From Pectobacterium sp. CFBP8739 (lineage in GTDB: Bacteria; Pseudomonadota; Gammaproteobacteria; Enterobacterales; Enterobacteriaceae), in assembly GCF_013449375.1 (NCBI RefSeq), contig NZ_JACDRR010000007.1, positions 182,827 through 246,826 of the forward strand: a DNA stretch of 64,000 bases, in the 5' to 3' direction. Below, one piece after another: positions 1-64,000 of the stretch. How positions within the stretch are numbered: position 1 is the stretch's first letter; each line of letters starts with the position of its first letter. Both the position numbers and the translations under genes were made by a program. The notes beneath the pieces were generated by a model. The model was not told where the DNA came from and did not search any database. It saw only the letters and a program-made list of their open reading frames with translations.

Positions 1-113
1 CTGGCCCGGTCTGCCAGATAGTGCAGACGGTTACCTTCCTGAACCAGTCTGGCTCCGAATCGCGGAGTGACCGCACGTTTTAGTCCCCATTCTGGGGTAT
101 CAGACGATGACAT
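1..113 (-). CDS. CbeA/YeeU-family antitoxin, N-terminal part (runs off the window)
   Basis: Only the first 37 codons are present. They start at the ATG complementary to 111-113 and run off the left edge. The translation contains the stretch TPRFGARLVQEGNRLHYLAD, which is characteristic of YeeU/YfjZ antitoxins. In E. coli these antidotes of CbtA/YpjF toxins stabilise MreB and FtsZ polymers. The toxin gene normally lies just downstream, here beyond the left edge. A RadC-like gene directly upstream is the usual neighbour, as in yfjY-yfjZ. The family call is firm; activity cannot be judged from this fragment. Confidence 0.8.
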   Translation of the reverse strand, partial: MSSSDTPEWGLKRAVTPRFGARLVQEGNRLHYLADRA

Positions 114-151
114 AATAGCTTCCTTTAAAAGCATGGTGGTAAATGTGGTCA

Positions 152-625
152 TCACAGCCAACCGCGTTCAGCGAACGACACTACCTCAGCGCCGCCAACA
201 ACCAGATGATCGAGGACTCTGACGTCGAGTTGTGACAGTGAGTCCTTCAACTTGTCGGTGATATGGCGGTCAGCCTGACTCGGCTCGGCCCAGCCGGAGG
301 GATGGTTATGTGCCAGTATCACGGCAGCAGCATTGTGACGCAGTGAGGCTTTGAGAATTTCACGCGGATGCACTTCGGTGCTGTTGATACCACCCAGCGC
401 GATAACTTCCTTTTCTATCAGACGGTGCTGGTTATCCAGATACAGCACCATAAAGACTTCGCGCTCCAGGCTACTGAGTTCCAGCATCAACCAGCTTTTG
501 GTGTCCTCCGAGGTCTTGAACTGCCGCGCATTTTTACGCACCCGTTTTTCCAGCAGGCACAGCGCCATCTGGATGATACGTTGCTCTCTGGACGCAACAC
601 TGCCTGCCAATGAATTACATGACAT
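152..625 (-). CDS. RadC-like JAB-domain protein (YeeS/YfjY type)
   Basis: This 157-residue protein consists mainly of a RadC/JAB domain. The metal-binding motif H-x-H-x7-S-x2-D is intact (His106, His108, Ser116, Asp119 within HNHPSG...SQAD). It lacks the extra N-terminal helix-hairpin-helix region of chromosomal RadC, like the island-borne YeeS/YfjY proteins. The family has a JAMM metalloprotease fold, but its substrate is unknown; the old DNA-repair label is doubtful. It lies 38 bp upstream of the CbeA-type antitoxin gene, and the two are probably co-transcribed. Confidence 0.88.
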
Positions 626-647
626 AGTGATTCCTTAATAAATAAAA

Positions 648-676
648 TGCCCCCGCTGCATAAGCAACAGGGGCAG
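648..676 (-). terminator. Rho-independent terminator behind the 77-residue membrane protein gene
   Basis: Read on the minus strand, a GC-rich hairpin (GCCCCTGTTGC, loop, GCAGCGGGGGC) is followed by the T-rich tract ATTTTATTTATT. It lies 34 bp past the stop of the small membrane-protein gene and upstream of the RadC-like gene, so it should separate the two transcripts. Confidence 0.7.
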
Positions 677-709
677 GGATGGGTTTACTTTGTGTGGTTA
701 ACGCTATCA

Positions 710-943
710 CTAGCGTCGGGAAAACCAGCGTAGCACTTTGGCAAATACCGTTACGCCGACAAACAGCCCTATCGGGATACCCAGAAACGGTGTCAGCGCC
801 ACGCTGGCGACGCCTGCGGTTCCGCTGCCAGTTAGCAGTCCGGCAACGGTGGCGATAACCAGTCCAATAAGGCTGTCTGAGATACCGGTTTTACTTAATA
901 CAATGACAACCACGACAATAACGATGATGGCAATAATGGGCAT
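710..943 (-). CDS. Small two-helix membrane protein, uncharacterised
   Basis: This 77-residue, very hydrophobic protein has an isoleucine/valine-rich helix at residues 2-17 and a second glycine/alanine-rich membrane region at about 24-66. It ends in a basic tail (RWFSRR), suggesting a cytoplasmic C-terminus. No soluble domain or catalytic motif is visible. It starts 16 bp downstream of the secreted-protein gene at 960-1433 and ends in front of a terminator, so it is probably the last gene of that transcript. Function unknown. Confidence 0.65.
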   Translation of the reverse strand: MPIIAIIVIVVVVIVLSKTGISDSLIGLVIATVAGLLTGSGTAGVASVALTPFLGIPIGLFVGVTVFAKVLRWFSRR

Positions 944-959
944 GGGTTATCTCTCCCGA

Positions 960-1433
960 TTATTCCCGGTGTGTCGTGACACACGACGAGATATCAGCCA
1001 GCACCTTCTGCACGTTTTTCTGCCTGGGCTCCCAGGCACCCACATGCTGGTCATTGAGATAAACGTCAAACTGTGTTGCGCTGCCAATCGCCTCAATAAA
1101 TGCGAACCAGGCATTATCCGCATTGCGCCATCCTAACGAGGACGGAATACCGTATTGCTGGTCATCGATAACGACGACGATGGACACCTCGGTGGAAAAA
1201 TGGGAATCGACACCCTGTCTCCCTACGGGCGACACCGCCACGCTGTGTTGCAACGTGTTGTCTTCGTCAGGGTTACCGGTGCAGTTAACGGTAAAGACGC
1301 TACCCTCAGTGTTGGCTATCCGATATTCGGTGACACCCTGACCAGAATCGGCGCTCCACAGGTTCGGTACGGCCTGTGCGGATAACGGCAACAGCAGTGC
1401 GCCTGCAAGCAGAAGCGAAGGGATGTGTTTCAT
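960..1433 (-). CDS. Secreted uncharacterised island protein (YfjT-like position)
   Basis: The protein has about 157 residues. I chose the ATG at 1433 because it begins a clear signal peptide (MKHIPSLLLAGALLLPLSAQA); the open frame upstream of it is basic and unlike a protein start. The mature part (about 137 residues) has two cysteines (CTGNP and SSC), possibly a disulphide, and no recognised domain. It follows another secreted-protein gene and occupies the place of yfjT in CP4-57-type islands. A periplasmic location is inferred from the signal peptide. Confidence 0.7.
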   Translation of the reverse strand: MKHIPSLLLAGALLLPLSAQAVPNLWSADSGQGVTEYRIANTEGSVFTVNCTGNPDEDNTLQHSVAVSPVGRQGVDSHFSTEVSIVVVIDDQQYGIPSSLGWRNADNAWFAFIEAIGSATQFDVYLNDQHVGAWEPRQKNVQKVLADISSCVTTHRE

Positions 1434-1468
1434 GCGGGTTCCTCTGTGTGAATGGATCTGTCTCAGGG

Positions 1469-2041
1469 TTAGTAGCCGTAACGGCGGTGGTGCTCTTTGT
1501 TGAAGCCGTCTGCCAGCCATTTACCCAGTTTCTGCTCCTGTTCACGTTTCTGCGCCTTAATTTCCGCCATCTTTTTCTGGTCGATGCACTTTTCTGGAAT
1601 GCTCAGCAATAACGTCGGCTGCTCGGGCTTGCCGTCGGCAAAATTGGCGTTGAAATAGACCTTTGTGTCGGTAATTTCATAGGTACAGTTGCTGGTTTTG
1701 TTACCACGATAGACCACCTCCAGGTCACCTGATGTTTTTGACCGCGTACTCATATTTACCCGAGAAAGGGTTTTGGCCTTTTTATTCGCCAGAAACAGTG
1801 GCCCGTAGCCATCTCTGACAAAAAACTGCTCAGTCCAGGGATAGTTAAAAATCGTTCTGCCTCTATAGGTCATGCGGATTAACTGGTCATCACTCAGCCC
1901 ATCAGGGTTGGTCCAGCCAAGCCTTTTGAAGGTAAGCCAGGTGACCTGAGCAGGAAGCTCGGTTTCTGCCTGAGCGGAGAAGGTTGCCAGTAGCCCGATT
2001 ATCAGCCATCCCCGTTTGCCCGGAAGGTATGTAAACATCAT
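1469..2041 (-). CDS. Secreted uncharacterised island protein with charged C-terminal helix
   Basis: The protein has about 190 residues and starts at tandem ATGs (2041 or 2038), which open a signal-peptide-like segment ending in ATFSAQA. The open frame extends upstream to 2122, but that extension is polar and basic and unlikely to be translated. The mature part has two cysteines (NCTYE and KCIDQ) and a Lys/Glu/Gln-rich C-terminal helix ending HHRRYGY. No domain recognised. It is part of the secreted-protein run between the WYL regulator and the RadC-like gene. Confidence 0.65.
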   Translation of the reverse strand: MMFTYLPGKRGWLIIGLLATFSAQAETELPAQVTWLTFKRLGWTNPDGLSDDQLIRMTYRGRTIFNYPWTEQFFVRDGYGPLFLANKKAKTLSRVNMSTRSKTSGDLEVVYRGNKTSNCTYEITDTKVYFNANFADGKPEQPTLLLSIPEKCIDQKKMAEIKAQKREQEQKLGKWLADGFNKEHHRRYGY

Positions 2042-2219
2042 CGTATCCTTTATGTTGAAGTCATTATGAAAATCGTCCAGGCAGAACGGTGTCTGCCTGT
2101 GACGTCTGGTGTGGCTCTTCACTGAACTGCCCGGTAACGGCTTCTGTGTGCCGCTACGGGTACTGTCCTTTTTTATCCGTCTTTCTGGTTTTCTCTGGTG
2201 TTGGCATCGCGTCCCTGAC

Positions 2220-2918
2220 TTATGTGGCCGGAGACGTGCCGAAGGTGGTGAGTACGTCGTGAATAAAGCGAAAGTGCGGCAATGCCGTGATGAAGCTGGA
2301 TTGTGTGGTCAGGTGACTGATATCATCACGGCGCTGGAAGGACTCGGTAGAGACCGTCACCCCATGAATCTCATGCAGCGGCAGGACCAGAAGATGCCCC
2401 AGTGATTCGGCCACCAGATACCACTCGCCATACAGGCAGATAAGCCGGTAAGGCGATAACCCGTCATAGCGCTGACCGTCGGCCAGAAGCGTGACACGTA
2501 GCTGCTCACCAATTGCCCGAGTCAGACGGTAAAAATGCCCCGGCAGTGTCGGCGTACCGCGCAAGGGCGGATGCCAGACCAGACAGGGTGCGTCCTCACC
2601 GCTGTCCAGCAGGGTGTTAACCAACCGGTTATCCAGACCGGGAAACACGTTCTCCATCCCGGTCTGTCGGACAAACATCAGCACATCCTGCCCATGCCGT
2701 GCCGGGTTATGGTGCTCCGGCAAACGGCAAAGACCGTTGCGGTATTCCAGGTCGAGATACATCAGCCGTTCACGGAAATCTCGCCGCAAGGTGCGGGTAG
2801 AGACGCCGAACTCTGCCGCCAGTTTTCTAACGCTCAGTGTTTCGCCTGCCAGTAATCGGCTGATTATCAATGACAGCCTGACGGCCAGCCGGTCATATCG
2901 GCGGTCAGCCTGTGTCAT
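2220..2918 (-). CDS. WYL-domain transcriptional regulator with DeoR-type HTH (YfjR-like)
   Basis: This 232-residue protein has an N-terminal winged helix-turn-helix (residues about 27-48, LSVRKLAAEFGVSTRTLRRD). It is followed by a WYL ligand-binding domain, seen in the stretch around YDGLSPYRLICLYGEWYLVA. WYL regulators sense nucleic acids or nucleotides and often control mobile-element or defence genes. The gene lies between the GTPase gene and the secreted-protein genes, the position of yfjR in CP4-57. It probably regulates this island module, but no operator was identified. Confidence 0.85.
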   Translation of the reverse strand: MTQADRRYDRLAVRLSLIISRLLAGETLSVRKLAAEFGVSTRTLRRDFRERLMYLDLEYRNGLCRLPEHHNPARHGQDVLMFVRQTGMENVFPGLDNRLVNTLLDSGEDAPCLVWHPPLRGTPTLPGHFYRLTRAIGEQLRVTLLADGQRYDGLSPYRLICLYGEWYLVAESLGHLLVLPLHEIHGVTVSTESFQRRDDISHLTTQSSFITALPHFRFIHDVLTTFGTSPAT

Positions 2919-3287
2919 GGTGCAGCCTCCTGAAGCAGTTAACGGAATGAAAGTCCTGTGATTACTTTAAAGAGGGGCGTGGTCAGGGTATGGACACTAT
3001 GAAAAATATTTTTATTTTCAGTAAGAAAGCCGGTGGGATGCGGCCTGAGGGGCGATTGAGGTAAACAGGCTATGAGGGAAAACGCTAACCGTCGGACACA
3101 CCCTGTCCAGGTGGTTACAGAGTGATAACACTTGGCCTATCCATCACTGGCATGTCGCCAGCATGGTTTCTGCCATCACGACGAGTCACGTTAACTGAAC
3201 CATAGGAATGTCCTCAGAAAAAGAATAAACAAAAGCCCTGTAGCAAAAGCGACAGGGCCGGACGGGATGGGAAAGCATAGGTATTGC
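2919..3287. other. Intergenic region between GTPase and WYL regulator genes
   Basis: This 369-bp stretch has no convincing reading frame. It holds the terminator of the GTPase gene at 3235-3258 and presumably the promoter of the WYL regulator. Nothing else was recognised. Confidence 0.5.
3235..3258 (-). terminator. Terminator behind the GTPase gene
   Basis: On the minus strand GCCCTGTCGC-TTTT-GCTACAGGGC forms a 10-bp stem with one mismatch, followed by TTTTGTTTATTC. It lies about 30 bp beyond the stop codon of the YfjP-like GTPase gene. Confidence 0.75.
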
Positions 3288-4163
3288 CTAGAACAGCAGT
3301 GACCACAATGAACGGGCGAGTGACACCACAGTTTGTTTGAGGCCGCCGATAAGTATTTTTAGTGGTGCGGGGACGACAGGTAGCGCAATAACGCTATCAA
3401 GTACGTCGCCGACCGACTGGGCAAAATCATCTTGAGCCCGGTTATCAATAGCCACTGAACGCCAGTCGGGCTGTAAGCGGGCTGACAACGGACTGCTGGC
3501 CTTTGGCGGTAAACACTGAAACAGCGTTTCCACCATTGCTGCCATGCCCCAGCTAGTTTTTACCGACACGGCGCAGACTGGATGGGTAGGAAAGAAAGTG
3601 GAACGCACTGTGACGCGCTGGGCATAAATATTGCCAGACTGCTTTAATGAGGGTTGCTGCGCATCCCAGTCCCATTCGTGACTGGGCTCCAGCTTATCGA
3701 CCTGATTCAGAACAAATAGTATCTTGTCACGGTAGCGCTCACCGATAATGGTACGATAAATATGCTGGTCAATGGCAAGCGCCCGGTCATCAGCCTTGAG
3801 CAACCAGAGCACAAGATCAACACGTGGCAACCAGTGCTGATAGAGCGCAGCATAGTCATGGTCCCGCTCCTCACTCTCACCGACACCGGGCAAATCAACA
3901 AACAGAATGCTGCGTTGTCCTGATGACAGCCGGAACGTAAGAGCTTGCCGGGTACAGGCTCGGTTATCACTGACAGGGGACACTTCCCCCAGAAACAGTG
4001 CATTACACAGGCTGGATTTACCTGCACCGGTCTTCCCCATAATGCCGATGACGGGTTCGTATTGGATCAGTTGTTCAATGTGGTTAATAACGCGCTGGTG
4101 CAGGCTATCCGGCAATACTGACAGCGACGCCTGTATCTCGCGCAGATTCTCGTGGTTAAGCAT
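3288..4163 (-). CDS. YfjP/YeeP-family dynamin-like GTPase
   Basis: This 291-residue protein has a complete GTPase core: P-loop GKTGAGKSS at residues 43-51, G3 motif DLPGVGES near residue 98, and G4 motif NQVDK near residue 155. The C-terminal about 60 residues are hydrophobic (ALPVVPAPLKILIGGL, then VVSLARSLWSLLF) and could contact membrane. YfjP/YeeP GTPases are constant members of CP4-type islands, but their cellular role is not established. The gene starts the minus-strand module and has its own terminator. Confidence 0.85.
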   Translation of the reverse strand: MLNHENLREIQASLSVLPDSLHQRVINHIEQLIQYEPVIGIMGKTGAGKSSLCNALFLGEVSPVSDNRACTRQALTFRLSSGQRSILFVDLPGVGESEERDHDYAALYQHWLPRVDLVLWLLKADDRALAIDQHIYRTIIGERYRDKILFVLNQVDKLEPSHEWDWDAQQPSLKQSGNIYAQRVTVRSTFFPTHPVCAVSVKTSWGMAAMVETLFQCLPPKASSPLSARLQPDWRSVAIDNRAQDDFAQSVGDVLDSVIALPVVPAPLKILIGGLKQTVVSLARSLWSLLF

Positions 4164-4227
4164 AAGGATTTCTCAGACAGACAGAATGGCGTGGCGGCCA
4201 TTGAAAGCCACCACTGATTGGGGTGTG

Positions 4228-4250
4228 CATGGGGATAATATCTATCTGAA
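4228..4250. repeat. Imperfect 23-bp direct repeat, copy 1
   Basis: CATGGGGATAATATCTATCT plus three bases. It matches 12661-12683 at 20 of 23 positions in the same orientation. The two copies flank the block with the replication protein, AlpA and the STAND nuclease. It could be a nested-element boundary or a shared regulatory site. Confidence 0.45.
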
Positions 4251-4288
4251 AAAAATCTAATAATATCAAACGGAAATGCTGAATTTTT

Positions 4289-5083
4289 TTAGGTTGGAGT
4301 GATGACGGTAATCAAAGCTGGTTTACGGAAGGTAAGTCCATTCTTTTTTGAATCCGTGCGATACACCGGTACTATCACGGCATTTTTGTCACTGAACAGA
4401 ATAGGCACCCAACAGTAGACGCTTGGATCTTTGGCCGTTTTAGGAAATCCCCGCGTACCAGAAGATATCAGATCGATCATGTTAACAAACAAAGCACCAG
4501 TTAAATCAAAAAAGAGATTTTCGTAAATCACATCTTTTAGCATCAGAATAAAAGCATCACCTGCGGCTAGCCTTATCGGTGCTGATTCATCATCGCTTTT
4601 CTTCTTATCAGTAAATACAATCCGCTCGGCATAGATGAAACAGGCATACTGAGCACCTTTCCTATTTACTCTCATAGCTACGTCACAGATATCCTTGATA
4701 TAGCGACTCTCCACCTTTCCGATATGATCATCACGGCGATAATGGCGCTTTTTCTCTCGAACATGAAGTATCCCGCTAGCGCTATCAAAATCATACATTT
4801 TTCCCACGAGGAGATTGTTTTCAAAAATTTCCAGACAATATCGCTCAGCATCTACCACATTTTTTCTTCGTGGCAAATCCTGTCGATAGACGCCGGATAA
4901 TAGTCGTGTATTGAGTTCATCTGCGAGTTGATAGTAACAATTAACATCATTCAACACTGGCACAGTAGCATCAAGCAATGTAGCTATAGCCAGAGAGCGA
5001 GAGATACCTTGCTTCTTGCAGTATTCATCCACGACACGTAATGTGTCCGAATTAGTGACATTAAAGGTAATACGCTCTGCCAC
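4289..5083 (-). CDS. Orphan protein, 264 residues, unknown function
   Basis: A soluble protein with no recognised domain. The N-terminus (residues 1-35, RITFNVTNSDTLRVVDEYC followed by a helix with SRSLAIATLL) resembles a ribbon-helix-helix DNA-binding segment, but this is weak. A charged middle part (HVREKKRHYRRDD) precedes a mixed C-terminal domain with a hydrophobic helix around LFVNMIDLI. Base composition is more AT-rich than in the core genes, as expected of acquired DNA. The gene is monocistronic, and about 370 bp of AT-rich sequence lie upstream of its start. Confidence 0.6.
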   Translation of the reverse strand: MAERITFNVTNSDTLRVVDEYCKKQGISRSLAIATLLDATVPVLNDVNCYYQLADELNTRLLSGVYRQDLPRRKNVVDAERYCLEIFENNLLVGKMYDFDSASGILHVREKKRHYRRDDHIGKVESRYIKDICDVAMRVNRKGAQYACFIYAERIVFTDKKKSDDESAPIRLAAGDAFILMLKDVIYENLFFDLTGALFVNMIDLISSGTRGFPKTAKDPSVYCWVPILFSDKNAVIVPVYRTDSKKNGLTFRKPALITVITPT

Positions 5084-5453
5084 ACCTAGCCTCTTTGTTA
5101 ATCATATGGTAAATTTTGCATAACTTTAAACTTTAATGAATTATTTATCAATGGTTTATTATTTGTTTTTCAATGAAATAAAAATCATTATTAATGTAAG
5201 GCATATCTATTTACTATTTTTTGATAAGATATTAAGAAAGAACATTTGGGTTTTTAGTATAATTAATATTCTCTGTCTGCTCTCATTTCCCTTATCAATA
5301 CTACATGTATAACATAAGCAACAAATACGTCCGATAGCATCTACCCACTGTAATGGCGTACCACAAGAAATACCGTGATCGTCACACTGCCTTACTGAAT
5401 AGAAAACACATATCAGTCCATTTCTCTGTATATCCACTACAGAGGACTCGATT
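5084..5453. other. AT-rich intergenic region between divergent island genes
   Basis: This 370-bp AT-rich stretch separates the minus-strand orphan from the plus-strand replication-type gene. Both promoters should lie here. No convincing gene, RNA or iteron array was seen. Confidence 0.5.
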
Positions 5454-6035
5454 ATGAATTTTCCCTATCCCTATAACCGTAATTACACGATGAACTGGTT
5501 CCTACTTTCGTTAGTCAATGACCACCTTAATCAACTGTTAGCCCGTTACTCTCGCCTACAACCCATCAGGATCGATCTATTTTATCGTAAAGGTTCATGG
5601 CGTTATCTCCATCATGGGATGAAGCAGACTGAATGGGAGGTTCGCCAGTTGGCTGAAATGATGATGCGCCAAGGCAGACTCGTCGGATATTTTTGGGTAT
5701 TGGAGTCTACACCCCTTCATGGGTGTCATGCCCACATCGTGATGTATCTCAATAGACACAACAATCAGGCAACATATCCGGTAGCAGAACAGGCTGGAGC
5801 ACTGTGGCAGTACATAACGGAAGGCCAGGGTTACCACAACCGGTGCGATCGTAAAGCCAGCTATGAAGCTGATATAACCCAGCCAGTTAATTACGATGAT
5901 AACGTTGCTATCAATGGCCTACGCTACATCATCAGCTATCTGGCGAAAGAAAAGCAGAAGGACGGGCATTATTACTACGGTTCTAGCGAGGTTCCTACAC
6001 CCAGTGGGCTAGGAAGGCCACGAGGTAATTCGTGA
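5454..6035 (+). CDS. Inovirus Gp2 / YagK-YfjJ-like replication protein
   Basis: This 193-residue protein has the order of features seen in YagK/YfjJ C-terminal domain and inovirus Gp2 proteins. These are a lysine/arginine-rich strand region (IRIDLFYRKGSWRY), a central ESTPLHGCHAHIVMYLNR block with two histidines like the HUH metal site of rolling-circle initiators, and a C-terminal GLRYIISYLAKEKQKDG segment. Such genes sit next to alpA in satellite-like islands and are taken to initiate replication of the excised form. The nicking tyrosine was not assigned. The gene ends 103 bp before alpA, the next gene of the same strand. Confidence 0.75.
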   Translation: MNFPYPYNRNYTMNWFLLSLVNDHLNQLLARYSRLQPIRIDLFYRKGSWRYLHHGMKQTEWEVRQLAEMMMRQGRLVGYFWVLESTPLHGCHAHIVMYLNRHNNQATYPVAEQAGALWQYITEGQGYHNRCDRKASYEADITQPVNYDDNVAINGLRYIISYLAKEKQKDGHYYYGSSEVPTPSGLGRPRGNS

Positions 6036-6103
6036 AGGCAAAACACTTTTTACATTCCCACCGGTTGTTATGCCGGAGCAGGCAGTGATAACCAGCATCT
6101 CGA

Positions 6104-6129
6104 CTCCGGTACTCTTTAAACTACCGGAG
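6104..6129 (+). promoter_or_regulatory. Hairpin that buries the alpA ribosome-binding site
   Basis: CTCCGGTA (6104-6111) and TACCGGAG (6122-6129) form a perfect 8-bp stem around a 10-nt loop. The 3' arm contains GGAG, the probable Shine-Dalgarno of the AlpA start at 6139. Folding would hide it. The inverted repeat could also be a protein operator. Confidence 0.5.
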
Positions 6130-6138
6130 AATTTCGCT

Positions 6139-6345
6139 ATGACTGTTCAACCTTCCCTACTTGAAGACCAGTTTGTTGATATGGCATTCATCACCAAACT
6201 GACAGGGCTCACCGACAAATGGTTTTATAAACTGATCAAAGATGGCCTGTTTCCCAAACCCATTAAGCTAGGGCGTAGTTCCCGTTGGCTACAAAGTGAA
6301 GTGGAGACCTGGTTACAGCAGCGCATTGATAGGTCTCGTCAGTAA
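6139..6345 (+). CDS. AlpA-family excisionase/transcriptional regulator
   Basis: A 68-residue protein of the AlpA/MerR-like helix-turn-helix class, with DMAFITKLTGLTDKWFYKLI for the first helices and FPKPIKLGRSSRWLQSEVE for the wing. AlpA proteins activate integrase or excisionase genes and promote excision of CP4-57-type islands. I chose the ATG at 6139 because GGAGA lies 8-9 bp upstream and the family starts near this point. An upstream in-frame ATG at 6070 would add 23 residues without family likeness. The gene is probably co-transcribed with the Gp2-like gene. Confidence 0.88.
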   Translation: MTVQPSLLEDQFVDMAFITKLTGLTDKWFYKLIKDGLFPKPIKLGRSSRWLQSEVETWLQQRIDRSRQ

Positions 6346-6448
6346 CGCTTTCCTACATTTGCAACAATCCTCCCAACAGCCAATTCAACAATCTGCTTTC
6401 TGCGAAACTTTTGGCTACCAATTTATTTAGATAAAGGGTTATTCACCG

Positions 6449-7024
6449 ATGAAAGAAACAGCTGCTTGCTACGATGATCTACTTAACGCTTATCAGCGCT
6501 GGTTGACCGATTTGACCAATATCGCAATTAGAAACGGTATGTGTCATCCAGACATTCGATACAGTCACTGCCTTACAGTTTCAGTTTTGTATTTTCCCGA
6601 AGCAGGGGCAGTTACAGCGATTGTACCGCAATACCTGTACCGAATAGTTCATGGTAAAAAATGGCCTGACCCGCTGTTTTCACTAGATGATTTACGAACA
6701 ATTCTCGCAGCTAATGATGAACTTCTATTCACCCATGCTGGGCTGGAAGGGATTTTACTGAGTGAATGCGTCAGACTGAAGCAAGGCCGCCTTGCAAACA
6801 AACTGATCTGCCTTTTCTCACAGTTTAAGATGCGTGAAATTCGCCATAAACTTGTCTGGCTATGTTGGTATGACCTTATGCGCGGGGCTTCAATGAATGA
6901 CTGGTTAGTGAATTTGAAACTGATGAATAACGAGGAGATTTGCTTCTGGCTGGGTAAACGGCAGGAAGAAAATACGGCGTTGACAAACCTGATGGATGAA
7001 TATGTCGTTTTTACGCGCTACTGA
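6449..7024 (+). CDS. Orphan protein, 191 residues, unknown function
   Basis: A mostly alpha-helical soluble protein with a helix-rich C-terminal half (RLANKLICLFSQFKMREIR, KLVWLCWYDLMRG, GKRQEENTALTNLMDEY). It is rich in Trp and Cys but has no CxxC pair. No family recognised. It follows alpA on the same strand and could belong to the satellite core. The start ATG at 6449 has only a weak ribosome-binding site (aaaGGGttattcaccg). Confidence 0.6.
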   Translation: MKETAACYDDLLNAYQRWLTDLTNIAIRNGMCHPDIRYSHCLTVSVLYFPEAGAVTAIVPQYLYRIVHGKKWPDPLFSLDDLRTILAANDELLFTHAGLEGILLSECVRLKQGRLANKLICLFSQFKMREIRHKLVWLCWYDLMRGASMNDWLVNLKLMNNEEICFWLGKRQEENTALTNLMDEYVVFTRY

Positions 7025-7352
7025 TTACTGGTATCGCGGAGTACGTTGAATGGGATGTATCTGGCTAAATACCTCAATGACTATTTTTTGACTAAGGCTT
7101 TGATATCGCTCATAGCGCTACCCTGAATCCCTTTTTCAGACAGTTTCGAACCATAGTAGGGGCGCTATTTATATCCCTGTGAGCTAATCGATAGCAATAC
7201 ACAATCAGTGGTCACCATTCATTGCTCAGAACTCGGACGCATAGTAAAAAAAAGCCTTTGGGTCTACGAAGCTTTGTAAGAGACTGATAGATAGCCACAG
7301 TGACTTATTTACCCTCGGGCATTGGCAGACTAGATAGGAGCATCTTGAAATT
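7025..7352. other. Intergenic region upstream of the STAND nuclease gene
   Basis: A 328-bp stretch without a convincing gene. It should carry the promoter of the 1633-residue gene. Just before the start the sequence GATAGGAGCATCTTGAAATT supplies a Shine-Dalgarno-like AGGAG, though about 15 bp from the ATG. Confidence 0.5.
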
Positions 7353-10300
7353 ATGGCAACCACTACTACTTTACCGGCAGGTGGACGCGCAACTGAAGCA
7401 GGAATGGCTTTCCAGGCTGGTGTAGGAATGTGGTTTGCTGCTCACTTACTTGCCAGAATGCCCGTTGGTAGTCGTTTTGGTTTAGATATTGAGGCGTATC
7501 CTGTTACTTTGCAAATGGAGACGGGGCAGGGTTTAGACGATATTTTGGTAACATTGTCCAATGGAGGTTGTATTGCTGTGCAGTGCAAGACTCGGCCTAG
7601 CTTGTCGGCATTAGCCACCTCAGATCTTGGTGAGACAATCGCTCAGACAGTCCAATTTGTTGCTGCTGCACCAACTACATCGCCTGCCATAAACCTACAA
7701 CTTTCGGCTGCTGTGATGGCCGTGACTCCAGATGCTCCAACTACACTCAATGCGTTAGATGAATCCTGCAGAATGTTTACAACAGGCGATAACTGGCAGG
7801 CAGTTATCGCCCGTGTGGGCCAGGCACAGCGGAATGCGATAGAAATTCTTCAACAACATATTACTATAAGCCGTTCTACTGAGAATCTACCTGCCCCTAC
7901 AGAGATAGACTTAGCGCAGTTGGCACGTTTATTTCACATTAAGCGCTTCGCAGTAACACAGGGTGATACCGATTGGCGAGAAGCCTCAAACATACTTGGG
8001 GCTCGGCTTTTTGGGGGAGAGGAGTGTGGGGCTGCACCACTCGCGAGCCTTTTGACAATTATGAGGGGCTTGATACGAAATGGTGCACCTTCCGACAGAG
8101 ACGGTCTTCTTCGACTGTTAAGAGCTGCTGGGCACGAAGACACAAAGACACCTCATTTTGATGAAGATATTACAACGCTTCGTCAAAAAACGCAGACGGA
8201 GATAGTGCGACTGCAAAATCATGCTTTCCTGCCTATTTCTGGTGGGCTTCAAATCGAACGGACATTTATGCCAGCAATGAAAGCTGCTGCTGACGCAGGC
8301 AGTTTTTTGTTAACGGGCGAGCCTGGTGCTGGCAAGACTGGTGTGCTGGTATCATTTACTCGGGAGCGTCTTACAACAGACCAGACCACAGTTTTCATTT
8401 CCGTGGATGATTTAGCGGGCGTAGCCACCGAAGATGCCTTACGAGTTGCACTAAACCTACAACATCCCCTCATCGATGTATTATCTGCATGGCCTGGACA
8501 AGGGCGAGGCGTTCTTGTCATTGATGCTCTGGATGCATCGAGAGGAGGTTACTCAGAAGGCGTGTTCGCCAGCCTGATAGAAGGTTTACAGGTGAGGCTT
8601 GAAGAAAAATGGTCGGTAGTTGCCTCCATTAGATCCTTTGATCTTAGAAATGGGAAGCGCTTTATGAGAGCGATGGCAGGAACGCCACCTGACAATACGT
8701 ACATCGATAGCACTGTGGCAAATGTCAGGCACTTCCAGATACCTCTGCTTACAGAGCACGAGATGAAAATAGTAGGTTCCAACGAAGCTCGTATCGGTGA
8801 ATTGCTAGCTACTGCGCCTGTATCGGTTCGAGCTTTGTTGCGTAATGTTTTCAACCTTTCGTTAGCGGCTGAATTGTTGGAAAGTGGAACAACAGCTGTA
8901 AACCTAGCAATGGTCACAACCCAATCCGATTTAATTGATCGCTACGAAGATGAGCGGCTGCTTTCTACAGATCTACAAGCATCGGTTACAAGAGCTGTTG
9001 AAGTCATGGTTGAACGGCGTCGTTTAATACTACGCAAAATGGATGTGGCACACCCAGCGCTAGACGATGTCCTCGCCGCTGGCGTACTTGTTACTAATGG
9101 TGATCGTATTGGGTTTGCACACCATGTTCTTTTCGATCACGCTGCCGGTCGTTTTTTCCTCGATTGGAATGATACTGCACAGCTTGTCATCCAGCTTTCT
9201 GGTACTGAAGGGATCGGCCTCCTTCTAGGGCCATCTCTTCGGTTCGCTATTGAGAGAGTTTGGTGTGATGATTCCGCTGGACGTCCGCATAGTTGGGGTT
9301 TTGTCTCTGAACTGGTTGCAACACCTGGAATTGATCCAGTTGTAACGAGCGCCGCACTTCGCTCTGTAGCCGAGCGGGTTGCTGAACCAGAGGATATCAC
9401 CTCTCTATGCTCATTGCTCATGCGACCAGAGCAAGCAGGTCGCATGGGATCCATATTCTCTAAAATTGTTCGATTTGCTGAGATGAGTTTTGGCATAGAT
9501 TACCCAGTTCCAATTTCAGTTTGTACTGCATGGGCAACTGTGGCAGCAGTGGCGGCCAGTACGCAACAGCGAGAATATGCCGATGGTATACATATAATTT
9601 TGCATGCCCTCGTTCAGAAGGCGAATTTCACTGATGCTGATTTCTTAGATAGTTTTGGGAGAGCAGCACGTGATTTGTTACGGATTAGTTGGTCGGGTGA
9701 CCCACAATTAACGTTCTTCTCTAATAGTGCAATTCGTTTCGTCACCAAGTCATTTGGTAGCGCCCCTGCAGCGTCAAGATTCCTTCTTCAGCAAATTCTT
9801 CAAGAGCCTCGCTTCACAGAGTATGCGCACAGTGACGCTCCACGGTTGACGGAAGGGGTAAAACATATCATTCCCCATGATCCAGAATTTGCCATTTCTG
9901 TTTATGAGACTCTCTTTGGACGCTCCGCACCTTCAGATGGAGATAGTTGGATCGGTGGCTCAGTGAGCAGGATTATGCCGTTGCGCTCAAATCGTCGACA
10001 GGATTACGAACATGGCCGCTGGAACTTGGTGCAGGCACTACCCGAATTTCTTCGTACCTTTCCTGCTGAGGCTACGCGAGCGGTAAATTTAGCAACTTTC
10101 GGCATGGGATTGAGCGATAGACAAAGACGCGCAGAACGCCTAGTACATGTTATCCAATGCGATGCACAATTAATGAACATTGTTGAGGATGGCCTTTCAT
10201 ATCGCGATTGGCGAGGCAATTATGATAGTACGGTCTCACAAGACGGGGATGTGCTCGCAGTATTTGTCAGCTTCCTTGTGTCATGTCAGCCTGATGAGTT

Positions 10301-12254
10301 CCGACAAGTGGTAATTACAGCTCAGCAAGAAGAGGTGGGGGCTGCATCGGTATGGGCCCGTATTTTTGGCATTGGTGCTGAACGGCTTGGGGTTGCAGAC
10401 GATCTGCTCTGGCCTATTGCTTCAGCTCACGGTTTAGTCCAAATAACAGATCTTGCTCGCGATTGTACTGCCTATCTATCATCAGCCTATGCAACAGCAT
10501 CGACAGATCAACGCACTGCATTGGAAAATCGTTATGTTGAGAACGTTCTCGCAACTGGTGAAAATGAGGCTGTTCGAGCGAGTTATTGTGCTGCTCGCCT
10601 GCTCTCTATTCTGTGTGACGAGTTGATAGCTACAGTTGCATTTCGTGATCTGAAAGCACGGTTAGAGGCTGAGGGACTTCTCACGAGCAACCGTCCAGTT
10701 ATAACCATAGAGACCACATGGAATCCAGTTGGTGATGTAACCGAAAGCTTTGTAAGACGACTTGGAGTTAATGTTGACGAAGTGCCTGACCGACTAATTC
10801 TAGATGCATTGCAAGCTTTGGATGCCGCGTCTAAGGAAGTACTTAATGTTCCTGAATTGGGGTCTTTAGCGCGCCTGTGGGCTGAGGTGTCTTCAACTAT
10901 TGAGGTAATTGATGGACTGTTAATATCAGCTCATGAAGCCACGCAGCAAGCTGCGTGGGGGAAAATAAGCATTGCGCTTGACTGCATTTCTGGAGCGGAA
11001 CTCTACGATCCTACGAGTGCGGGACATCCAACATTAACTGAGCTTTTGGGAATATTAGACAGACTAGTTGAGAGCCAACACTCTACACCACTTTCAAATG
11101 TAGCAAGTACAACGATGGTTCGGGAAAACTTGGCTTCAAGTTTTATGAACCTTGCATGCCGATTCGGTAGAACTGACATCACTTTGCTTGATCGCATTGA
11201 GGTGATGCTTGATGATCTAGAGCCTATGGTCAGGCAACAAGTGTCTGGCTCTCTCAATCGCCTATGGGATATAGACCGCCAACGTATGTGGGCCCTAATG
11301 ACAAAGGTTGTCCACCAAGAAGTAGATCGTTGTAACATGGCTTATTTTGTGGGGGGACCGCTACACAGTGTTTCGAATGTGGACGTTGAACAGGCCGAAA
11401 ATTTACTTATAACTATTATTAATTGTTTCCCGATAGCAAGTGAAAGTGGTTCTGAAGAGGAGAAAAAACTTGCACAAGCATTGGGAACTATGGTGACTGA
11501 CCTCTATGTCTACCAAAATAGAACCGCATGTTTTGCTCATTTTTTAAACTGGCTGCAAAATATTGCCAGTGCCAGTGATTTATTTCATCCAGGTGTTTTT
11601 AAATTGCGCGATGCATTTTTCTTCAAATATCTGGATAGGGATGCGGATATCCAGGATAGAGCAAGAGAAGTTCTAGGAAAGGTCGTTGCTGCTGCGGCAA
11701 GATCATTGCCAGTAGCACTGTCAAATTTTAATGCTTCCGAGGAAGGATCGCATCAACAAGCCGCAAGCGAAAGGGATTATAACTTAGCATTAAGGCTTAT
11801 TGAGCATTGTGTGAACCAGCTGTATTTCGGGTCGGGTGCGTATACTTCCAACAGTGCTAAGAATGAAGCGATGCTGAAAACGGCAGCCCACAAACGTAGC
11901 TTCTTAGTTGATTATCAGCCCATTCTGTTCGCGATAGGTCAGTCTGGAGGTCCATCTGCAATTCATTTCCTCGTTCAACTTTACGAGTATATAGCTGATG
12001 GAGATCCGGCTGCTGTATTTGATGAAGTGGCTGCACTTCTTGTAGGACCTGCAGCACGTGGGCAGTATCACTTCGAAAGCCTCGCAAGTGGTGTTGTAGT
12101 GCAGATCGTAAGACGCTATTTAGCGGATTATCGGGAGATATTCGAAGAGCCTGCCAGAAGAACCGCGTTACTTTGTGTACTTGAACTTTTTTCAAATGCC
12201 GGTTGGCCGCAAGCGTTCCAATTGTTATACGAATTGCCTGATTTAATGCGGTAG
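7353..12254 (+). CDS. Large STAND NTPase with N-terminal PD-(D/E)XK-like nuclease (candidate antiphage protein)
   Basis: A 1633-residue single-gene system. Residues 1-110 look like a PD-(D/E)XK nuclease of the kind found on defence proteins. It has a helix with FQAGVGMWFAAHLL, acidic residues at LDDILV (Asp62, Asp63), and the Q-x-K strand IAVQCK (residues 74-79). A P-loop NTPase follows, with Walker A GEPGAGKT (322-329), Walker B VLVIDALDA (387-395), and a sensor-like stretch VVASIRSFD (about 420). The remaining about 1100 residues appear helical and repetitive, suiting a ligand-sensing solenoid. Nuclease-STAND-repeat order and size resemble Avs-type proteins, which cleave DNA after recognising phage proteins. 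Membership in a known Avs type cannot be settled here. It stands alone in the island with its own upstream region. Confidence 0.8.
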   Translation: MATTTTLPAGGRATEAGMAFQAGVGMWFAAHLLARMPVGSRFGLDIEAYPVTLQMETGQGLDDILVTLSNGGCIAVQCKTRPSLSALATSDLGETIAQTVQFVAAAPTTSPAINLQLSAAVMAVTPDAPTTLNALDESCRMFTTGDNWQAVIARVGQAQRNAIEILQQHITISRSTENLPAPTEIDLAQLARLFHIKRFAVTQGDTDWREASNILGARLFGGEECGAAPLASLLTIMRGLIRNGAPSDRDGLLRLLRAAGHEDTKTPHFDEDITTLRQKTQTEIVRLQNHAFLPISGGLQIERTFMPAMKAAADAGSFLLTGEPGAGKTGVLVSFTRERLTTDQTTVFISVDDLAGVATEDALRVALNLQHPLIDVLSAWPGQGRGVLVIDALDASRGGYSEGVFASLIEGLQVRLEEKWSVVASIRSFDLRNGKRFMRAMAGTPPDNTYIDSTVANVRHFQIPLLTEHEMKIVGSNEARIGELLATAPVSVRALLRNVFNLSLAAELLESGTTAVNLAMVTTQSDLIDRYEDERLLSTDLQASVTRAVEVMVERRRLILRKMDVAHPALDDVLAAGVLVTNGDRIGFAHHVLFDHAAGRFFLDWNDTAQLVIQLSGTEGIGLLLGPSLRFAIERVWCDDSAGRPHSWGFVSELVATPGIDPVVTSAALRSVAERVAEPEDITSLCSLLMRPEQAGRMGSIFSKIVRFAEMSFGIDYPVPISVCTAWATVAAVAASTQQREYADGIHIILHALVQKANFTDADFLDSFGRAARDLLRISWSGDPQLTFFSNSAIRFVTKSFGSAPAASRFLLQQILQEPRFTEYAHSDAPRLTEGVKHIIPHDPEFAISVYETLFGRSAPSDGDSWIGGSVSRIMPLRSNRRQDYEHGRWNLVQALPEFLRTFPAEATRAVNLATFGMGLSDRQRRAERLVHVIQCDAQLMNIVEDGLSYRDWRGNYDSTVSQDGDVLAVFVSFLVSCQPDEFRQVVITAQQEEVGAASVWARIFGIGAERLGVADDLLWPIASAHGLVQITDLARDCTAYLSSAYATASTDQRTALENRYVENVLATGENEAVRASYCAARLLSILCDELIATVAFRDLKARLEAEGLLTSNRPVITIETTWNPVGDVTESFVRRLGVNVDEVPDRLILDALQALDAASKEVLNVPELGSLARLWAEVSSTIEVIDGLLISAHEATQQAAWGKISIALDCISGAELYDPTSAGHPTLTELLGILDRLVESQHSTPLSNVASTTMVRENLASSFMNLACRFGRTDITLLDRIEVMLDDLEPMVRQQVSGSLNRLWDIDRQRMWALMTKVVHQEVDRCNMAYFVGGPLHSVSNVDVEQAENLLITIINCFPIASESGSEEEKKLAQALGTMVTDLYVYQNRTACFAHFLNWLQNIASASDLFHPGVFKLRDAFFFKYLDRDADIQDRAREVLGKVVAAAARSLPVALSNFNASEEGSHQQAASERDYNLALRLIEHCVNQLYFGSGAYTSNSAKNEAMLKTAAHKRSFLVDYQPILFAIGQSGGPSAIHFLVQLYEYIADGDPAAVFDEVAALLVGPAARGQYHFESLASGVVVQIVRRYLADYREIFEEPARRTALLCVLELFSNAGWPQAFQLLYELPDLMR

Positions 12255-12331
12255 ATTTAGGTGATTAGAGAAGGTAGGCAGATTTGACAATGAATAGTGT
12301 ATGAAAGCTTAACACAACTGAATTTATTTAG

Positions 12332-12619
12332 ATGTCACCCAAAGATCTCGAAGCAAAAAAACGACACCATTACGTGTGGGCGAACTACCTCATTAGGTCG
12401 GCCGTATACGAAACTCAAAAAATTAAAAAACTCAAAAAACTCATAAAGTCTAGAGAGCGCGATAATCTTAATAATTACGATTATTATTATTAGCTCGTAT
12501 TGAGTTAGAAAGCGAAGACGATCGGGAGTATGACTACGAAGCATATTAGGTAGAGAAACTATCAGTTTCTTGATGTACTGAAGGCCGTCAAATTTTTGCA
12601 TATACAGAACTCAGCATGA
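12332..12619 (+). pseudogene. Decayed small gene with HHYVWANYL motif behind the STAND nuclease
   Basis: An ATG at 12332 opens 53 codons (MSPKDLEAKKRHHYVWANYL at the N-terminus) that end at TAG 12491. Protein-like sequence then resumes in other frames: RIELESEDDREYDYEAY up to TAG 12547, then FLDVLKAVKFLHIQNSA up to TGA 12617. The HHYVxxxYL start resembles DUF4238-like island proteins. The frame breaks near AT-rich runs (A tracts and TTA repeats) suggest a frameshifted gene. Alternatively the 53-codon frame is a complete short gene. The family link is tentative. Confidence 0.45.
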
Positions 12620-12627
12620 TAAATAGA

Positions 12628-12660
12628 AATCCCCGCTATCTGGTAAAGGATTCGGGGATT
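12628..12660. terminator. Inverted repeat, possible terminator
   Basis: AATCCCCG (12628-12635) and CGGGGATT (12653-12660) form a perfect 8-bp stem with a 17-nt loop between the decayed gene and the minus-strand operon. Neither side has a strong T tract, so it may only pause transcription. It directly abuts repeat copy 2. Confidence 0.35.
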
Positions 12661-12683
12661 CATGGAGATAATATCTATATGGA
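12661..12683. repeat. Imperfect 23-bp direct repeat, copy 2
   Basis: CATGGAGATAATATCTATAT plus three bases. It matches 4228-4250 with three substitutions in direct orientation. It lies just beyond the 3' end of the minus-strand operon. Confidence 0.45.
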
Positions 12684-12698
12684 ATAATTTTAATAAAA

Positions 12699-12947
12699 TT
12701 ACTTTTTCATCGGAGGGATCTTGGGGCCACTCACTGGTGAAAAAGTCCCCTGGAAGGTTGTTGGAGCAGAAGTTTGACGGCCATATTCGAGAATTTGGTT
12801 ACCTTGTTGTGGTTTGGCAACCATCTGAAGACCTTCAGAAACGACCTGAGCACCACTAGTTGCTATCTGTAGCCCGTCTTGTATCTTGACTTGTCTACCA
12901 TCAAAGGTCAGCATGCTGGTTTTTTTCGGTGTCTGATTCTTTGTCAT
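12699..12947 (-). CDS. Small basic soluble protein, last gene of the WYL-linked operon
   Basis: An 82-residue protein starting MTKNQTPKK. The C-terminal third is rich in Gly, Pro, Ser and Thr and ends PVSGPKIPPMKK, probably disordered. No domain recognised. The ATG at 12947 has GAGG 6 bp upstream. The gene overlaps the 3' end of the membrane-protein gene by 47 bp in another frame, which suggests translational coupling and a joint function. It is the fourth gene of the operon. Confidence 0.6.
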   Translation of the reverse strand: MTKNQTPKKTSMLTFDGRQVKIQDGLQIATSGAQVVSEGLQMVAKPQQGNQILEYGRQTSAPTTFQGTFSPVSGPKIPPMKK

Positions 12948-13599
12948 GTGGAACCTCAATGTGGTTTTCAAATACGACCATTTTGCCGTATTCTTTTGAG
13001 AGATAAATAAAGTTCGTCATCCAGAGAGCATCCCCAGTTTCCGAATTGAGCACGGTAGCATTTAAAAGCCCAAGCTCCTGTGTCTTCTCATTTTCGTTAT
13101 ACAGAAAGACTGTTCCATGGATGAGCATATTGTTTTCATGCAATAGAACGTAGCATTGGCCTGTATTCCTGTGCATGACCTCAACTGATCTTATAAAAGC
13201 ATTGTCATCGCCATATTTATTTGAAATACCCTTACGTAATAACAATTCATGAAATGTACGTTTGGTTGCAAGGTAGACAGAAATCAATCCCAAGGGGATA
13301 GCACAAAGTCCTCCCAGTAAAATCTCCAATGGATTAATAGCTATCTTTTCCTGATTGGAAATTGACCAGACTGACAGTAGTCTCCAGTTAATGGATTTAG
13401 TATCTCCAATCCCTGCAATTAGTTGAAATAAAATCATAACTGCCTGCATTGAAAGGTAAGTAACAATACCAAAAACCACCGACATTAGAATATATCGAAA
13501 TGAATCCCAGGACTTATGTTGTGTATAGGTATCATAAATTAGTGCCATAATGACACCAGGGATCATTATTGTTACTAGAGATACTGTCAATGTGTTCAT
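12901..13599 (-). CDS. Membrane protein resembling the DUF6338 family
   Basis: A 232-residue protein with about three membrane helices in its first half: residues 5-22 with IMIPGVIMALIY, about 35-62, and about 92-115. A soluble cytoplasmic-type domain of about 110 residues follows. The N-terminal PG-containing helix followed by a second helix and a C-terminal beta-rich domain fits DUF6338 proteins as I know them, but that is a recollection. It is the third gene of the operon, 35 bp after the exported-protein gene, and its end overlaps the next gene. Role unknown; it could be the membrane effector. Confidence 0.65.
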   Translation of the reverse strand: MNTLTVSLVTIMIPGVIMALIYDTYTQHKSWDSFRYILMSVVFGIVTYLSMQAVMILFQLIAGIGDTKSINWRLLSVWSISNQEKIAINPLEILLGGLCAIPLGLISVYLATKRTFHELLLRKGISNKYGDDNAFIRSVEVMHRNTGQCYVLLHENNMLIHGTVFLYNENEKTQELGLLNATVLNSETGDALWMTNFIYLSKEYGKMVVFENHIEVPHDKESDTEKNQHADL

Positions 13600-13634
13600 T
13601 TACATTTCCAATAATTCAATTTTAAGATCAAATA

Positions 13635-13979
13635 TCAATTGGTAACCCTAACTTCAGTAACCTTAAAGCTATCTGGATTAATAGAAAAACTATTATAAGG
13701 AGCCTGTAATTTCCAACTTTGCCCTGCCTCAAGGTTTTCTACCATCGCAATGGTTTGTCCCACAACGGCATTATTTTGAAGCAGGTTAAATTTCACGAAC
13801 ACATGTTTTAATGTCTGGTTGGTCGAATTAACGCCATTACCTTCAATCTGCTGCATTCCATTTGGAGTTGTGGCAAAGCGAAGGTCAGAAAGGAATACTT
13901 GTTGGTTACCATCTGAAGCAAGCACAGAACCAGAAACCATAGCGACAGTAAAAATGATATTGCGAAGAGTTTTTTTCAT
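13635..13979 (-). CDS. Exported FxLYD-like domain protein
   Basis: This 114-residue protein has a signal peptide (MKKTLRNIIFTVAMVSGSVLA) and a mature domain of about 93 residues with the pattern of FxLYD-type beta-sandwiches: GNGVNSTNQTLKHVFVKFNL, then VVGQTIAMVENLEAGQSWKL. FxLYD domains are small extracytoplasmic modules often found beside membrane proteins. It is the second gene of the operon and probably acts in the periplasm with the membrane protein encoded next. The ATG has no strong Shine-Dalgarno. Confidence 0.65.
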   Translation of the reverse strand: MKKTLRNIIFTVAMVSGSVLASDGNQQVFLSDLRFATTPNGMQQIEGNGVNSTNQTLKHVFVKFNLLQNNAVVGQTIAMVENLEAGQSWKLQAPYNSFSINPDSFKVTEVRVTN

Positions 13980-14061
13980 TGAGTTACCAATTATAAGTAT
14001 TGAGCTACGGGTGGGTGAATAAAGGCAGGTCGTAATGACCTGCCTAATACCGGTAATAAAA

Positions 14062-14223
14062 CTACTTTGTTTTACGACAAGCCGTACAATGGGGAATAAC
14101 TAAAACTTTCCCCTTTTTAGGAAGAATCACCTTGCCCGTCTTTTCATGGATAGCTTTTGTAGCAAACGAAATTTCACAATCCTGTTTACAGCGTGGGCAG
14201 TAGCCCATTCGTGGTGTGGTCAT
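14062..14223 (-). CDS. Small zinc-ribbon protein, first gene of the operon
   Basis: A 53-residue protein with two cysteine knuckles, CPRC near the N-terminus and CTAC near the C-terminus, spaced as in a zinc ribbon. The centre is Lys-rich (VILPKKGKVLV). I chose the ATG at 14223 because AAGGAG lies 6 bp upstream; a longer frame to 14259 has no such site. It is the promoter-proximal gene of the divergent operon. It may bind nucleic acid, but this is inferred only from the fold type. Confidence 0.65.
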   Translation of the reverse strand: MTTPRMGYCPRCKQDCEISFATKAIHEKTGKVILPKKGKVLVIPHCTACRKTK

Positions 14224-14566
14224 ATACCACTCCTTATGTTTCACGGAGTGCCATTTCACCGGAGGCAGGCTTGTCGGCTACGCTACAATTAACGTATACT
14301 CGACATTCTGATCAGCAAGACTCAGTGGTGAACGACTCTCCGCAGAGTTTTTGTTTTTCTGGTGAAGGACTGTCTGCAAACAGTCCTTCACCATCCCCTC
14401 AGAAATAATCCAACCAGACTAACAACTTCACCTGAATGAACCGTCCTGAGCTATCATGTCGATTAGATTACTTTCTCGACTGAGGTGATCCTATCTCATT
14501 GCGTAAAGCAGTGCAATATGTGATAATGAACAGTATATTTAATAGATTATAAATTGGAGCGTATCG
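14224..14566. promoter_or_regulatory. Divergent control region of the WYL regulator and four-gene operon
   Basis: About 340 bp hold both promoters. A perfect 13-bp inverted repeat lies at 14361-14392. A smaller one, ATTGC (14498-14502) and GCAAT (14513-14517), lies about 50 bp before the regulator start. Both are candidate operators. ATTGGAGCGTATCG provides the regulator's ribosome-binding site. Confidence 0.55.
14361..14392. promoter_or_regulatory. Perfect 13-bp inverted repeat
   Basis: GGTGAAGGACTGT (14361-14373), loop CTGCAA, and ACAGTCCTTCACC (14380-14392) pair without mismatch. Neither strand has a T tract after the stem, so an intrinsic terminator is unlikely. Its place between divergent genes suits an operator or a leader hairpin in the operon mRNA. 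Confidence 0.55.
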
Positions 14567-15493
14567 ATGTCAATGTTTCATGATGTTCATCTGGAACTGC
14601 TGGTCGACGCCTATTCACTTCCCCAGGCAGAACGACTTGCGTACATAGATCTCTGTATTCGCTATCTTGGCAGCATCTCCAGAGCTGAAATTATGGCTGA
14701 GTTCAAGGTTGCTCAGGCTGCAGCATCTAAGGATCTTGCTCTCTATCGGGAGTTAAAACCGGATAACTGCAGCATTGATACTACAACCAAAAGAACTGTT
14801 ATCCTTGCAGACAGCTATACCCCACTAATCAGGATTGGTGTTCACACTGCCCTTAACCTTATTCAGTATGGGTTTACGCGCTCCGAATTAATGCAAAAAC
14901 GGCCCATGCTACCCATTGATGAGGTGGACCCGCTCTATCAGCCGGAACGTCTCAAAGAACAACAGGTAGCGGCGGTAACAAGGGCAATAAAGAGACAATG
15001 TGCCATTAGATGCTCATACGGTTCAAAAAGTGGTGATCACAGGGAAAGGATACTGTTTCCATCAGCGTTGTTTGTTGACCGCAAGAACTGGTATTTCAGA
15101 GCTTATGACCGAAATGAGGAACAACCACACCGCAGTGGTTTTAAGAACTTCAAACTATCCAGACTTTTTGATGCTCATTTGGAAGCTTCAATTTCACCAA
15201 CTCTTGCTGAGAAGACCGATAGGGAGTGGGATGAAGAAATCACTTTTATCATTGAATTTAAAAAGAATTTACCAAAAGAAACAATTAATGAGATATCACG
15301 CGAGTTCTCTATCAATGGTAACGTCCATTCCGTCACTTGCCGCGCTGCGCTGGCCTGTTATGTTAAAACCAACTGGAAAATTGATTTAACCAACGATATA
15401 AGCAACCAGTGGTTGTACTTTGATGTACTGAATGCAGAGGCCTTACGGGAAGTTCAGTGCCTGGCATCATTGTTTGAACAAAAAAACGGGTAA
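14567..15493 (+). CDS. BrxR/CapW-like WYL-domain transcriptional regulator
   Basis: This 308-residue protein has a winged helix-turn-helix (about residues 36-66, SRAEIMAEFKVAQAAASKDL) and a WYL domain (about 145-200 with RILFPSALFVDRKNWYFRAY and FKNFKLSRL). A C-terminal dimerisation-type domain runs to the end. Size and layout match BrxR/CapW regulators, which repress BREX, CBASS and other defence operons. No known defence operon lies downstream. The divergent four-gene operon is the natural target. It is the last island gene before the integrase. Confidence 0.85.
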   Translation: MSMFHDVHLELLVDAYSLPQAERLAYIDLCIRYLGSISRAEIMAEFKVAQAAASKDLALYRELKPDNCSIDTTTKRTVILADSYTPLIRIGVHTALNLIQYGFTRSELMQKRPMLPIDEVDPLYQPERLKEQQVAAVTRAIKRQCAIRCSYGSKSGDHRERILFPSALFVDRKNWYFRAYDRNEEQPHRSGFKNFKLSRLFDAHLEASISPTLAEKTDREWDEEITFIIEFKKNLPKETINEISREFSINGNVHSVTCRAALACYVKTNWKIDLTNDISNQWLYFDVLNAEALREVQCLASLFEQKNG

Positions 15494-15960
15494 TTATTAC
15501 AACATATTGATTTGTGGCTGCTTTGCAGCCACCTCCTTTATCTTCCATGGGTTGCGCCCATCTCATTCATCATATTTCTCGATCCGTATTGTGCCGGAAA
15601 AGATACCGACAGAATTATTACTGTTGTTGGTAAAAATACGTATTTATAGCCAGCATTACCTTTTGAGGTAGTTCATTTGTGTGAATAATAATCACGATTT
15701 TTGATGATTTCGTCTATGGTATTTCTCAACATAATGTCAGCCATTGCTCACAGTCGACAGTCAGATTTAACCTCACCTTGTCGCAGATCAGTGTCCTGTT
15801 GAGTAATGCCTAATCCATCTGATATTTCAGTGTTATCTGGTATGAGTTTGGATATTTTTGCTATATAGAACCTCTCTAGTATGAGACCAGTAAAATTAGT
15901 GAGTTATATACACATCATGCAAAAGCCGGAACAACTCCGGCTAATCATCTGCCTGCCTAC
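15494..15960. other. Intergenic region between WYL regulator and integrase
   Basis: This 467-bp region between convergent genes holds a hairpin right after the regulator (GTGGCTGC-TTT-GCAGCCAC, 15514-15532), probably its terminator despite a weak T tract. The rest is AT-rich with no convincing gene. Confidence 0.45.
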
Positions 15961-17175
15961 CTACTGTCGCTTACCCATCACCACAACCTTCTTCACATCC
16001 CCATGTTCCAGCCCATCAATAAAATCCCCATACCACTGCAACATACCCCTTCGCTGCTCCAAATACTGCGCATGGTTATACGTTCCACGAATGGTGTTCT
16101 TGTCCACATGGGCAAGCTGCAATTCGATCCAGGCGGTGTTATAGCCTTGTTCGTGTAGTATGGTGCTCATTGTGTGACGAAAGCCGTGGCCTGTCGCTTT
16201 ACCGTGATAACCAATCCGTTTCAGTACCTGATTAATACTGGCTTCACTCATCGGTTTGGTGATGTCGTTACGTCCAGGGAAAACCAGATTGTAGCGCCCG
16301 GTAACGGCCTGGAGCTGTTGCAGCGCATCAATCACTTGAGCAGATAGGGGCACGAGGTGAGGGCGGCGCATTTTCATGCGTTCTTTCGGTACTTCCCAGA
16401 GCCCTTTTTCGAAATCAAACTCCTTCCATTCAGCTTGTCGTAATTCGATAGTACGAACGCCGGTAAGCATCAGGATACGTGTTGCCAGTTGCGTGATCTT
16501 ACTCCCCGAATAAGTTGATAAAGCACGTAGAAAATCCAGCAGTTCATCAGGTAGCAGGTGAGGGTAGTGCGTAGCCTTTGGTGGGGGAAGGGCGCTTGCC
16601 AATTCTGATGCTGGATTGTTTTCCGCTCTGCCAGTGACAATGGCGTAGCGGAACACCTGATTACAGGCTTGGCGGATTTTACGCAACTTGTCGAGTACGC
16701 CACGTTTTTCCAGTTTGCGCAGCGAGGTTAGCATTTCCAGCGGCTTAATCTCTGCAATAGGGCGTTTACCGATATCAGGAAAAATATCGTTCTCAAACGC
16801 TTCCATCAGATCTTCTGCGTACCCCTTCGACCAGTTAGGACGCTTATATTCATGCCATTCGAGAGCGATGGCCTTGAAGGTGTTATCGATATTGATTTTT
16901 TTAGCCTGTCTTTCGACCTGCTTTTGTTCACTGGGATCGCCACCTGAGGCGACGATTTTTCGAGCCTCTTCCCGTTTTAATCTCGCTTCTGCCAGCGAGA
17001 TGTCAGGATAAACGCCGATAGATAATTTTTTCTCTTTTCCTGCAACGCGGTACTTCAAACGCCAATATTTGGCTCCATTCGGCTTTATCAGAAGATAAAG
17101 GCCCGCGCCGTCAGTGAGTTTGTATTCTTTGTCTTGTGGCTTGGCGGTTTCTATTTGTCGAGCATTAAGTGGCAT
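15961..17175 (-). CDS. P4-type tyrosine recombinase (island integrase)
   Basis: This 404-residue integrase has the DUF4102 arm-binding N-terminal domain (LTDGAGLYLLIKPNGAKYWR) and a core-binding domain in the middle. Its catalytic domain has the expected residues: Arg in TGVRTIELR, the HGFRHT box, His in LAHVDK, and the Tyr nucleophile in NHAQYLEQR. It starts 178 bp from the 3' end of tRNA-Arg and reads away from it, the usual P4/CP4 arrangement. It should integrate and, with the AlpA system, excise the island. It appears intact. Confidence 0.95.
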   Translation of the reverse strand: MPLNARQIETAKPQDKEYKLTDGAGLYLLIKPNGAKYWRLKYRVAGKEKKLSIGVYPDISLAEARLKREEARKIVASGGDPSEQKQVERQAKKINIDNTFKAIALEWHEYKRPNWSKGYAEDLMEAFENDIFPDIGKRPIAEIKPLEMLTSLRKLEKRGVLDKLRKIRQACNQVFRYAIVTGRAENNPASELASALPPPKATHYPHLLPDELLDFLRALSTYSGSKITQLATRILMLTGVRTIELRQAEWKEFDFEKGLWEVPKERMKMRRPHLVPLSAQVIDALQQLQAVTGRYNLVFPGRNDITKPMSEASINQVLKRIGYHGKATGHGFRHTMSTILHEQGYNTAWIELQLAHVDKNTIRGTYNHAQYLEQRRGMLQWYGDFIDGLEHGDVKKVVVMGKRQ

Positions 17176-17352
17176 TGCGGGGGCCCCTAATAGTCATTGA
17201 ACAAGAAGAGCCCCCATAGAGGCCCCCAACATCGACTTGATTTCCGGTATGCTGGGTTGACCTCGGTGGAGCTCAGCGACAGAAAATCCTAGTGGTATCA
17301 ATGAATATAACGGGGTTTTGTTGAACTCGGTAGAGTCTGGGAGAAGATAAAA

Positions 17353-17429
17353 TGGTACGCCCTACAGGATTCGAACCTGTGACCTACGGCTTAGAAGGCC
17401 GTTGCTCTATCCAGCTGAGCTAAGGGCGC
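17353..17429 (-). tRNA. argU: tRNA-Arg (anticodon UCU)
   Basis: On the minus strand the 77-nt gene begins GCGCCCTTAGCTCAGCTGG, has the anticodon loop CTTCTAA (UCU), the T-loop GGTTCGAATCC, and an encoded CCA. The first acceptor pair is G-U instead of G-C. The integrase lies directly at its 3' side, so this tRNA is the island's attachment site and its 3' part forms one att copy. Confidence 0.95.
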
Positions 17430-17474
17430 ATTGCGCGAAAGAAGTGGCTGCTGCTTGTCACAACAGTGGGCTGG

Positions 17475-17502
17475 ATTATACCCACACGTCCCAATGAGTC
17501 AA
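17475..17502 (-). promoter_or_regulatory. argU promoter
   Basis: Read on the minus strand, TTGACT (17502-17497), a 16-bp spacer and TATAAT (17480-17475) form a near-consensus sigma70 promoter. It lies about 45 bp upstream of the tRNA, with the GC-rich discriminator CCAGCCC typical of stringently controlled tRNA genes. Confidence 0.75.
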
Positions 17503-17827
17503 CGGGTTGGCGCTGGATTTACGTTATACGGTGAATCCCTGTACAACTTTGGTGAATGTCGCTTTTCCTAGTGTGACTTTTTTGCACAATTGCGAGCGTC
17601 ATCCACATGAGTGACATAGAGCAGTGAAAATTTCAGTTTTATCTGCTGGATGCGTTCAGTAATTCTTTTCAAGTTATGATCGGACGTATTCTGCACCCTA
17701 CGCTGTTGGTACACTATGCCCGCATTCGTTGGGTTTTGGATGAGTGTGGGCTGCTTTCACGTACCAGGCTTATCGCTCGGTCATTTGTGGATCCGCTATT
17801 TTGTCGAACTTTGGAACCTTTTGATTT
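17503..17827. other. Intergenic region between argU and the MscS-family gene
   Basis: About 325 bp without a supported gene. It should hold the promoter of the channel gene. No strong Shine-Dalgarno precedes the ATG at 17828. Confidence 0.4.
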
Positions 17828-20275
17828 ATGAACATTCTTTCATCCGCACTCTTGCGCGTTTGTCTGCTGGCGATGTTGATGCTGCCTGTTGGATATGCAG
17901 CGGCGGCGAATGCGGATTCTGATCCACAGCCTGCGCAGACCGATGCGCCAGTAAAAATTAATGTTGATGCCGAGTTGGTCAAGCTGCAAAAACAGTTAGA
18001 TAACATTAAGCAGCAGGTTTCAGGCACCAACAACGACAGCAAGTTTGGCGCGTTGAATGACACCACGCAGGAACTGGTGAATAGCGCCAACGAACTTGCT
18101 AATGCGGTAGCACCGCAGCGCGCTCAAATTCAGGCTCAGTTGGATGTTTTAGGGCCTGCGCCAGAGCCTGGAGCCAGCATTAGTGAAACCAGCGAAGTAA
18201 CGCGTAAGCGAAACAGTCTGAATACGCAAAAAACAAAAATGGATGCGCAGATTGAGCAGATTCAGACGTTACGCAATGGAGCGGCCAACCTGTCAGCGCA
18301 AATTGTTACTCTGCGTCGTAATGCGCTGAAAACGCAGTTGGCATTGAATTCCGGTAGCATTTTGGGAGGGCGCTTCTGGGCACCGGTTGTGACTCCGCAG
18401 GCTGAGGATGTACGCCGCCTGAGTACCTTTCAGGATCAATTAAGTGACGCTTTTACGGTGGCTTGGGAGCCAGACTGGCGTTACGGTTCGGCATGCCTGA
18501 TTTTGATCGCTATGGTCATGAGCTCGGCGGGGCGTCGGTATATGGAGAAATGCCTAGCCTGGGCGGGAATCAACTGGCTGCCGGAAGGGCGTCTGCGGCG
18601 GAGCTTTTTAGCCACGGCGTCGGTTATTTCAACCGTGGTCACGATCGGCATTGCGGCAAATCTGATCGATTTTACGTTCGTGCGCCACGGTGAGGCCTCT
18701 GAGCGCGTGGTGTCGTTCCTTGATGCGCTGGTGAAACAGGCCATTTTCTGTTCGATGATAGCGGGGTTAGGGCGAGCATTTCTTTCGAATCAACGTCCTT
18801 CTTGGCGTTTGCCTGCGATTGCTAACCCCGTCGCAAAAGCCATGAAACCGTTTCCTGTGGTTGCCGCAGGCATTATTCTGATCTTCGGTTTTATTGAACA
18901 AGTGACCGCGACGGTAGGGACATCGGTCGCGGCAACTATCATGGTGAATGGCTTATCTGCGTTGTTTCTGGCCTTCACCGCAGGGACGATAACCCTGAAA
19001 AGCGATCAAATTCGTCGGCAGATGGTGCATTCAGGGGAGCAACCGGAAGCCCGTTCGACATTATCTGGCGTGATTCATCTTGCGGTATTGGCGACATCGT
19101 TCTCGATTTTGGTATCGCTGGCCATTGGTTATATCTCACTGGCCCGTTTTCTGGCGTTCGAGCTGGTGTGGATTGGCATGGTGTTCTCCTGCCTGTACTT
19201 GTTCTCAACGTTTATTACCGACATTTGCGAAAGTCTCTTTTCCCCTAACAATGCTAGCGGCAAGCGGATGAAAAATTCGCTCAATCTGCATGACCGTCAT
19301 CTGGTCCAGGCCACCTTGATTCTGTCGGCCAGCGGCAAAGTGCTGTTAATCTTAATGGCGGCGGTTGCCTTACTTAACGGTACGTTTGGCACCACTACGC
19401 CGCTGGAACTGGTGCAAAAAGCCGTTGAAATCTGGGGCGGAAAAGGGCTGGAAACGCTCAGCATTGTGCCTGCGCATCTGGTCAATGCGGTGCTTTTTCT
19501 GGTCGTGGGGGTGTATGTTTTACGCTCCTCAAAACGCTGGCTGGAAGATGAGTTCCTTCCTAAAACGACGTTAGAACGCGGAATCCGTGCGTCGCTGGTA
19601 ACGCTGTTCAGCAACATCGGCTACATCCTGATTATTCTGCTGACGTTGGCGACATTGGGGATTGAATGGAACAAGCTGGCATGGATTGTCAGCGCGCTGT
19701 CTGTGGGTATCGGTTTTGGTTTACAGGAGATAGTGAAGAACTTTATCTCCGGCCTGATTTTGTTGACGGAGAGACCGGTGAAAGTTGGGGACTCGGTCAG
19801 CATCAGCGGGGTTGAAGGGGATATCCGGCGGATTAACGTGCGTGCGACGGAGATTCAGTTGGGTGACCGGTCGACGGTGATCGTGCCGAACTCTCAGTTT
19901 ATTTCACAGAATGTGCGCAATATTACGATGGGCAATCCGTTTGGGGTTGCCACGCTGGCGCTGACGTTCCCACTGGATATCGATCCCGAAGAGGTCCGCA
20001 CACTGTTACTGGATGCCTATATTAGCCACGATGCGATTCTGGAATCACCGGCACCGTCAGTGAAGTTCAGCCAGTTGAACCCAACGGGCATGGTGCTGAG
20101 CGTCACGGGTTATGTCAGCAGCCCGAGAATGGTATCGGAAGCGAAGAGCGATCTGTTGTTTGCGATTATCAAGCGACTGCGGGAATCTAATATTCCACTG
20201 GCCGTACCGCAGAAGATGGTGCTGGAAAACTCAGGGTTTGCCCTGCCTGACGGCATGTCGGGTGACGATAAGTAG
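17828..20275 (+). CDS. DUF3772/MscS-family mechanosensitive channel protein
   Basis: This 815-residue inner-membrane protein has a signal peptide (residues 1-25) and a periplasmic coiled-coil domain of the DUF3772 type (about 45-190). About ten hydrophobic segments follow. The C-terminal MscS core (about 600-800) includes the pore helix region IVSALSVGIGFGLQEIVKNFISGL and the beta domain ERPVKVGDSVSI...VPNSQF. It should release osmolytes on membrane tension, like the larger E. coli MscS homologues YbiO and MscK; the exact orthologue was not fixed. It is monocistronic and faces the aminotransferase gene across a shared hairpin. Confidence 0.88.
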   Translation: MNILSSALLRVCLLAMLMLPVGYAAAANADSDPQPAQTDAPVKINVDAELVKLQKQLDNIKQQVSGTNNDSKFGALNDTTQELVNSANELANAVAPQRAQIQAQLDVLGPAPEPGASISETSEVTRKRNSLNTQKTKMDAQIEQIQTLRNGAANLSAQIVTLRRNALKTQLALNSGSILGGRFWAPVVTPQAEDVRRLSTFQDQLSDAFTVAWEPDWRYGSACLILIAMVMSSAGRRYMEKCLAWAGINWLPEGRLRRSFLATASVISTVVTIGIAANLIDFTFVRHGEASERVVSFLDALVKQAIFCSMIAGLGRAFLSNQRPSWRLPAIANPVAKAMKPFPVVAAGIILIFGFIEQVTATVGTSVAATIMVNGLSALFLAFTAGTITLKSDQIRRQMVHSGEQPEARSTLSGVIHLAVLATSFSILVSLAIGYISLARFLAFELVWIGMVFSCLYLFSTFITDICESLFSPNNASGKRMKNSLNLHDRHLVQATLILSASGKVLLILMAAVALLNGTFGTTTPLELVQKAVEIWGGKGLETLSIVPAHLVNAVLFLVVGVYVLRSSKRWLEDEFLPKTTLERGIRASLVTLFSNIGYILIILLTLATLGIEWNKLAWIVSALSVGIGFGLQEIVKNFISGLILLTERPVKVGDSVSISGVEGDIRRINVRATEIQLGDRSTVIVPNSQFISQNVRNITMGNPFGVATLALTFPLDIDPEEVRTLLLDAYISHDAILESPAPSVKFSQLNPTGMVLSVTGYVSSPRMVSEAKSDLLFAIIKRLRESNIPLAVPQKMVLENSGFALPDGMSGDDK

Positions 20276-20282
20276 TTCGCTC

Positions 20283-20319
20283 AGTCATCCGTTATCCGGT
20301 ATTGAACGGGTAACGGATG
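20283..20319. terminator. Bidirectional terminator-like hairpin
   Basis: TCATCCGTTATCCG and CGGGTAACGGATGA pair almost perfectly around GTATTGAA between the convergent channel and aminotransferase genes. Confidence 0.6.
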
Positions 20320-20355
20320 AATATCGAAGCCGTGCTTACAGGATATGACGCGCGG

Positions 20356-21216
20356 CTATTTTCCCTGCTGCTTAATCATATCAAGATAGATTTCACGCAA
20401 CCGCTGAGTGATTTTTCCGGGTTTCCCATCACCGATCGTTTTTCCATCCAACATCACGACGGGGAGAACCAGCATGGTGGCCGAGGTGACAAAAATCTCT
20501 TTGGCGTGATAGGCCTCTTCCGGCGTAAAGCACCGTTCTTCCAGCGTAATACCATCCTTTTCTGCCAGCTTGAGCAGCGACTGACGGGTAATGCCATGCA
20601 GAATAGCGTTGCTGAGTGGGCGAGTTACCACCGTGTTGTCATGCAGGACGATGTAGCAGTTGCAGGAACTGCCTTCGGTAATGAAACCCTCTTCGACAAA
20701 GAAGGCGTCATCAGCCTGATTCGCATGAGCGTACTCTTTTGCCAGGCTGGCGGCGAGCAGACTAACGGTTTTGATATCCCGACGATGCCAGCGAATATCT
20801 TCGGTGGTGACAACGTGCAGCCCGCTTGTGGCCTTCGGATTGCCGACCAGCGAACGTGCCTGAGTGAATAACACCAGCGTGGATTTGACGTCAGCAGAAG
20901 GGAAGTAGAAATCGCGATCGCCGGCATTGCCGCGGCTAAGTTGTAAATAGATCGCGCCTTCTTTCAGATCGTTTTTATTGATCAGCTCATCATGAATGGT
21001 TTTGAGTGCCTCAGGTGTGACGGGTAACGTGAGTGAGAGCTCACGGCAGGAGCGTTGCAGGCGAGTAATATGATCGGGGAAATCAACCAGCTTGCCATCA
21101 ATGACCGCCGTCACTTCATAGACGGCATCGGCAAACAGGAAACCACGATCAAATACAGAAATTTTTGCTTCATTTTCTTCTAGATACTGTCCATCAACAT
21201 AAACAAGACGTTGCAT
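20356..21216 (-). CDS. dat: D-amino-acid aminotransferase (class IV PLP)
   Basis: A 286-residue fold-type IV PLP enzyme. Lys149 in RRDIKTVSLLA is the cofactor lysine, and FVEEGFITEGSSCN is the conserved glutamate and phosphate-binding block. It interconverts D-alanine or D-glutamate and 2-oxo acids. I chose the ATG at 21216 because AAGGAG lies 7 bp upstream and the protein then starts MQRLVYVDG like its family. It lies 43 bp after the dipeptide epimerase gene, and together they suggest recycling of cell-wall D-amino acids. Branched-chain or ADC-lyase relatives are less likely. Confidence 0.85.
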   Translation of the reverse strand: MQRLVYVDGQYLEENEAKISVFDRGFLFADAVYEVTAVIDGKLVDFPDHITRLQRSCRELSLTLPVTPEALKTIHDELINKNDLKEGAIYLQLSRGNAGDRDFYFPSADVKSTLVLFTQARSLVGNPKATSGLHVVTTEDIRWHRRDIKTVSLLAASLAKEYAHANQADDAFFVEEGFITEGSSCNCYIVLHDNTVVTRPLSNAILHGITRQSLLKLAEKDGITLEERCFTPEEAYHAKEIFVTSATMLVLPVVMLDGKTIGDGKPGKITQRLREIYLDMIKQQGK

Positions 21217-21258
21217 CACAACACTCCTTAATAGTTGCTCAATGCAGGTTAACACGCA

Positions 21259-22239
21259 TTATCCCCACAATAATGCGTTGGGCGGTAATATTTCGCTACC
21301 GTTATAGTGCAACCCGTTATTGCGATCGCGCTGTAAAAGCAGCGGACCGTCCAAATCGACCACGGCGGCGCCTTGCGCGACGACAAACGCGGGTGCCATC
21401 GAGAGTGAGGTACTCACCATGCAGCCGACCATGATTTGTAATCCTTGCGCCTGTGCGTCGTTGCGCAGGCGTAGGGCCTCCGTTAGCCCGCCTGTTTTAT
21501 CTAGCTTGATGTTGATCATGTCATAGCGCCCGGTCAAAACGGCCAGCGACTGGCTGTCATGACAGGATTCATCGGCACAGACGGGGATCGGGCGGGGCAA
21601 ATTTTCCAGCACATCATCTTTACCCGCTGGGAAAGGTTGTTCGATCATCGTTACACCCAGTGCGACGAGTTCAGGAACCAGCGTCAGATAGCGCTCGGTG
21701 TTCCATCCCTCATTGGCGTCCACAATCAGACGGGCCAAGGGCGCACCTTCGCGAACGGCGGCAACTCTGGCCAGATCGTTTGCGTCTGCCAGTTTTAATT
21801 TGAGAAGGGGACGATGGGCATGATGTATCGCGGCGTGCCGCATACGATCTGGCGTATCCAGCGATAGGGTATAGGCCGTCTCCAACGGCATAGGCGAGGA
21901 GAGATTCAAACGCTGCCAAATGCGTTGCTGATGCTGTTTGCACTCCAGATCCCAGAGTGCGCAATCCAGCGCATTGCGCGCCGCGCCTGCGGGCAGAATA
22001 GTTTGTAGCATCTGTCGATCTAAACCGTTACGAACATCGCTGTGCAGTGAGCCAATTTGCGCCATTACGCTCTCGAGGGACTCGCCGTAGCGTGAATAAG
22101 GGACACATTCTCCGTAGCCCACCACGTTGCCGGACTGGAGCGCTACCACAACGACATCTGCCTGACGCTTGCTGCCACGTGAGATGGTAAATGCGCCCTC
22201 TATTGGCCAACTCTCGGTGAAATATCGCATCTCGGTCAT
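21259..22239 (-). CDS. ycjG: L-Ala-D/L-Glu epimerase (enolase superfamily)
   Basis: This 326-residue protein has the muconate-lactonising-type layout. The catalytic lysine pair KLK is at residues 147-149 and metal ligands are in VDANEGW (Asp174), MIEQPF and CADES. The second lysine is in NIKLDKTGG. Dipeptide epimerases convert L-Ala-D-Glu from murein to L-Ala-L-Glu for degradation. In E. coli ycjG sits beside the murein-peptide amidase gene; here its partner is a D-amino-acid aminotransferase, which supports the same role. Confidence 0.88.
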   Translation of the reverse strand: MTEMRYFTESWPIEGAFTISRGSKRQADVVVVALQSGNVVGYGECVPYSRYGESLESVMAQIGSLHSDVRNGLDRQMLQTILPAGAARNALDCALWDLECKQHQQRIWQRLNLSSPMPLETAYTLSLDTPDRMRHAAIHHAHRPLLKLKLADANDLARVAAVREGAPLARLIVDANEGWNTERYLTLVPELVALGVTMIEQPFPAGKDDVLENLPRPIPVCADESCHDSQSLAVLTGRYDMINIKLDKTGGLTEALRLRNDAQAQGLQIMVGCMVSTSLSMAPAFVVAQGAAVVDLDGPLLLQRDRNNGLHYNGSEILPPNALLWG

Positions 22240-22591
22240 AAGCTTACTCTCGGGTTAACCGTCCTGTGCTTCAGGGGTAAGTGCCTTGTTTGCAAGGCTT
22301 GTGGGGCATCAAGTGTAATGCTTCTTCCCGCGCATATTCTTCATTTTTCGCGATAAGTCGTTAGAAATTGATGGGGCTTCATTGCGGGAAGAAAAAATTT
22401 ATTAAGCGTGGTATCGACAGGGAGAATTATCTGAGATAGCTTGAATATGCTCATCACACTTCAGGTTACATGTACTGCCGTAATCAACAAAAACGGGCTT
22501 ACTGCGATTTGAGTGATGTTGAGTAGAGTGCCTTTTTACAGGCACTGCGTCGCTCGGACGGTCCGGGCGCTCACGTTAATTTGAGGATGTT
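22240..22591. other. Divergent promoter region of ycjG and alaC
   Basis: About 350 bp hold both promoters. A hairpin AGTGCCT-TTTTAC-AGGCACT lies at 22527-22546 in the presumed alaC leader, 45 bp before the start codon. Its function is unknown. TTGAGGATGTT supplies the alaC ribosome-binding site. Confidence 0.45.
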
Positions 22592-23833
22592 ATGGCTGAT
22601 TCTACTTCTCCGCGCCGTTTTACGCGCATCGATCGTCTTCCCCCATATGTATTTAATATCACTGCTGAATTAAAAATGGCTGCGCGTCGTCGCGGCGAAG
22701 ACATTATTGATTTCAGCATGGGTAACCCTGACGGCCCAACACCTCCTCATATCGTGGAAAAACTCTGTACGGTTGCACAACGCGAAGACACCCACGGATA
22801 TTCGACCTCCCGAGGTATTCCGCGCTTACGCCGTGCGATCTCCCGCTGGTACGCCGATCGTTATGAGGTTGATATCGATCCTGAAAGCGAAGCGATTGTC
22901 ACGATTGGTTCCAAAGAGGGGCTGGCGCATCTGATGTTGGCAACGTTGGATCATGGCGATACCGTGCTGGTGCCAAACCCTAGCTACCCGATTCATATTT
23001 ATGGTGCGGTGATTGCTGGGGCGCAGGTTCGATCTGTGCCGCTGGTGGAAGGCGTCGATTTCTTCAACGAATTAGAACGCGCTATCCGCGAGAGTATCCC
23101 GAAGCCGAAAATGATGATTCTCGGTTTCCCATCGAACCCAACGGCACAGTGCGTTGAGCTGGATTTCTTTGAACGCGTGGTGGAGCTGGCGAAACAGTAT
23201 GGCGTGCTGGTGATCCATGATTTGGCCTATGCCGATATCGTGTATGACGGCTGGAAAGCGCCATCGATCATGCAGGTTCCCGGTGCGAAGGACATCGCAG
23301 TGGAGTTTTTCACGCTGTCAAAAAGCTACAATATGGCGGGCTGGCGTATTGGCTTTATGGTCGGAAACCCAGAGCTGGTTAGCGCATTGGCGCGGATTAA
23401 GAGCTACCACGATTACGGCACGTTTACGCCGTTGCAGGTTGCCGCGATTGCCGCGTTGGAAGGCGATCAGCAATGCGTGCTAGATATTGCCGAGCAGTAT
23501 CGTCAGCGCCGTAACGTGTTGGTTCGCGGTCTGCATGAAGCAGGTTGGATGGTTGATGAACCGAAAGCCTCCATGTATGTCTGGGCGAAAATTCCTGACG
23601 CCTATGCGCACCTAGGGTCGCTGGAGTTCGCCAAGCGACTGCTGTCGGAAGCGAAGGTTTGCGTCTCCCCTGGTATTGGCTTTGGCGATTATGGCGACAC
23701 GCATGTTCGGTTTGCCTTAATTGAAAACCAGGATCGTATCCGGCAGGCCGTGCGCGGTATTAAGACCATGTTCCGCGCCGATGGCATCTTACCGACGACC
23801 AAACCGGTATCAAGCAAGGGCTCCGCAGCTTAA
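22592..23833 (+). CDS. alaC: Glutamate-pyruvate transaminase AlaC
   Basis: A 413-residue class I/II aminotransferase. The PLP lysine lies in [15 protein letters not shown], the cofactor-binding aspartate in HDLAYADI, and the carboxylate-binding arginine near the C-terminus in HVRFALIEN. AlaC makes L-alanine from pyruvate and glutamate. The N-terminus [15 protein letters not shown] is typical of the AlaC/YfdZ group. It is followed by a hairpin and by outS on the same strand. Confidence 0.93.
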
Positions 23834-23841
23834 TCATCACG

Positions 23842-23865
23842 GCTCCCAGTCAACTGACTGGGAGC
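23842..23865 (+). terminator. Hairpin after alaC
   Basis: GCTCCCAGTC-AACT-GACTGGGAGC is a perfect 10-bp stem 8 bp past the alaC stop. No T tract follows, so termination may be partial and allow some read-through to outS. Confidence 0.55.
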
Positions 23866-23941
23866 AACATAAACATGCCGTGACAGCGGCTTATCATTTG
23901 CTAGAATGCCTACCGTTAATCTCAATCAGGATGAGTTCTTC

Positions 23942-24355
23942 ATGTCGTTATCTCTGTCTAAAATCACTGCGTTAACGTTGCTTTGCGTCACGCTGGCCGG
24001 GTGCCAACAAACAGGAACGTCTGCCCAAAAAGGAACGGTGGCAGGCGCCTCTTCTGCTGTAACGGTCTCTCCTAACGATCAACTGAATCAACTGTCATCA
24101 CTGGTGGCGGCCACCCGCTATCTGAAATCGAAGTGTAACCGCAGCGATCTCCCCGATGATGCGACGATTGTGAATGTCGCGTTGACTGTGGCGAAACAAA
24201 GAGGCTGGAATGTCGCGAGCTATCAGGCTTTACCGCAGCGCAGTGAAAGCCTGTATCAAGGATTATTAAAAGACAGTACGCCCAAAGAGACGCAGTGTTC
24301 GGAATTTAACCGTACACTGACGCCATTTATTGATGCCATTCGCAGTCGCGGCTAG
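23942..24355 (+). CDS. outS: Type II secretion pilotin lipoprotein OutS (GspS)
   Basis: A 137-residue lipoprotein with lipobox TLAGC; Gln at +2 fits sorting to the outer membrane. The mature part has the GspS pattern YLKSKCNRSDLPDDATIV...AKQRGW and a second cysteine near the C-terminus (TQCSEF), forming the conserved disulphide. OutS binds the C-terminal S-domain of the secretin OutD, protects it and pilots it to the outer membrane. I chose the ATG at 23942 because it opens the signal peptide directly; the frame extends 12 codons upstream. It is convergent with outB and overlaps it by 4 bp. Confidence 0.9.
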   Translation: MSLSLSKITALTLLCVTLAGCQQTGTSAQKGTVAGASSAVTVSPNDQLNQLSSLVAATRYLKSKCNRSDLPDDATIVNVALTVAKQRGWNVASYQALPQRSESLYQGLLKDSTPKETQCSEFNRTLTPFIDAIRSRG

Positions 24356-24966
24356 GGCGCGGCGCTTCCACTTTTATCGTCGGCGGAACGTTCATTCTCG
24401 TTGAATTTTCCGCCTGGCCAATCCTCCAATGCCTCCAGAATAAACACCTCGCCTTCAACGCTGAAAATGGTCATGTCCTGCTGGATTTGTTCTATGGTCA
24501 ACCCTTCTATTGGCGAATCGCCCTCACGGAATTGCAACCCATTGAACGTGACGCTGCGTTTGGCCTCATCCGACGTATAAACATGTGCGCTGTAAGTCAG
24601 CGGGGGAATTTCACCATTGCTGATGGCAGGCAACGGCAGCGTAGCCTTTTTCTCTGGCGGTGCAGGTGTATCGACATGGGCTTCTTCTTGCTGCGGTGCC
24701 GCCGCAGGTATTGCTGGCGTTTTTTCCTCTGCCGCAGGCAAAGTCGCGGCTTGAGCTGCTAAAGCGGTCGTGGGAGACGTAGGGGCCCCCCAGCGCTGAT
24801 GGCTGAACCAGCCAAGTGCGATAAAAAGCAGAGCATAAATAATCATCAAATACCCAGGCATGGGGTATGTGGTAAGCAGCGCTGGCTGTGTGTGTGTCGG
24901 TGCGTCCGTTGCGTTATCCACGCGCTTATCCTTTATTCTTAGGGCGTATTTTGGGTCGTGTAGCAT
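24352..24966 (-). CDS. outB: Type II secretion accessory protein OutB (GspB)
   Basis: This protein of about 204 residues has one transmembrane helix (about residues 40-58, IIYALLFIALGW) and a long Ala/Pro/Glu-rich periplasmic linker. The C-terminal GspB domain has YSAHVYTSDEAKRSVTFNG, REGD, and an ending like VFILEALEDWPGG. GspB/OutB helps assemble or anchor the secretin through peptidoglycan or direct OutD contact. It is transcribed opposite to all other out genes. The start could be ATG 24966 or the GTG one codon earlier. Confidence 0.88.
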   Translation of the reverse strand: MLHDPKYALRIKDKRVDNATDAPTHTQPALLTTYPMPGYLMIIYALLFIALGWFSHQRWGAPTSPTTALAAQAATLPAAEEKTPAIPAAAPQQEEAHVDTPAPPEKKATLPLPAISNGEIPPLTYSAHVYTSDEAKRSVTFNGLQFREGDSPIEGLTIEQIQQDMTIFSVEGEVFILEALEDWPGGKFNENERSADDKSGSAAP

Positions 24967-25447
24967 CACATCATAAACGAAAGTGAGGTGAGTAGGATGA
25001 TGCCGTCTGCCTTATTTTGCAAAAAATAGAAAGAGCCAGAAAACGGAATCTCTCGGTTATGTGACAGTTCCTTCATTTTGATTAAAAACTATTGCAATCA
25101 TAATAATCACAGACGGAATCTTGATGCCGGTCGCAAAAAAAACGTGCAAATTTGCTTTAATGAAACCGCGTTTTACCCTTGCAGGTATAGCGTTTCTTTT
25201 TGGTGTTTTATAGTCAATCAATGTGGAGGCGCCATAATCAGTTAATTAACCATCCAGAGTGTTAAATCGGCAGTCTTATTATGTGGTTTTTGCTACAGGT
25301 ATTGTGCTGCTTTTTTATCAATAAGGGATGCATCGAACTACCGCTAAATGACGAATAAAAGCAATTTCAAAGTATGCGATTAATATCGCAGGGTTTTATG
25401 CGGGTTTATTTTTCTATTTTTATAATTAAAAAATACTGAGGGATAAC
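24967..25447. other. Control region between outB and the pectate lyase gene
   Basis: This 480-bp AT-rich region holds divergent promoters for outB and the pectate lyase. A KdgR-like box lies at 25159-25177. No gene was seen. TGAGGGATAAC directly precedes the pectate lyase ATG. Confidence 0.5.
25159..25177 (+). promoter_or_regulatory. KdgR-box-like operator
   Basis: AATGAAACCGCGTTTTACC matches the soft-rot KdgR consensus as I recall it (AATRAAAYRNYRTTTYATT) at 16 of 19 positions. KdgR represses pectinase and out genes until pectin breakdown products release it. Confidence 0.5.
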
Positions 25448-27016
25448 ATGTTTAGAGCGGTTATTGGGACTGGTCGTTTACGCACCTGTGCGGTAGCTAT
25501 TGCCTTTTCTGGGCTCGCACTTTCTGGATGTGATAATAGTCAGCATCCAGTGGCAGAAGCGGCACCACCAGATTTGCAGGTGAAAACGGTACCGTTTGGC
25601 TGGACTGCACAATATCAGAATACGGATGGTAAATTTTATGCAACGACAGGTGGCGAAGGCGCACATGCAAATAGCATTTATGTCGTGACCAGCCGCCAGG
25701 AATTAAAAGAGGCGTTAAATAATATACGCAGTCCTCTTTATATCGCAGGCGATGCCGATGCGGAGTTGAAGGCAAAATTAGAACCCAAAATTATCTACTG
25801 GCAAGGCACTATCCGCGGCGATGATTTAGGTAATGGACGCTATGCAGATGCTGAGTATTATAAAACTAAGCCGAATAAAACAACGTTTGATTTTGATTTA
25901 TATGTCAAAGCGTTCGATCAGGATTATATGGCGCAGTTGAAAGCGACGGTGGATGCGGGTGGCAGCGATGCGGCGGCGGCTAGCGCTGAACTCAGCTTGC
26001 TTAAGAAGCAAAATGGTCAACGTTCGCAGTATGCCAACAACCAGAAGGCGCAGATTCAATTTCAGGTACCACCGAATACCACGATTTTAGGCGTGGGTAG
26101 CGAAGCGAAACTGGTGGAAGGTTATTTATCCCTCAACACCTTAAGCCACACGTTCGGGAAAACGGATAACAGCAACATCATTATCCGTAATATTACGTTT
26201 CAGGCTCCGCGCGATTTTGCCCCTGCTTGGGATGCCAGTGACGGTGATAAAGGAAACTGGAATGCCCGCTATGATGCAGTATCGATTAATGCCAGCAAAA
26301 ATGTCTGGGTTGATCACTGCACCTTTACGGATGGTGAACATCCTGACGATCAGGAACCCGTGTTATTTGGCAAGCATATCCAACGCCACGATGGTTTGCT
26401 GGATATCGAAGATGGGGCCGACTACCTGACGATTTCCTACAACATTTTCGCCCAGCATGACAAAACGGTATTAATTGGCTCTGGTGATGGTGATAAAGGG
26501 GAATACCGGATCACCTTTGAAGGGAATTTATGGGACAACAGCGTGCAGCGTTCGCCGCGAGTGCGCTTTGGTCAGGTGCATTTGCTCAATAACTACCATC
26601 GTGGAGCAACGGATACGAATTACCCTATTTTGTATGCCATTGGGATGGGGTTCGATTCATCCATTCTTTCCGAAAGTAACGTGTTTAATTTCCAGGGCGG
26701 CGGCGCGGATGAAAAGCTGATTATTGGTGCCTACAAGGGAAGCAAATTTAAAGACAACGGCTCCTGGTTCAATGGCAACCCAGCAAGTAATTTGAATCAA
26801 ATCGCATTAGACAAATGCCTCGCCTTGCAAGACGCCGAGAAGACCGCCGCCACAAATGCTGGGAAAGCGGTACCCGCATGGGCGTTGGAAACCTGTACCA
26901 ATGAGCTGGAATGGAATCCGCCTTATGCATACAGCACAGGTAAATCCATCGCTAGCGTTGAAAAATATGTGCTGGAAAATGCGGGTGCGGGAAAATTGGA
27001 GATTGCCCTGCCGTAG
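25448..27016 (+). CDS. Pectate lyase, PL1 family, lipoprotein
   Basis: A 522-residue beta-helix lyase that cleaves polygalacturonate by beta-elimination. PL1 signatures include NVWVDHCTFTDGEHPDD (the vWiDH region), the calcium and catalytic block RSPRVRFGQVHLLNNYH, and several turns of parallel beta-helix. A lipobox (ALSGC at residues 24-28) precedes CDN. Asp and Asn at +2 and +3 are the classic inner-membrane retention signal, so the enzyme is probably membrane-anchored in the periplasm, not secreted through Out. An insert of about 60 residues rich in Ala/Ser/Lys lies near residues 150-200. It heads the pectinase pair next to the out operon. Confidence 0.9.
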   Translation: MFRAVIGTGRLRTCAVAIAFSGLALSGCDNSQHPVAEAAPPDLQVKTVPFGWTAQYQNTDGKFYATTGGEGAHANSIYVVTSRQELKEALNNIRSPLYIAGDADAELKAKLEPKIIYWQGTIRGDDLGNGRYADAEYYKTKPNKTTFDFDLYVKAFDQDYMAQLKATVDAGGSDAAAASAELSLLKKQNGQRSQYANNQKAQIQFQVPPNTTILGVGSEAKLVEGYLSLNTLSHTFGKTDNSNIIIRNITFQAPRDFAPAWDASDGDKGNWNARYDAVSINASKNVWVDHCTFTDGEHPDDQEPVLFGKHIQRHDGLLDIEDGADYLTISYNIFAQHDKTVLIGSGDGDKGEYRITFEGNLWDNSVQRSPRVRFGQVHLLNNYHRGATDTNYPILYAIGMGFDSSILSESNVFNFQGGGADEKLIIGAYKGSKFKDNGSWFNGNPASNLNQIALDKCLALQDAEKTAATNAGKAVPAWALETCTNELEWNPPYAYSTGKSIASVEKYVLENAGAGKLEIALP

Positions 27017-27136
27017 TTAGACGATTTCATTCATTATTTTTTATCTGTAAGCCCCTGCCCGATATACGTCGCCTTGTTGCCATGAGTTTGTCACAGGGAG
27101 ACATAGGTCGGGTGACATAAAAACATAGGAAATGTT

Positions 27137-29116
27137 ATGACTCATTTTTTACCTCGTACTCGTCTTACGCTCTGCGCGACACTTGTCCTGAGCGGCCTGA
27201 TTGCTGGATGCACGGAAAGCGACTCAACGCCGAATGTGGGTGTGGATCGTTCTGCTGCGCCACAGAATCTTAAGGTGCCGACGCTAGCCTATGATGACAA
27301 CAGTGTGGTACTTGCCTGGGAAAAACCGACCAAACCTGCTGCCGATATTAAAGACTACCGTGTCTATATGAACGGAACCTTATTGGGCAGCACAATTGAT
27401 AACCAGAATACTCACTCGCCCGCCAAACCTTATATCGATAACTTCTACAATACGATTGATACCAGTAACTGGCACGTGCGCGTTAGCTTCCATAATTTTA
27501 AGGTGACGAACCTGTCGCCGGAAACGGAATACCGCTTTACGGTGCGTGCGCTTTATGACGATGGCAAAGAGTCCGTTGACAGTGAAGCTGTCGTGCAGAA
27601 AACGACGGCGACGCCAGCGTCATTGAATGTGACTAATTACGGTGCGAAAGGGGATGGCGTCACCAATGACACGCTGGCGATTCAGAAGGCAATTGACGAT
27701 TGTACGCTAGCCGCGTATCCGAAAGGATGTAAAGTCGTGGTTGATGGGGGAACGTTTAAAACCGGCGCGCTGTTCCTGCATAGTGATATGACGCTTGAAG
27801 TCACGAAAGGCTCGACGTTGCTAGGGTCGGAAAAGGGTGACGATTACCCGCTCGCCCGTGGCTATTATCTCTATCCTTACACATCTCCTAAACTACCGAA
27901 GCGTCCTCCTTCATTGATTAACGTATTGGTAGCGGACGATCAGGGTAGTAGCCATGCGGGTACGTTTAAAAATATTCGTATCGTCGGGCAGGGGACGATA
28001 GATGGCAATGGCTGGACACGCGGCATCAAAGCCAGTGACACAAACATTACTGAAACTGATGAGTTAAAGAATGAATTGCCACTCTATCGTGCAAGCAAAG
28101 CGGCCAATGTTGGCAGTGACGGTATTTTGGCAAAGGATCAAACGGCAAAAGCCATTGATGAAGGCATGTCACTAGATGAGGCGTACAAAAACCGACGCTC
28201 TAGCCTGATGACGCTGCGCGGCGTGAGCAATATGTATCTGGAAGGACTGACGATTCTGAACCCAGCTTACCACGGTGTAATGGTGCTGGAATCCGAAAAT
28301 GTGGCGATGAATGCGTTGGTGCACACGACGTATGATGCGAATAATGCGGATGGTATTGAATTCGGCAACAGCCAAAACGTCATGGTATTCAATAACTTTT
28401 TCGATACGGGGGATGACAGCGTAAACTTTGCAGCAGGGTACGGTGCCGAGGTGGCGACGCTGGGGCAAAAAGCGCAGAGCGGTGCCTGGATCTTCAATAA
28501 CTACTTCCGTCGCGGGCATGGTGCGGTGGTGACGGGGAGCCATACGGGTGCTTGGATTGAAAAAATTGTTGCTGAAGATAATGTAATGAATAAGACGGAT
28601 GTTGGCCTGCGCATGAAGAGCCGACCTTATTATGGTGGTGGCTCGCGTGACGTGGTATTCCGTAATAACGCGATGCGTGATATTGTCAACGAGCCGTTCG
28701 TGTTCACGATTAAATATAAAGCGGACGTGAACGATACTCAGCCTGCGGCCGAACCCGCACAGTTCCGTGATGTGACCGTTTCCAACGTCACGGTGGATGG
28801 TTCAGCCAAGAAAAACAGTATTCTGGTTGATGGTATGACCATCGCTGAGATGGCTGATGCGTATAAGTTCTCCTTTGAACGCGATGCTTATCACCAAGGC
28901 TTGCATTTTGAGAATGTAAAATTCAAAAATGTAAAAGCCACGGACATTACGTTCCTGAAGAACAGTGAATTTAAAAATGTCATTTTTGAGAATGTATCGG
29001 GAGCCTGGAATTTCGGTCATATTGAAAATATCCGGCTCGAAGACCGTGTAAATAATGATGCCGCGCTGACGACCAGCGGTGATGAAACGCTCACCCGGGA
29101 AGCCGCAACGGAATAA
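27137..29116 (+). CDS. pehX: Exo-poly-alpha-D-galacturonosidase, GH28, lipoprotein
   Basis: A 659-residue protein. It has a signal peptide with lipobox LIAGC (residues 21-25, Thr at +2), a fibronectin-III-like domain (about 40-155), then a GH28 right-handed beta-helix (about 163-640). GH28 motifs are present: NADGIEFGNSQNV, DTGDDSVNFAAG for the catalytic Asp pair, GHGAVVTGSHTG, and RMKSRP for the substrate-binding arginine and lysine. It releases digalacturonate from pectate ends, feeding KdgR induction. It is 120 bp after the pectate lyase and only 50 bp before outC. Confidence 0.93.
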   Translation: MTHFLPRTRLTLCATLVLSGLIAGCTESDSTPNVGVDRSAAPQNLKVPTLAYDDNSVVLAWEKPTKPAADIKDYRVYMNGTLLGSTIDNQNTHSPAKPYIDNFYNTIDTSNWHVRVSFHNFKVTNLSPETEYRFTVRALYDDGKESVDSEAVVQKTTATPASLNVTNYGAKGDGVTNDTLAIQKAIDDCTLAAYPKGCKVVVDGGTFKTGALFLHSDMTLEVTKGSTLLGSEKGDDYPLARGYYLYPYTSPKLPKRPPSLINVLVADDQGSSHAGTFKNIRIVGQGTIDGNGWTRGIKASDTNITETDELKNELPLYRASKAANVGSDGILAKDQTAKAIDEGMSLDEAYKNRRSSLMTLRGVSNMYLEGLTILNPAYHGVMVLESENVAMNALVHTTYDANNADGIEFGNSQNVMVFNNFFDTGDDSVNFAAGYGAEVATLGQKAQSGAWIFNNYFRRGHGAVVTGSHTGAWIEKIVAEDNVMNKTDVGLRMKSRPYYGGGSRDVVFRNNAMRDIVNEPFVFTIKYKADVNDTQPAAEPAQFRDVTVSNVTVDGSAKKNSILVDGMTIAEMADAYKFSFERDAYHQGLHFENVKFKNVKATDITFLKNSEFKNVIFENVSGAWNFGHIENIRLEDRVNNDAALTTSGDETLTREAATE

Positions 29117-29122
29117 GGCATT

Positions 29123-29148
29123 TTCCCCACGCCCATCGGCGTGGGGAA
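29123..29148 (+). terminator. Perfect hairpin between pehX and outC
   Basis: TTCCCCACGCC-CATC-GGCGTGGGGAA forms an 11-bp stem with a 4-nt loop, 7 bp after the pehX stop. It lacks a following T tract, so it may stabilise the pehX mRNA end or terminate only partly before outC. Confidence 0.55.
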
Positions 29149-29166
29149 TATTACGGATGATTACCT

Positions 29167-30030
29167 ATGGCACGATTGCAAGCTTTCAAAGAACCGTCTT
29201 TTAATTCGTTGGTCGCCACTTTTCGGTCACTGCCAGCTCCGCTGATTCGACGTATCGTGTTGGGGCTGATTTTGTTGCTGATTTGCCAGCAACTGGCCGT
29301 CTTGACCTGGCGTTTTCTTCTGCCTGAAGATTCACGCTTTGTTGGCGTGGCGGTCACGCCTGCCCAGGCAAAAGAAAAACCCGCTACGCCGGGCGACTTT
29401 ACCCTATTTGGTCATGCTCCCGATGCGGATGCTTCTGCGGTTAATGATGCCGCGCTATCCGGTGATATTCCGCTGACATCGTTAAATATTAGCCTGACTG
29501 GGGTTCTGGCGAGTGAAGACGCCAGGCGTTCGATTGCCATCATCGCTAAAGATAGTCAGCAATACAGTCGCAACGTCGGCGATGCCATTCCGGGCTATGA
29601 AGCCAAAATTGTGACTATCTCTGCCGATCGTGTCGTGCTTCAGTATCAGGGGCGCTATGAGGCGCTGCATTTGTATCAGGAAGAAAAGGCGGCTGACGCG
29701 CCGCCGTCTGCTGGCGCATTTAGCCAGGTGAAAAAGGAAATACAAAGAGATCCCGTCTCGGCACAGGATTACCTCACCATTTCTCCCGTCACGGAAGAAG
29801 ACGTACTGAAAGGATATCAGTTAAACCCCGGCAAAAATCCCGATCTTTTCTACCGCGCAGGCTTGCAGGATAACGATCTCGCTGTGTCATTAAACGGCAT
29901 GGATTTACGCGATGCGGATCAAGCACAGCAGGCGATGGCGCAACTGGCAGGGATGAGCAAATTTAATTTGACCGTCGAGCGTGATGGTCAACAGCAGGAT
30001 ATATATCTGGCACTGGATGGAGACCACTAA
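29167..30030 (+). CDS. outC: Type II secretion protein OutC (GspC)
   Basis: This 287-residue inner-membrane protein has a short cytoplasmic N-terminus and a transmembrane helix at about residues 36-56 (IVLGLILLLICQQLAVL). A periplasmic homology region follows (LTGVLASEDARRSIAIIA...NVGDAIPGYEAKIV), and a C-terminal PDZ domain spans about 195-285. OutC links the inner-membrane platform to the secretin N0 domain through its homology region; the PDZ part helps choose substrates. It is the first gene of the outC-O run. The 3' end overlaps or abuts outD depending on the outD start. Confidence 0.95.
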   Translation: MARLQAFKEPSFNSLVATFRSLPAPLIRRIVLGLILLLICQQLAVLTWRFLLPEDSRFVGVAVTPAQAKEKPATPGDFTLFGHAPDADASAVNDAALSGDIPLTSLNISLTGVLASEDARRSIAIIAKDSQQYSRNVGDAIPGYEAKIVTISADRVVLQYQGRYEALHLYQEEKAADAPPSAGAFSQVKKEIQRDPVSAQDYLTISPVTEEDVLKGYQLNPGKNPDLFYRAGLQDNDLAVSLNGMDLRDADQAQQAMAQLAGMSKFNLTVERDGQQQDIYLALDGDH

Positions 30031-32071
30031 TTTGTTTAGCAAGGGACAGGGATTTTTTAAGCATCAGGTTTTTTCAAAACATAAAAACCAATGGCTTGGT
30101 CAGATACGCCGCAAAAGCATGTTATTGCTTGGCGGAAGTGTGCTGCTGATGGCGTCATCACTCGCGTGGAGCGCCGAATTCTCCGCCAGTTTTAAGGGCA
30201 CGGATATTCAGGAGTTTATCAATACCGTCAGTAAGAATCTGAATAAGACGGTCATTATCGATCCATCGGTCAGCGGAACGATCACCGTACGCAGCTATGA
30301 CATGATGAATGAAGAACAGTATTACCAGTTCTTCCTGAGCGTGCTGGATGTCTATGGATTTACCGTTATCCCAATGGATAACAACGTCCTGAAAATCATT
30401 CGCTCGAAGGATGCGAAATCGACGTCTATGCCGCTGGCGACTGACGATCAGCCCGGCATTGGTGATGAAGTGGTGACGCGTGTTGTGCCTGTGAACAATG
30501 TCGCTGCCCGCGATCTGGCACCGCTGTTGCGCCAGTTGAACGACAACGCGGGTGCTGGGAGCGTCGTGCATTACGAACCGTCAAACGTGCTGTTGATGAC
30601 GGGGCGCGCAGGGGTGATCAAGCGGTTGATGACGATTGTCGAGCGGGTTGATAAGACGGGCGATCGGAATGTGACCAGCATACCGCTGTCTTACGCTTCA
30701 TCAACGGAAGTGGTGAAGATGGTGAATGAACTGAACAAGATGGATGAGAAATCCGCCTTGCCAGGGATGTTGACCGCGAATGTGGTGGCGGACGAACGAA
30801 CTAACTCTGTGCTGGTGCGCGGGGAACCGAATTCACGCCAGCGCGTGATTGATATGATCAAACAGCTCGATCGCCAGCAGGCGGTACAGGGCAATACCAA
30901 AGTCATCTATCTCAAATACGCCAAAGCTGCTGATCTGGTCGAAGTGCTTACTGGGGTCGGTGACAGCATCCAAACCGACCAGCAAAATGCGCTGCCCGCG
31001 CTGCGCAAAGACATTTCGATTAAAGCACACGAGCAAACTAACTCCCTGATTGTAAATGCGGCACCTGACATTATGCGCGATCTGGAACAGGTGATTGCAC
31101 AGTTGGATATCCGTCGTCCACAGGTATTGGTCGAAGCGATCATCGCGGAAGTTCAAGATGCCGACGGAATGAATCTGGGCGTTCAGTGGGCTAATAAAAA
31201 TGCAGGAACGACGCAGTTTACGAATACTGGATTACCGATCACGACAATGATTGCGGGAGCGGATCAGTATCGTCGTGATGGGACGCTGAATACCGCGGCA
31301 TCGAGTGCATTGAGCAGCTTCAACGGCATTGCCGCCGGTTTCTATCAGGGGAACTGGAGCATGCTGATGACGGCGCTGTCCAGCAACAGCAAGAACGACA
31401 TTCTGGCGACGCCGAGTATCGTCACGCTGGACAACATGGAAGCAACGTTTAACGTTGGTCAGGAAGTGCCGGTATTGGCAGGCTCGCAGACGACATCCGG
31501 TGACAACGTGTTCCAAACGGTAGAGCGTAAAACAGTCGGTATCAAACTGAAGGTGAAGCCGCAAATTAACGAAGGTGACTCCGTCCTGCTGGAAATTGAG
31601 CAGGAAGTCTCCAGCGTGGCAGATGCGGCCTCCAGCAGCAGCACCAACCTCGGGGCCACATTCAATACGCGTACCGTGAATAATGCCGTGCTCGTCAGCA
31701 GCGGCGAGACCGTTGTGGTGGGGGGCTTGCTGGATAAAAGTACCAATGAATCGGCGAGTAAAGTCCCTCTGTTGGGTGACATTCCCGTTCTGGGGCACCT
31801 GTTCCGTTCCAACAGTCAGGAGACGAAAAAGCGCAACCTAATGCTGTTTATCCGTCCTTCCATTATTCGCGATCGCAGCCAATATCAAAGCGCCTCTGCC
31901 AGTAAATATCGTTCGTTCAGTGCTGAAGAAGATAAACAGCGGGATGTCGGTAACGGTGAAAGCGGGCTTTTAAATAACGACCTGCTGCGCTTGCCTGAAG
32001 GTGGGAACGCCTATACGTTCCGTCAGGTTCAGTCCTCCATTGTGGCGTTTTATCCGGCGGGCGGGAAATGA
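30017..32071 (+). CDS. outD: Type II secretion secretin OutD (GspD)
   Basis: About 684 residues: a signal peptide ending SLAWSA, the N0 domain ([20 protein letters not shown]), N1-N3 domains, and the secretin domain with [26 protein letters not shown] and VGGLLDKS...[17 protein letters not shown]-terminal S-domain binds the pilotin OutS. Fifteen subunits form the outer-membrane channel. The start is uncertain. ATG 30017 overlaps outC, but TTG 30032 has GGAGA 8 bp upstream, inside the end of outC, and gives a tighter coupled start. The extended basic leader before the signal helix is unusual. Confidence 0.95.
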
Positions 32072-33564
32072 GTGACATTGCTTCCCAGATTATAGAATTA
32101 CGTCCCATATTGCCGTTTGCCTATGCACGATCGCAGCAAATTCTGCTGTTGCAGCGGGAAAACGATGCGAGTCTACAGACGATTTGCGTCGCGCAAACGC
32201 CGCCAGCCGCCTTGTTAGAGGCGCGTCGGATTGCGGGCCGTCCGCTCAAGATTGAGCGCGTGACGGAAGATGAGTTTGAACGGCAATTAGTCATTAGCTA
32301 TCAGCGCGATTCGGAAGAAGCGCGTCGTCTGATGGAAGACATCGGCAATGAGATGGATTTCTATACGCTGGTGGAAGAGTTGCCAGACAGTGACGATTTG
32401 CTTGACGCCGATGACGATGCGCCGATTATTCGCCTGATCAATGCGATGCTAACCGAAGCGATTAAGGATAAAGCGTCGGATATTCATATCGAGACGTATG
32501 AGCGCTATTTGCTGATCCGTTTCCGTGTCGACGGCGTACTGCGCGAAATTCTGCGTCCACAGCGTAAACTGGCGTCGCTGCTGGTATCGCGTATCAAGGT
32601 TATGGCGAAGCTGGATATTGCGGAAAAGCGTATCCCGCAGGATGGACGCATGGCGTTACGAGTGGGGGGACGGGCGATTGACGTTCGTGTCTCCACGTTG
32701 CCGTCGAACTACGGTGAACGTGTCGTGCTGCGTTTGCTGGATAAAAACAGCGTTAAGCTCGATCTTGAATTGCTGGGCATGTCGGAGCGCAATCGGCAGC
32801 GGTTGGACAGCCTGATCCATCGTCCACATGGCATTATTCTGGTTACTGGTCCGACAGGATCGGGGAAAAGTACCACGCTGTACGCCGCGCTCAGTCGTTT
32901 GAATGCCTCGGAACGTAACATCATGACGGTGGAAGATCCCATCGAGTATGAACTGGAAGGCATTGGGCAAACGCAGGTTAATACCAAAGTGGATATGACG
33001 TTTGCCCGCGGGCTGCGTGCCATTCTACGTCAGGACCCGGACGTGGTGCTGGTAGGGGAAATTCGTGATGGTGAAACGGCACAGATTGCCGTGCAGGCAT
33101 CGCTGACGGGTCACCTCGTGTTATCTACTCTGCATACCAATAGTGCGCTGGGCGCGCTGTCTCGCTTGCAGGATATGGGCGTCGAACCTTTCTTGCTCTC
33201 AACCTCTCTACTGGGCGTGCTCGCCCAGCGTCTGGTTAGAACGCTGTGTTCTGACTGTAGCCAGCCGCATCCGGTTGATTCGGTTCAGGCCGCACAGATG
33301 GGGATTGCGCCCGGTACGCTGCTGCATAACCCCGTGGGCTGCCCGCAGTGTAGCTATACCGGCTATCGAGGGCGCATCGGCATTCATGAACTGGTGTTGA
33401 TCAATGACGACGTCCGCGCGGCGATCCACCGCAGTGACGGCGAAATGGCGATTGCGCAGATTCTGGGGGGGAGTCGCACCACTATCCGTCAGGACGGGCT
33501 GGATAAGGTACTGGCGGGGCTCACGACCTGGGAAGAAGTGATCCGCGTAACCAAAGAGGAATGA
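32068..33564 (+). CDS. outE: Type II secretion ATPase OutE (GspE)
   Basis: A 498-residue hexameric traffic ATPase. Walker [10 protein letters not shown] lies at 261-269, the Asp box VEDPIEYE at 288-295, Walker [13 protein letters not shown] at 325-336, and the His box at about 348-357. A zinc-binding pair of CxxC motifs is at 394-397 and 425-428. Residues 1-100 form the N1 domain that docks on OutL. It powers pseudopilus assembly from the cytoplasm. The ATG overlaps the outD stop by 4 bp. Confidence 0.97.
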
Positions 33565-33565
33565 T

Positions 33566-34792
33566 ATGGCACAGTACCATTATCAGGCGCTGGATGCGCA
33601 GGGGAAAAAATGCCGTGGCACGCAAGAGGCCGACTCTGCCAGGCAGGCACGCCAGCTATTGCGGGAGCGCGGACTGGTGCCGCTGTCGGTTGACGAAGGT
33701 CGCGGTGATCAGCAAAAACCGGGATCTACAGGATTCTCCCTCCGTCGTAAAATTCGGATCAGTACCTCTGATTTAGCGTTATTAACTCGCCAACTAGCTA
33801 CGCTGGTGGCGGCGTCGTTACCGCTGGAAGAAGCGCTGGATGCCGTGGCGAAACAGAGCGAAAAGCCGCATCTGAGCCAGTTGATGGCGGCGGTACGCAG
33901 TAAGGTGATGGAAGGCCATTCGCTGGCCGATGCGATGAAGTGTTTTCCCGGCAGCTTTGAGCGATTGTATTGCGCGATGGTCGCCGCAGGTGAGACCTCC
34001 GGTCATCTTGATGAAGTGTTGAATAGGTTGGCTGACTACACCGAGCAGCGCCAACAGATGCGCAGCCGCATCCAGCAGGCGATGATCTATCCCTGCGTGC
34101 TAACCGTCGTCGCGATTGCCGTAGTCAGTATTTTGCTGTCCGTCGTGGTGCCGAAAGTTGTCGAGCAATTTATTCATATGAAGCAGGCGCTGCCACTTTC
34201 TACCCGCGTATTGATGGGGATGAGCGATGCCGTGCGTACGTTCGGGCCGTGGGTGGTGTTGGCGCTGCTGGCTGGGTTTATGGCGCTTCGCGTGATGTTG
34301 CGGCAAGAAAAGCGGCGTATCGGTTTTCATCGACGCCTGCTGTATCTACCGCTGCTTGGTCGTATCGCTCGTGGCTTGAATACGGCACGTTACGCGCGGA
34401 CGCTCAGTATTCTCAACGCCAGTGCGGTGCCGCTGTTACAGGCGATGCGTATTAGCGGCGATGTGATGAGCAATGACTATGCCCGCCATCGACTCGCGCT
34501 GGCGACGGATGCGGTACGTGAGGGCGTCAGCCTGCACAAAGCGCTGGAACAGACCGCGCTCTTTCCCCCCATGATGCGCCATATGATCGCCAGCGGTGAG
34601 CGCAGCGGCGAGTTGGACAGCATGCTGGAACGGGCGGCGGATAATCAGGATCGGGAATTCAGTTCGCAAATGACGCTGGCACTGGGGTTATTTGAACCTC
34701 TGTTGGTGGTCAGCATGGCGGCGGTGGTGTTGTTTATCGTACTGGCGATTCTACAACCGATTTTGCAACTGAATACGTTAATGAGTTCGTAA
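33566..34792 (+). CDS. outF: Type II secretion platform protein OutF (GspF)
   Basis: This 408-residue polytopic inner-membrane protein has two GspF domains (about residues 70-195 and 270-395) and three transmembrane helices (about 170-192, 222-245 and 377-400). [18 protein letters not shown] motif in the first half is repeated as [17 protein letters not shown] in the second. OutF is the core of the assembly platform that transmits ATPase motion to the pseudopilins. It starts 1 bp after the outE stop. Confidence 0.96.
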
Positions 34793-34824
34793 GAGAACCA
34801 ACAATTGAACGAGGAAAAGTAAGG

Positions 34825-35280
34825 ATGCAACAGTCTCAGCGTAGTGGTGGTAAGCATAGCCATGGCCAGCGTGGTTTTACCCTGTTGGAAATTATGGTGG
34901 TCATCGTCATTCTCGGCGTACTGGCGAGTCTGGTCGTGCCCAATCTGATGGGGAATAAGGAAAAAGCGGACAGGCAAAAAGCCGTCAGCGATATCGTATC
35001 TCTCGAAAGCGCACTCGACATGTACAAGCTGGATAACAACCGTTATCCATCCACCGAGCAGGGGCTGAAGGCGCTGGTGACGAAGCCGACGGTGCAGCCG
35101 GAACCACGTAACTATCCCGCCGATGGCTATATTCGCCGCCTGCCGCAGGATCCGTGGGGCACGGAGTATCAACTGTTGAATCCCGGCCAGCACGGCAAGC
35201 TGGATATCTTCTCTCTGGGGCCAGATGGCATGCCGGGAACGGAAGATGATATCGGCAACTGGAATCTTGATAAAAAATAA
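34825..35280 (+). CDS. outG: Major pseudopilin OutG (GspG)
   Basis: This 151-residue prepilin has the peptidase site G|FTLLEIMVVIVILGV; Glu5 of the mature protein is present. The hydrophobic helix runs on into the stalk, and the C-terminal calcium-binding loop has LGPDGMPGTEDDIGNW. OutG polymerises into the periplasmic pseudopilus that pushes substrates through OutD. OutO cleaves the leader. It is preceded by 32 bp with the ribosome-binding site GAGGAAAAGTAAGG. Confidence 0.97.
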   Translation: MQQSQRSGGKHSHGQRGFTLLEIMVVIVILGVLASLVVPNLMGNKEKADRQKAVSDIVSLESALDMYKLDNNRYPSTEQGLKALVTKPTVQPEPRNYPADGYIRRLPQDPWGTEYQLLNPGQHGKLDIFSLGPDGMPGTEDDIGNWNLDKK

Positions 35281-35377
35281 AGGCATGGGGCGATATGCCC
35301 GTCTTTATAAGTGACGGTTGCAGATGGATTATTGGTCGTTGCTATCGATGGCGGTGGGAAAAGGACGGCAAAGCGCA

Positions 35378-35940
35378 ATGAAGCGGGCAACGAGAAAGCA
35401 GCAGGGGTTCACTCTGCTGGAAATGATGCTGGTCGTGCTACTGGCTGGCATCGCGGCTAGCATGGTGGTCATGGCGTTTCCTCCCGAACGCCAGAATGAC
35501 AGCGCGTGGCAGTTGGCTCGTTTTCAGGCGCAGCTAGAGTTTGCCGCGGAAAGCAGTCAGGTTAACGAATACATGTTGGGTGTTCGCATCTATCCCGATC
35601 GCTGGCAGTTTTATCAACTCCAGCGACCCGAGGCATCGGAAGGGATGCCGATCCCGAGCGGTGATCGCTGGCAGGGCTACAAGTGGCAGCCGTGGCAACC
35701 ACATCGGGTGAGTGCAACGGCAACATTGCCTGATGCGTTGCGGCTTGAGCTAGTGCAGGCTGATGGGAAGAAAGTCGAGAAAACGCAGAGTGGCGACGAC
35801 CCCGACATCCTGATTTTACCCGGCGGCGAAATCACGCCTTTCCGTCTGCTGGTTAAGTCTAAAGACAAAGCGCTCTCGAATTGGCTCCAGGTGGATGGAA
35901 CCGGACGATTTTTAACGTCGATGAGTCAGGGTAAGAAACG

Positions 35941-35944
<4 letters not shown>
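35378..35944 (+). CDS. outH: Minor pseudopilin OutH (GspH)
   Basis: A 188-residue minor pseudopilin with the cleavage site G|FTLLEMMLVVLLAG and a globular C-terminal beta domain. OutH joins the tip complex to the OutG fibre. The open frame continues upstream to 35318; I chose the ATG at 35378 because it gives the usual short basic leader MKRATRKQQG. An AAGGA lies about 12 bp upstream of it. The 3' end overlaps outI by 4 bp. Confidence 0.92.
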
Positions 35945-37935
<1,991 letters not shown>

Positions 37936-37939
<4 letters not shown>

Positions 37940-39213
37940 AAATAGCGGGAAAATGGAAGAAAAAAGCCGCGAAAGATCCATTAAATCGAGGCCCGGTTGT
38001 TCGACATCCTTGTCTCATTGTACGCCTTCCGGTAGAGGAACTGGGAGACATTGAATGGCAGGTGCGTTCATCCCATGGGGAAAGTGTACTGAGTCAGGGA
38101 CGGGGTAGCGTAGAACAGGTTCGTCAGGCGCTGGCGGCGTATCCGTCCGTGACCTTTACTCGCGTTCTGGTTCCAGCAACAGACGTGACGTTTTATGCCC
38201 TGACGCTGCCCCGACAGGCTCGCCGTCAGCTAACGCAAGTCGTGCCGTTTATGTTGGAAGACCAACTGGCGACGGAAATTGAAAAGCTGCATTTTGCCGT
38301 GCTGGAAATTCATGGCGATGATGGCACGGTCGCCGTGGTGGAAAAAAACCGGATGCAGCGTTGGCTAGCGCAGTGTGATGCGCTGGGGCTCAACGTCGAT
38401 ACCTTATTGCCCGATGCCCGCGTATTACCGAAGCATCAGGATGGCTGGAGCGCGTTACAGCATGATGACATGTGGCTATTTCGCCAGCCGACGGGGCATG
38501 CCATGGCGGCGGAGTCCTCTTGGTGCGGTGACCTGCTGAAAGCATCCATGCCGCTGCCAGCGATATACGGCTACAGTGCTGCATCGGTCGGCGGTGAGCA
38601 GTCGCAGTACGACTGGCAGGAGGAGGGCGAGTGGAAAACACAACCCGCAACGGATCTCTTCACGCTGGCGGCAACGGCGCAGCTACCTGCTTCGGTCGAT
38701 CTGCGGCAAGGCGACTATGCGCCGGAGAAAGCCTGGCAAAACACGTTGTTGCCGTGGCGTGGCGTCGGGATTGCTTTTGCCTGCTACCTTCTATTGGTCG
38801 TGGCGGATGCGGGCTGGGCGCACTATCAGCTTTATCAGCAGGCCGAACATTGGCGACAGGAAAGCATTCGCGTCTATCGGCAGATTTTCCCTGCCGAGAC
38901 GAATGTCGTTAATCCACGCGCGCAGATGCAGCAGCATCTGCAACGTACGGCTGCTGGGGGGACAGGGAAAGGGTTACTGGATCAATTAAATCCCTTACAG
39001 CAACTGATTACGCAGAATAGCGCCATCAAAATTCAGTCGCTGTCTTATGACGGTTCCGCTGGCGAATTCCGGCTGGCGTTGCAGGCGACGTCGTATCAGG
39101 AATTAGAGCAGTTCCAGCAGCAGGCAACCGCCTATTATCAGGTTCAGGCAGGCGAGATGCGGCAGGAAAACGGTCGGGTTGAAGGCCGCTTAACGTTAAG
39201 GAGCCAGCAATGA
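37936..39213 (+). CDS. outL: Type II secretion protein OutL (GspL)
   Basis: A 425-residue bitopic inner-membrane protein. The N-terminal about 270 residues form the actin-like cytoplasmic domain that binds OutE. One transmembrane helix lies at about 276-296 (GVGIAFACYLLLVVADAGW), and a periplasmic ferredoxin-like domain pairs with OutM. It joins the ATPase to the platform. It overlaps outK and outM by 4 bp each. Confidence 0.95.
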
Positions 39214-39704
39214 ATGAATTACGGCAACGCTGGCAGACGATGAGCCAGCGCGAACGCCAACTGATGGTCGTGTGTGCGGCAATGCTCCTGCTCTGTCTGA
39301 TGTATTACGCTATTTTTCAACCGTGGCAACTGCGGGAAGAACAGTGGGAACGTACGATTTCCCGTGAGCAACAGACTGTCAGTTGGATGCAGAAACAGGC
39401 CTCATCGATTCCGCAGGGAACACAGGCACAGGGGCAAAACAGTCAGCGCGATGTCAGTCTGCCGATTTTGATTTCGCAGAGCACCAAGCGCTACGGACTG
39501 ACTGTTGTACGCCTGCAGCCGCAGGGCAATCAGGCGTCAGTGACGCTGGCCCAGAGCGATTTTAATAGCCTGCTGCGCTGGCTGAGCGAAATGGAACAGA
39601 AAAACGGTGTGAAGGTGCTGTCGCTGGATGTGAATGCCGTCGAGCAAAGCCCTGGAATAGTGGATGTGACCAGACTGATGCTGGAACGGGCCGATGAAGC
39701 TTAA
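39210..39704 (+). CDS. outM: Type II secretion protein OutM (GspM)
   Basis: This 164-residue bitopic protein has a short basic cytoplasmic N-terminus (RWQTMSQRERQLMV), a transmembrane helix at about 20-37, and a periplasmic ferredoxin-like domain. It dimerises with OutL and links the platform to the pseudopilus. It overlaps outL by 4 bp and outN by 11 bp. Confidence 0.94.
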   Translation: MNELRQRWQTMSQRERQLMVVCAAMLLLCLMYYAIFQPWQLREEQWERTISREQQTVSWMQKQASSIPQGTQAQGQNSQRDVSLPILISQSTKRYGLTVVRLQPQGNQASVTLAQSDFNSLLRWLSEMEQKNGVKVLSLDVNAVEQSPGIVDVTRLMLERADEA

Positions 39705-40440
39705 ATCTGGCATCGGCGTAGGTGTCGCTTTGGTTCTGGTCTATGGGCTGTTTCTGGCGTGCTATGCGCCTGCTCGCTTGCTCACGGCGATACCGCTGCC
39801 GACCGGAATGGTGGTTGCAGAGGCCGCCGGAACGTTATGGCAGGGGAATCTGCAACGGTTTAGCTGGCGTACGTTAACGTTGGATGATGTGCACTGGAAT
39901 ATCACCTTCTCGGGTTTTATGCCTGCGTTAGAAATTGCCTTCCACAATCCTGAGGGCATCGAAGGCCGTGGAATTATTCGTGGTTGGCAGCAGCCGCAGT
40001 TTTATCAATGGCAGTTGTCTGTACCCGCGGGCTATTTATTCAGCCGCATGCGTTTTATCGTGCCAATCGGGGCAGAAGGCAACGTGCAGTTGAGCCTGCA
40101 AGAAGCGACGGTGGACCGTTCTGGCTGCCAGTCGCTGGATGCCAATATAACCTGGCCGGGTGCGAGGGTGAAAACCCCGCTGGGTGGACTCATGCTCGCA
40201 ACCCCTCAGGCTACGTTACGTTGCCAGCAAGGGGCGCTTGAGGCGAACCTGCGGCAGACCTCCTCGCATCTGCAATTGTCCGGCAAAGGCAGTGTCACCC
40301 CGAAAGGTGAATACCGTTTTACGGGACAGTTGAGTAGTGGAAACGACTTACCCGCGACCATGAAAAAATTACTGGCGACCATCGGAAAAGTGGATGAGCA
40401 AGGTGCCAGAACGCTGAATTTTCAGGGGCGCCTGTTGTAA
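39694..40440 (+). CDS. outN: Type II secretion protein OutN (GspN)
   Basis: A 248-residue inner-membrane-anchored periplasmic protein. One N-terminal hydrophobic helix (about residues 5-25) precedes a beta-rich domain with WQGNLQRFSWRTLTLDDVHW and two cysteines (GCQSL and LRCQQG). GspN is present only in some type II systems and is often dispensable. The start overlaps outM. The next gene, outO, follows after 108 bp, a longer gap than elsewhere in the operon. Confidence 0.92.
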   Translation: MKLKSGIGVGVALVLVYGLFLACYAPARLLTAIPLPTGMVVAEAAGTLWQGNLQRFSWRTLTLDDVHWNITFSGFMPALEIAFHNPEGIEGRGIIRGWQQPQFYQWQLSVPAGYLFSRMRFIVPIGAEGNVQLSLQEATVDRSGCQSLDANITWPGARVKTPLGGLMLATPQATLRCQQGALEANLRQTSSHLQLSGKGSVTPKGEYRFTGQLSSGNDLPATMKKLLATIGKVDEQGARTLNFQGRLL

Positions 40441-40548
40441 CAGGGATGGGCGTTATAAGAGAAACGATCGTTGCCATCGCGGTGTAGCCGACTTCAAAAC
40501 ATGAGCCGCTAACTTATCTCTTTTCTTTATCAACAATCAGGGACTAAC

Positions 40549-41388
40549 GTGGACGATTTAAGGGAATTTGCGCAGGTGTTTCCAGCATGGTGGTATGGTG
40601 CGCTGGGCGTATTGGGATTGATTGTTGGCAGCTTTCTGAACGTAGTGATTTATCGTTTGCCGATTATGTTGGAACGGCGCTGGCGGCAAGACATCGATCT
40701 GCAAACCGGCGTAACGGATGCCGAGCAGGCTACGCGCTATAACCTGTGCTGGCCGCCTTCGTCTTGCCCACACTGCCAGCAGAGTATTGCGGTGAAGGAT
40801 AACATTCCGTTATTCAGTTGGCTGTGGCTGCGCGGTCGTTCCCGATGCTGTCATCAACCGGTGTCTGTGCAGTATCCGCTGGTGGAAGTCATCACCATGC
40901 TGGCTTTTCTGGCTGCAGGGCTGCTGTGGTTGCCCAGTATGGCGCTGTGTGCGGCGTTAATCCTGCTGTCCTTTCTGGTGGTGCTGACCGTCATTGATAT
41001 AAAAACGCTGCTGCTGCCGGATGTGCTTACGCTGTCGCTCTTGTGGATAGGGTTGCTGTTTAATCTATCGGAAACGTTTGTCCCATTACGTGATGCCGTA
41101 GTAGGGGCGATGGCGGGCTATTTGTCCCTGTGGTTACTTTATTGGGTATTTAAATATACCACTGGCAAAGACGCGCTGGGATACGGTGATTTTAAGTTAC
41201 TGTCTGCGTTGGGAGCCTGGCTAGGCTGGCAGGCATTGCCGAATCTTGTTTTGGTGGCGGCGCTGAGCGGTCTGGTCATGACGCTTATTTGGCGTGGATT
41301 GCGTAAAGAAGATACAACTAAACCGCTGGCCTTTGGCCCCTGGCTGGCTGTCGGTGGTGTATTCAGTGTGATAATGAACGGGCTATAA
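40549..41388 (+). CDS. outO: Prepilin peptidase OutO (GspO)
   Basis: This 279-residue aspartyl protease with about eight membrane helices cleaves and N-methylates pseudopilins. Catalytic aspartates are in VIDIKTLLLPD and GYGDFKLLSALGAWLGW. The cytoplasmic loop has CPHC but the second cysteine pair of many homologues is reduced to adjacent Cys-Cys (RSRCCHQP), so a standard four-cysteine zinc site is not formed. The start at 40549 is GTG, with AGGGACTAAC upstream. A strong terminator follows at 41449, closing the out operon. Confidence 0.95.
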   Translation: MDDLREFAQVFPAWWYGALGVLGLIVGSFLNVVIYRLPIMLERRWRQDIDLQTGVTDAEQATRYNLCWPPSSCPHCQQSIAVKDNIPLFSWLWLRGRSRCCHQPVSVQYPLVEVITMLAFLAAGLLWLPSMALCAALILLSFLVVLTVIDIKTLLLPDVLTLSLLWIGLLFNLSETFVPLRDAVVGAMAGYLSLWLLYWVFKYTTGKDALGYGDFKLLSALGAWLGWQALPNLVLVAALSGLVMTLIWRGLRKEDTTKPLAFGPWLAVGGVFSVIMNGL

Positions 41389-41448
41389 TCTATAGAAATA
41401 ACGCATCCAATACAGAATGAAAGGGTTATTAATTAGCAGGTATAAAAT

Positions 41449-41481
41449 AGGCTGAGGGTATAAATACCATCAGCCTTTTTT
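41449..41481 (+). terminator. Terminator of the out operon
   Basis: AGGCTGAGGGTA-TAAA-TACCATCAGCCT followed by TTTTT, about 60 bp after the outO stop. A classic Rho-independent terminator. Confidence 0.85.
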
Positions 41482-41960
41482 ATCTCTGTGTGCCCTTCAA
41501 TGAATACCTCTTTGTCGGGCAAATGACAGGTTATTCTACCATCAGCATAAAGGTACTCACCCAAACGACTAAACAGAATGAGATACCCATAAAGAAATAC
41601 TTCACCGATTTATTCTCCAGCAGAAACCACGCCAGCAACGATCCCGATTGTGCGTTTTATTATGGAAGGAAATCATTACGCAGCCGGCTATGTCACCGAA
41701 GGGTAATCTTTCCTGTTGTCATCACCAGAGTCACACTAGTTATGACGGGATCGGCGCTAAATCTACGCCGAGTGAGGGGGGGAATTCAAGAGGTCCAGAA
41801 ACTATATTTGCAAAATAGCATTAAAAAGCGTTAAGCCGTTTCAGCGGCTGAAAAAACGGGGGAATAGGCGTGAAAATAGCCCTCGACTCCCCCGATTCTT
41901 AATGATGGTATCTTTAGTTTGACACCGGTTGGACAGGCTTTAATACGTCAGGCGACAGAC
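41482..41960. other. Non-coding region behind the out operon with a gene remnant
   Basis: About 480 bp without an intact gene. It holds the membrane-protein remnant at 41531-41656. The longest open frame (41490-41834, plus) runs antisense to that remnant and looks spurious. Confidence 0.4.
41531..41656 (-). pseudogene. C-terminal remnant of a membrane protein
   Basis: A minus-strand frame ending at TAA (41531-41533) reads NAQSGSLLAWFLLENKS, then a hydrophobic helix FFMGISFCLVVWVSTFML. It is preceded in frame by tandem stops and has no start codon near its beginning. It looks like the last helix of a decayed membrane protein whose family cannot be told. Confidence 0.3.
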
Positions 41961-42986
41961 CTATGCTCTCCACCCCATCGCGGGGGCGATATGTTTCAGG
42001 ATCGCTTCAATAACATGCGCGTTGTAATCCACACCCAGTTGATTCGGCACCGTGAGCAAGAGCGTATCCGCTTCGGCAATCGCTTCATCCTGTTTTAACT
42101 GCTGGATGAGTGCTTCTGGCTCGGCAGCGTAGCTACGCCCGAAAATCGCGCGCGTTTTTTCATCCAGAAAACCCACTTTGTCGCTATCGTTACTACTTCC
42201 GCCAAAATAGGCGCGATCGCGATGATCCATCAGGGCAAAAATACTGCGGCTGACGGAGATGCGTGGTGTACGTGTATGCCCCGCTTCAGCCCAGGCGGCC
42301 CGATAGGCGCGAATTTGCTGTGCCTGTTGGATATGAAAAGGTTCGCCTGTTTCATCATCTTTTAACGTGGAGCTTTGCAGGTTCATGCCTAGTTTCGCTG
42401 CCCATACTGCCGTGGCATTCGATCCAGCACCCCACCAGATTCGTTCGCGTAACCCCTCAGAATAAGGCTCCAGACGCAACAGCCCCGGTGGATTCGGGAA
42501 CATGGGATGCGGATTCGGCTTTGCAAACCCCTCACCACGCAGCACATCCAACAGCACCTCGGTATGACGCCGTGCCATATCCGATTCCGATTCCCCCTCC
42601 GTAGGCTGATAGCCAAAGTAGCGCCAGCCATCGATTACCTGTTCAGGCGAGCCACGGCTGATGCCAAGCTGCAAACGCCCGCCAGCGATCAGATCGGCGG
42701 CGCTGGCGTTTTCAGCCATGTACAGCGGGTTTTCGTAGCGCATGTCGATGACGCCGGTGCCAATCTCGATGCTTTTAGTCTTCGCGCCAATCGCTGACAG
42801 CAGTGGGAAAGGCGAACCCAACTGACGGGCGAAGTGGTGCACTCTGAAATAGGCTCCGTCAGCGCCCAGTTCCTCAGCGGCAACGGCAAGGTCGATAGAT
42901 TGTAGTAGTGCATCAGCCGCGGAACGTGTACCAGACTGCGGTGACGGAGCCCAGTGGCCGAATGATAAAAAGCCAATCTTCTTCAT
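41961..42986 (-). CDS. LLM-class flavin-dependent oxidoreductase (luciferase-like)
   Basis: A 341-residue bacterial-luciferase-like monooxygenase: N-terminal strand KKIGFLSFGHW, the VAAEELGADGAYFRVHHFA segment, GTGVIDMRYENPLYMAENASAADLIAGGRLQLGISRGSPE, and WWGAGSN near the FMN site. Such enzymes use FMNH2 and oxygen on unknown small substrates. I chose the ATG at 42986, with AAGGA 9 bp upstream, over a TTG nine codons earlier. It is monocistronic. The substrate cannot be inferred. Confidence 0.88.
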   Translation of the reverse strand: MKKIGFLSFGHWAPSPQSGTRSAADALLQSIDLAVAAEELGADGAYFRVHHFARQLGSPFPLLSAIGAKTKSIEIGTGVIDMRYENPLYMAENASAADLIAGGRLQLGISRGSPEQVIDGWRYFGYQPTEGESESDMARRHTEVLLDVLRGEGFAKPNPHPMFPNPPGLLRLEPYSEGLRERIWWGAGSNATAVWAAKLGMNLQSSTLKDDETGEPFHIQQAQQIRAYRAAWAEAGHTRTPRISVSRSIFALMDHRDRAYFGGSSNDSDKVGFLDEKTRAIFGRSYAAEPEALIQQLKQDEAIAEADTLLLTVPNQLGVDYNAHVIEAILKHIAPAMGWRA

Positions 42987-43308
42987 AGGGGACTTATCCT
43001 TATATTCAGACAAATATTTAGTCTATTCGTCCTGCATAGCAAGGGTATATAGATCAGTAATAGAAGCACTCTACGCGATTAATAGTGAGAATAAATATTA
43101 TTTTTTTAACGTAATAATTCAGTTTATCTGACTAATATTTTGAAGAATAAATCGCCGCTGGCTATTTAGCAGAAAACCCAAGCAGAAAACCTAGGCCGGG
43201 TTGTTCTACCCCCAAATTTGTATCTAAATATTATTATGAGTGAGATCAGTATTTTCTTTGTCGCTATCGCTGTATTATTTTGTATATAGCGAAAATCAAG
43301 ATACCAAC
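42987..43308. other. Intergenic region between oxidoreductase and molybdate-type remnant
   Basis: An AT-rich stretch of about 320 bp between divergent genes. It should hold both promoters; no specific site was recognised. Confidence 0.4.
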
Positions 43309-43857
43309 ATGATAAAGAAACTTGGCTACACGCTGTGGTTTACTGGGCTGTTTTTGGTGTTTTCTAACGCCTGGGCGGCGCGTCTGGCGTCTATTCCGGA
43401 AGAGAAACGAATCCGCATGTATATGGCTAACTCTGATCTGACAACTTACGGTTCAGGAAAATACACCGGCCTGATGATGTCACACGCAGGGGCGCTGAAT
43501 GTGGCGGCGGCATCGATAAAAGGCTTCAAACAGGTGTCGATTGAAAATGTACTGAGCTGGAATCCGCAGGTGATTTTCGTACAGGATCGCTATCCGGATG
43601 TCGTGAAGCAGATCGTTAACGATCCGGCCTGGCAGGCGATTGAGGCGGTGAAACAGCATCGTGTGTATCTGATGCCGGAATACGCCAAGGCCTGGGGTTA
43701 CCCGATGCCAGAAGCATTAGCGATTGGTGAACTGTGGATGGCGAAAAAGCTGTACCCTGAGCGCTTTGCCGATATCGATATGCAAAAAGCCGCCGATGCG
43801 TACTACCAACGCTTTTATCGTATGAACTACCGTGCGGACACCTCCGCGGCGCAATGA
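43309..43857 (+). pseudogene. Truncated periplasmic binding protein (FecB/MolA-like)
   Basis: A 182-residue product with a signal peptide (MIKKLGYTLW...SNAWA) joined directly to the middle and C-terminal part of a class III binding protein: RIRMYMANSDLTTYGSGKY, SIENVLSWNPQVIFVQ, VYLMPEYAKAWGYP. Family members are about 340-380 residues; the entire N-terminal lobe is missing, apparently by in-frame deletion. It is unlikely to bind ligand normally. It overlaps a fragment of an ATPase gene. The MolA assignment rests on the ModA-like gene nearby; a siderophore or B12 type is possible. Confidence 0.65.
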
Positions 43858-44051
43858 GTTATCGCACCTACCGGATCACGCAGCTTCTGATGGATCACCA
43901 GCATTACCTTTATGGCCGCTGTGATGAGGTCGTGACGGAAGATAATCTGTCGCGCCTGTACGGCATTCCGATGCGGCAGGTCTGCGTGGAGATGTCGCCG
44001 CAGCCTTATCGTGCGCTGATACCGATATTGACTATGACGGAGCTACCATGA
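43854..44051 (+). pseudogene. C-terminal fragment of a FecE/MolC-type ABC ATPase
   Basis: A 65-residue frame resembling the end of FecE/BtuD-type ATPases (HHYLYGRCDEVVTEDNLSRLYGI pattern from residue 16). It has no Walker A, signature motif or Walker B. It overlaps the truncated binding-protein gene and the ModA-like gene by 4 bp each. The permease gene and about three quarters of the ATPase gene must have been deleted. Confidence 0.6.
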
Positions 44052-44782
44052 CCGATCCCCTTCGTTTATATGCGGCTGGCAGCCTGCGCCTTGCCTTGAC
44101 GCCTCTGTTGGCGACGTTTAGCGAGCGCTATGCAGTGGACGTTGTGCCGACGTTTGGCCCAGCGGGACTACTGAGTGAAAAAATAATATACGGCGATGCA
44201 GTAGATATTTTCGCCTCGGCAAACTGCGCGCACCCTTTACGCTTGAAAGCGCTGGGGCTGGCGGAAGAAACCCACGTGTTTACGCGCAACCACCTTTGCA
44301 TTGTGATGCGTAATGTGCCTGAACTTACCGCGCAATCCTGGCTGATGGCACTCCTTGATCCGCGTTTTGTGTTGTCAACCTCAACGCCCGGCAGCGATCC
44401 CGGTGGGGATTATGCGTTTGAGCTCTTTGATCGCATCGAGTGCTTGCATCGTGGCTGGGGGAGACAACTGCGCGACAAAGCGAAACCGCTGGTGGGCGGA
44501 TGGCTCGAACAGGCGATTCCGGCGGGCATGACGGCGGGAAGTTACCTGATTCGGAGCGGGCGGAGCGATATGCACATTGGCTATGCCAGTTATCTACCGT
44601 TGCTGCTCAATCAACCTGACCTGCACGTGGTCCACTTGCCCGATCCCTATCGTATTGATGCCGAATATATGCTGGCCATTATGAAGCCGGCCCGACGTGA
44701 GGCACGGCTGCTGGCGAACACGCTTTTATCGCCGGAAGGGCAGAATTTTCTGGTGAACAAAGGATTCGCCTCGCTGTTTTAG
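44048..44782 (+). CDS. ModA-like molybdate/tungstate-type binding protein without signal peptide
   Basis: A 244-residue periplasmic-binding fold: LRLYAAGSLRLALTPLLATF, VPTFGPAGLLSEKI, GDAVDIFASANCAHPLRL and the anion-site region STPGSDPGGDYAFELF. This resembles ModA-type oxyanion binders. There is no signal peptide, so a cytoplasmic role or a sensor is possible, or an alternative export route. The start overlaps the ATPase fragment by 4 bp, as in an intact ancestral operon. With the transporter broken, its present function is doubtful. Confidence 0.7.
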   Translation: MTDPLRLYAAGSLRLALTPLLATFSERYAVDVVPTFGPAGLLSEKIIYGDAVDIFASANCAHPLRLKALGLAEETHVFTRNHLCIVMRNVPELTAQSWLMALLDPRFVLSTSTPGSDPGGDYAFELFDRIECLHRGWGRQLRDKAKPLVGGWLEQAIPAGMTAGSYLIRSGRSDMHIGYASYLPLLLNQPDLHVVHLPDPYRIDAEYMLAIMKPARREARLLANTLLSPEGQNFLVNKGFASLF

Positions 44783-44903
44783 CGGGGGGAACGAGAGGTA
44801 AATCGGTCAACGATGATGAACTCTGCTATGATTGCGGCATATCTGCGCCGCTCTTTGGCTCGGCGTCACCTTTCGTTATCTCGTCCTTGGTAGAGTAATC
44901 ACT

Positions 44904-46286
44904 GTGAGTACAACCTCTTTTTCTTCCCTCGCGCTGCCCGCAGAGCAGTTATCCAATCTTAATGAACTGGGCTATACCGACATGACGCCTGTTCAGGCAG
45001 CGACGCTGCCAGCCGTTCTGAGCGGTGCAGACGTGCGTGCCAAGGCGAAAACCGGTAGCGGCAAAACGGCGGCATTCGGCATCGGGCTGTTGGATCGTAT
45101 TGTCGTGAGCGACTTTACTACGCAGGCGCTGGTGCTGTGCCCGACGCGTGAACTGGCCGATCAGGTCAGCAAAGAGCTGCGTCGTCTGGCTCGTTTTGCG
45201 CAAAACATTAAGATTCTTACGCTATGTGGCGGTCAGCCGATGGGGCAGCAGCTCGACTCATTGGTTCACGCCCCACATATTGTCGTCGGGACACCTGGAC
45301 GTATCCAGGATCATTTACGCAAGCAGTCCCTGTCTCTGGAGAGCCTGAAAGTGCTGGTGTTGGATGAAGCCGATCGCATGCTGGACATGGGCTTTACTGA
45401 CGCGATTGATGATGTGATTTCCTATACCCCGTCCGATCGTCAAACCCTGCTATTCTCCGCCACGTACCCGGAAGAGATCGAACAGATCAGCGCGCGCGTT
45501 CAGCGTCAGCCGCAGCGTTTCGAGGTTGCAGATGATGTGGAGGAGTCGGCCATCGAACAACGTTTCTATGAGACGACGAGAGAGCAGCGCCTGCCGTTGT
45601 TGATTGCTATTCTGGGTCATCATCAGCCTTCCTCCTGTGTGGTGTTCTGTAACACCAAGCGCGACTGCCAAAGCGTGTTTGACGCACTGGACATGCGGGG
45701 GATTAGCGTGTTGGCGCTGCATGGCGATCTGGAACAGCGCGATCGCGATCAGGTTCTGGTGCGTTTTGCTAACCGCAGCTGTCGTGTGCTGGTGGCAACG
45801 GATGTTGCGGCTCGCGGTCTCGATATCAAAGAGCTGGAGCTGGTCGTGAATTTTGAGCTGGCTTTCGATCCTGAAGTCCACGTTCACCGCATTGGCAGAA
45901 CGGGTCGTGCGGGAATGCAGGGGCTGGCCGTTAGCCTGTGTACGCCACAGGAAATGAACCGTGCTAATTTGATTGAAGACTATCTCAGTATGCGCATTAA
46001 ATGGGCATCGGTGGATAGCCTTGACCGCACCGGCGAGGTTACGCTGGAACCTGAGATGATGACGCTGTGTATTGATGGGGGCAGAAAAGCGAAAATCCGT
46101 CCCGGCGATATCCTCGGCGCATTAACCGGCGATGCGGGATTAACGGCAGCAGAGGTCGGGAAGATTGATATGTTTCCGCTACATGCGTATGTCGCTATCC
46201 GTAAAGCCAGCGCTAAACGCGCGTTGCAGCAGCTTCAGAAAGGTAAAATCAAAGGAAAAAGCTGTAAGGCCAGATTGTTAAAGTAA
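44904..46286 (+). CDS. dbpA: ATP-dependent RNA helicase DbpA
   Basis: This 460-residue DEAD-box helicase acts on 23S rRNA helix 92 during large-subunit assembly. Motifs: Q motif and TPVQ, AKTGSGKTA, PTRELADQ, GTPGR, DEAD, SAT, ARGLD and HRIGRTGRAG. The C-terminal RNA-binding domain (residues about 385-460, with KIRPGDILGALTGDAGL) gives the DbpA specificity. The start is GTG 44904, giving the usual N-terminus; an upstream frame extends 24 codons without family likeness. Confidence 0.96.
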   Translation: MSTTSFSSLALPAEQLSNLNELGYTDMTPVQAATLPAVLSGADVRAKAKTGSGKTAAFGIGLLDRIVVSDFTTQALVLCPTRELADQVSKELRRLARFAQNIKILTLCGGQPMGQQLDSLVHAPHIVVGTPGRIQDHLRKQSLSLESLKVLVLDEADRMLDMGFTDAIDDVISYTPSDRQTLLFSATYPEEIEQISARVQRQPQRFEVADDVEESAIEQRFYETTREQRLPLLIAILGHHQPSSCVVFCNTKRDCQSVFDALDMRGISVLALHGDLEQRDRDQVLVRFANRSCRVLVATDVAARGLDIKELELVVNFELAFDPEVHVHRIGRTGRAGMQGLAVSLCTPQEMNRANLIEDYLSMRIKWASVDSLDRTGEVTLEPEMMTLCIDGGRKAKIRPGDILGALTGDAGLTAAEVGKIDMFPLHAYVAIRKASAKRALQQLQKGKIKGKSCKARLLK

Positions 46287-46352
46287 CCGGTGGCTGATAT
46301 ACCAGACAGAGTAAGATGACGTCGCTGGGCAACAGACAGGAGTGGTAAAGGC

Positions 46353-46925
46353 GTGCAGACAACAGAAATCGATCGGCGGCTGACGGACGTGAGCCAGCAG
46401 CTAACGATGGTGCTGGTGCCGGGGTTGCGAGACAGCGATGACGAGCACTGGCAAAGTCATTGGGAACGGCGTTTTCCTCACTGGCATCGTATACGCCAGC
46501 GGGAATGGTATCAGGCCAATCTGGATCGCTGGGTGTTGGCGATCCGCCGTGAGCTTAGCGTCTGTACACAGCCCGTGATTCTGATCGGCCATAGCTTTGG
46601 CGCTCTGGCTTCCTGTCATGTGGTGCAACAAGGTCAGGAAGGGATTGCTGGTGTGATGCTGGTGGCGCCTGCCGAGCCCATGCGCTTCGAGATTGACGAG
46701 CGTATTCAAGCTACGCCGCTGTTGGTTCCGTCGCTAACAGTGGCCAGCCATAACGATCCGTTGATGAGCTTTACTCGCGCCCAATACTGGGCGCATGTAT
46801 GGGACAGCGAACTGGTTGATGTCGGTGAGGCGGGGCACATTAATGCAGAAGCGGGATTTGGTCCATGGGAATACGGCCTGACAAGATTAGCTGAGTTTTC
46901 AGAGGCACTCATTGCTAGTCGTTAA
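46353..46925 (+). CDS. Alpha/beta hydrolase, RBBP9/YdeN family
   Basis: A 190-residue serine hydrolase of the RBBP9/YdeN group. It has VPGLRDSDDEHWQSHWE near the N-terminus, the nucleophile elbow GHSFGALA, Asp in SHNDPLMS, and His in GEAGHINAEAGFGPWEYG. The substrate is unknown. The start is GTG 46353, with ACAGGAGTGG 8-14 bp upstream. It follows dbpA by 66 bp and may share its transcript. Confidence 0.88.
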   Translation: MQTTEIDRRLTDVSQQLTMVLVPGLRDSDDEHWQSHWERRFPHWHRIRQREWYQANLDRWVLAIRRELSVCTQPVILIGHSFGALASCHVVQQGQEGIAGVMLVAPAEPMRFEIDERIQATPLLVPSLTVASHNDPLMSFTRAQYWAHVWDSELVDVGEAGHINAEAGFGPWEYGLTRLAEFSEALIASR

Positions 46926-47031
46926 TAGGCTGATGTTCTATTGAGTAGCCGTGTTCCATTATTAAAATAACGTTATATTTTCCTTTAATGCCAGGGCAGT
47001 GAGCTTATTTGTCTTGGCATGTATATCTTCA

Positions 47032-47571
47032 TTAAGACAGCTCTTCCTGATCGCCTGAGCCATGCAGCATTTCCTGAATCTGCTGATAAACTTCGGCCGC
47101 AGACAAATTGCTATATGACGTTTTGCTCTCAAAATGTAGTACCTGTTCACCACCGGAACTATGAAGAGCACTCATGAGTGCCAAGTCTTCTTGTGTGATG
47201 CGCTGTCCGGTAAAGGCATCGAACATTTCAGAATTACCATCTGGGTACTTAACAACGGAAACGAGCTTGCCGTTGTATAAAGGAATACCCGTCATCGCCA
47301 GCGAGTATTCGGTAGTGGCTTTCTGCTGTGCCTTAACTTTTTCAGGCGGAGGTGCATCTTTTTCTTCAGCGGCACGCTTCTTTTGAGAAGATAGCGTGAC
47401 TTTGGTGCTCTCGTTCGAGCTCTGCATATTTTGAGAGTCGGAGTTTGTTGATGTGTCGGTTTTATTCCCCGGGCTGATAGCGGCAACGACAGTCGGGTTA
47501 GCAGCAGCACCAATTGGAGGCATAGTTGCCGGGGTAGTTGTATTGACGAGTTGAATATCTGGAATCACCAC
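47032..47571 (-). CDS. Uncharacterised protein with disordered N-terminal half
   Basis: A 179-residue protein. The first about 95 residues are rich in Thr, Pro, Ser, Asn and Lys and probably disordered. A small domain follows (GIPLYNGKLVSVVKYPDGN, FDAFTGQRITQEDLALM) and then an acidic helix. No signal peptide and no known domain. The start is GTG 47571, well supported by AAGGAG 7 bp upstream. It stands alone. An unfolded N-terminal half resembles secreted effectors or scaffold proteins, but that is only an impression. Confidence 0.55.
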   Translation of the reverse strand: MVIPDIQLVNTTTPATMPPIGAAANPTVVAAISPGNKTDTSTNSDSQNMQSSNESTKVTLSSQKKRAAEEKDAPPPEKVKAQQKATTEYSLAMTGIPLYNGKLVSVVKYPDGNSEMFDAFTGQRITQEDLALMSALHSSGGEQVLHFESKTSYSNLSAAEVYQQIQEMLHGSGDQEELS

Positions 47572-48093
47572 AATATAACTCCTTCTTATATCTATTTAAT
47601 GCTGGTAATGGTTTCACCAGTGAGTTACTTCAGTGTGTTAAAACCACGCGCGAATACTGCAATCATTGATACTCAGGCTATCAACACAATCAGGGATTGT
47701 CTTCCTTTGAAAAGACATCAATCTGCCGAGTATAATTTCCTGTTATTCAACAATATGACGTTAGCGAAGTGGCTCATTCAGAAAACGGTTAATGTAAAAC
47801 GGTATTTATGCCAAACACTATTTATGCAAAATGCAATTGCATTAAAAAACACCCTATCGCAAAGGGTATCGGCTGTTTTTTTTGCTTCATTAATATTCAA
47901 AAGGTATAAGATTTAACTTTTTGATTACCAATCGTGCGATCTTATATGACTAAATATCTCCATTTTAAAAAAATATAAAATTATCATGGTATTAGTGTAA
48001 TGCAGTGATATTGTTTGAATCGTATGTGCTCTACAAGTGTGAGGGAACGCGATACACTGTTTCCTTCGTCTTTTCCCTGCCTTAAGAAGCGCT
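47572..48093. other. AT-rich intergenic region
   Basis: About 520 bp without a supported gene. An imperfect hairpin followed by TTTTTTTT lies near 47852-47882 on the plus strand and may be a terminator of an unseen transcript. A 121-codon open frame across this region has no ribosome-binding site or family likeness. Confidence 0.4.
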
Positions 48094-48360
48094 ATGCCCA
48101 GCATTAAACTGACGGTTAACTATTTGTATCTGCAATCTGGTGAAACCCGTGAAGCGTCACAGGCGACAGCCCGCGTTTTTGTCGGTGATGAACTCATCGC
48201 CACGGAGGTGATTACCGGTATGACGGAAAGCCCAGTCAATAAATATTTACACCATTCAGGACCAGAATCGCTCCCCGTGCGTGTGGAATGGGATTGCAAG
48301 GGAACAACAGCGATGACGGTGTCTGAGGTGGAAATCTGCCCCTGCTGCCACCATGATTAG
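48094..48360 (+). CDS. Small uncharacterised protein with C-terminal CPCCHH
   Basis: An 88-residue soluble protein, beta-rich in pattern (SIKLTVNYLYLQSG, RVFVGDELIATEVI), with a C-terminal ICPCCHHD that could bind a metal. No signal peptide and no family recognised. It precedes the secreted-protein gene by about 120 bp on the same strand. Confidence 0.55.
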   Translation: MPSIKLTVNYLYLQSGETREASQATARVFVGDELIATEVITGMTESPVNKYLHHSGPESLPVRVEWDCKGTTAMTVSEVEICPCCHHD

Positions 48361-48483
48361 CTTGATAGGCTAAGCCGTTTTTGAACATTTTTGCTTCATG
48401 ATTTACAGATAACCTATACCGTGCGAGTTGCAGATGAACCCACGCACGAGCAGCTTGAAGTATGACGGGTAGACAAGGTGAAT

Positions 48484-49242
48484 ATGATGAAATTAGCGGT
48501 ATCAACCTTAATAGCCTGTGGACTGTGGACGGCAACCGCACATGCCGGCTGGTATGTTGTGAGTAATTACGAAGGCCAAATCGGGCCTTATCCGATACAT
48601 TTCTCATTGCAGAAATATAGTATTGACCAAGAGAAGAACCTTCTGGGCAGTTACTTTTACGATAAATACAGAGCGCCGATCCCTTTGTATGGGCGACTCT
48701 CGGGAACGTCGCTTCAGCTTTGCGAAATCCATACCCCGCAGGATTATGATAAGTATATCGTTCAGGGGGGCAAGTCGGACACTGACGTAACACATTGCCC
48801 GTTTACATTGACGGAAACGGAGGAGGGGCTCAGCGGCGAGTGGTCGAACGGGAAAGCACGCTATGATGTTAGCTTACGGCGTGTGGCATCCTTTGATGAC
48901 AGTACGCAGCCTGCCAAGGTTGAAGGGCAAATCGATATTCCTTTCTGGGGGCAAACGGCGACTCACAGCTTTGTTGGTGTGTATCAAAACAGCGATACGG
49001 GGATGGTCGTTGAGGGAATTAAGGCGATTAACAAGAAGAATGGTAATGTCGATCAGCTTCTTGAGCCTGATTTTCAGCAATGTCAGTTTGGCTTTTTCAT
49101 GACCCCAGTTTATATGAATATTGAAAATGGTGGAGATAATCGCAGCATTATGCTGAATTGTTATTCCCACGGCGGAGGCGATATTCTGCTGGAATATCGT
49201 TTTGATACGGCAACGCAGCGTTATAACGTGGTCGGAGAGTAA
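48484..49242 (+). CDS. Uncharacterised exported protein
   Basis: A protein of about 252 residues with a signal peptide (MMKLAVSTLIACGLW...AHA) and a mature beta-rich part of about 233 residues. It begins GWYVVSNYEGQIGPYPIHF and contains a repeated sense of short strands. Four cysteines are visible in the mature part. No domain recognised. The start could be the ATG at 48484 or 48487, with AAGG just upstream. It is monocistronic and ends 217 bp before the NLP toxin gene. Confidence 0.6.
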   Translation: MMKLAVSTLIACGLWTATAHAGWYVVSNYEGQIGPYPIHFSLQKYSIDQEKNLLGSYFYDKYRAPIPLYGRLSGTSLQLCEIHTPQDYDKYIVQGGKSDTDVTHCPFTLTETEEGLSGEWSNGKARYDVSLRRVASFDDSTQPAKVEGQIDIPFWGQTATHSFVGVYQNSDTGMVVEGIKAINKKNGNVDQLLEPDFQQCQFGFFMTPVYMNIENGGDNRSIMLNCYSHGGGDILLEYRFDTATQRYNVVGE

Positions 49243-49459
49243 ACGCGCTGGCGAGCCGTGGACTGGCTGATGTTATCTGTAAATTTCCTGCATTATTTTG
49301 CAGGCTAAATATATTTGTTTTTATTGTTGGAAATAAATGATTTTTATTTCTTTTTCTTTCTTGTTAAAAGTGTTATTTCCTATGCTTTCATCATGTCCAG
49401 CTTTATGGCAAATGATGATATTAGTTTTCAAAGGACGATCCTTTGCTAAAGGAGTTGAT

Positions 49460-50251
49460 ATGCTTTCAGGAAAGAAAACAATTCTCGCATGCTCAATATT
49501 GTTCTCGACCTTTTCTTCACAGGCGGACACGTTTCCTAAATTGAATCAGGCTTTGCCATCAGGTATTGATGCACGGGCGATTGCACCGGTATTTGATTTT
49601 GATACAGATGGCTGCCTTCCTAGCGCTGGCGTAAGCCGTAATGGTGTGCAGAACGGTGGATTGAAACCGACAGGGAATATTACGGGCGGATGCCGATGGA
49701 GTAACTTCCTCGATTCGTCAAATACATTACACCGATACGCCTGTGTTAATTCCGGTGGTGCTCGCTATTGTGGCAGCTTCTATGCGCTCTATTTTTTAAA
49801 AGATCAGATATTAAGTGGCGTAAACTCAGGTCACCGCCATGATTGGGAACATGTTGCCATCTGGACTAAAAATGGCGTCGTGACACATGGTAGCTACAGT
49901 GCACACGGTAAATTAACGACCAAAGATGCATCGGGTATCGATAAACAGGATGGTCATCTGAAATTTGTTTATCACAAAGATGGCGTATTAACCCATGCCT
50001 TCCGTTTTTCTAAAGCGAATGAGCAAGCGGAAAACCCGTATAAGAAGTTTGTCACACCGGACATTATCAGCTGGTACTCCATGTCTGGAGATGGCATTAA
50101 TAATCAAGAGTTGCGTAACCGATTAAACGCGTTTGACTACGGTTCAGCTTCTATTCCGCTTAAAGACAACAATTTTCTGAATAACCTTAATAATGGTCGG
50201 CCAGCCGGTTATCCGGAATTTACAAATGCCAGTATAACGGCATCGAAATAA
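49460..50251 (+). CDS. nip: Nep1-like protein (NLP), necrosis-inducing toxin
   Basis: A 263-residue secreted protein. The signal peptide ends SSQA, and the mature NPP1 domain carries the family heptapeptide GHRHDWEH (residues 124-131), whose His, Asp and Glu bind the metal needed for binding plant sphingolipids. Conserved cysteines (GCLP, GCRW, ACVNS, YCGSF) suit two disulphides. Bacterial NLPs cause necrosis on dicots and leave the cell through the Out system. I chose the ATG at 49460 because AAAGGAG lies 5 bp upstream. It is monocistronic, with a strong terminator. Confidence 0.94.
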   Translation: MLSGKKTILACSILFSTFSSQADTFPKLNQALPSGIDARAIAPVFDFDTDGCLPSAGVSRNGVQNGGLKPTGNITGGCRWSNFLDSSNTLHRYACVNSGGARYCGSFYALYFLKDQILSGVNSGHRHDWEHVAIWTKNGVVTHGSYSAHGKLTTKDASGIDKQDGHLKFVYHKDGVLTHAFRFSKANEQAENPYKKFVTPDIISWYSMSGDGINNQELRNRLNAFDYGSASIPLKDNNFLNNLNNGRPAGYPEFTNASITASK

Positions 50252-50256
50252 TCATC

Positions 50257-50301
50257 ATGAGAGAGGTAGTGTTAAATCTACCTCTCTCATTTGAATTTTT
50301 T
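50257..50301 (+). terminator. Terminator of the NLP gene
   Basis: ATGAGAGAGGTAG and CTACCTCTCTCAT (50278-50290) form a perfect 13-bp stem with an 8-nt loop, followed by TTGAATTTTTT. It starts 6 bp after the stop codon. Confidence 0.85.
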
Positions 50302-50357
50302 AGAAGGTAACTCCCTCTACGTAATAACATTATTGCTGAATAAGATATGGGAATGTA

Positions 50358-51554
50358 CTAATGCTGTTCGGCACTTGCTGGTGCTTTCTGTTGTAGTGTG
50401 AACAGGATAGCAATCACCACAAAACCCACCGCAGCGTAGAGTACCGTTGCATATCCCCAATGCAGATAGAGGGTGCCAAAAAGCGTATTTCCCACAAAGA
50501 CGGCCAAATAGGTGACGGCACTGTTCAGCCCCATGATTGCACCGCGTTTTGAAACATCGGTTGTGTTTAACCCGGTAATCAGCAAGTTGACGCACAGGTG
50601 ATTCGCGGTGCCCAGCAAAAGCATTAGTACGCACACAACAGGCAAGCTAGCCCCTGACAGGGCAAAAATGAGGTACACCGTCGCTACCGTAAGGAACGAG
50701 GCTGGCATAGCCACCCTGGGATTCACTTTACTTATCATGGCATCCAGAAAAGCCGCAGAACCAAAACCGATACCGTAGCAAAGCGCGATCAGCCCGTTAG
50801 CACTGAGCGGCTGATGCAGTTCATTATAGAGATAGTCCCCCAGATAACCATAAACCCCATAAAAGGCGGTCATGAACCCGCCACAGGCAGCCAGTAACGG
50901 TTTCACGCCGGGCACGCTTAGTGCCGCCAGAGGCGATGACGAAACCCGTGTGGTGTTTTCATCCCGATTACGCAAACAGGAAAGGATGACGACAGCCAAA
51001 ACGGCAAGTGCACCGATTCCGAGATAAACGACGCGCCAGTGAAATTGCTCTGCCAGAATCGATGCAAGTGAAACACCAGCGACAAGGCTCAGAGTCCAGC
51101 CGGTAAGAACGACGCCAGTTGTTTTACTTTCCAACCCTTTGGGAGCGATAACTGCTGCGGTGGTGTAAATCGCGGGAATTGCTACCCCGGATGCGATTCC
51201 CGCGATGAGTTGACTGGCTATCAGCCATTCAACGGAAGAGGCACAAGCGCTGGAAAGCAAGGCGACGACCAGCAGGAGCATGGCGTTCTTCAACATCTTA
51301 AAAGCGCCGAATCGGTCGATGTATCGCGCTAGGAACAGGGCGCTCAGCGCCGTTCCCAGACCAAATGCCGCGGAGGCCAGCATGACTGACTGCGCGATGC
51401 TCTTAAATGATGCGGCGATCTCGGGAGCGATGGGGCCCATGAGTAACGAATTTGATCCAATCACGCCGATACAGAACGTCAGGACATAGGCCGCACCAGG
51501 AACACGGAGCGCGTGTGAATTGGCATGACATTCGGCATGTTGATGTTGTGACAT
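50358..51554 (-). CDS. MFS transporter (DHA1/AraJ-like exporter)
   Basis: A 398-residue protein with 12 predicted membrane helices. The loop-2 motif is LARYIDRFGAFKML and a motif-C-like ASGVAIPAIYTTAAVI lies near helix 5. It fits drug or metabolite exporters of the DHA1 group. A histidine-rich N-terminus (HQHAECHANSH) could be a metal-sensitive element. The divergent Lrp/AsnC gene 83 bp away is probably its regulator. The substrate is unknown. Confidence 0.88.
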   Translation of the reverse strand: MSQHQHAECHANSHALRVPGAAYVLTFCIGVIGSNSLLMGPIAPEIAASFKSIAQSVMLASAAFGLGTALSALFLARYIDRFGAFKMLKNAMLLLVVALLSSACASSVEWLIASQLIAGIASGVAIPAIYTTAAVIAPKGLESKTTGVVLTGWTLSLVAGVSLASILAEQFHWRVVYLGIGALAVLAVVILSCLRNRDENTTRVSSSPLAALSVPGVKPLLAACGGFMTAFYGVYGYLGDYLYNELHQPLSANGLIALCYGIGFGSAAFLDAMISKVNPRVAMPASFLTVATVYLIFALSGASLPVVCVLMLLLGTANHLCVNLLITGLNTTDVSKRGAIMGLNSAVTYLAVFVGNTLFGTLYLHWGYATVLYAAVGFVVIAILFTLQQKAPASAEQH

Positions 51555-51636
51555 TGAAATTTCACTTTTTGCTTAATATGATTCGGAGAAAACACTATTA
51601 ACCAAATATAATTAGTTTTAAATAAGGAATGAGAGA

Positions 51637-52134
51637 GTGAAAATAAATAAAGATGACATTAAGCCAAAAGTTATTCCTACACGGGATATTGATGCCACCG
51701 ACCGAAGATTATTAAGGGAACTGGTTGAGGATGCGACGCTGAGCTATGCCGAACTGGGAGAAAAAGTTGCGCTTTCGGCTCCTGCCGCGCATGAACGGGT
51801 GAAACGGCTTCGGCGCGATGGCGTGATACGGAAAACAGCTGCGCTGCTCGATCCTGCCGCGATAAAAAAGAACCTTCTGGCATTTGTGCACGTTGACACC
51901 AGCGGTTGGGGTGTTTCATCAGAACTGATGGAAATCACGCATAATCCTGATATTGAGGAGGTGCATTCGGTTGCTGGCGATGCGGCACTGATCCTCAAGA
52001 TCCGCACCGAAGATGCACAGTCATTGGAAAAACTCCTGTTTCAGCTCTACGCGGTGCCTGGCGTCAGCTCAACGCGCTCATATATCGTATTGTCTACCTA
52101 TCTTGAACGTCCTGTACAACCGAGCGATAGCTGA
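51637..52134 (+). CDS. Lrp/AsnC-family transcriptional regulator
   Basis: A 165-residue regulator with an N-terminal helix-turn-helix (LLRELVEDATLSYAELGEKV, then SAPAAHERVKRL) and a C-terminal RAM domain (about 85-155, HSVAGDAALILKI). Such proteins sense amino acids and often control a divergent exporter, here the MFS gene. The start is GTG 51637; AAGGAATGAGAGA supplies the ribosome-binding site. It has an extra polar N-terminus of about 18 residues. Confidence 0.9.
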   Translation: MKINKDDIKPKVIPTRDIDATDRRLLRELVEDATLSYAELGEKVALSAPAAHERVKRLRRDGVIRKTAALLDPAAIKKNLLAFVHVDTSGWGVSSELMEITHNPDIEEVHSVAGDAALILKIRTEDAQSLEKLLFQLYAVPGVSSTRSYIVLSTYLERPVQPSDS

Positions 52135-52600
52135 TTCGCCGGGGGGTGACTCGTCCAGATTGAGTCAACTGGACGAGAGGTTAATATTCAGGCCATTGCT
52201 AAGATCGCAGGCAATAGCCCGAAGTTGCATCGGCGTGACGGTCACCCTTCGTTTGGATCTAAACTTGATACTTGTTCACTCATCGTTGCATTATGGCAGC
52301 GATAAGCATGAATCTGTTCTTGGCGAATTCAACGCTCTTAAAACCTAAACGTTGATAGAGGCTTATTGCTCTAACTGCCTTTCTTATGCAGGCAACCATC
52401 AAACGCCTGTATATTGCGCATCGCTTCACTTCTTTCCGCTGGGGATCCGCACCACGATTTTCTGTTGACTCGGTGTTGTACCAACAAAGACACGTAGATG
52501 TTGCGACGACATTGTTGTTTATAGCTGACGGTGTGAATGGATTAATTTTATGATTTTATAGGGAAAAATAGGCTTCACTAAGCGCTTCAAGCCGTGCGAA
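52135..52600. other. Region between the Lrp-type gene and tRNA-Arg, with a gene remnant
   Basis: This 466-bp stretch begins with a hairpin (CTCGTCCAG, 52150-52158, and CTGGACGAG, 52169-52177), a likely terminator. It also holds the GNAT remnant at 52280-52399. No intact gene. Confidence 0.5.
52280..52399 (-). pseudogene. Remnant of a GNAT acetyltransferase (C-terminal part)
   Basis: A minus-strand frame ending at TGA (52280-52282) reads RKAVRAISLYQRLGFKSVEF, then KNRFMLIAAIMQR. It matches the end of GNAT enzymes, where AIxLYxRLGF forms the last acetyl-CoA-binding helix. The acetyl-CoA pyrophosphate loop and the rest of the enzyme are absent upstream, so only a tail is left. Confidence 0.5.
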
Positions 52601-52675
52601 TGGTGTCCCCAGCAGGAATCGAACCTGCAACTAGCCCTTAGGAGGGGCTCGTTATATCCATTTAACTATGGAGAC
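52601..52675 (-). tRNA. argW: tRNA-Arg (anticodon CCU)
   Basis: On the minus strand the 75-nt gene starts GTCTCCATAGTTAAATGG, has the anticodon loop CTCCTAA (CCU), the T-loop GGTTCGATTCC and an encoded CCA. It closely matches E. coli argW in length and loops. argW is a common phage integration site; a gene remnant lies at its 3' side, but no integrase. Confidence 0.95.
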
Positions 52676-52688
52676 ATGAAGCCGAGCT

Positions 52689-52716
52689 ATTATACGCATT
52701 TTCGCTCTGAGAATAA
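52689..52716 (-). promoter_or_regulatory. argW promoter
   Basis: On the minus strand TATAAT (52694-52689) lies 13 bp upstream of the tRNA, with a weak -35 TTATTC 16 bp further up. The -10 is perfect; the -35 is uncertain. Confidence 0.5.
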
Positions 52717-52996
52717 GCACTTAACGGCGCGTTTGCTCAAAGTGTCGGCAATCAGGGGGTTACGAGCGTTCTTTTTCCTCGCTTCACGTCGTTTTGGGCG
52801 TGTTACGTGGGATGGTGCGGCGTCGCTCACTGGTTAATGCAGTAATACGTAAGCCAACGTAGCGATGGAGCCATAAAATGTTACACTGTTGGCCGATATC
52901 CCGTCCTTGTCGCTCAGCCTAACTGGCTGGGGCTGATACTGGGAATACCCATTTTCGGTCGCGGGTATAGCACACTATAAATCAGGGAGAACAGAT
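52717..52996. other. Promoter region of mlaA
   Basis: About 280 bp between argW and mlaA without a gene. CAGGGAGAACAGAT just before the ATG supplies a good ribosome-binding site. Confidence 0.4.
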
Positions 52997-53758
52997 ATGA
53001 ATTACCGCCTGAGTGGGGTGGTGTTTGCCAGCGTGTTACTGATCGGCTGCGCCAGTTCCGGGGATCGCGATCAAGAAGGTCGTTCCGATCCGCTTGAAGG
53101 CTTTAACCGTACCATGTTCAGCTTTAACTATGACGTTCTGGATCCTTATCTGGTGCGTCCTGCGGCTGTTGCCTGGCGCGATTATGTACCGAAGCCCGCG
53201 CGTAATGGACTGGGGAATTTCTTCAGTAACCTGGAAGAGCCTGCAACGATGGTGAACTACTTCGTTGAAGGTAAACCGTATAAAGCGATGATTCACTTTA
53301 ACCGTTTCTTCCTGAATACCCTACTCGGGATGGGCGGTCTGATTGACGTTGCGTCAATGGCGAATCCTAAGCTGGCGAAAGAAGAGTCTCGCCGCTTTGG
53401 TAGCACATTGGGTAACTATGGTGTGGGTTACGGGCCTTATGTCGTGGTGCCTGGCTACGGTAGCGTGACGCCCCGTGAAGACGGCGGTGGCGTAGTGGAT
53501 ACGCTGTATCCGATGCTGAGCTATCTGACGCTCTGGATGTCCGCAGGTAAGTGGGCTATCGAAGGGATCGAAACGCGTGCGCAGCTGTTGGATTCTGACG
53601 GTTTACTGCGTAACTCTTCCGATCCTTACCTGATGATGCGTGAAGCCTACTTCCAACGGCATGATTTCCTTGCTAGCGATGGGAAAATCACCCCGCAGAA
53701 GAACCCGAATGCGGCAGCGATCGAAGACTCGCTCGACGAGATCGACTCAGCGAAATAG
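52997..53758 (+). CDS. mlaA: Outer-membrane lipoprotein MlaA (VacJ)
   Basis: A 253-residue lipoprotein with lipobox LIGC (Ala at +2, outer-membrane sorting). The MlaA domain covers nearly the whole mature protein, with DPLEGFNRTMFSFNYDVLD and RRFGSTLGNYGVGYGPYVV. MlaA works with OmpC/F and the Mla pathway to remove phospholipids from the outer leaflet. Its neighbourhood (argW, fadL, yfcZ, fadIJ) matches E. coli except for the inserted mqo. Confidence 0.96.
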   Translation: MNYRLSGVVFASVLLIGCASSGDRDQEGRSDPLEGFNRTMFSFNYDVLDPYLVRPAAVAWRDYVPKPARNGLGNFFSNLEEPATMVNYFVEGKPYKAMIHFNRFFLNTLLGMGGLIDVASMANPKLAKEESRRFGSTLGNYGVGYGPYVVVPGYGSVTPREDGGGVVDTLYPMLSYLTLWMSAGKWAIEGIETRAQLLDSDGLLRNSSDPYLMMREAYFQRHDFLASDGKITPQKNPNAAAIEDSLDEIDSAK

Positions 53759-54120
53759 TATCGCGTCACATCGCTCATTTAACAGGCACCTGAGGGTGCC
53801 TTTTGCTTTTATAAAACACTGCTAAACTGACTTTTACCCTACTGATTCTGTGGTTTGTTTCTTAAAAGTTATTACTTTGTTGTTCATTTATTTACTTACT
53901 AAAATTTATTTCCTGCCGTCAGATAACAATAATGCAACGTCGTTAACCGCTACCGCTGCCCATCCTGGTTGAAATGTGTCAGTACGCTGATTTTTTTGTT
54001 AGCAAGGTGATTAACAAAAAGGTCATAAAAATGATGCCGTTGACTGATGGTGGTGCGGTTGTGTGTTAATGAATGTCTGGAATTCTATTTACCTGCACTG
54101 ATAAAAATAGAGATATAAGC
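53759..54120. other. Intergenic region between mlaA and mqo
   Basis: About 360 bp that hold the mlaA terminator (53784-53810) and the mqo promoter region. No further feature was recognised. Confidence 0.4.
53784..53810 (+). terminator. Terminator of mlaA
   Basis: AGGCACC-TGAG-GGTGCCT followed by TTTGCTTTT, about 25 bp after the mlaA stop codon. Confidence 0.85.
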
Positions 54121-55704
54121 ATGAAAAAACTACTTGCTATGTTCTTCTGCCTGAACGTGGTGGTTAACGCCCCACTGGCGATGGCTGAAGAGGCTAAAAC
54201 GACAGAGAAGACCACGGATGTGGTGCTGATCGGCGGGGGCATAATGAGCTCTACGTTGGGCGTGTATTTACAGGAGCTGCAACCAGACTGGTCTATCGAC
54301 ATGGTTGAGCGCATGGATAACGTGGCGGAAGAGAGCTCTAACGGCTGGAATAATGCCGGTACGGGTCACTCGGCCTTCATGGAACTCAACTACACGCCGG
54401 ATAATCCCGACGGCCCAATTAATATCAGCAAAGCGTTGGAAATTACCGAAGCCTTTGAAGTCTCACGTCAGTTCTGGTCCTATCAGGTGAAAAACGGTGT
54501 GCTGAATAATCCGCACTCTTTCATTAACAGTGTGCCGCATATCGCTTTTGTCTGGGGCGACGAGAACACCGCTTTTCTGAAACATCGTTATGACGCCATG
54601 CAGCACAGCACGCTGTACCGCGGCATGGAATTCTCTGACGATCCTAATACGATCAAAGAGTGGGCGCCGCTGGTGATGGAAGGTCGCGATCCGGCTCAGA
54701 AGATTGCGGCGACTCGCATGCCTATCGGTACAGACGTGAATTACGGTGAAATCACACGTCAGCTGGTTGGTGCGATGAAAACCAAATCCAACTTTGCGCT
54801 GCACCTGAATTCAGAAGTGCGTGATATCAAACGTAACGCGGACAACACCTGGAGCGTGACTTACGCCGATCTGAAGAACGGTGAGAAAGAGAGCGTGATT
54901 AAGGCGAAGTTCGTCTTTATCGGTGCGGGTGGGGCGGCACTGCAATTGTTGCAAAAAACCGGCATTCCTGAGGCCGATTTATACGGCGGCTTCCCGGTCG
55001 GCGGTGAATTCCTGGTGACAGAAAACCCGGAAATCGTAAAACGTCACATGGCAAAAGTGTACGGTAAAGCCTCCGTGGGCGCTCCGCCGATGTCCGTTCC
55101 TCATCTGGATACGCGTATTTTTGATGGTAAGCCAGTTCTGCTGTTTGGGCCATTTGCTACTTTCTCCAGCAAGTTCCTGAAAAACGGTTCGCTGTGGGAT
55201 CTGATCGGTTCCGTGACTTTCTCCAACGTGATGCCCATGACGCACGTCGGTCTGGATAACTTCGATCTGGTGAAATATCTGATCGGTCAGGTCATGATGG
55301 ATGACGACGATCGCTTCGCATCATTGAAGGAATACTTCCCGAATGCGAAGAAAGAAGATTGGAGACTGACGGTTGCTGGCCAACGCGTGCAGATTATCAA
55401 GAAAGATGATGATAAAGGCGGCGTACTGAAGCTGGGTACTGAGATTGTCAGCTCTCAGGATGGCTCGATTGCTGCGCTGCTGGGCGCTTCTCCGGGGGCG
55501 TCTACCGCCGCGCCGATTATGCTGAGCCTGCTGGAAAAAGTCTTTAAAGATAAAGTGGCGACGCCAGAATGGCAGGGTAAGCTGAAAGAAATTATTCCCT
55601 CTTATGGTCAGAAATTGAACGGTAATATTGACATGACCAATAAAATCCGCAGCTACACCAGCAGCACGCTGGGTCTGGATTACATTGAGGTTAAACCTGA
55701 GTAA
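54121..55704 (+). CDS. mqo: Malate:quinone oxidoreductase
   Basis: A 527-residue FAD enzyme that oxidises malate to oxaloacetate and reduces quinone at the membrane. Features: FAD-binding [18 protein letters not shown], the [17 protein letters not shown] block, and C-terminal [13 protein letters not shown]. Residues 1-23 look like a cleavable signal peptide (MKKLLAMFF...APLAMAEE), unlike E. coli Mqo, suggesting a periplasmic face. I chose the ATG at 54121; the frame continues 16 codons upstream. It sits between mlaA and fadL, where many enterobacteria have no gene. Confidence 0.94.
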
Positions 55705-55731
55705 CACAGCGTAAACCGTGGTGCTTTACGC

Positions 55732-55762
55732 AAAAAAAGAAAGGCCGCATTAGCGGCCTTTC
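55732..55762 (-). terminator. Terminator of fadL, probably shared with mqo
   Basis: GAAAGGCCGC-ATTA-GCGGCCTTTC (55739-55762) is a perfect 10-bp stem. Read on the minus strand it is followed by a T tract, so it ends fadL. On the plus strand it lies about 35 bp after mqo. Confidence 0.8.
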
Positions 55763-55781
55763 GTGTAATCACCAATAGTGA

Positions 55782-57089
55782 TTAGAAGGTGTAATTTAGG
55801 TTAACGCCGTAAAGCCAGGCGCGACCTTTGGAGCTGAAGTTGTAGCGTGGCGAACCTGCTCTATCAGAGAGAGGTTCGCTGATATCAACTTGCTTGCCAT
55901 GCATGTAGGACACGCCAACATCCACAGATGCGTCTTTATTAAAGGCGTAGGTGGTGCCTGCGCTCAACCAGAAACGATCCTGATCGGGGATAGAGATAGA
56001 ACGTCTGTCGGCTGGTATCGGGCTGTCATCAAACGCGATACCGGTACGGAACGTCCAGTTATCGTCATGATAGTAGGTGGTACCCAGTGCGATACGGTAG
56101 GCATCACGGAAGCCTTCCTCTTTCTGGAACAGCGTGTTGCCACTGTTACCTGTCGCTTTCAGTTCCTGGAAATGGCTCCAACTGGTGTAGGTCAGGCCGT
56201 AGTGAACCGCCCACCTCGGTGCCACGCGGTGGTAGGCGGACGCTTCCCACATTTCTGGGAGATTGAGTGTCAGCTTACCGGGAATGGTTGCGCCATTGAG
56301 AGCACCAGATCCAGCGGACCGTTGGTTACTGTAATCACCATTGAAATCGATATCGACTTTGGAACGATAGGTCAGACCGAAGCGGTTGTTTTCATCCACT
56401 TCATACAGGATGCCTGCATTCCAGCCGTAACCCCATTCTTTACCTTCCAGACGAGCCATCTCTGAAGACGGACCTGCAACGGCACCTTGAGCGCCACCCA
56501 TACCAGCAGGAACATTAGCCAGTTCACCAGCACGTCGAATAAATTTGGCATCGGCATAAACCGCGTTAACCCCTAAACCAAAACTGAAATGCTGGTTCAG
56601 GCGGTAGGCCGCGCTCAGGTTAAGATTGGATGTCAGCAGATCGGTTTTCCCGCCGATAGAGCCTGCTGCATAGTTATCATTGAATTCGGTTGCCAAACCA
56701 TAGTTGGTGGTGGCGGAAGCACCTACTGCCCACTGGTCATTAAGCGGCATGATGAAGTGTAGGTTCGGTACCCAAGCGTGCGGTGCGATATTTTTGGCGC
56801 TGGTATCTTGCCCAGTCAGAGAATTTTTCCCCTGAACATCAATATCTGGGTTGATATAGGTGATGCCACCGGAGAAGGACGGGCGGTCAAACATGGTCAT
56901 GGTTGCTGGGTTACGGCTACCGGAGGTCGCATTATCGGCTACGGCACCTTCACCAGAAAACGCACGTCCCAGACCCGATGATGAGTATTCATTGAGCTGG
57001 AAACCAGCTGCTGACACATTTGCTGAGAACAGTGCCACTGCAACAGCAAGTGTGGATTGTTTGAACAGGTTTTTCTGGTTCATGACCAA
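55782..57089 (-). CDS. fadL: Long-chain fatty-acid outer-membrane transporter FadL
   Basis: A 435-residue outer-membrane beta-barrel with a signal peptide ending NVSAAG. It has the FadL plug region [20 protein letters not shown] and SGSRNPATM, and ends in an aromatic residue (NLNYTF) as porins do. It carries long-chain fatty acids and similar hydrophobics inward for beta-oxidation by the nearby fadIJ. A FadR-like operator lies upstream at 57169-57185. Confidence 0.95.
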
Positions 57090-57465
57090 AACCTCTTTAT
57101 ATGCTTGTTATTTAACGTTGTTACATGGGGTAACAAGGGACGCGCATTGTAGGGGGCGCACTCAGCCTGACAAATCAGACCAGTTGCCAAAGTATAAGTT
57201 GGGAATACGATAATGTTGCTCCAGTGTATTAAAAATATTTCCAAAATGATGCAAAATTTAGATCTGCTTAACGTTTTGGTTAATTTGTGTGAAGAGATAT
57301 TACGTGGTTTTTACTGCCGCATAACACCTTAATGTGATTGATATCACTAAAATTACTGGCTGGCATGAAGTGCTGGTACTGATTTGGGATGAGGGAGTAA
57401 AATATAAGGAAGAGAGAAAATATTTGAACTGGATCATATCTCCCGCGTTTTAAGAGGAAAGAATC
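57090..57465. promoter_or_regulatory. Divergent control region of fadL and yfcZ, with FadR-like site
   Basis: A 376-bp divergent region. Read on the minus strand, 57185-57169 (AACTGGTCTGATTTGTC) matches the left half and centre of the FadR operator ANCTGGTCNGACCNGTT. No gene was seen. AAGAGGAAAGAATC is the yfcZ ribosome-binding site. Confidence 0.55.
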
Positions 57466-57762
57466 ATGACGAACGTAATCAACAAATGCAGTGCTGAGGA
57501 AACCGCAGCCTGCTGCTGTGTCGATGTCGGCACAATTATGGATAACACCGATTGCACAGCGTCTTACAGCAAGGTTTTCGGCGATCGTGCTGAGGCGGAA
57601 GCGGCGCTGGCTGCCCTGACGGCAAAAGCGCGTGCGGTAGAGTCTGAGCCCTGCGACATCGTCAGTACGTTGGAAGACGTGGACGGTGGCGTTAAGCTGG
57701 ATATCGATTTTACGTTCAGCTGCCAGGCTGAAACGATGATTTTCCAGCTCGGTCTGCGTTAA
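57466..57762 (+). CDS. yfcZ: YfcZ/YiiS-family protein
   Basis: A 98-residue protein of the DUF406 (YfcZ/YiiS) family, with the N-terminal cysteine cluster ACCCVDVGTI and a compact alpha-beta pattern (YSKVFGDRAEAEAALAALTA). Its function is unknown. It sits between fadL and fadI as in E. coli. A hairpin at 57775-57797 (CAGGAGC and GCTCCTG) follows the stop and may be its terminator. Confidence 0.9.
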   Translation: MTNVINKCSAEETAACCCVDVGTIMDNTDCTASYSKVFGDRAEAEAALAALTAKARAVESEPCDIVSTLEDVDGGVKLDIDFTFSCQAETMIFQLGLR

Positions 57763-57949
57763 TTTTTGTTGTGGCAGGAGCTCTTTTGTGGCTCCTGTTC
57801 GTGACGTCTTCCTCCTGACGTATTACCTCACTTCTTCTTTTTTACCTCTATTTTTGTGATTTTTTCATCTTTGCTCGCGGCTACCCGTTGCTCTTCACAC
57901 TTTTGTGTTGCGCGCCTTTGCGTAATGTAACCATCTGGTTAACAATGAA

Positions 57950-57966
57950 ATCAGGTCTGACCTGTT
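57950..57966 (+). promoter_or_regulatory. FadR operator upstream of fadIJ
   Basis: ATCAGGTCTGACCTGTT agrees with the recalled FadR operator core (ANCTGGTCNGACCNGTT) at nearly all positions. It lies about 75 bp before fadI, fitting repression of beta-oxidation by FadR. Confidence 0.65.
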
Positions 57967-57985
57967 GTGCGCGTACTTTCTTTTT

Positions 57986-58040
57986 GGTCAACGGAAGTAT
58001 TTTGGGTCAACAGGAGTATTTTCGGTTAACAGGAGCGTTT
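57986..58040 (+). repeat. Three 19-bp tandem repeats, each with a Shine-Dalgarno-like core, before fadI
   Basis: Units start at 57986, 58005 and 58024 (GGTCAACGGAAGTATTTT, GGTCAACAGGAGTATTTTC, GGTTAACAGGAGCGTTT). The last one supplies the AGGAG of the fadI start at 58041. The others are decoy-like ribosome-binding cores without start codons. Confidence 0.6.
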
Positions 58041-59354
58041 ATGAGTGAGGTATTACCTCTGATAACCCGTCGTGGCGATCGCATTGCGTTCGTGAGCGGA
58101 TTACGCACCCCATTTGCCCGGCAGGCAACGGCCTATCATGGCGTACCCGCTCTCGAATTAGGGAAGCTCGTCACCAGTGAATTACTGGTTCGCACTGGTA
58201 TCGATCCTGAGTTGATCGAACTAGTGGTGTTCGGGCAGGTGGTCCAAATGCCCGAAGCGCCGAATATCGCCAGAGAGATCGTGCTCGGCACGGGAATGAG
58301 CGAACATACCGATGCCTACAGCGTGTCGCGCGCCTGTGCCACCAGTTTTCAGGCGGTCGCCAACGTGGCAGAAAGTATTATGGCGGGTACGGTGGAAATC
58401 GGTATTGCTGGCGGCGCGGATTCCTCTTCCGTGCTGCCCATTGGTGTCAGCAAAGCGCTGGCCAGAACGTTGGTAGATATGAACAAAGCCAGAACGCTGG
58501 GCCAGAAGTTGAAACTGTTAAGCGGTCTGCGCCCGAAAGACCTGCTGCCGGTTGCGCCTGCCGTGGCGGAGTATTCCACCGGGTTGCGCATGGGTGATAC
58601 CGCGGAACAGATGGCAAAAACCTACGGTATCACGCGTGAAGAACAGGATGAACTGGCGCACCGTTCGCACAAACTGGCGGCACAGGCCTGGGAATCTGGC
58701 GTGCTGCGCGATGAAGTAATGACGGCTTACGTCCCACCGTATGAGAAAGCGCTGAGTGAAGATAACAATGTGCGCCATGATTCTGCATTGGAGCAGTATT
58801 CCCGTTTACGTCCGGCGTTCGATCGCCGACATGGTTCGGTCACGGCGGCTAACAGTACACCGCTGACGGATGGCGCGGCGGCCGTTTTAATGATGAGTGA
58901 ATCCAAGGCTAAAAGTCTGGGACTCACGCCGCTAGGCTACCTACGCAGCTATGCATTCAGCGCCATCGGCGTACAGCGTGATATGTTGCTGGGGCCGGCT
59001 TATGCTTCTCCGCTTGCGTTGGCAAGAGCTGGCGTGGCACTGGCTGATTTGACGCTCATTGATATGCATGAGGCTTTTGCCGCCCAGACGCTGGCCAACC
59101 TCAAACTGTTTGCCAGTGATGAATTTGCTCGCAATCAACTTGGCAGACAGGCTGCGCTGGGTGAAGTAGACCGCGCCAAATTCAACGTACTGGGCGGATC
59201 TATCGCCTATGGTCACCCCTTTGCCGCTACTGGCGCGAGGATGATTACCCAAACGTTGAATGAATTGCGTCGTCGCGGCGGCGGGCTGGGGTTAACCACC
59301 GCCTGCGCGGCGGGTGGGCTGGGCACGGCAATGGTACTGGAGGTGACGCCATGA
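58041..59354 (+). CDS. fadI: 3-ketoacyl-CoA thiolase FadI
   Basis: This 437-residue thiolase is the last step of (mainly anaerobic) fatty-acid beta-oxidation. The nucleophile lies in [10 protein letters not shown], His in HEAFAAQT and [16 protein letters not shown], and the second catalytic cysteine in [10 protein letters not shown] chose the ATG at 58041, with AGGAG 5 bp upstream; a longer frame upstream is non-homologous. The stop overlaps fadJ by 4 bp, and the two products form the FadIJ complex. Confidence 0.95.
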
Positions 59355-61531
59355 ACGATCAACAGCCTTTCCCTACCGTAACGGAAAGCTCCTCTGCCTT
59401 TTCCCTCACTATTCGGCCAGACAATATCGGTGTGATCGGCATTGATGTGCCCGGTGAGAAGGTGAACACGCTAAAAAGCGAATTTGCGCAGCAGATTCTT
59501 TCAGTCTTCGAGCAGGCGCGACAGCATGCGACGCTCAGGGGGCTGATTCTGATTTCTGCTAAACCTGACTCGTTTATCGCCGGTGCGGATATCACCATGT
59601 TGAACCAGTGCAGCAGTGCTGAACAGGCAGAAAATTTGGCGAAGCAAGGGCAGGAAACGTTCGATCAGATTGCTGCGCAGCCGTTCCCCGTAGTGGCCGC
59701 GATTCACGGTGCCTGTCTGGGCGGTGGTCTGGAACTGGCATTAGCCTGCGATTATCGCGTTTGTTCGCTGGATGAAAAGACGGTATTGGGGCTACCGGAA
59801 GTGCAACTTGGGCTTATTCCCGGTTCAGGCGGTACACAGCGGTTGCCACGCTTAATTGGTCTGGATAGCGCGCTCGATCTCATTCTGACCGGTCGCCATC
59901 TCCGCGCGAGTCAGGCGTTACGACAGGGGCTAATTGATGAAGCCGTCCCGCACGATATCCTGCTGGAGACCGCGGTAGAAATGCTCAAAAAAGGAAAACG
60001 TAAAGTCGTGCCGCTGGGCTGGCGTTCACGCCTGTTGAGCAGTCCGGGCATTCGTCATGTACTTTTCAAGATGGTGAAGCGTAAAACTCGTGCGAAAACA
60101 CTCGGCAACTATCCGGCCACAGAAAAGATTATTCAGGTGGTGCGCTGGGGAATCGAAAAAGGCCGTGAAGAAGGATACCGTCAGGAGGCGCGAGCGTTTG
60201 GCAAGCTGGTCATGACGCCGGAATCTGCCGCGCTACGCCATCTGTTCTTTGCCTCCAATGCATTAAAGAAAACTGCCGGTGCGGACTCTGAAGCGAAGCC
60301 AATCCACCGCGTCGGTATTCTCGGTGGTGGGCTGATGGGCGGTGGGATCGCCAGCGTGACGGCGACGCGCGGGCAATTGCCGGTGCGCATTAAAGATATC
60401 AATGAGCAGGGCATCAACCATGCGTTGAAATACAACTGGCAACGGTTGACCAACCGCGTCCAGCGTAAACAAATGAAGCCGACGGAGCGTCAGCGGTTGA
60501 TGACGTTGATTTCCGGTAGTACGGACTATCGCGGGTTTGAACATGCGGATATCGTCATTGAGGCTGTCTTTGAAGATCTGGCGCTGAAGCGGCAAATGGT
60601 GTCAGAGATTGAAGATCACGCCGCGCCGCATACGATATTCGCGTCAAACACCTCATCGCTGCCCATCCACCAGATTGCGGAGGGCGCGCGTCGTCCGCAA
60701 CAGGTTATTGGCCTGCACTATTTTAGTCCGGTGGACAAAATGCCGTTGGTTGAGGTGATTCCTCACGCGCACACCAGCGCAGAGACGGTGGCAACAACGG
60801 TTGCTCTGGCGAGAAAACAGGGGAAAACGGCGATCGTCGTGGGTGACAGCGCCGGTTTTTATGTGAACCGCATATTGGCGCCTTATATCAACGAAGCGGC
60901 TTACTGCCTGTTGGAAGGGGAGCCGATTGAATCGATTGACTCTGCGCTGGTGCGTTTTGGTTTCCCCGTTGGCCCACTTGCGCTGCTTGATGAGGTGGGC
61001 ATTGATGTCGCGACTAAAATTGTGCCGGTGTTAAGCGAAGAACTGGGTAAACGTTTCACTTCCCCACCTGCGTTTGATGCGATTCTGAAAGACGGACGTA
61101 AAGGGCGAAAAAATGGGAAAGGTTTTTATCGATACAATAAAACGCGCCGTCTCTGGCACGCGGGGAGAGAGGTCGATAGTTCGATTTATCCGCTGCTGGA
61201 TGTGACAGCAAAAGCCCATATCGACCCTGCGCTCATCAGTCAGCGTGGTGTCATGATGATGCTGAATGAAGCGGCACGTTGTCTGGAGGAAGGCGTGATC
61301 CAATGTGCACGCGATGGGGATATCGGTGCGGTATTTGGCATTGGTTTCCCTCCTTTCCTCGGCGGGCCGTTCCATTATATGGATCGTCTGGGTATCGAGA
61401 CGGTTGTGAAAACGCTGCTGGTGCTGCAACAGCAATATGGCGATCGGTTCGCGCCCTGTGAGCGTTTGCTCGCGATGCGGGAAGGTCGGCAGACGTTTTA
61501 TCCGCCAACCGGAGACGATAGCGCTAGTTGA
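59351..61531 (+). CDS. fadJ: Fatty-acid oxidation complex subunit FadJ
   Basis: A 726-residue multifunctional enzyme. The N-terminal enoyl-CoA hydratase part has [24 protein letters not shown] and [21 protein letters not shown]. The hydroxyacyl-CoA dehydrogenase part, from about 310, has NAD-binding [13 protein letters not shown] and the catalytic-His block [17 protein letters not shown] second dehydrogenase-type domain follows. It overlaps fadI by 4 bp. Its 3' end overlaps the SCPU gene, which faces it, by 8 bp. Confidence 0.96.
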
Positions 61532-62537
61532 TTGTGACGTTGATCGTGACGGTGTCTTTATACGCCCCCTCCGGTTTGCTGGCCTGACTGGCGTTAATGC
61601 GGGCGGTGTACGGGATATTCTGCGTAATTCCCGTACCCGTTCCGCTATAATCGTTTGTTTCAGTCCAGGCGATATTCCCAGTGCGGTAGAGTTGATATTG
61701 CAGGTAGTAAGGGGTACCGCTGACGGTTGCTGTCATTCTGCGCCAGTTGGCATCGTCGGGATGGGTACTGACCAGCTTGACGGTGTAGGCACCCAGTAGC
61801 GTACAGCGCACCCCGAGGCTGTTGCTGACCGCCGCGAAATCAGCAGGAAACGCGGCTGTGCCAAAGCTGATATTCGGTGCGCTGGTGATCTGGCAATCAT
61901 TAGTGATGTTCATGGTAATGTTGAGAGTCGAGGTCGTTGTTCCTTCCTCGTAAACGCAAGCACCTAATAAGCCCAGTGAGCAAAGCCGATAGTCCCATTT
62001 TATCGTTACCGTATCGGTATAGGTGCCAGCGGCAACGTTGTTGCCGATACTGGTACGGATATAGACCGGCATCGTGCCGTCAGTGGAATTGAACAGACCT
62101 AAGATGCCGAGAAAGGTTGTTTGGGTCCAGGTGTAGGTTGAACCGATGTTATAACGTGTCCCGCAGCCAGAATCCATACACAGGTTGTAAGGAACATAGT
62201 CTGTGCTTGTTCCTCTGCGCATCCGCATGGTGATGCCGCTGGGGTTACTGTCACTCTGTATTGTCGCGATGATGGTATTGGTGCTGGCTAAACTCAATAA
62301 ACTTCCCGTGCAGCGAAACCCACTTCCCGACGCCACGACCTGCGGCGTACCGTTAACGCCGACAACGGAAGAACCATAAGGCCCCAGCGTTGTGTTGCTG
62401 GGGGGCGTAGTACAGGCGGCGTAGCTAAAGGGGGCGTAATACAGTGCCATCAATAAGAAAGCCAGACGAAGCCAGCGGGCGGATCGCCGATTGGCGGGGA
62501 AGACGTGCTGGATTGTCGGTATCGTGGTCAGCATCAT
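61524..62537 (-). CDS. Two-domain spore coat U (SCPU) protein, probable pilus tip subunit
   Basis: A 337-residue exported protein with signal peptide ending FSYA and two SCPU domains (about 42-195 and 205-337), each with conserved cysteines (CTTPP, CTGSL; DCQIT, RCTLL) and a C-terminal strand ending VTIKW or VTINVTIN. In Csu-type pili the two-domain protein CsuE, encoded after the usher, is the tip adhesin; this gene has that place and form. It converges on fadJ with an 8-bp overlap. Confidence 0.85.
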
Positions 62538-62546
62538 GTTATCCTT

Positions 62547-64000
62547 TTAGTCAGTCATCTGGCAGGTGAGTGGGCCGATGGTTGCCATCATGGTCTGTGA
62601 TTCCGGCAGTGAGAATTCCACTCGGCAAAGCCGTCCATCTTCTTGTTTAAAACGTAAGCGATTAACGGTGCCCAGATTGGCGAAGTAGGCCAGACCATCG
62701 TAGCCGCTGATAGTGGTATCACCGCTGATTTCGTTGGTTATCCAAGTGCCGAGGGTGAGTGGATTGCCCTCCGTATTGAGCAGCCTGATGTTGGCGGATC
62801 GCACGGCATGAACGGGGAATTTCACGATGGTGCCGCTGCCTTCTTTGACTGATACGCGGGATTCCACCTGGGGTGTGGTGACGTTGGCTGGCAACTGTAA
62901 CGTATCGATTTCCAGTTTCGCGGGGTAGTTGGATACAACCCAGGGTACGAGCAAGTGGCCGCGTTTGTTGGTTTTCCCTACCAGTTGGTTTTCATATTTT
63001 ACCGGGACGTCGGGGTATCCTTCAGTATCGACCACAATAAAGGCGTCGTTGATGCGGTTGCTGGGGAAAAGCCCCCCGTTCATGTAGATCAGCGAGCCGC
63101 TCAGTTCCCCCCACTGCGTGGTATCGCCTTCGTTGCCATAGGTTCCGCCAGCCATCGTGGCATAAGGGCCGCGCCAGTTCAGCGAGCCTTGGTGATACGG
63201 GGTTCTTCCTGCACCATACGCGGTATTCCAGCCAAATCCACCTTCTGTCGGCGCGGTGCGGTTCACCCCTACGCGCGGTGAATAATCGCCATTGCTTTCG
63301 CGCTGAACGCCGGCATTGATGCTGCCGTTTCTACCAAAAGGCATCACGAACTGGAGCTGGGCGCTGTAGCCGTTTTCTCCCAGTGCTTTGTTAAAGGCGA
63401 GGTAAATGGAGCTGCCTTGCCAGACCTGACGGCTGAAAGAGAGATTCAGTAGACGGGTTCGGGTTGAATCGTATGCGCGGATATCGAAATAACCCACGCC
63501 GAATGAGCCATTGCCTTCACCAAACAGTTGGCTGCTGAGCGTCGCCTGATAGCTTTCCCGACTGAGACGGCCTTCCGTGAGCACGGCGGTCAAATCGCGG
63601 TACGTTTCACTACGTTTAGTGTGTTGAACACTTAGGCCAAATGCAGAGCTGTAGTAAGAATAGCCCGTGGTGTATTGGTGTCCGGTGGCTTCCTTTTCGC
63701 TCTGACTGTAGGAGGAACTCAGCGTGCCCCAGCGGCCGACGGTAAAATCCACCCCTGCACCGAGCAGATACAGATCCTGTATGGCTTCACCATGTGCCGA
63801 TACCGTCAGTTTATTGGTCAATCCGTAGCGATAGATGCCGCTGACAGCAGGGTCGTCAGTGTAGGAATTATTCTGTACGCCGTAGTCCTGACGCAGAACG
63901 CCAACGGACAGATCGAAATCACTCAATCCCTCTCTCAGCAAGGCGTTGGAGACGTAAAAAGGAATCGTGGTGGAAATTTGTCGCCCCTGCGCGTCCGTGG
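62547..64000 (-). CDS. Csu-type outer-membrane usher, C-terminal part (runs off the window)
   Basis: The frame stays open to the right edge, so the 5' part is outside. About 484 residues are visible: the beta-barrel strands (YSSAFGLSVQHTKRSETYRD and others), the plug-to-barrel segment TIPFYVSNALLREGLSDF, and the C-terminal domain ending GPLTCQMTD. Ushers assemble and export pilus subunits. This belongs to the archaic/Csu class by its SCPU neighbour. The SCPU gene follows after 9 bp. Confidence 0.88.
   Translation of the reverse strand, partial: TDAQGRQISTTIPFYVSNALLREGLSDFDLSVGVLRQDYGVQNNSYTDDPAVSGIYRYGLTNKLTVSAHGEAIQDLYLLGAGVDFTVGRWGTLSSSYSQSEKEATGHQYTTGYSYYSSAFGLSVQHTKRSETYRDLTAVLTEGRLSRESYQATLSSQLFGEGNGSFGVGYFDIRAYDSTRTRLLNLSFSRQVWQGSSIYLAFNKALGENGYSAQLQFVMPFGRNGSINAGVQRESNGDYSPRVGVNRTAPTEGGFGWNTAYGAGRTPYHQGSLNWRGPYATMAGGTYGNEGDTTQWGELSGSLIYMNGGLFPSNRINDAFIVVDTEGYPDVPVKYENQLVGKTNKRGHLLVPWVVSNYPAKLEIDTLQLPANVTTPQVESRVSVKEGSGTIVKFPVHAVRSANIRLLNTEGNPLTLGTWITNEISGDTTISGYDGLAYFANLGTVNRLRFKQEDGRLCRVEFSLPESQTMMATIGPLTCQMTD

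Follow-up and report, generated by a model that had tools for sequence, protein, structure and literature searches.

Avs proteins, which have a nuclease-STAND-repeat layout and are activated by terminase or portal, and PDC-M54A, a candidate defence family of PADLOC-DB, are the described systems closest to the locus reported here. PDC-M54A is catalogued as a candidate, apparently without tested members, and a full-text literature search found no paper naming PDC-M54. PADLOC also holds PDC-M54B models, and a two-gene rule, read from the A/B model names, is not followed by the locus in our window (the whole stretch of 64,000 nucleotides that was analysed), where no PDC-M54B was found. What is new here is this single-gene arrangement, the family itself being already catalogued. 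The parts of the encoded protein are as follows, in window positions:

7353..12254, plus strand: PDC-M54A-type nuclease-STAND-HEAT protein (nuclease part putative), 1633 aa, ATG start, without internal stop
7353..7757, plus strand: PD-(D/E)xK-like (Cap4/DUF4297-like) domain of putative fold, about residues 1-135, limits inferred
7518-7589, plus strand: conserved N-terminal residues E56, D62, D63, Q77 and K79, with the motif Q77-C-K79
8277..9179, plus strand: STAND core and following region, residues 309-609, the part with homology to Avs2 and with the best match to PDB 9n00
8316..8339, plus strand: Walker A, GEPGAGKT, residues 322-329
8511..8537, plus strand: Walker B, VLVIDALDA, residues 387-395
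8625..8633, plus strand: S-x-R motif, S425-x-R427, with a putative sensor-type arginine
10053..12002, plus strand: weakly conserved solenoid part, candidate sensor region, residues 901-1550
12003..12251, plus strand: strongly conserved C-terminal cap, residues 1551-1633

The gene at 7353-12254 is real and intact. The 1633-residue frame claimed from the letters alone is uninterrupted, and its nearest relative found, a Variovorax protein (L003), aligns end to end at 66-67% identity. Codon positions 1, 2 and 3 agree in 75.7, 82.8 and 38.4% between the two genes, a pattern indicating that both are held by purifying selection; the next relatives, 39-40% identical, are plasmid-borne, in Rhizobium, Agrobacterium and Gemmobacter. 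Moreover, the key residues (D62/D63, Q77/K79, the Walker motifs and S-x-R) are invariant across a 13-sequence alignment, and both Walker motifs named at the outset are thereby borne out. Near residue 1255 (about position 11117) the protein lacks six residues, SWGNWD, which are present in Variovorax and partly conserved in the family. This gap adjoins the point, near residue 1240, where the PDC-M54A gene of another genome (G623) divides into two frames overlapping by 4 nt (L047:1417-5244 and 5241-6410); the division may be natural, giving two chains, or may have arisen by recent breakage.

Against PADLOC, residues 7-1633 matched positions 10-1621 of the 1621 of PDC-M54A (E=0, 1208.6 bits), i.e., over the whole length, and three PDC-M54A models (PDLC04702, 04700, and 04701) were the only families found at E<=1. 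The sequence-only reading had proposed an Avs-like or new STAND defence family. A new family is rejected by the full-length match, and the profile check against Avs went against membership, with no Avs model matching at E<=1; what stands is a STAND core homologous to that of Avs2. In hhalign comparisons with an alignment of five proteins matching an Avs2 model, residues 309-609 aligned (94% probability, E=1.4e-7), whereas the Avs2 C-terminal part, the one Avs C-terminus compared, gave a best segment of only E=0.045 and 1.2% probability, and the Avs2 N-terminal domain had no significant match to the PDC-M54A N-terminus (E=0.39). One Avs2 model also weakly matched three of the 13 relatives (best 0.014). 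The protein thus has the ~300-residue STAND core of Avs2 and the layout generally known for Avs, but an unmatched N-terminal domain, a C-terminus that does not align and no Avs HMM match; judged from its sequence, it is a STAND protein related to Avs through its core, not an Avs by the models or, for Avs2, by the sensor.

Features of the STAND superfamily are present (Walker A, Walker B, a later arginine, and a STAND-type core). Pfam matches at E<=0.1 across the 13 members, the window protein included, comprised among others AAA_22 in 13, AAA_16 in nine, nSTAND3 in six, and HEAT in five, as counted among the 25 families listed of 30; the window protein itself had sub-threshold matches only, chiefly to the P-loop, and none to nSTAND3 at E<=0.1. 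Among the best 60 of 81 PDB matches, the 13-member family profile found 9n00_A (‘AAA family ATPase’, 1523 aa; E=1.7e-11) in four segments that keep the same order in both. Two of them are significant alone, at 22.9 bits for the NTPase and 17.7 bits for the region after it; the other two, the nuclease-motif segment at 0.9 bits (independent E 510) and the HEAT segment at 10.1 bits (0.89), are collinear but not significant by themselves. The second fragment of 9n00 has PDC-M54A as its sole PADLOC match (9.7e-6), and for the first fragment PtuA and TRIP13 models score higher; 9n00, 9n01, and 9yix are distant relatives of PDC-M54A. No paper was found for these three codes in the literature searched, and they are absent from the available passages of PMC12931631 and PMC12799240.

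The Q-x-K motif of a nuclease-type N-terminus, as first read, is conserved: all 18 sequences examined have D62-D63 and Q77-x-K79 (here Q77-C-K79), and 17 have E56, the exception being Nonomuraea (L052), with Q instead. The 18 are the 13 aligned sequences, window included, and five more, some closely related; the count leaves out L008-L010, L015, and L016, which run off their locus ends, L049 was dropped as having the protein accession of L027, and L007 and L037 are one gene. A comparison by hhalign with eight loci that the Cap4/DUF4297 model had identified, three at scores under its cut-off, was weak (probability 1.2%, E=0.044). In it the motifs FQ, E, DD, and QxK fall in register, and the probability of 1.19 was above that of all 40 column-shuffled controls (best 0.36). 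No match to Pfam Cap4_nuclease at E<=0.1 occurred in any of the 13 members (among the 25 families listed of 30), and the N-terminal profile found no nuclease in the PDB. For the suggested profile check against PD-(D/E)XK and DUF4297 families, the outcome is a weak in-register match with a probability above 40/40 shuffles, and no nuclease match in the listed Pfam families or in the PDB. Relative to the Cap4/DUF4297 dsDNA nuclease (PF14130), the same motifs are found in the same order, but the window protein has no Pfam match and the profile score is weak; the domain weakly fits a Cap4/DUF4297-like PD-(D/E)xK nuclease of putative fold and activity.

At the other end, Pfam HEAT matched five of the 13 members (best E 1.1e-4), with no match at E<=0.1 in the window protein itself, and the family profile matched PP2A-A HEAT chains (best 5.7e-6, among the best 60 of 81 PDB matches). 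The long helical C-terminus previously noted agrees with these matches, by which the PDC-M54A C-terminus is HEAT-like. The least conserved segments lie mostly within residues 901-1550, identity between the window and Variovorax proteins being lowest at residues 1101-1200 (48%), and conservation in the last 83 residues (1551-1633) is close to that of the NTPase. By this pattern the variable middle may be the sensor and the constant end a structural or partner-binding cap. Sensor specificity in the C-terminal part, as the sequence-only reading had it, is plausible, most of all for residues 901-1550.

We propose that this is a single-gene, nuclease-fused STAND protein of the PDC-M54A family that probably acts against phages (or against mobile elements). 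This candidate function draws support from the full-length PDC-M54A match, the conserved motifs and their register with Cap4, the Avs2-like STAND core, the 9n00 match, the HEAT similarity of the family, purifying selection, the cargo of sister islands, and a neighbour of BrxR/CapW type in the same insert. It is also in keeping with the genes beside relatives, which are of RM, HEPN, Shedu, Abi, and ABC-3C kinds. In the resting state the ATPase would be held inactive; a phage product would bind the HEAT-like C-terminal solenoid, most likely via residues 901-1550, and the STAND module would then bind ATP and oligomerise. Oligomerisation would gather the N-terminal Cap4-like PD-(D/E)xK domains, by which DNA would be cut and infection stopped, the outcome being cell death or destruction of phage DNA. 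In the clade of the window protein the fused nuclease would be sufficient, and other branches would couple a second nuclease or RNase gene. We infer the steps beyond gene anatomy from what is known of Avs and Cap4, including the nuclease fold and activity, the ligand, the oligomerisation, and the anti-phage effect.

Counted against this reading are the weak Cap4 profile match with no nuclease found in the PDB, the 9n00 segments that are not significant alone, the absence of relatives from the phage records and viral contigs searched, and the three of eight sister stretches in which none of the tested defence genes was found. A further point against it is the second nuclease-type gene in several relatives, so that the fused domain may not suffice. 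The alternative that survives best, rather unlikely in our judgement, takes the N-terminal domain not as the killing effector but as a nuclease-like DNA-binding or regulatory domain, with the STAND protein recruiting or activating a separate nuclease that in this genome is encoded elsewhere or lost. PDC-M54B (463-481 aa) directly follows the A gene with a 4-nt GTGA overlap in four loci (L004, L028, L029, and L030), and Shedu precedes it in two (L024 and L025), with overlaps of 1 and 4 nt when the family-alignment start is used, the annotated start leaving ~60 bp. An OLD-TOPRIM protein gene lies before PDC-M54A in L034/L005, a HEPN_LA2681 gene after it in L026, and a DUF4365 protein gene after it in L051; tight coupling is seen for PDC-M54B and Shedu only, and these three may be chance neighbours. 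One M54B used as query found three plasmid records, all three also with PDC-M54A. Relatives of the PDC-M54A-coupled Shedu, in turn, occur in 130 plasmid records vs. only 14 for PDC-M54A, so Shedu looks like an acquired partner.

What argues against a separate nuclease is that the catalytic-type residues are equally invariant in solo and paired PDC-M54A members, and that no partner was found for the window gene. PDC-M54B was absent from the 10 proteins flanking it (PADLOC scan) and from its own genome with PDLC04706, one of four B models; a Shedu search of that genome gave no match, and the same search gave nothing in any control genome, leaving it without a positive control. By tblastn, no partner remnant was found in the window contig over a stretch that reaches from the window’s right end to 22.8 kb beyond its left end, nor were remnants found in L003, L027, L031, and L032. 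A hidden M54B or Shedu partner was thus not found in these searches, the absence of Shedu resting mainly on the tblastn of the window contig stretch.

In a tree of 15 intact proteins, the window protein and L003, L024, L025, L026, and L027 form one group (support 100/100) in which PDC-M54B was found in 0/6, and the sister group (89/91), which includes a long Hymenobacter branch, has it in 4/6; the other three rows are actinobacterial. Within the window’s clade, L024 and L025 are coupled to Shedu, L026 adjoins HEPN, and the window gene, L003, and L027 are apparently solo. The description of the gene as stand-alone is accurate for these last three loci; elsewhere the system has two genes, with PDC-M54B, or lies beside other nuclease-type genes.

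Some further observations concern these neighbours. A Shedu 62% identical to the coupled one (L080:4026-7431) has a different ATP-binding protein ~10 bp upstream, which suggests that Shedu of this type may have further ATPases as partners. The Variovorax relative lies head-to-head with a giant STAND gene on the minus strand (L003:4-5481), Avs1b-like at E=1.6e-21, of which 1826 aa lie in the locus before it runs off the end. PDC-M54B has an ExK nuclease-like N-terminus and, at its end, conserved Cys and His residues in a cluster that looks zinc-type by eye; searches of Pfam at E<=0.1 and of the PDB at E<=10 found nothing for it. An HsdR-type nuclease was considered for it and rejected, since the ExK stretch alone matched (hhalign E=0.12), and it is called PD-(D/E)xK-like by eye only.

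Returning to the single-gene, nuclease-fused reading, a broader view of the family can be put forward tentatively, as possible though on balance doubtful: PDC-M54A may be a modular STAND platform, a fixed ATPase-solenoid with a built-in Cap4-like nuclease, to which unrelated second effectors (PDC-M54B, Shedu, OLD-TOPRIM, HEPN, and DUF4365) are added as genes that overlap or adjoin it, the window branch working with the fused nuclease alone. If so, the family would offer a natural series for studying the contribution of a second effector to an immune receptor of nuclease-STAND type. As the single-gene form, the window locus is the simplest construct in which to test PDC-M54A as a defence gene and its N-terminal effector, and the paired relatives allow asking why other branches add a second nuclease. 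The distribution of M54B also suggests that a search requiring this partner would miss the window’s clade.

The gene lies within an island with these features:

5454..6345, plus strand: island core, REP/YagK-YfjJ-like (sub-threshold Pfam) and AlpA-like (by eye)
7052..7352, plus strand: upstream DNA of the variable insert; the left arm in common with L070 stops at 7051
12698..15502, no strand assigned: separate module of an FxLYD protein, a hypothetical protein, and a WYL regulator
12901-13599, minus strand: hypothetical protein, membrane-like by eye
13635-13979, minus strand: FxLYD protein
14567..15493, plus strand: BrxR/CapW-family WYL regulator, 308 aa (phmmer 7qfz E=1.2e-25, CapW 7tb6 1.2e-16)
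15961..17175, minus strand: tyrosine integrase of the island
17316..17346, no strand assigned: attR core, 31-bp exact repeat of attL, which lies 20.8 kb leftward, outside the window
17353..17429, minus strand: tRNA-Arg(tct), integration site, which we take to be argU

The claim of an argU island is confirmed by the tRNA gene, the adjoining integrase, and the 31-bp direct repeat 20.8 kb apart. This repeat, at the 3’ side of argU, is longer with mismatches allowed; the attL copy lies 3.5 kb left of the window, and the island measures 20.8 kb. Its description as satellite-like found no backing, the genes identified being the integrase, RadC, a GTPase, and a sub-threshold YagK/YfjJ match.

The integrase is 97-98% identical in eight same-genus genomes, and all eight sister stretches, one of only 10.5 kb, were compared. 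Along the left arm L070 matches window positions 1-7051 at 94%, and it matches again only at the integrase end, so that 7052 to ~15960 is exchanged cargo there. Parts of the left arm recur in L065 and L067 and its first 636 bases in L072, whereas L066, L068, L069, and L071 have only the integrase end in common with the window. The 31-bp core was not refound in the eight stretches with up to four mismatches, and since their left ends were not located, ‘same slot’ applies strictly to L070, the others lying beside the same integrase. The STAND gene thus sits in the variable cargo of the argU island. The L070 boundary also places ~300 bp of upstream DNA within the STAND insert. As to the control region of its own that was earlier proposed, there is a 328-bp gap upstream of 7353, mostly of the same insert, but sigma-70 and terminator scans found nothing.

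As regards the cargo of the sisters, L070 carries a class-2 OLD nuclease beside a UvrD-like ORF (by eye), L067 a GajA-like ATPase with a 98% twin in L068, and L069 a protein partially similar to DRT1 (E=8.6e-7 over 125 residues) with a 96% twin in L072. OLD/Gabija-like or DRT-like genes are consequently found beside the same integrase in five of eight sisters; none of the tested defence genes was found in the stretches of the other three (L065, L066, and L071). Two Ser/Thr kinase-like ORFs (by eye) were also seen beside the OLD/UvrD pair (L070 reverse complement, 14557-16682).

The neighbouring module (12698-15502) is 87% identical in E. coli ET776, where it adjoins annotated ATP-dependent endonuclease, UvrD helicase, and type I RM genes; two of 5426 E. 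coli genomes match, both of frog-derived strains. Its WYL protein is homologous to the BrxR/CapW regulators (see Picton et al., PMC9122601), and all five phmmer sequences at E<=0.01 were WYL/BrxR/CapW chains. A 17-nt inverted repeat lies upstream of the WYL gene (14360-14393), whereas upstream of the STAND gene there is only a 10-nt palindrome. WYL control of the STAND gene was considered and is doubtful, no inverted-repeat operator having been seen in common and the module occurring in E. coli strains with no DNA match to the STAND gene; the module looks separately acquired.

The gene has a narrow distribution. It was found in 0/23 other same-genus genomes, in one genome besides its own among 369 of the class (E<=1e-40), and in four besides its own among 398 of the phylum (E<1e-40), a tally of 75/398 at E<=0.001 being mostly P-loop matches; in the class of G320, the count was 1/385, G320 itself. 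No DNA match was found in E. coli genomes and no PDC-M54A relative in phage records or viral contigs. We read it as a rare, patchy gene that has moved horizontally.

Plasmid records with a PDC-M54A match number 14, of which eight are typed conjugative, and the window gene lies in an integrative island. Both facts would fit a defence that serves the island by acting on plasmids or rival mobile elements and not on phages. OLD/Gabija and DRT are anti-phage classes, and their presence beside the sister integrases argues against such a role; the sequence itself does not separate phage from plasmid targets, and we hold this alternative to be improbable. Less probable still is a non-defence regulatory or DNA-repair NTPase: the P-loop is similar to that of many ATPases, but the patchy occurrence (in the genus and in the class), the variable-cargo position, and the full-length match to a defence-candidate model speak against it. 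The least probable of all is a true Avs sensing terminase or portal, since beyond the common domain order, the Avs2-like core, and the weak model matches in 3/13 relatives, no Avs model matched at E<=1, neither terminal part aligned significantly with Avs2, and BLASTP against the Avs1b-like Variovorax neighbour gave at best a P-loop-region match (E=0.092).

Beyond the island border, a type I hsdR-hsdM-hsdS operon (by eye) lies just left of attL (own contig ~172304-178029; window -10522 to -4797), and ORFs with the same starts as this operon are found left of the DRT-like gene in one sister genome (G004, L069).
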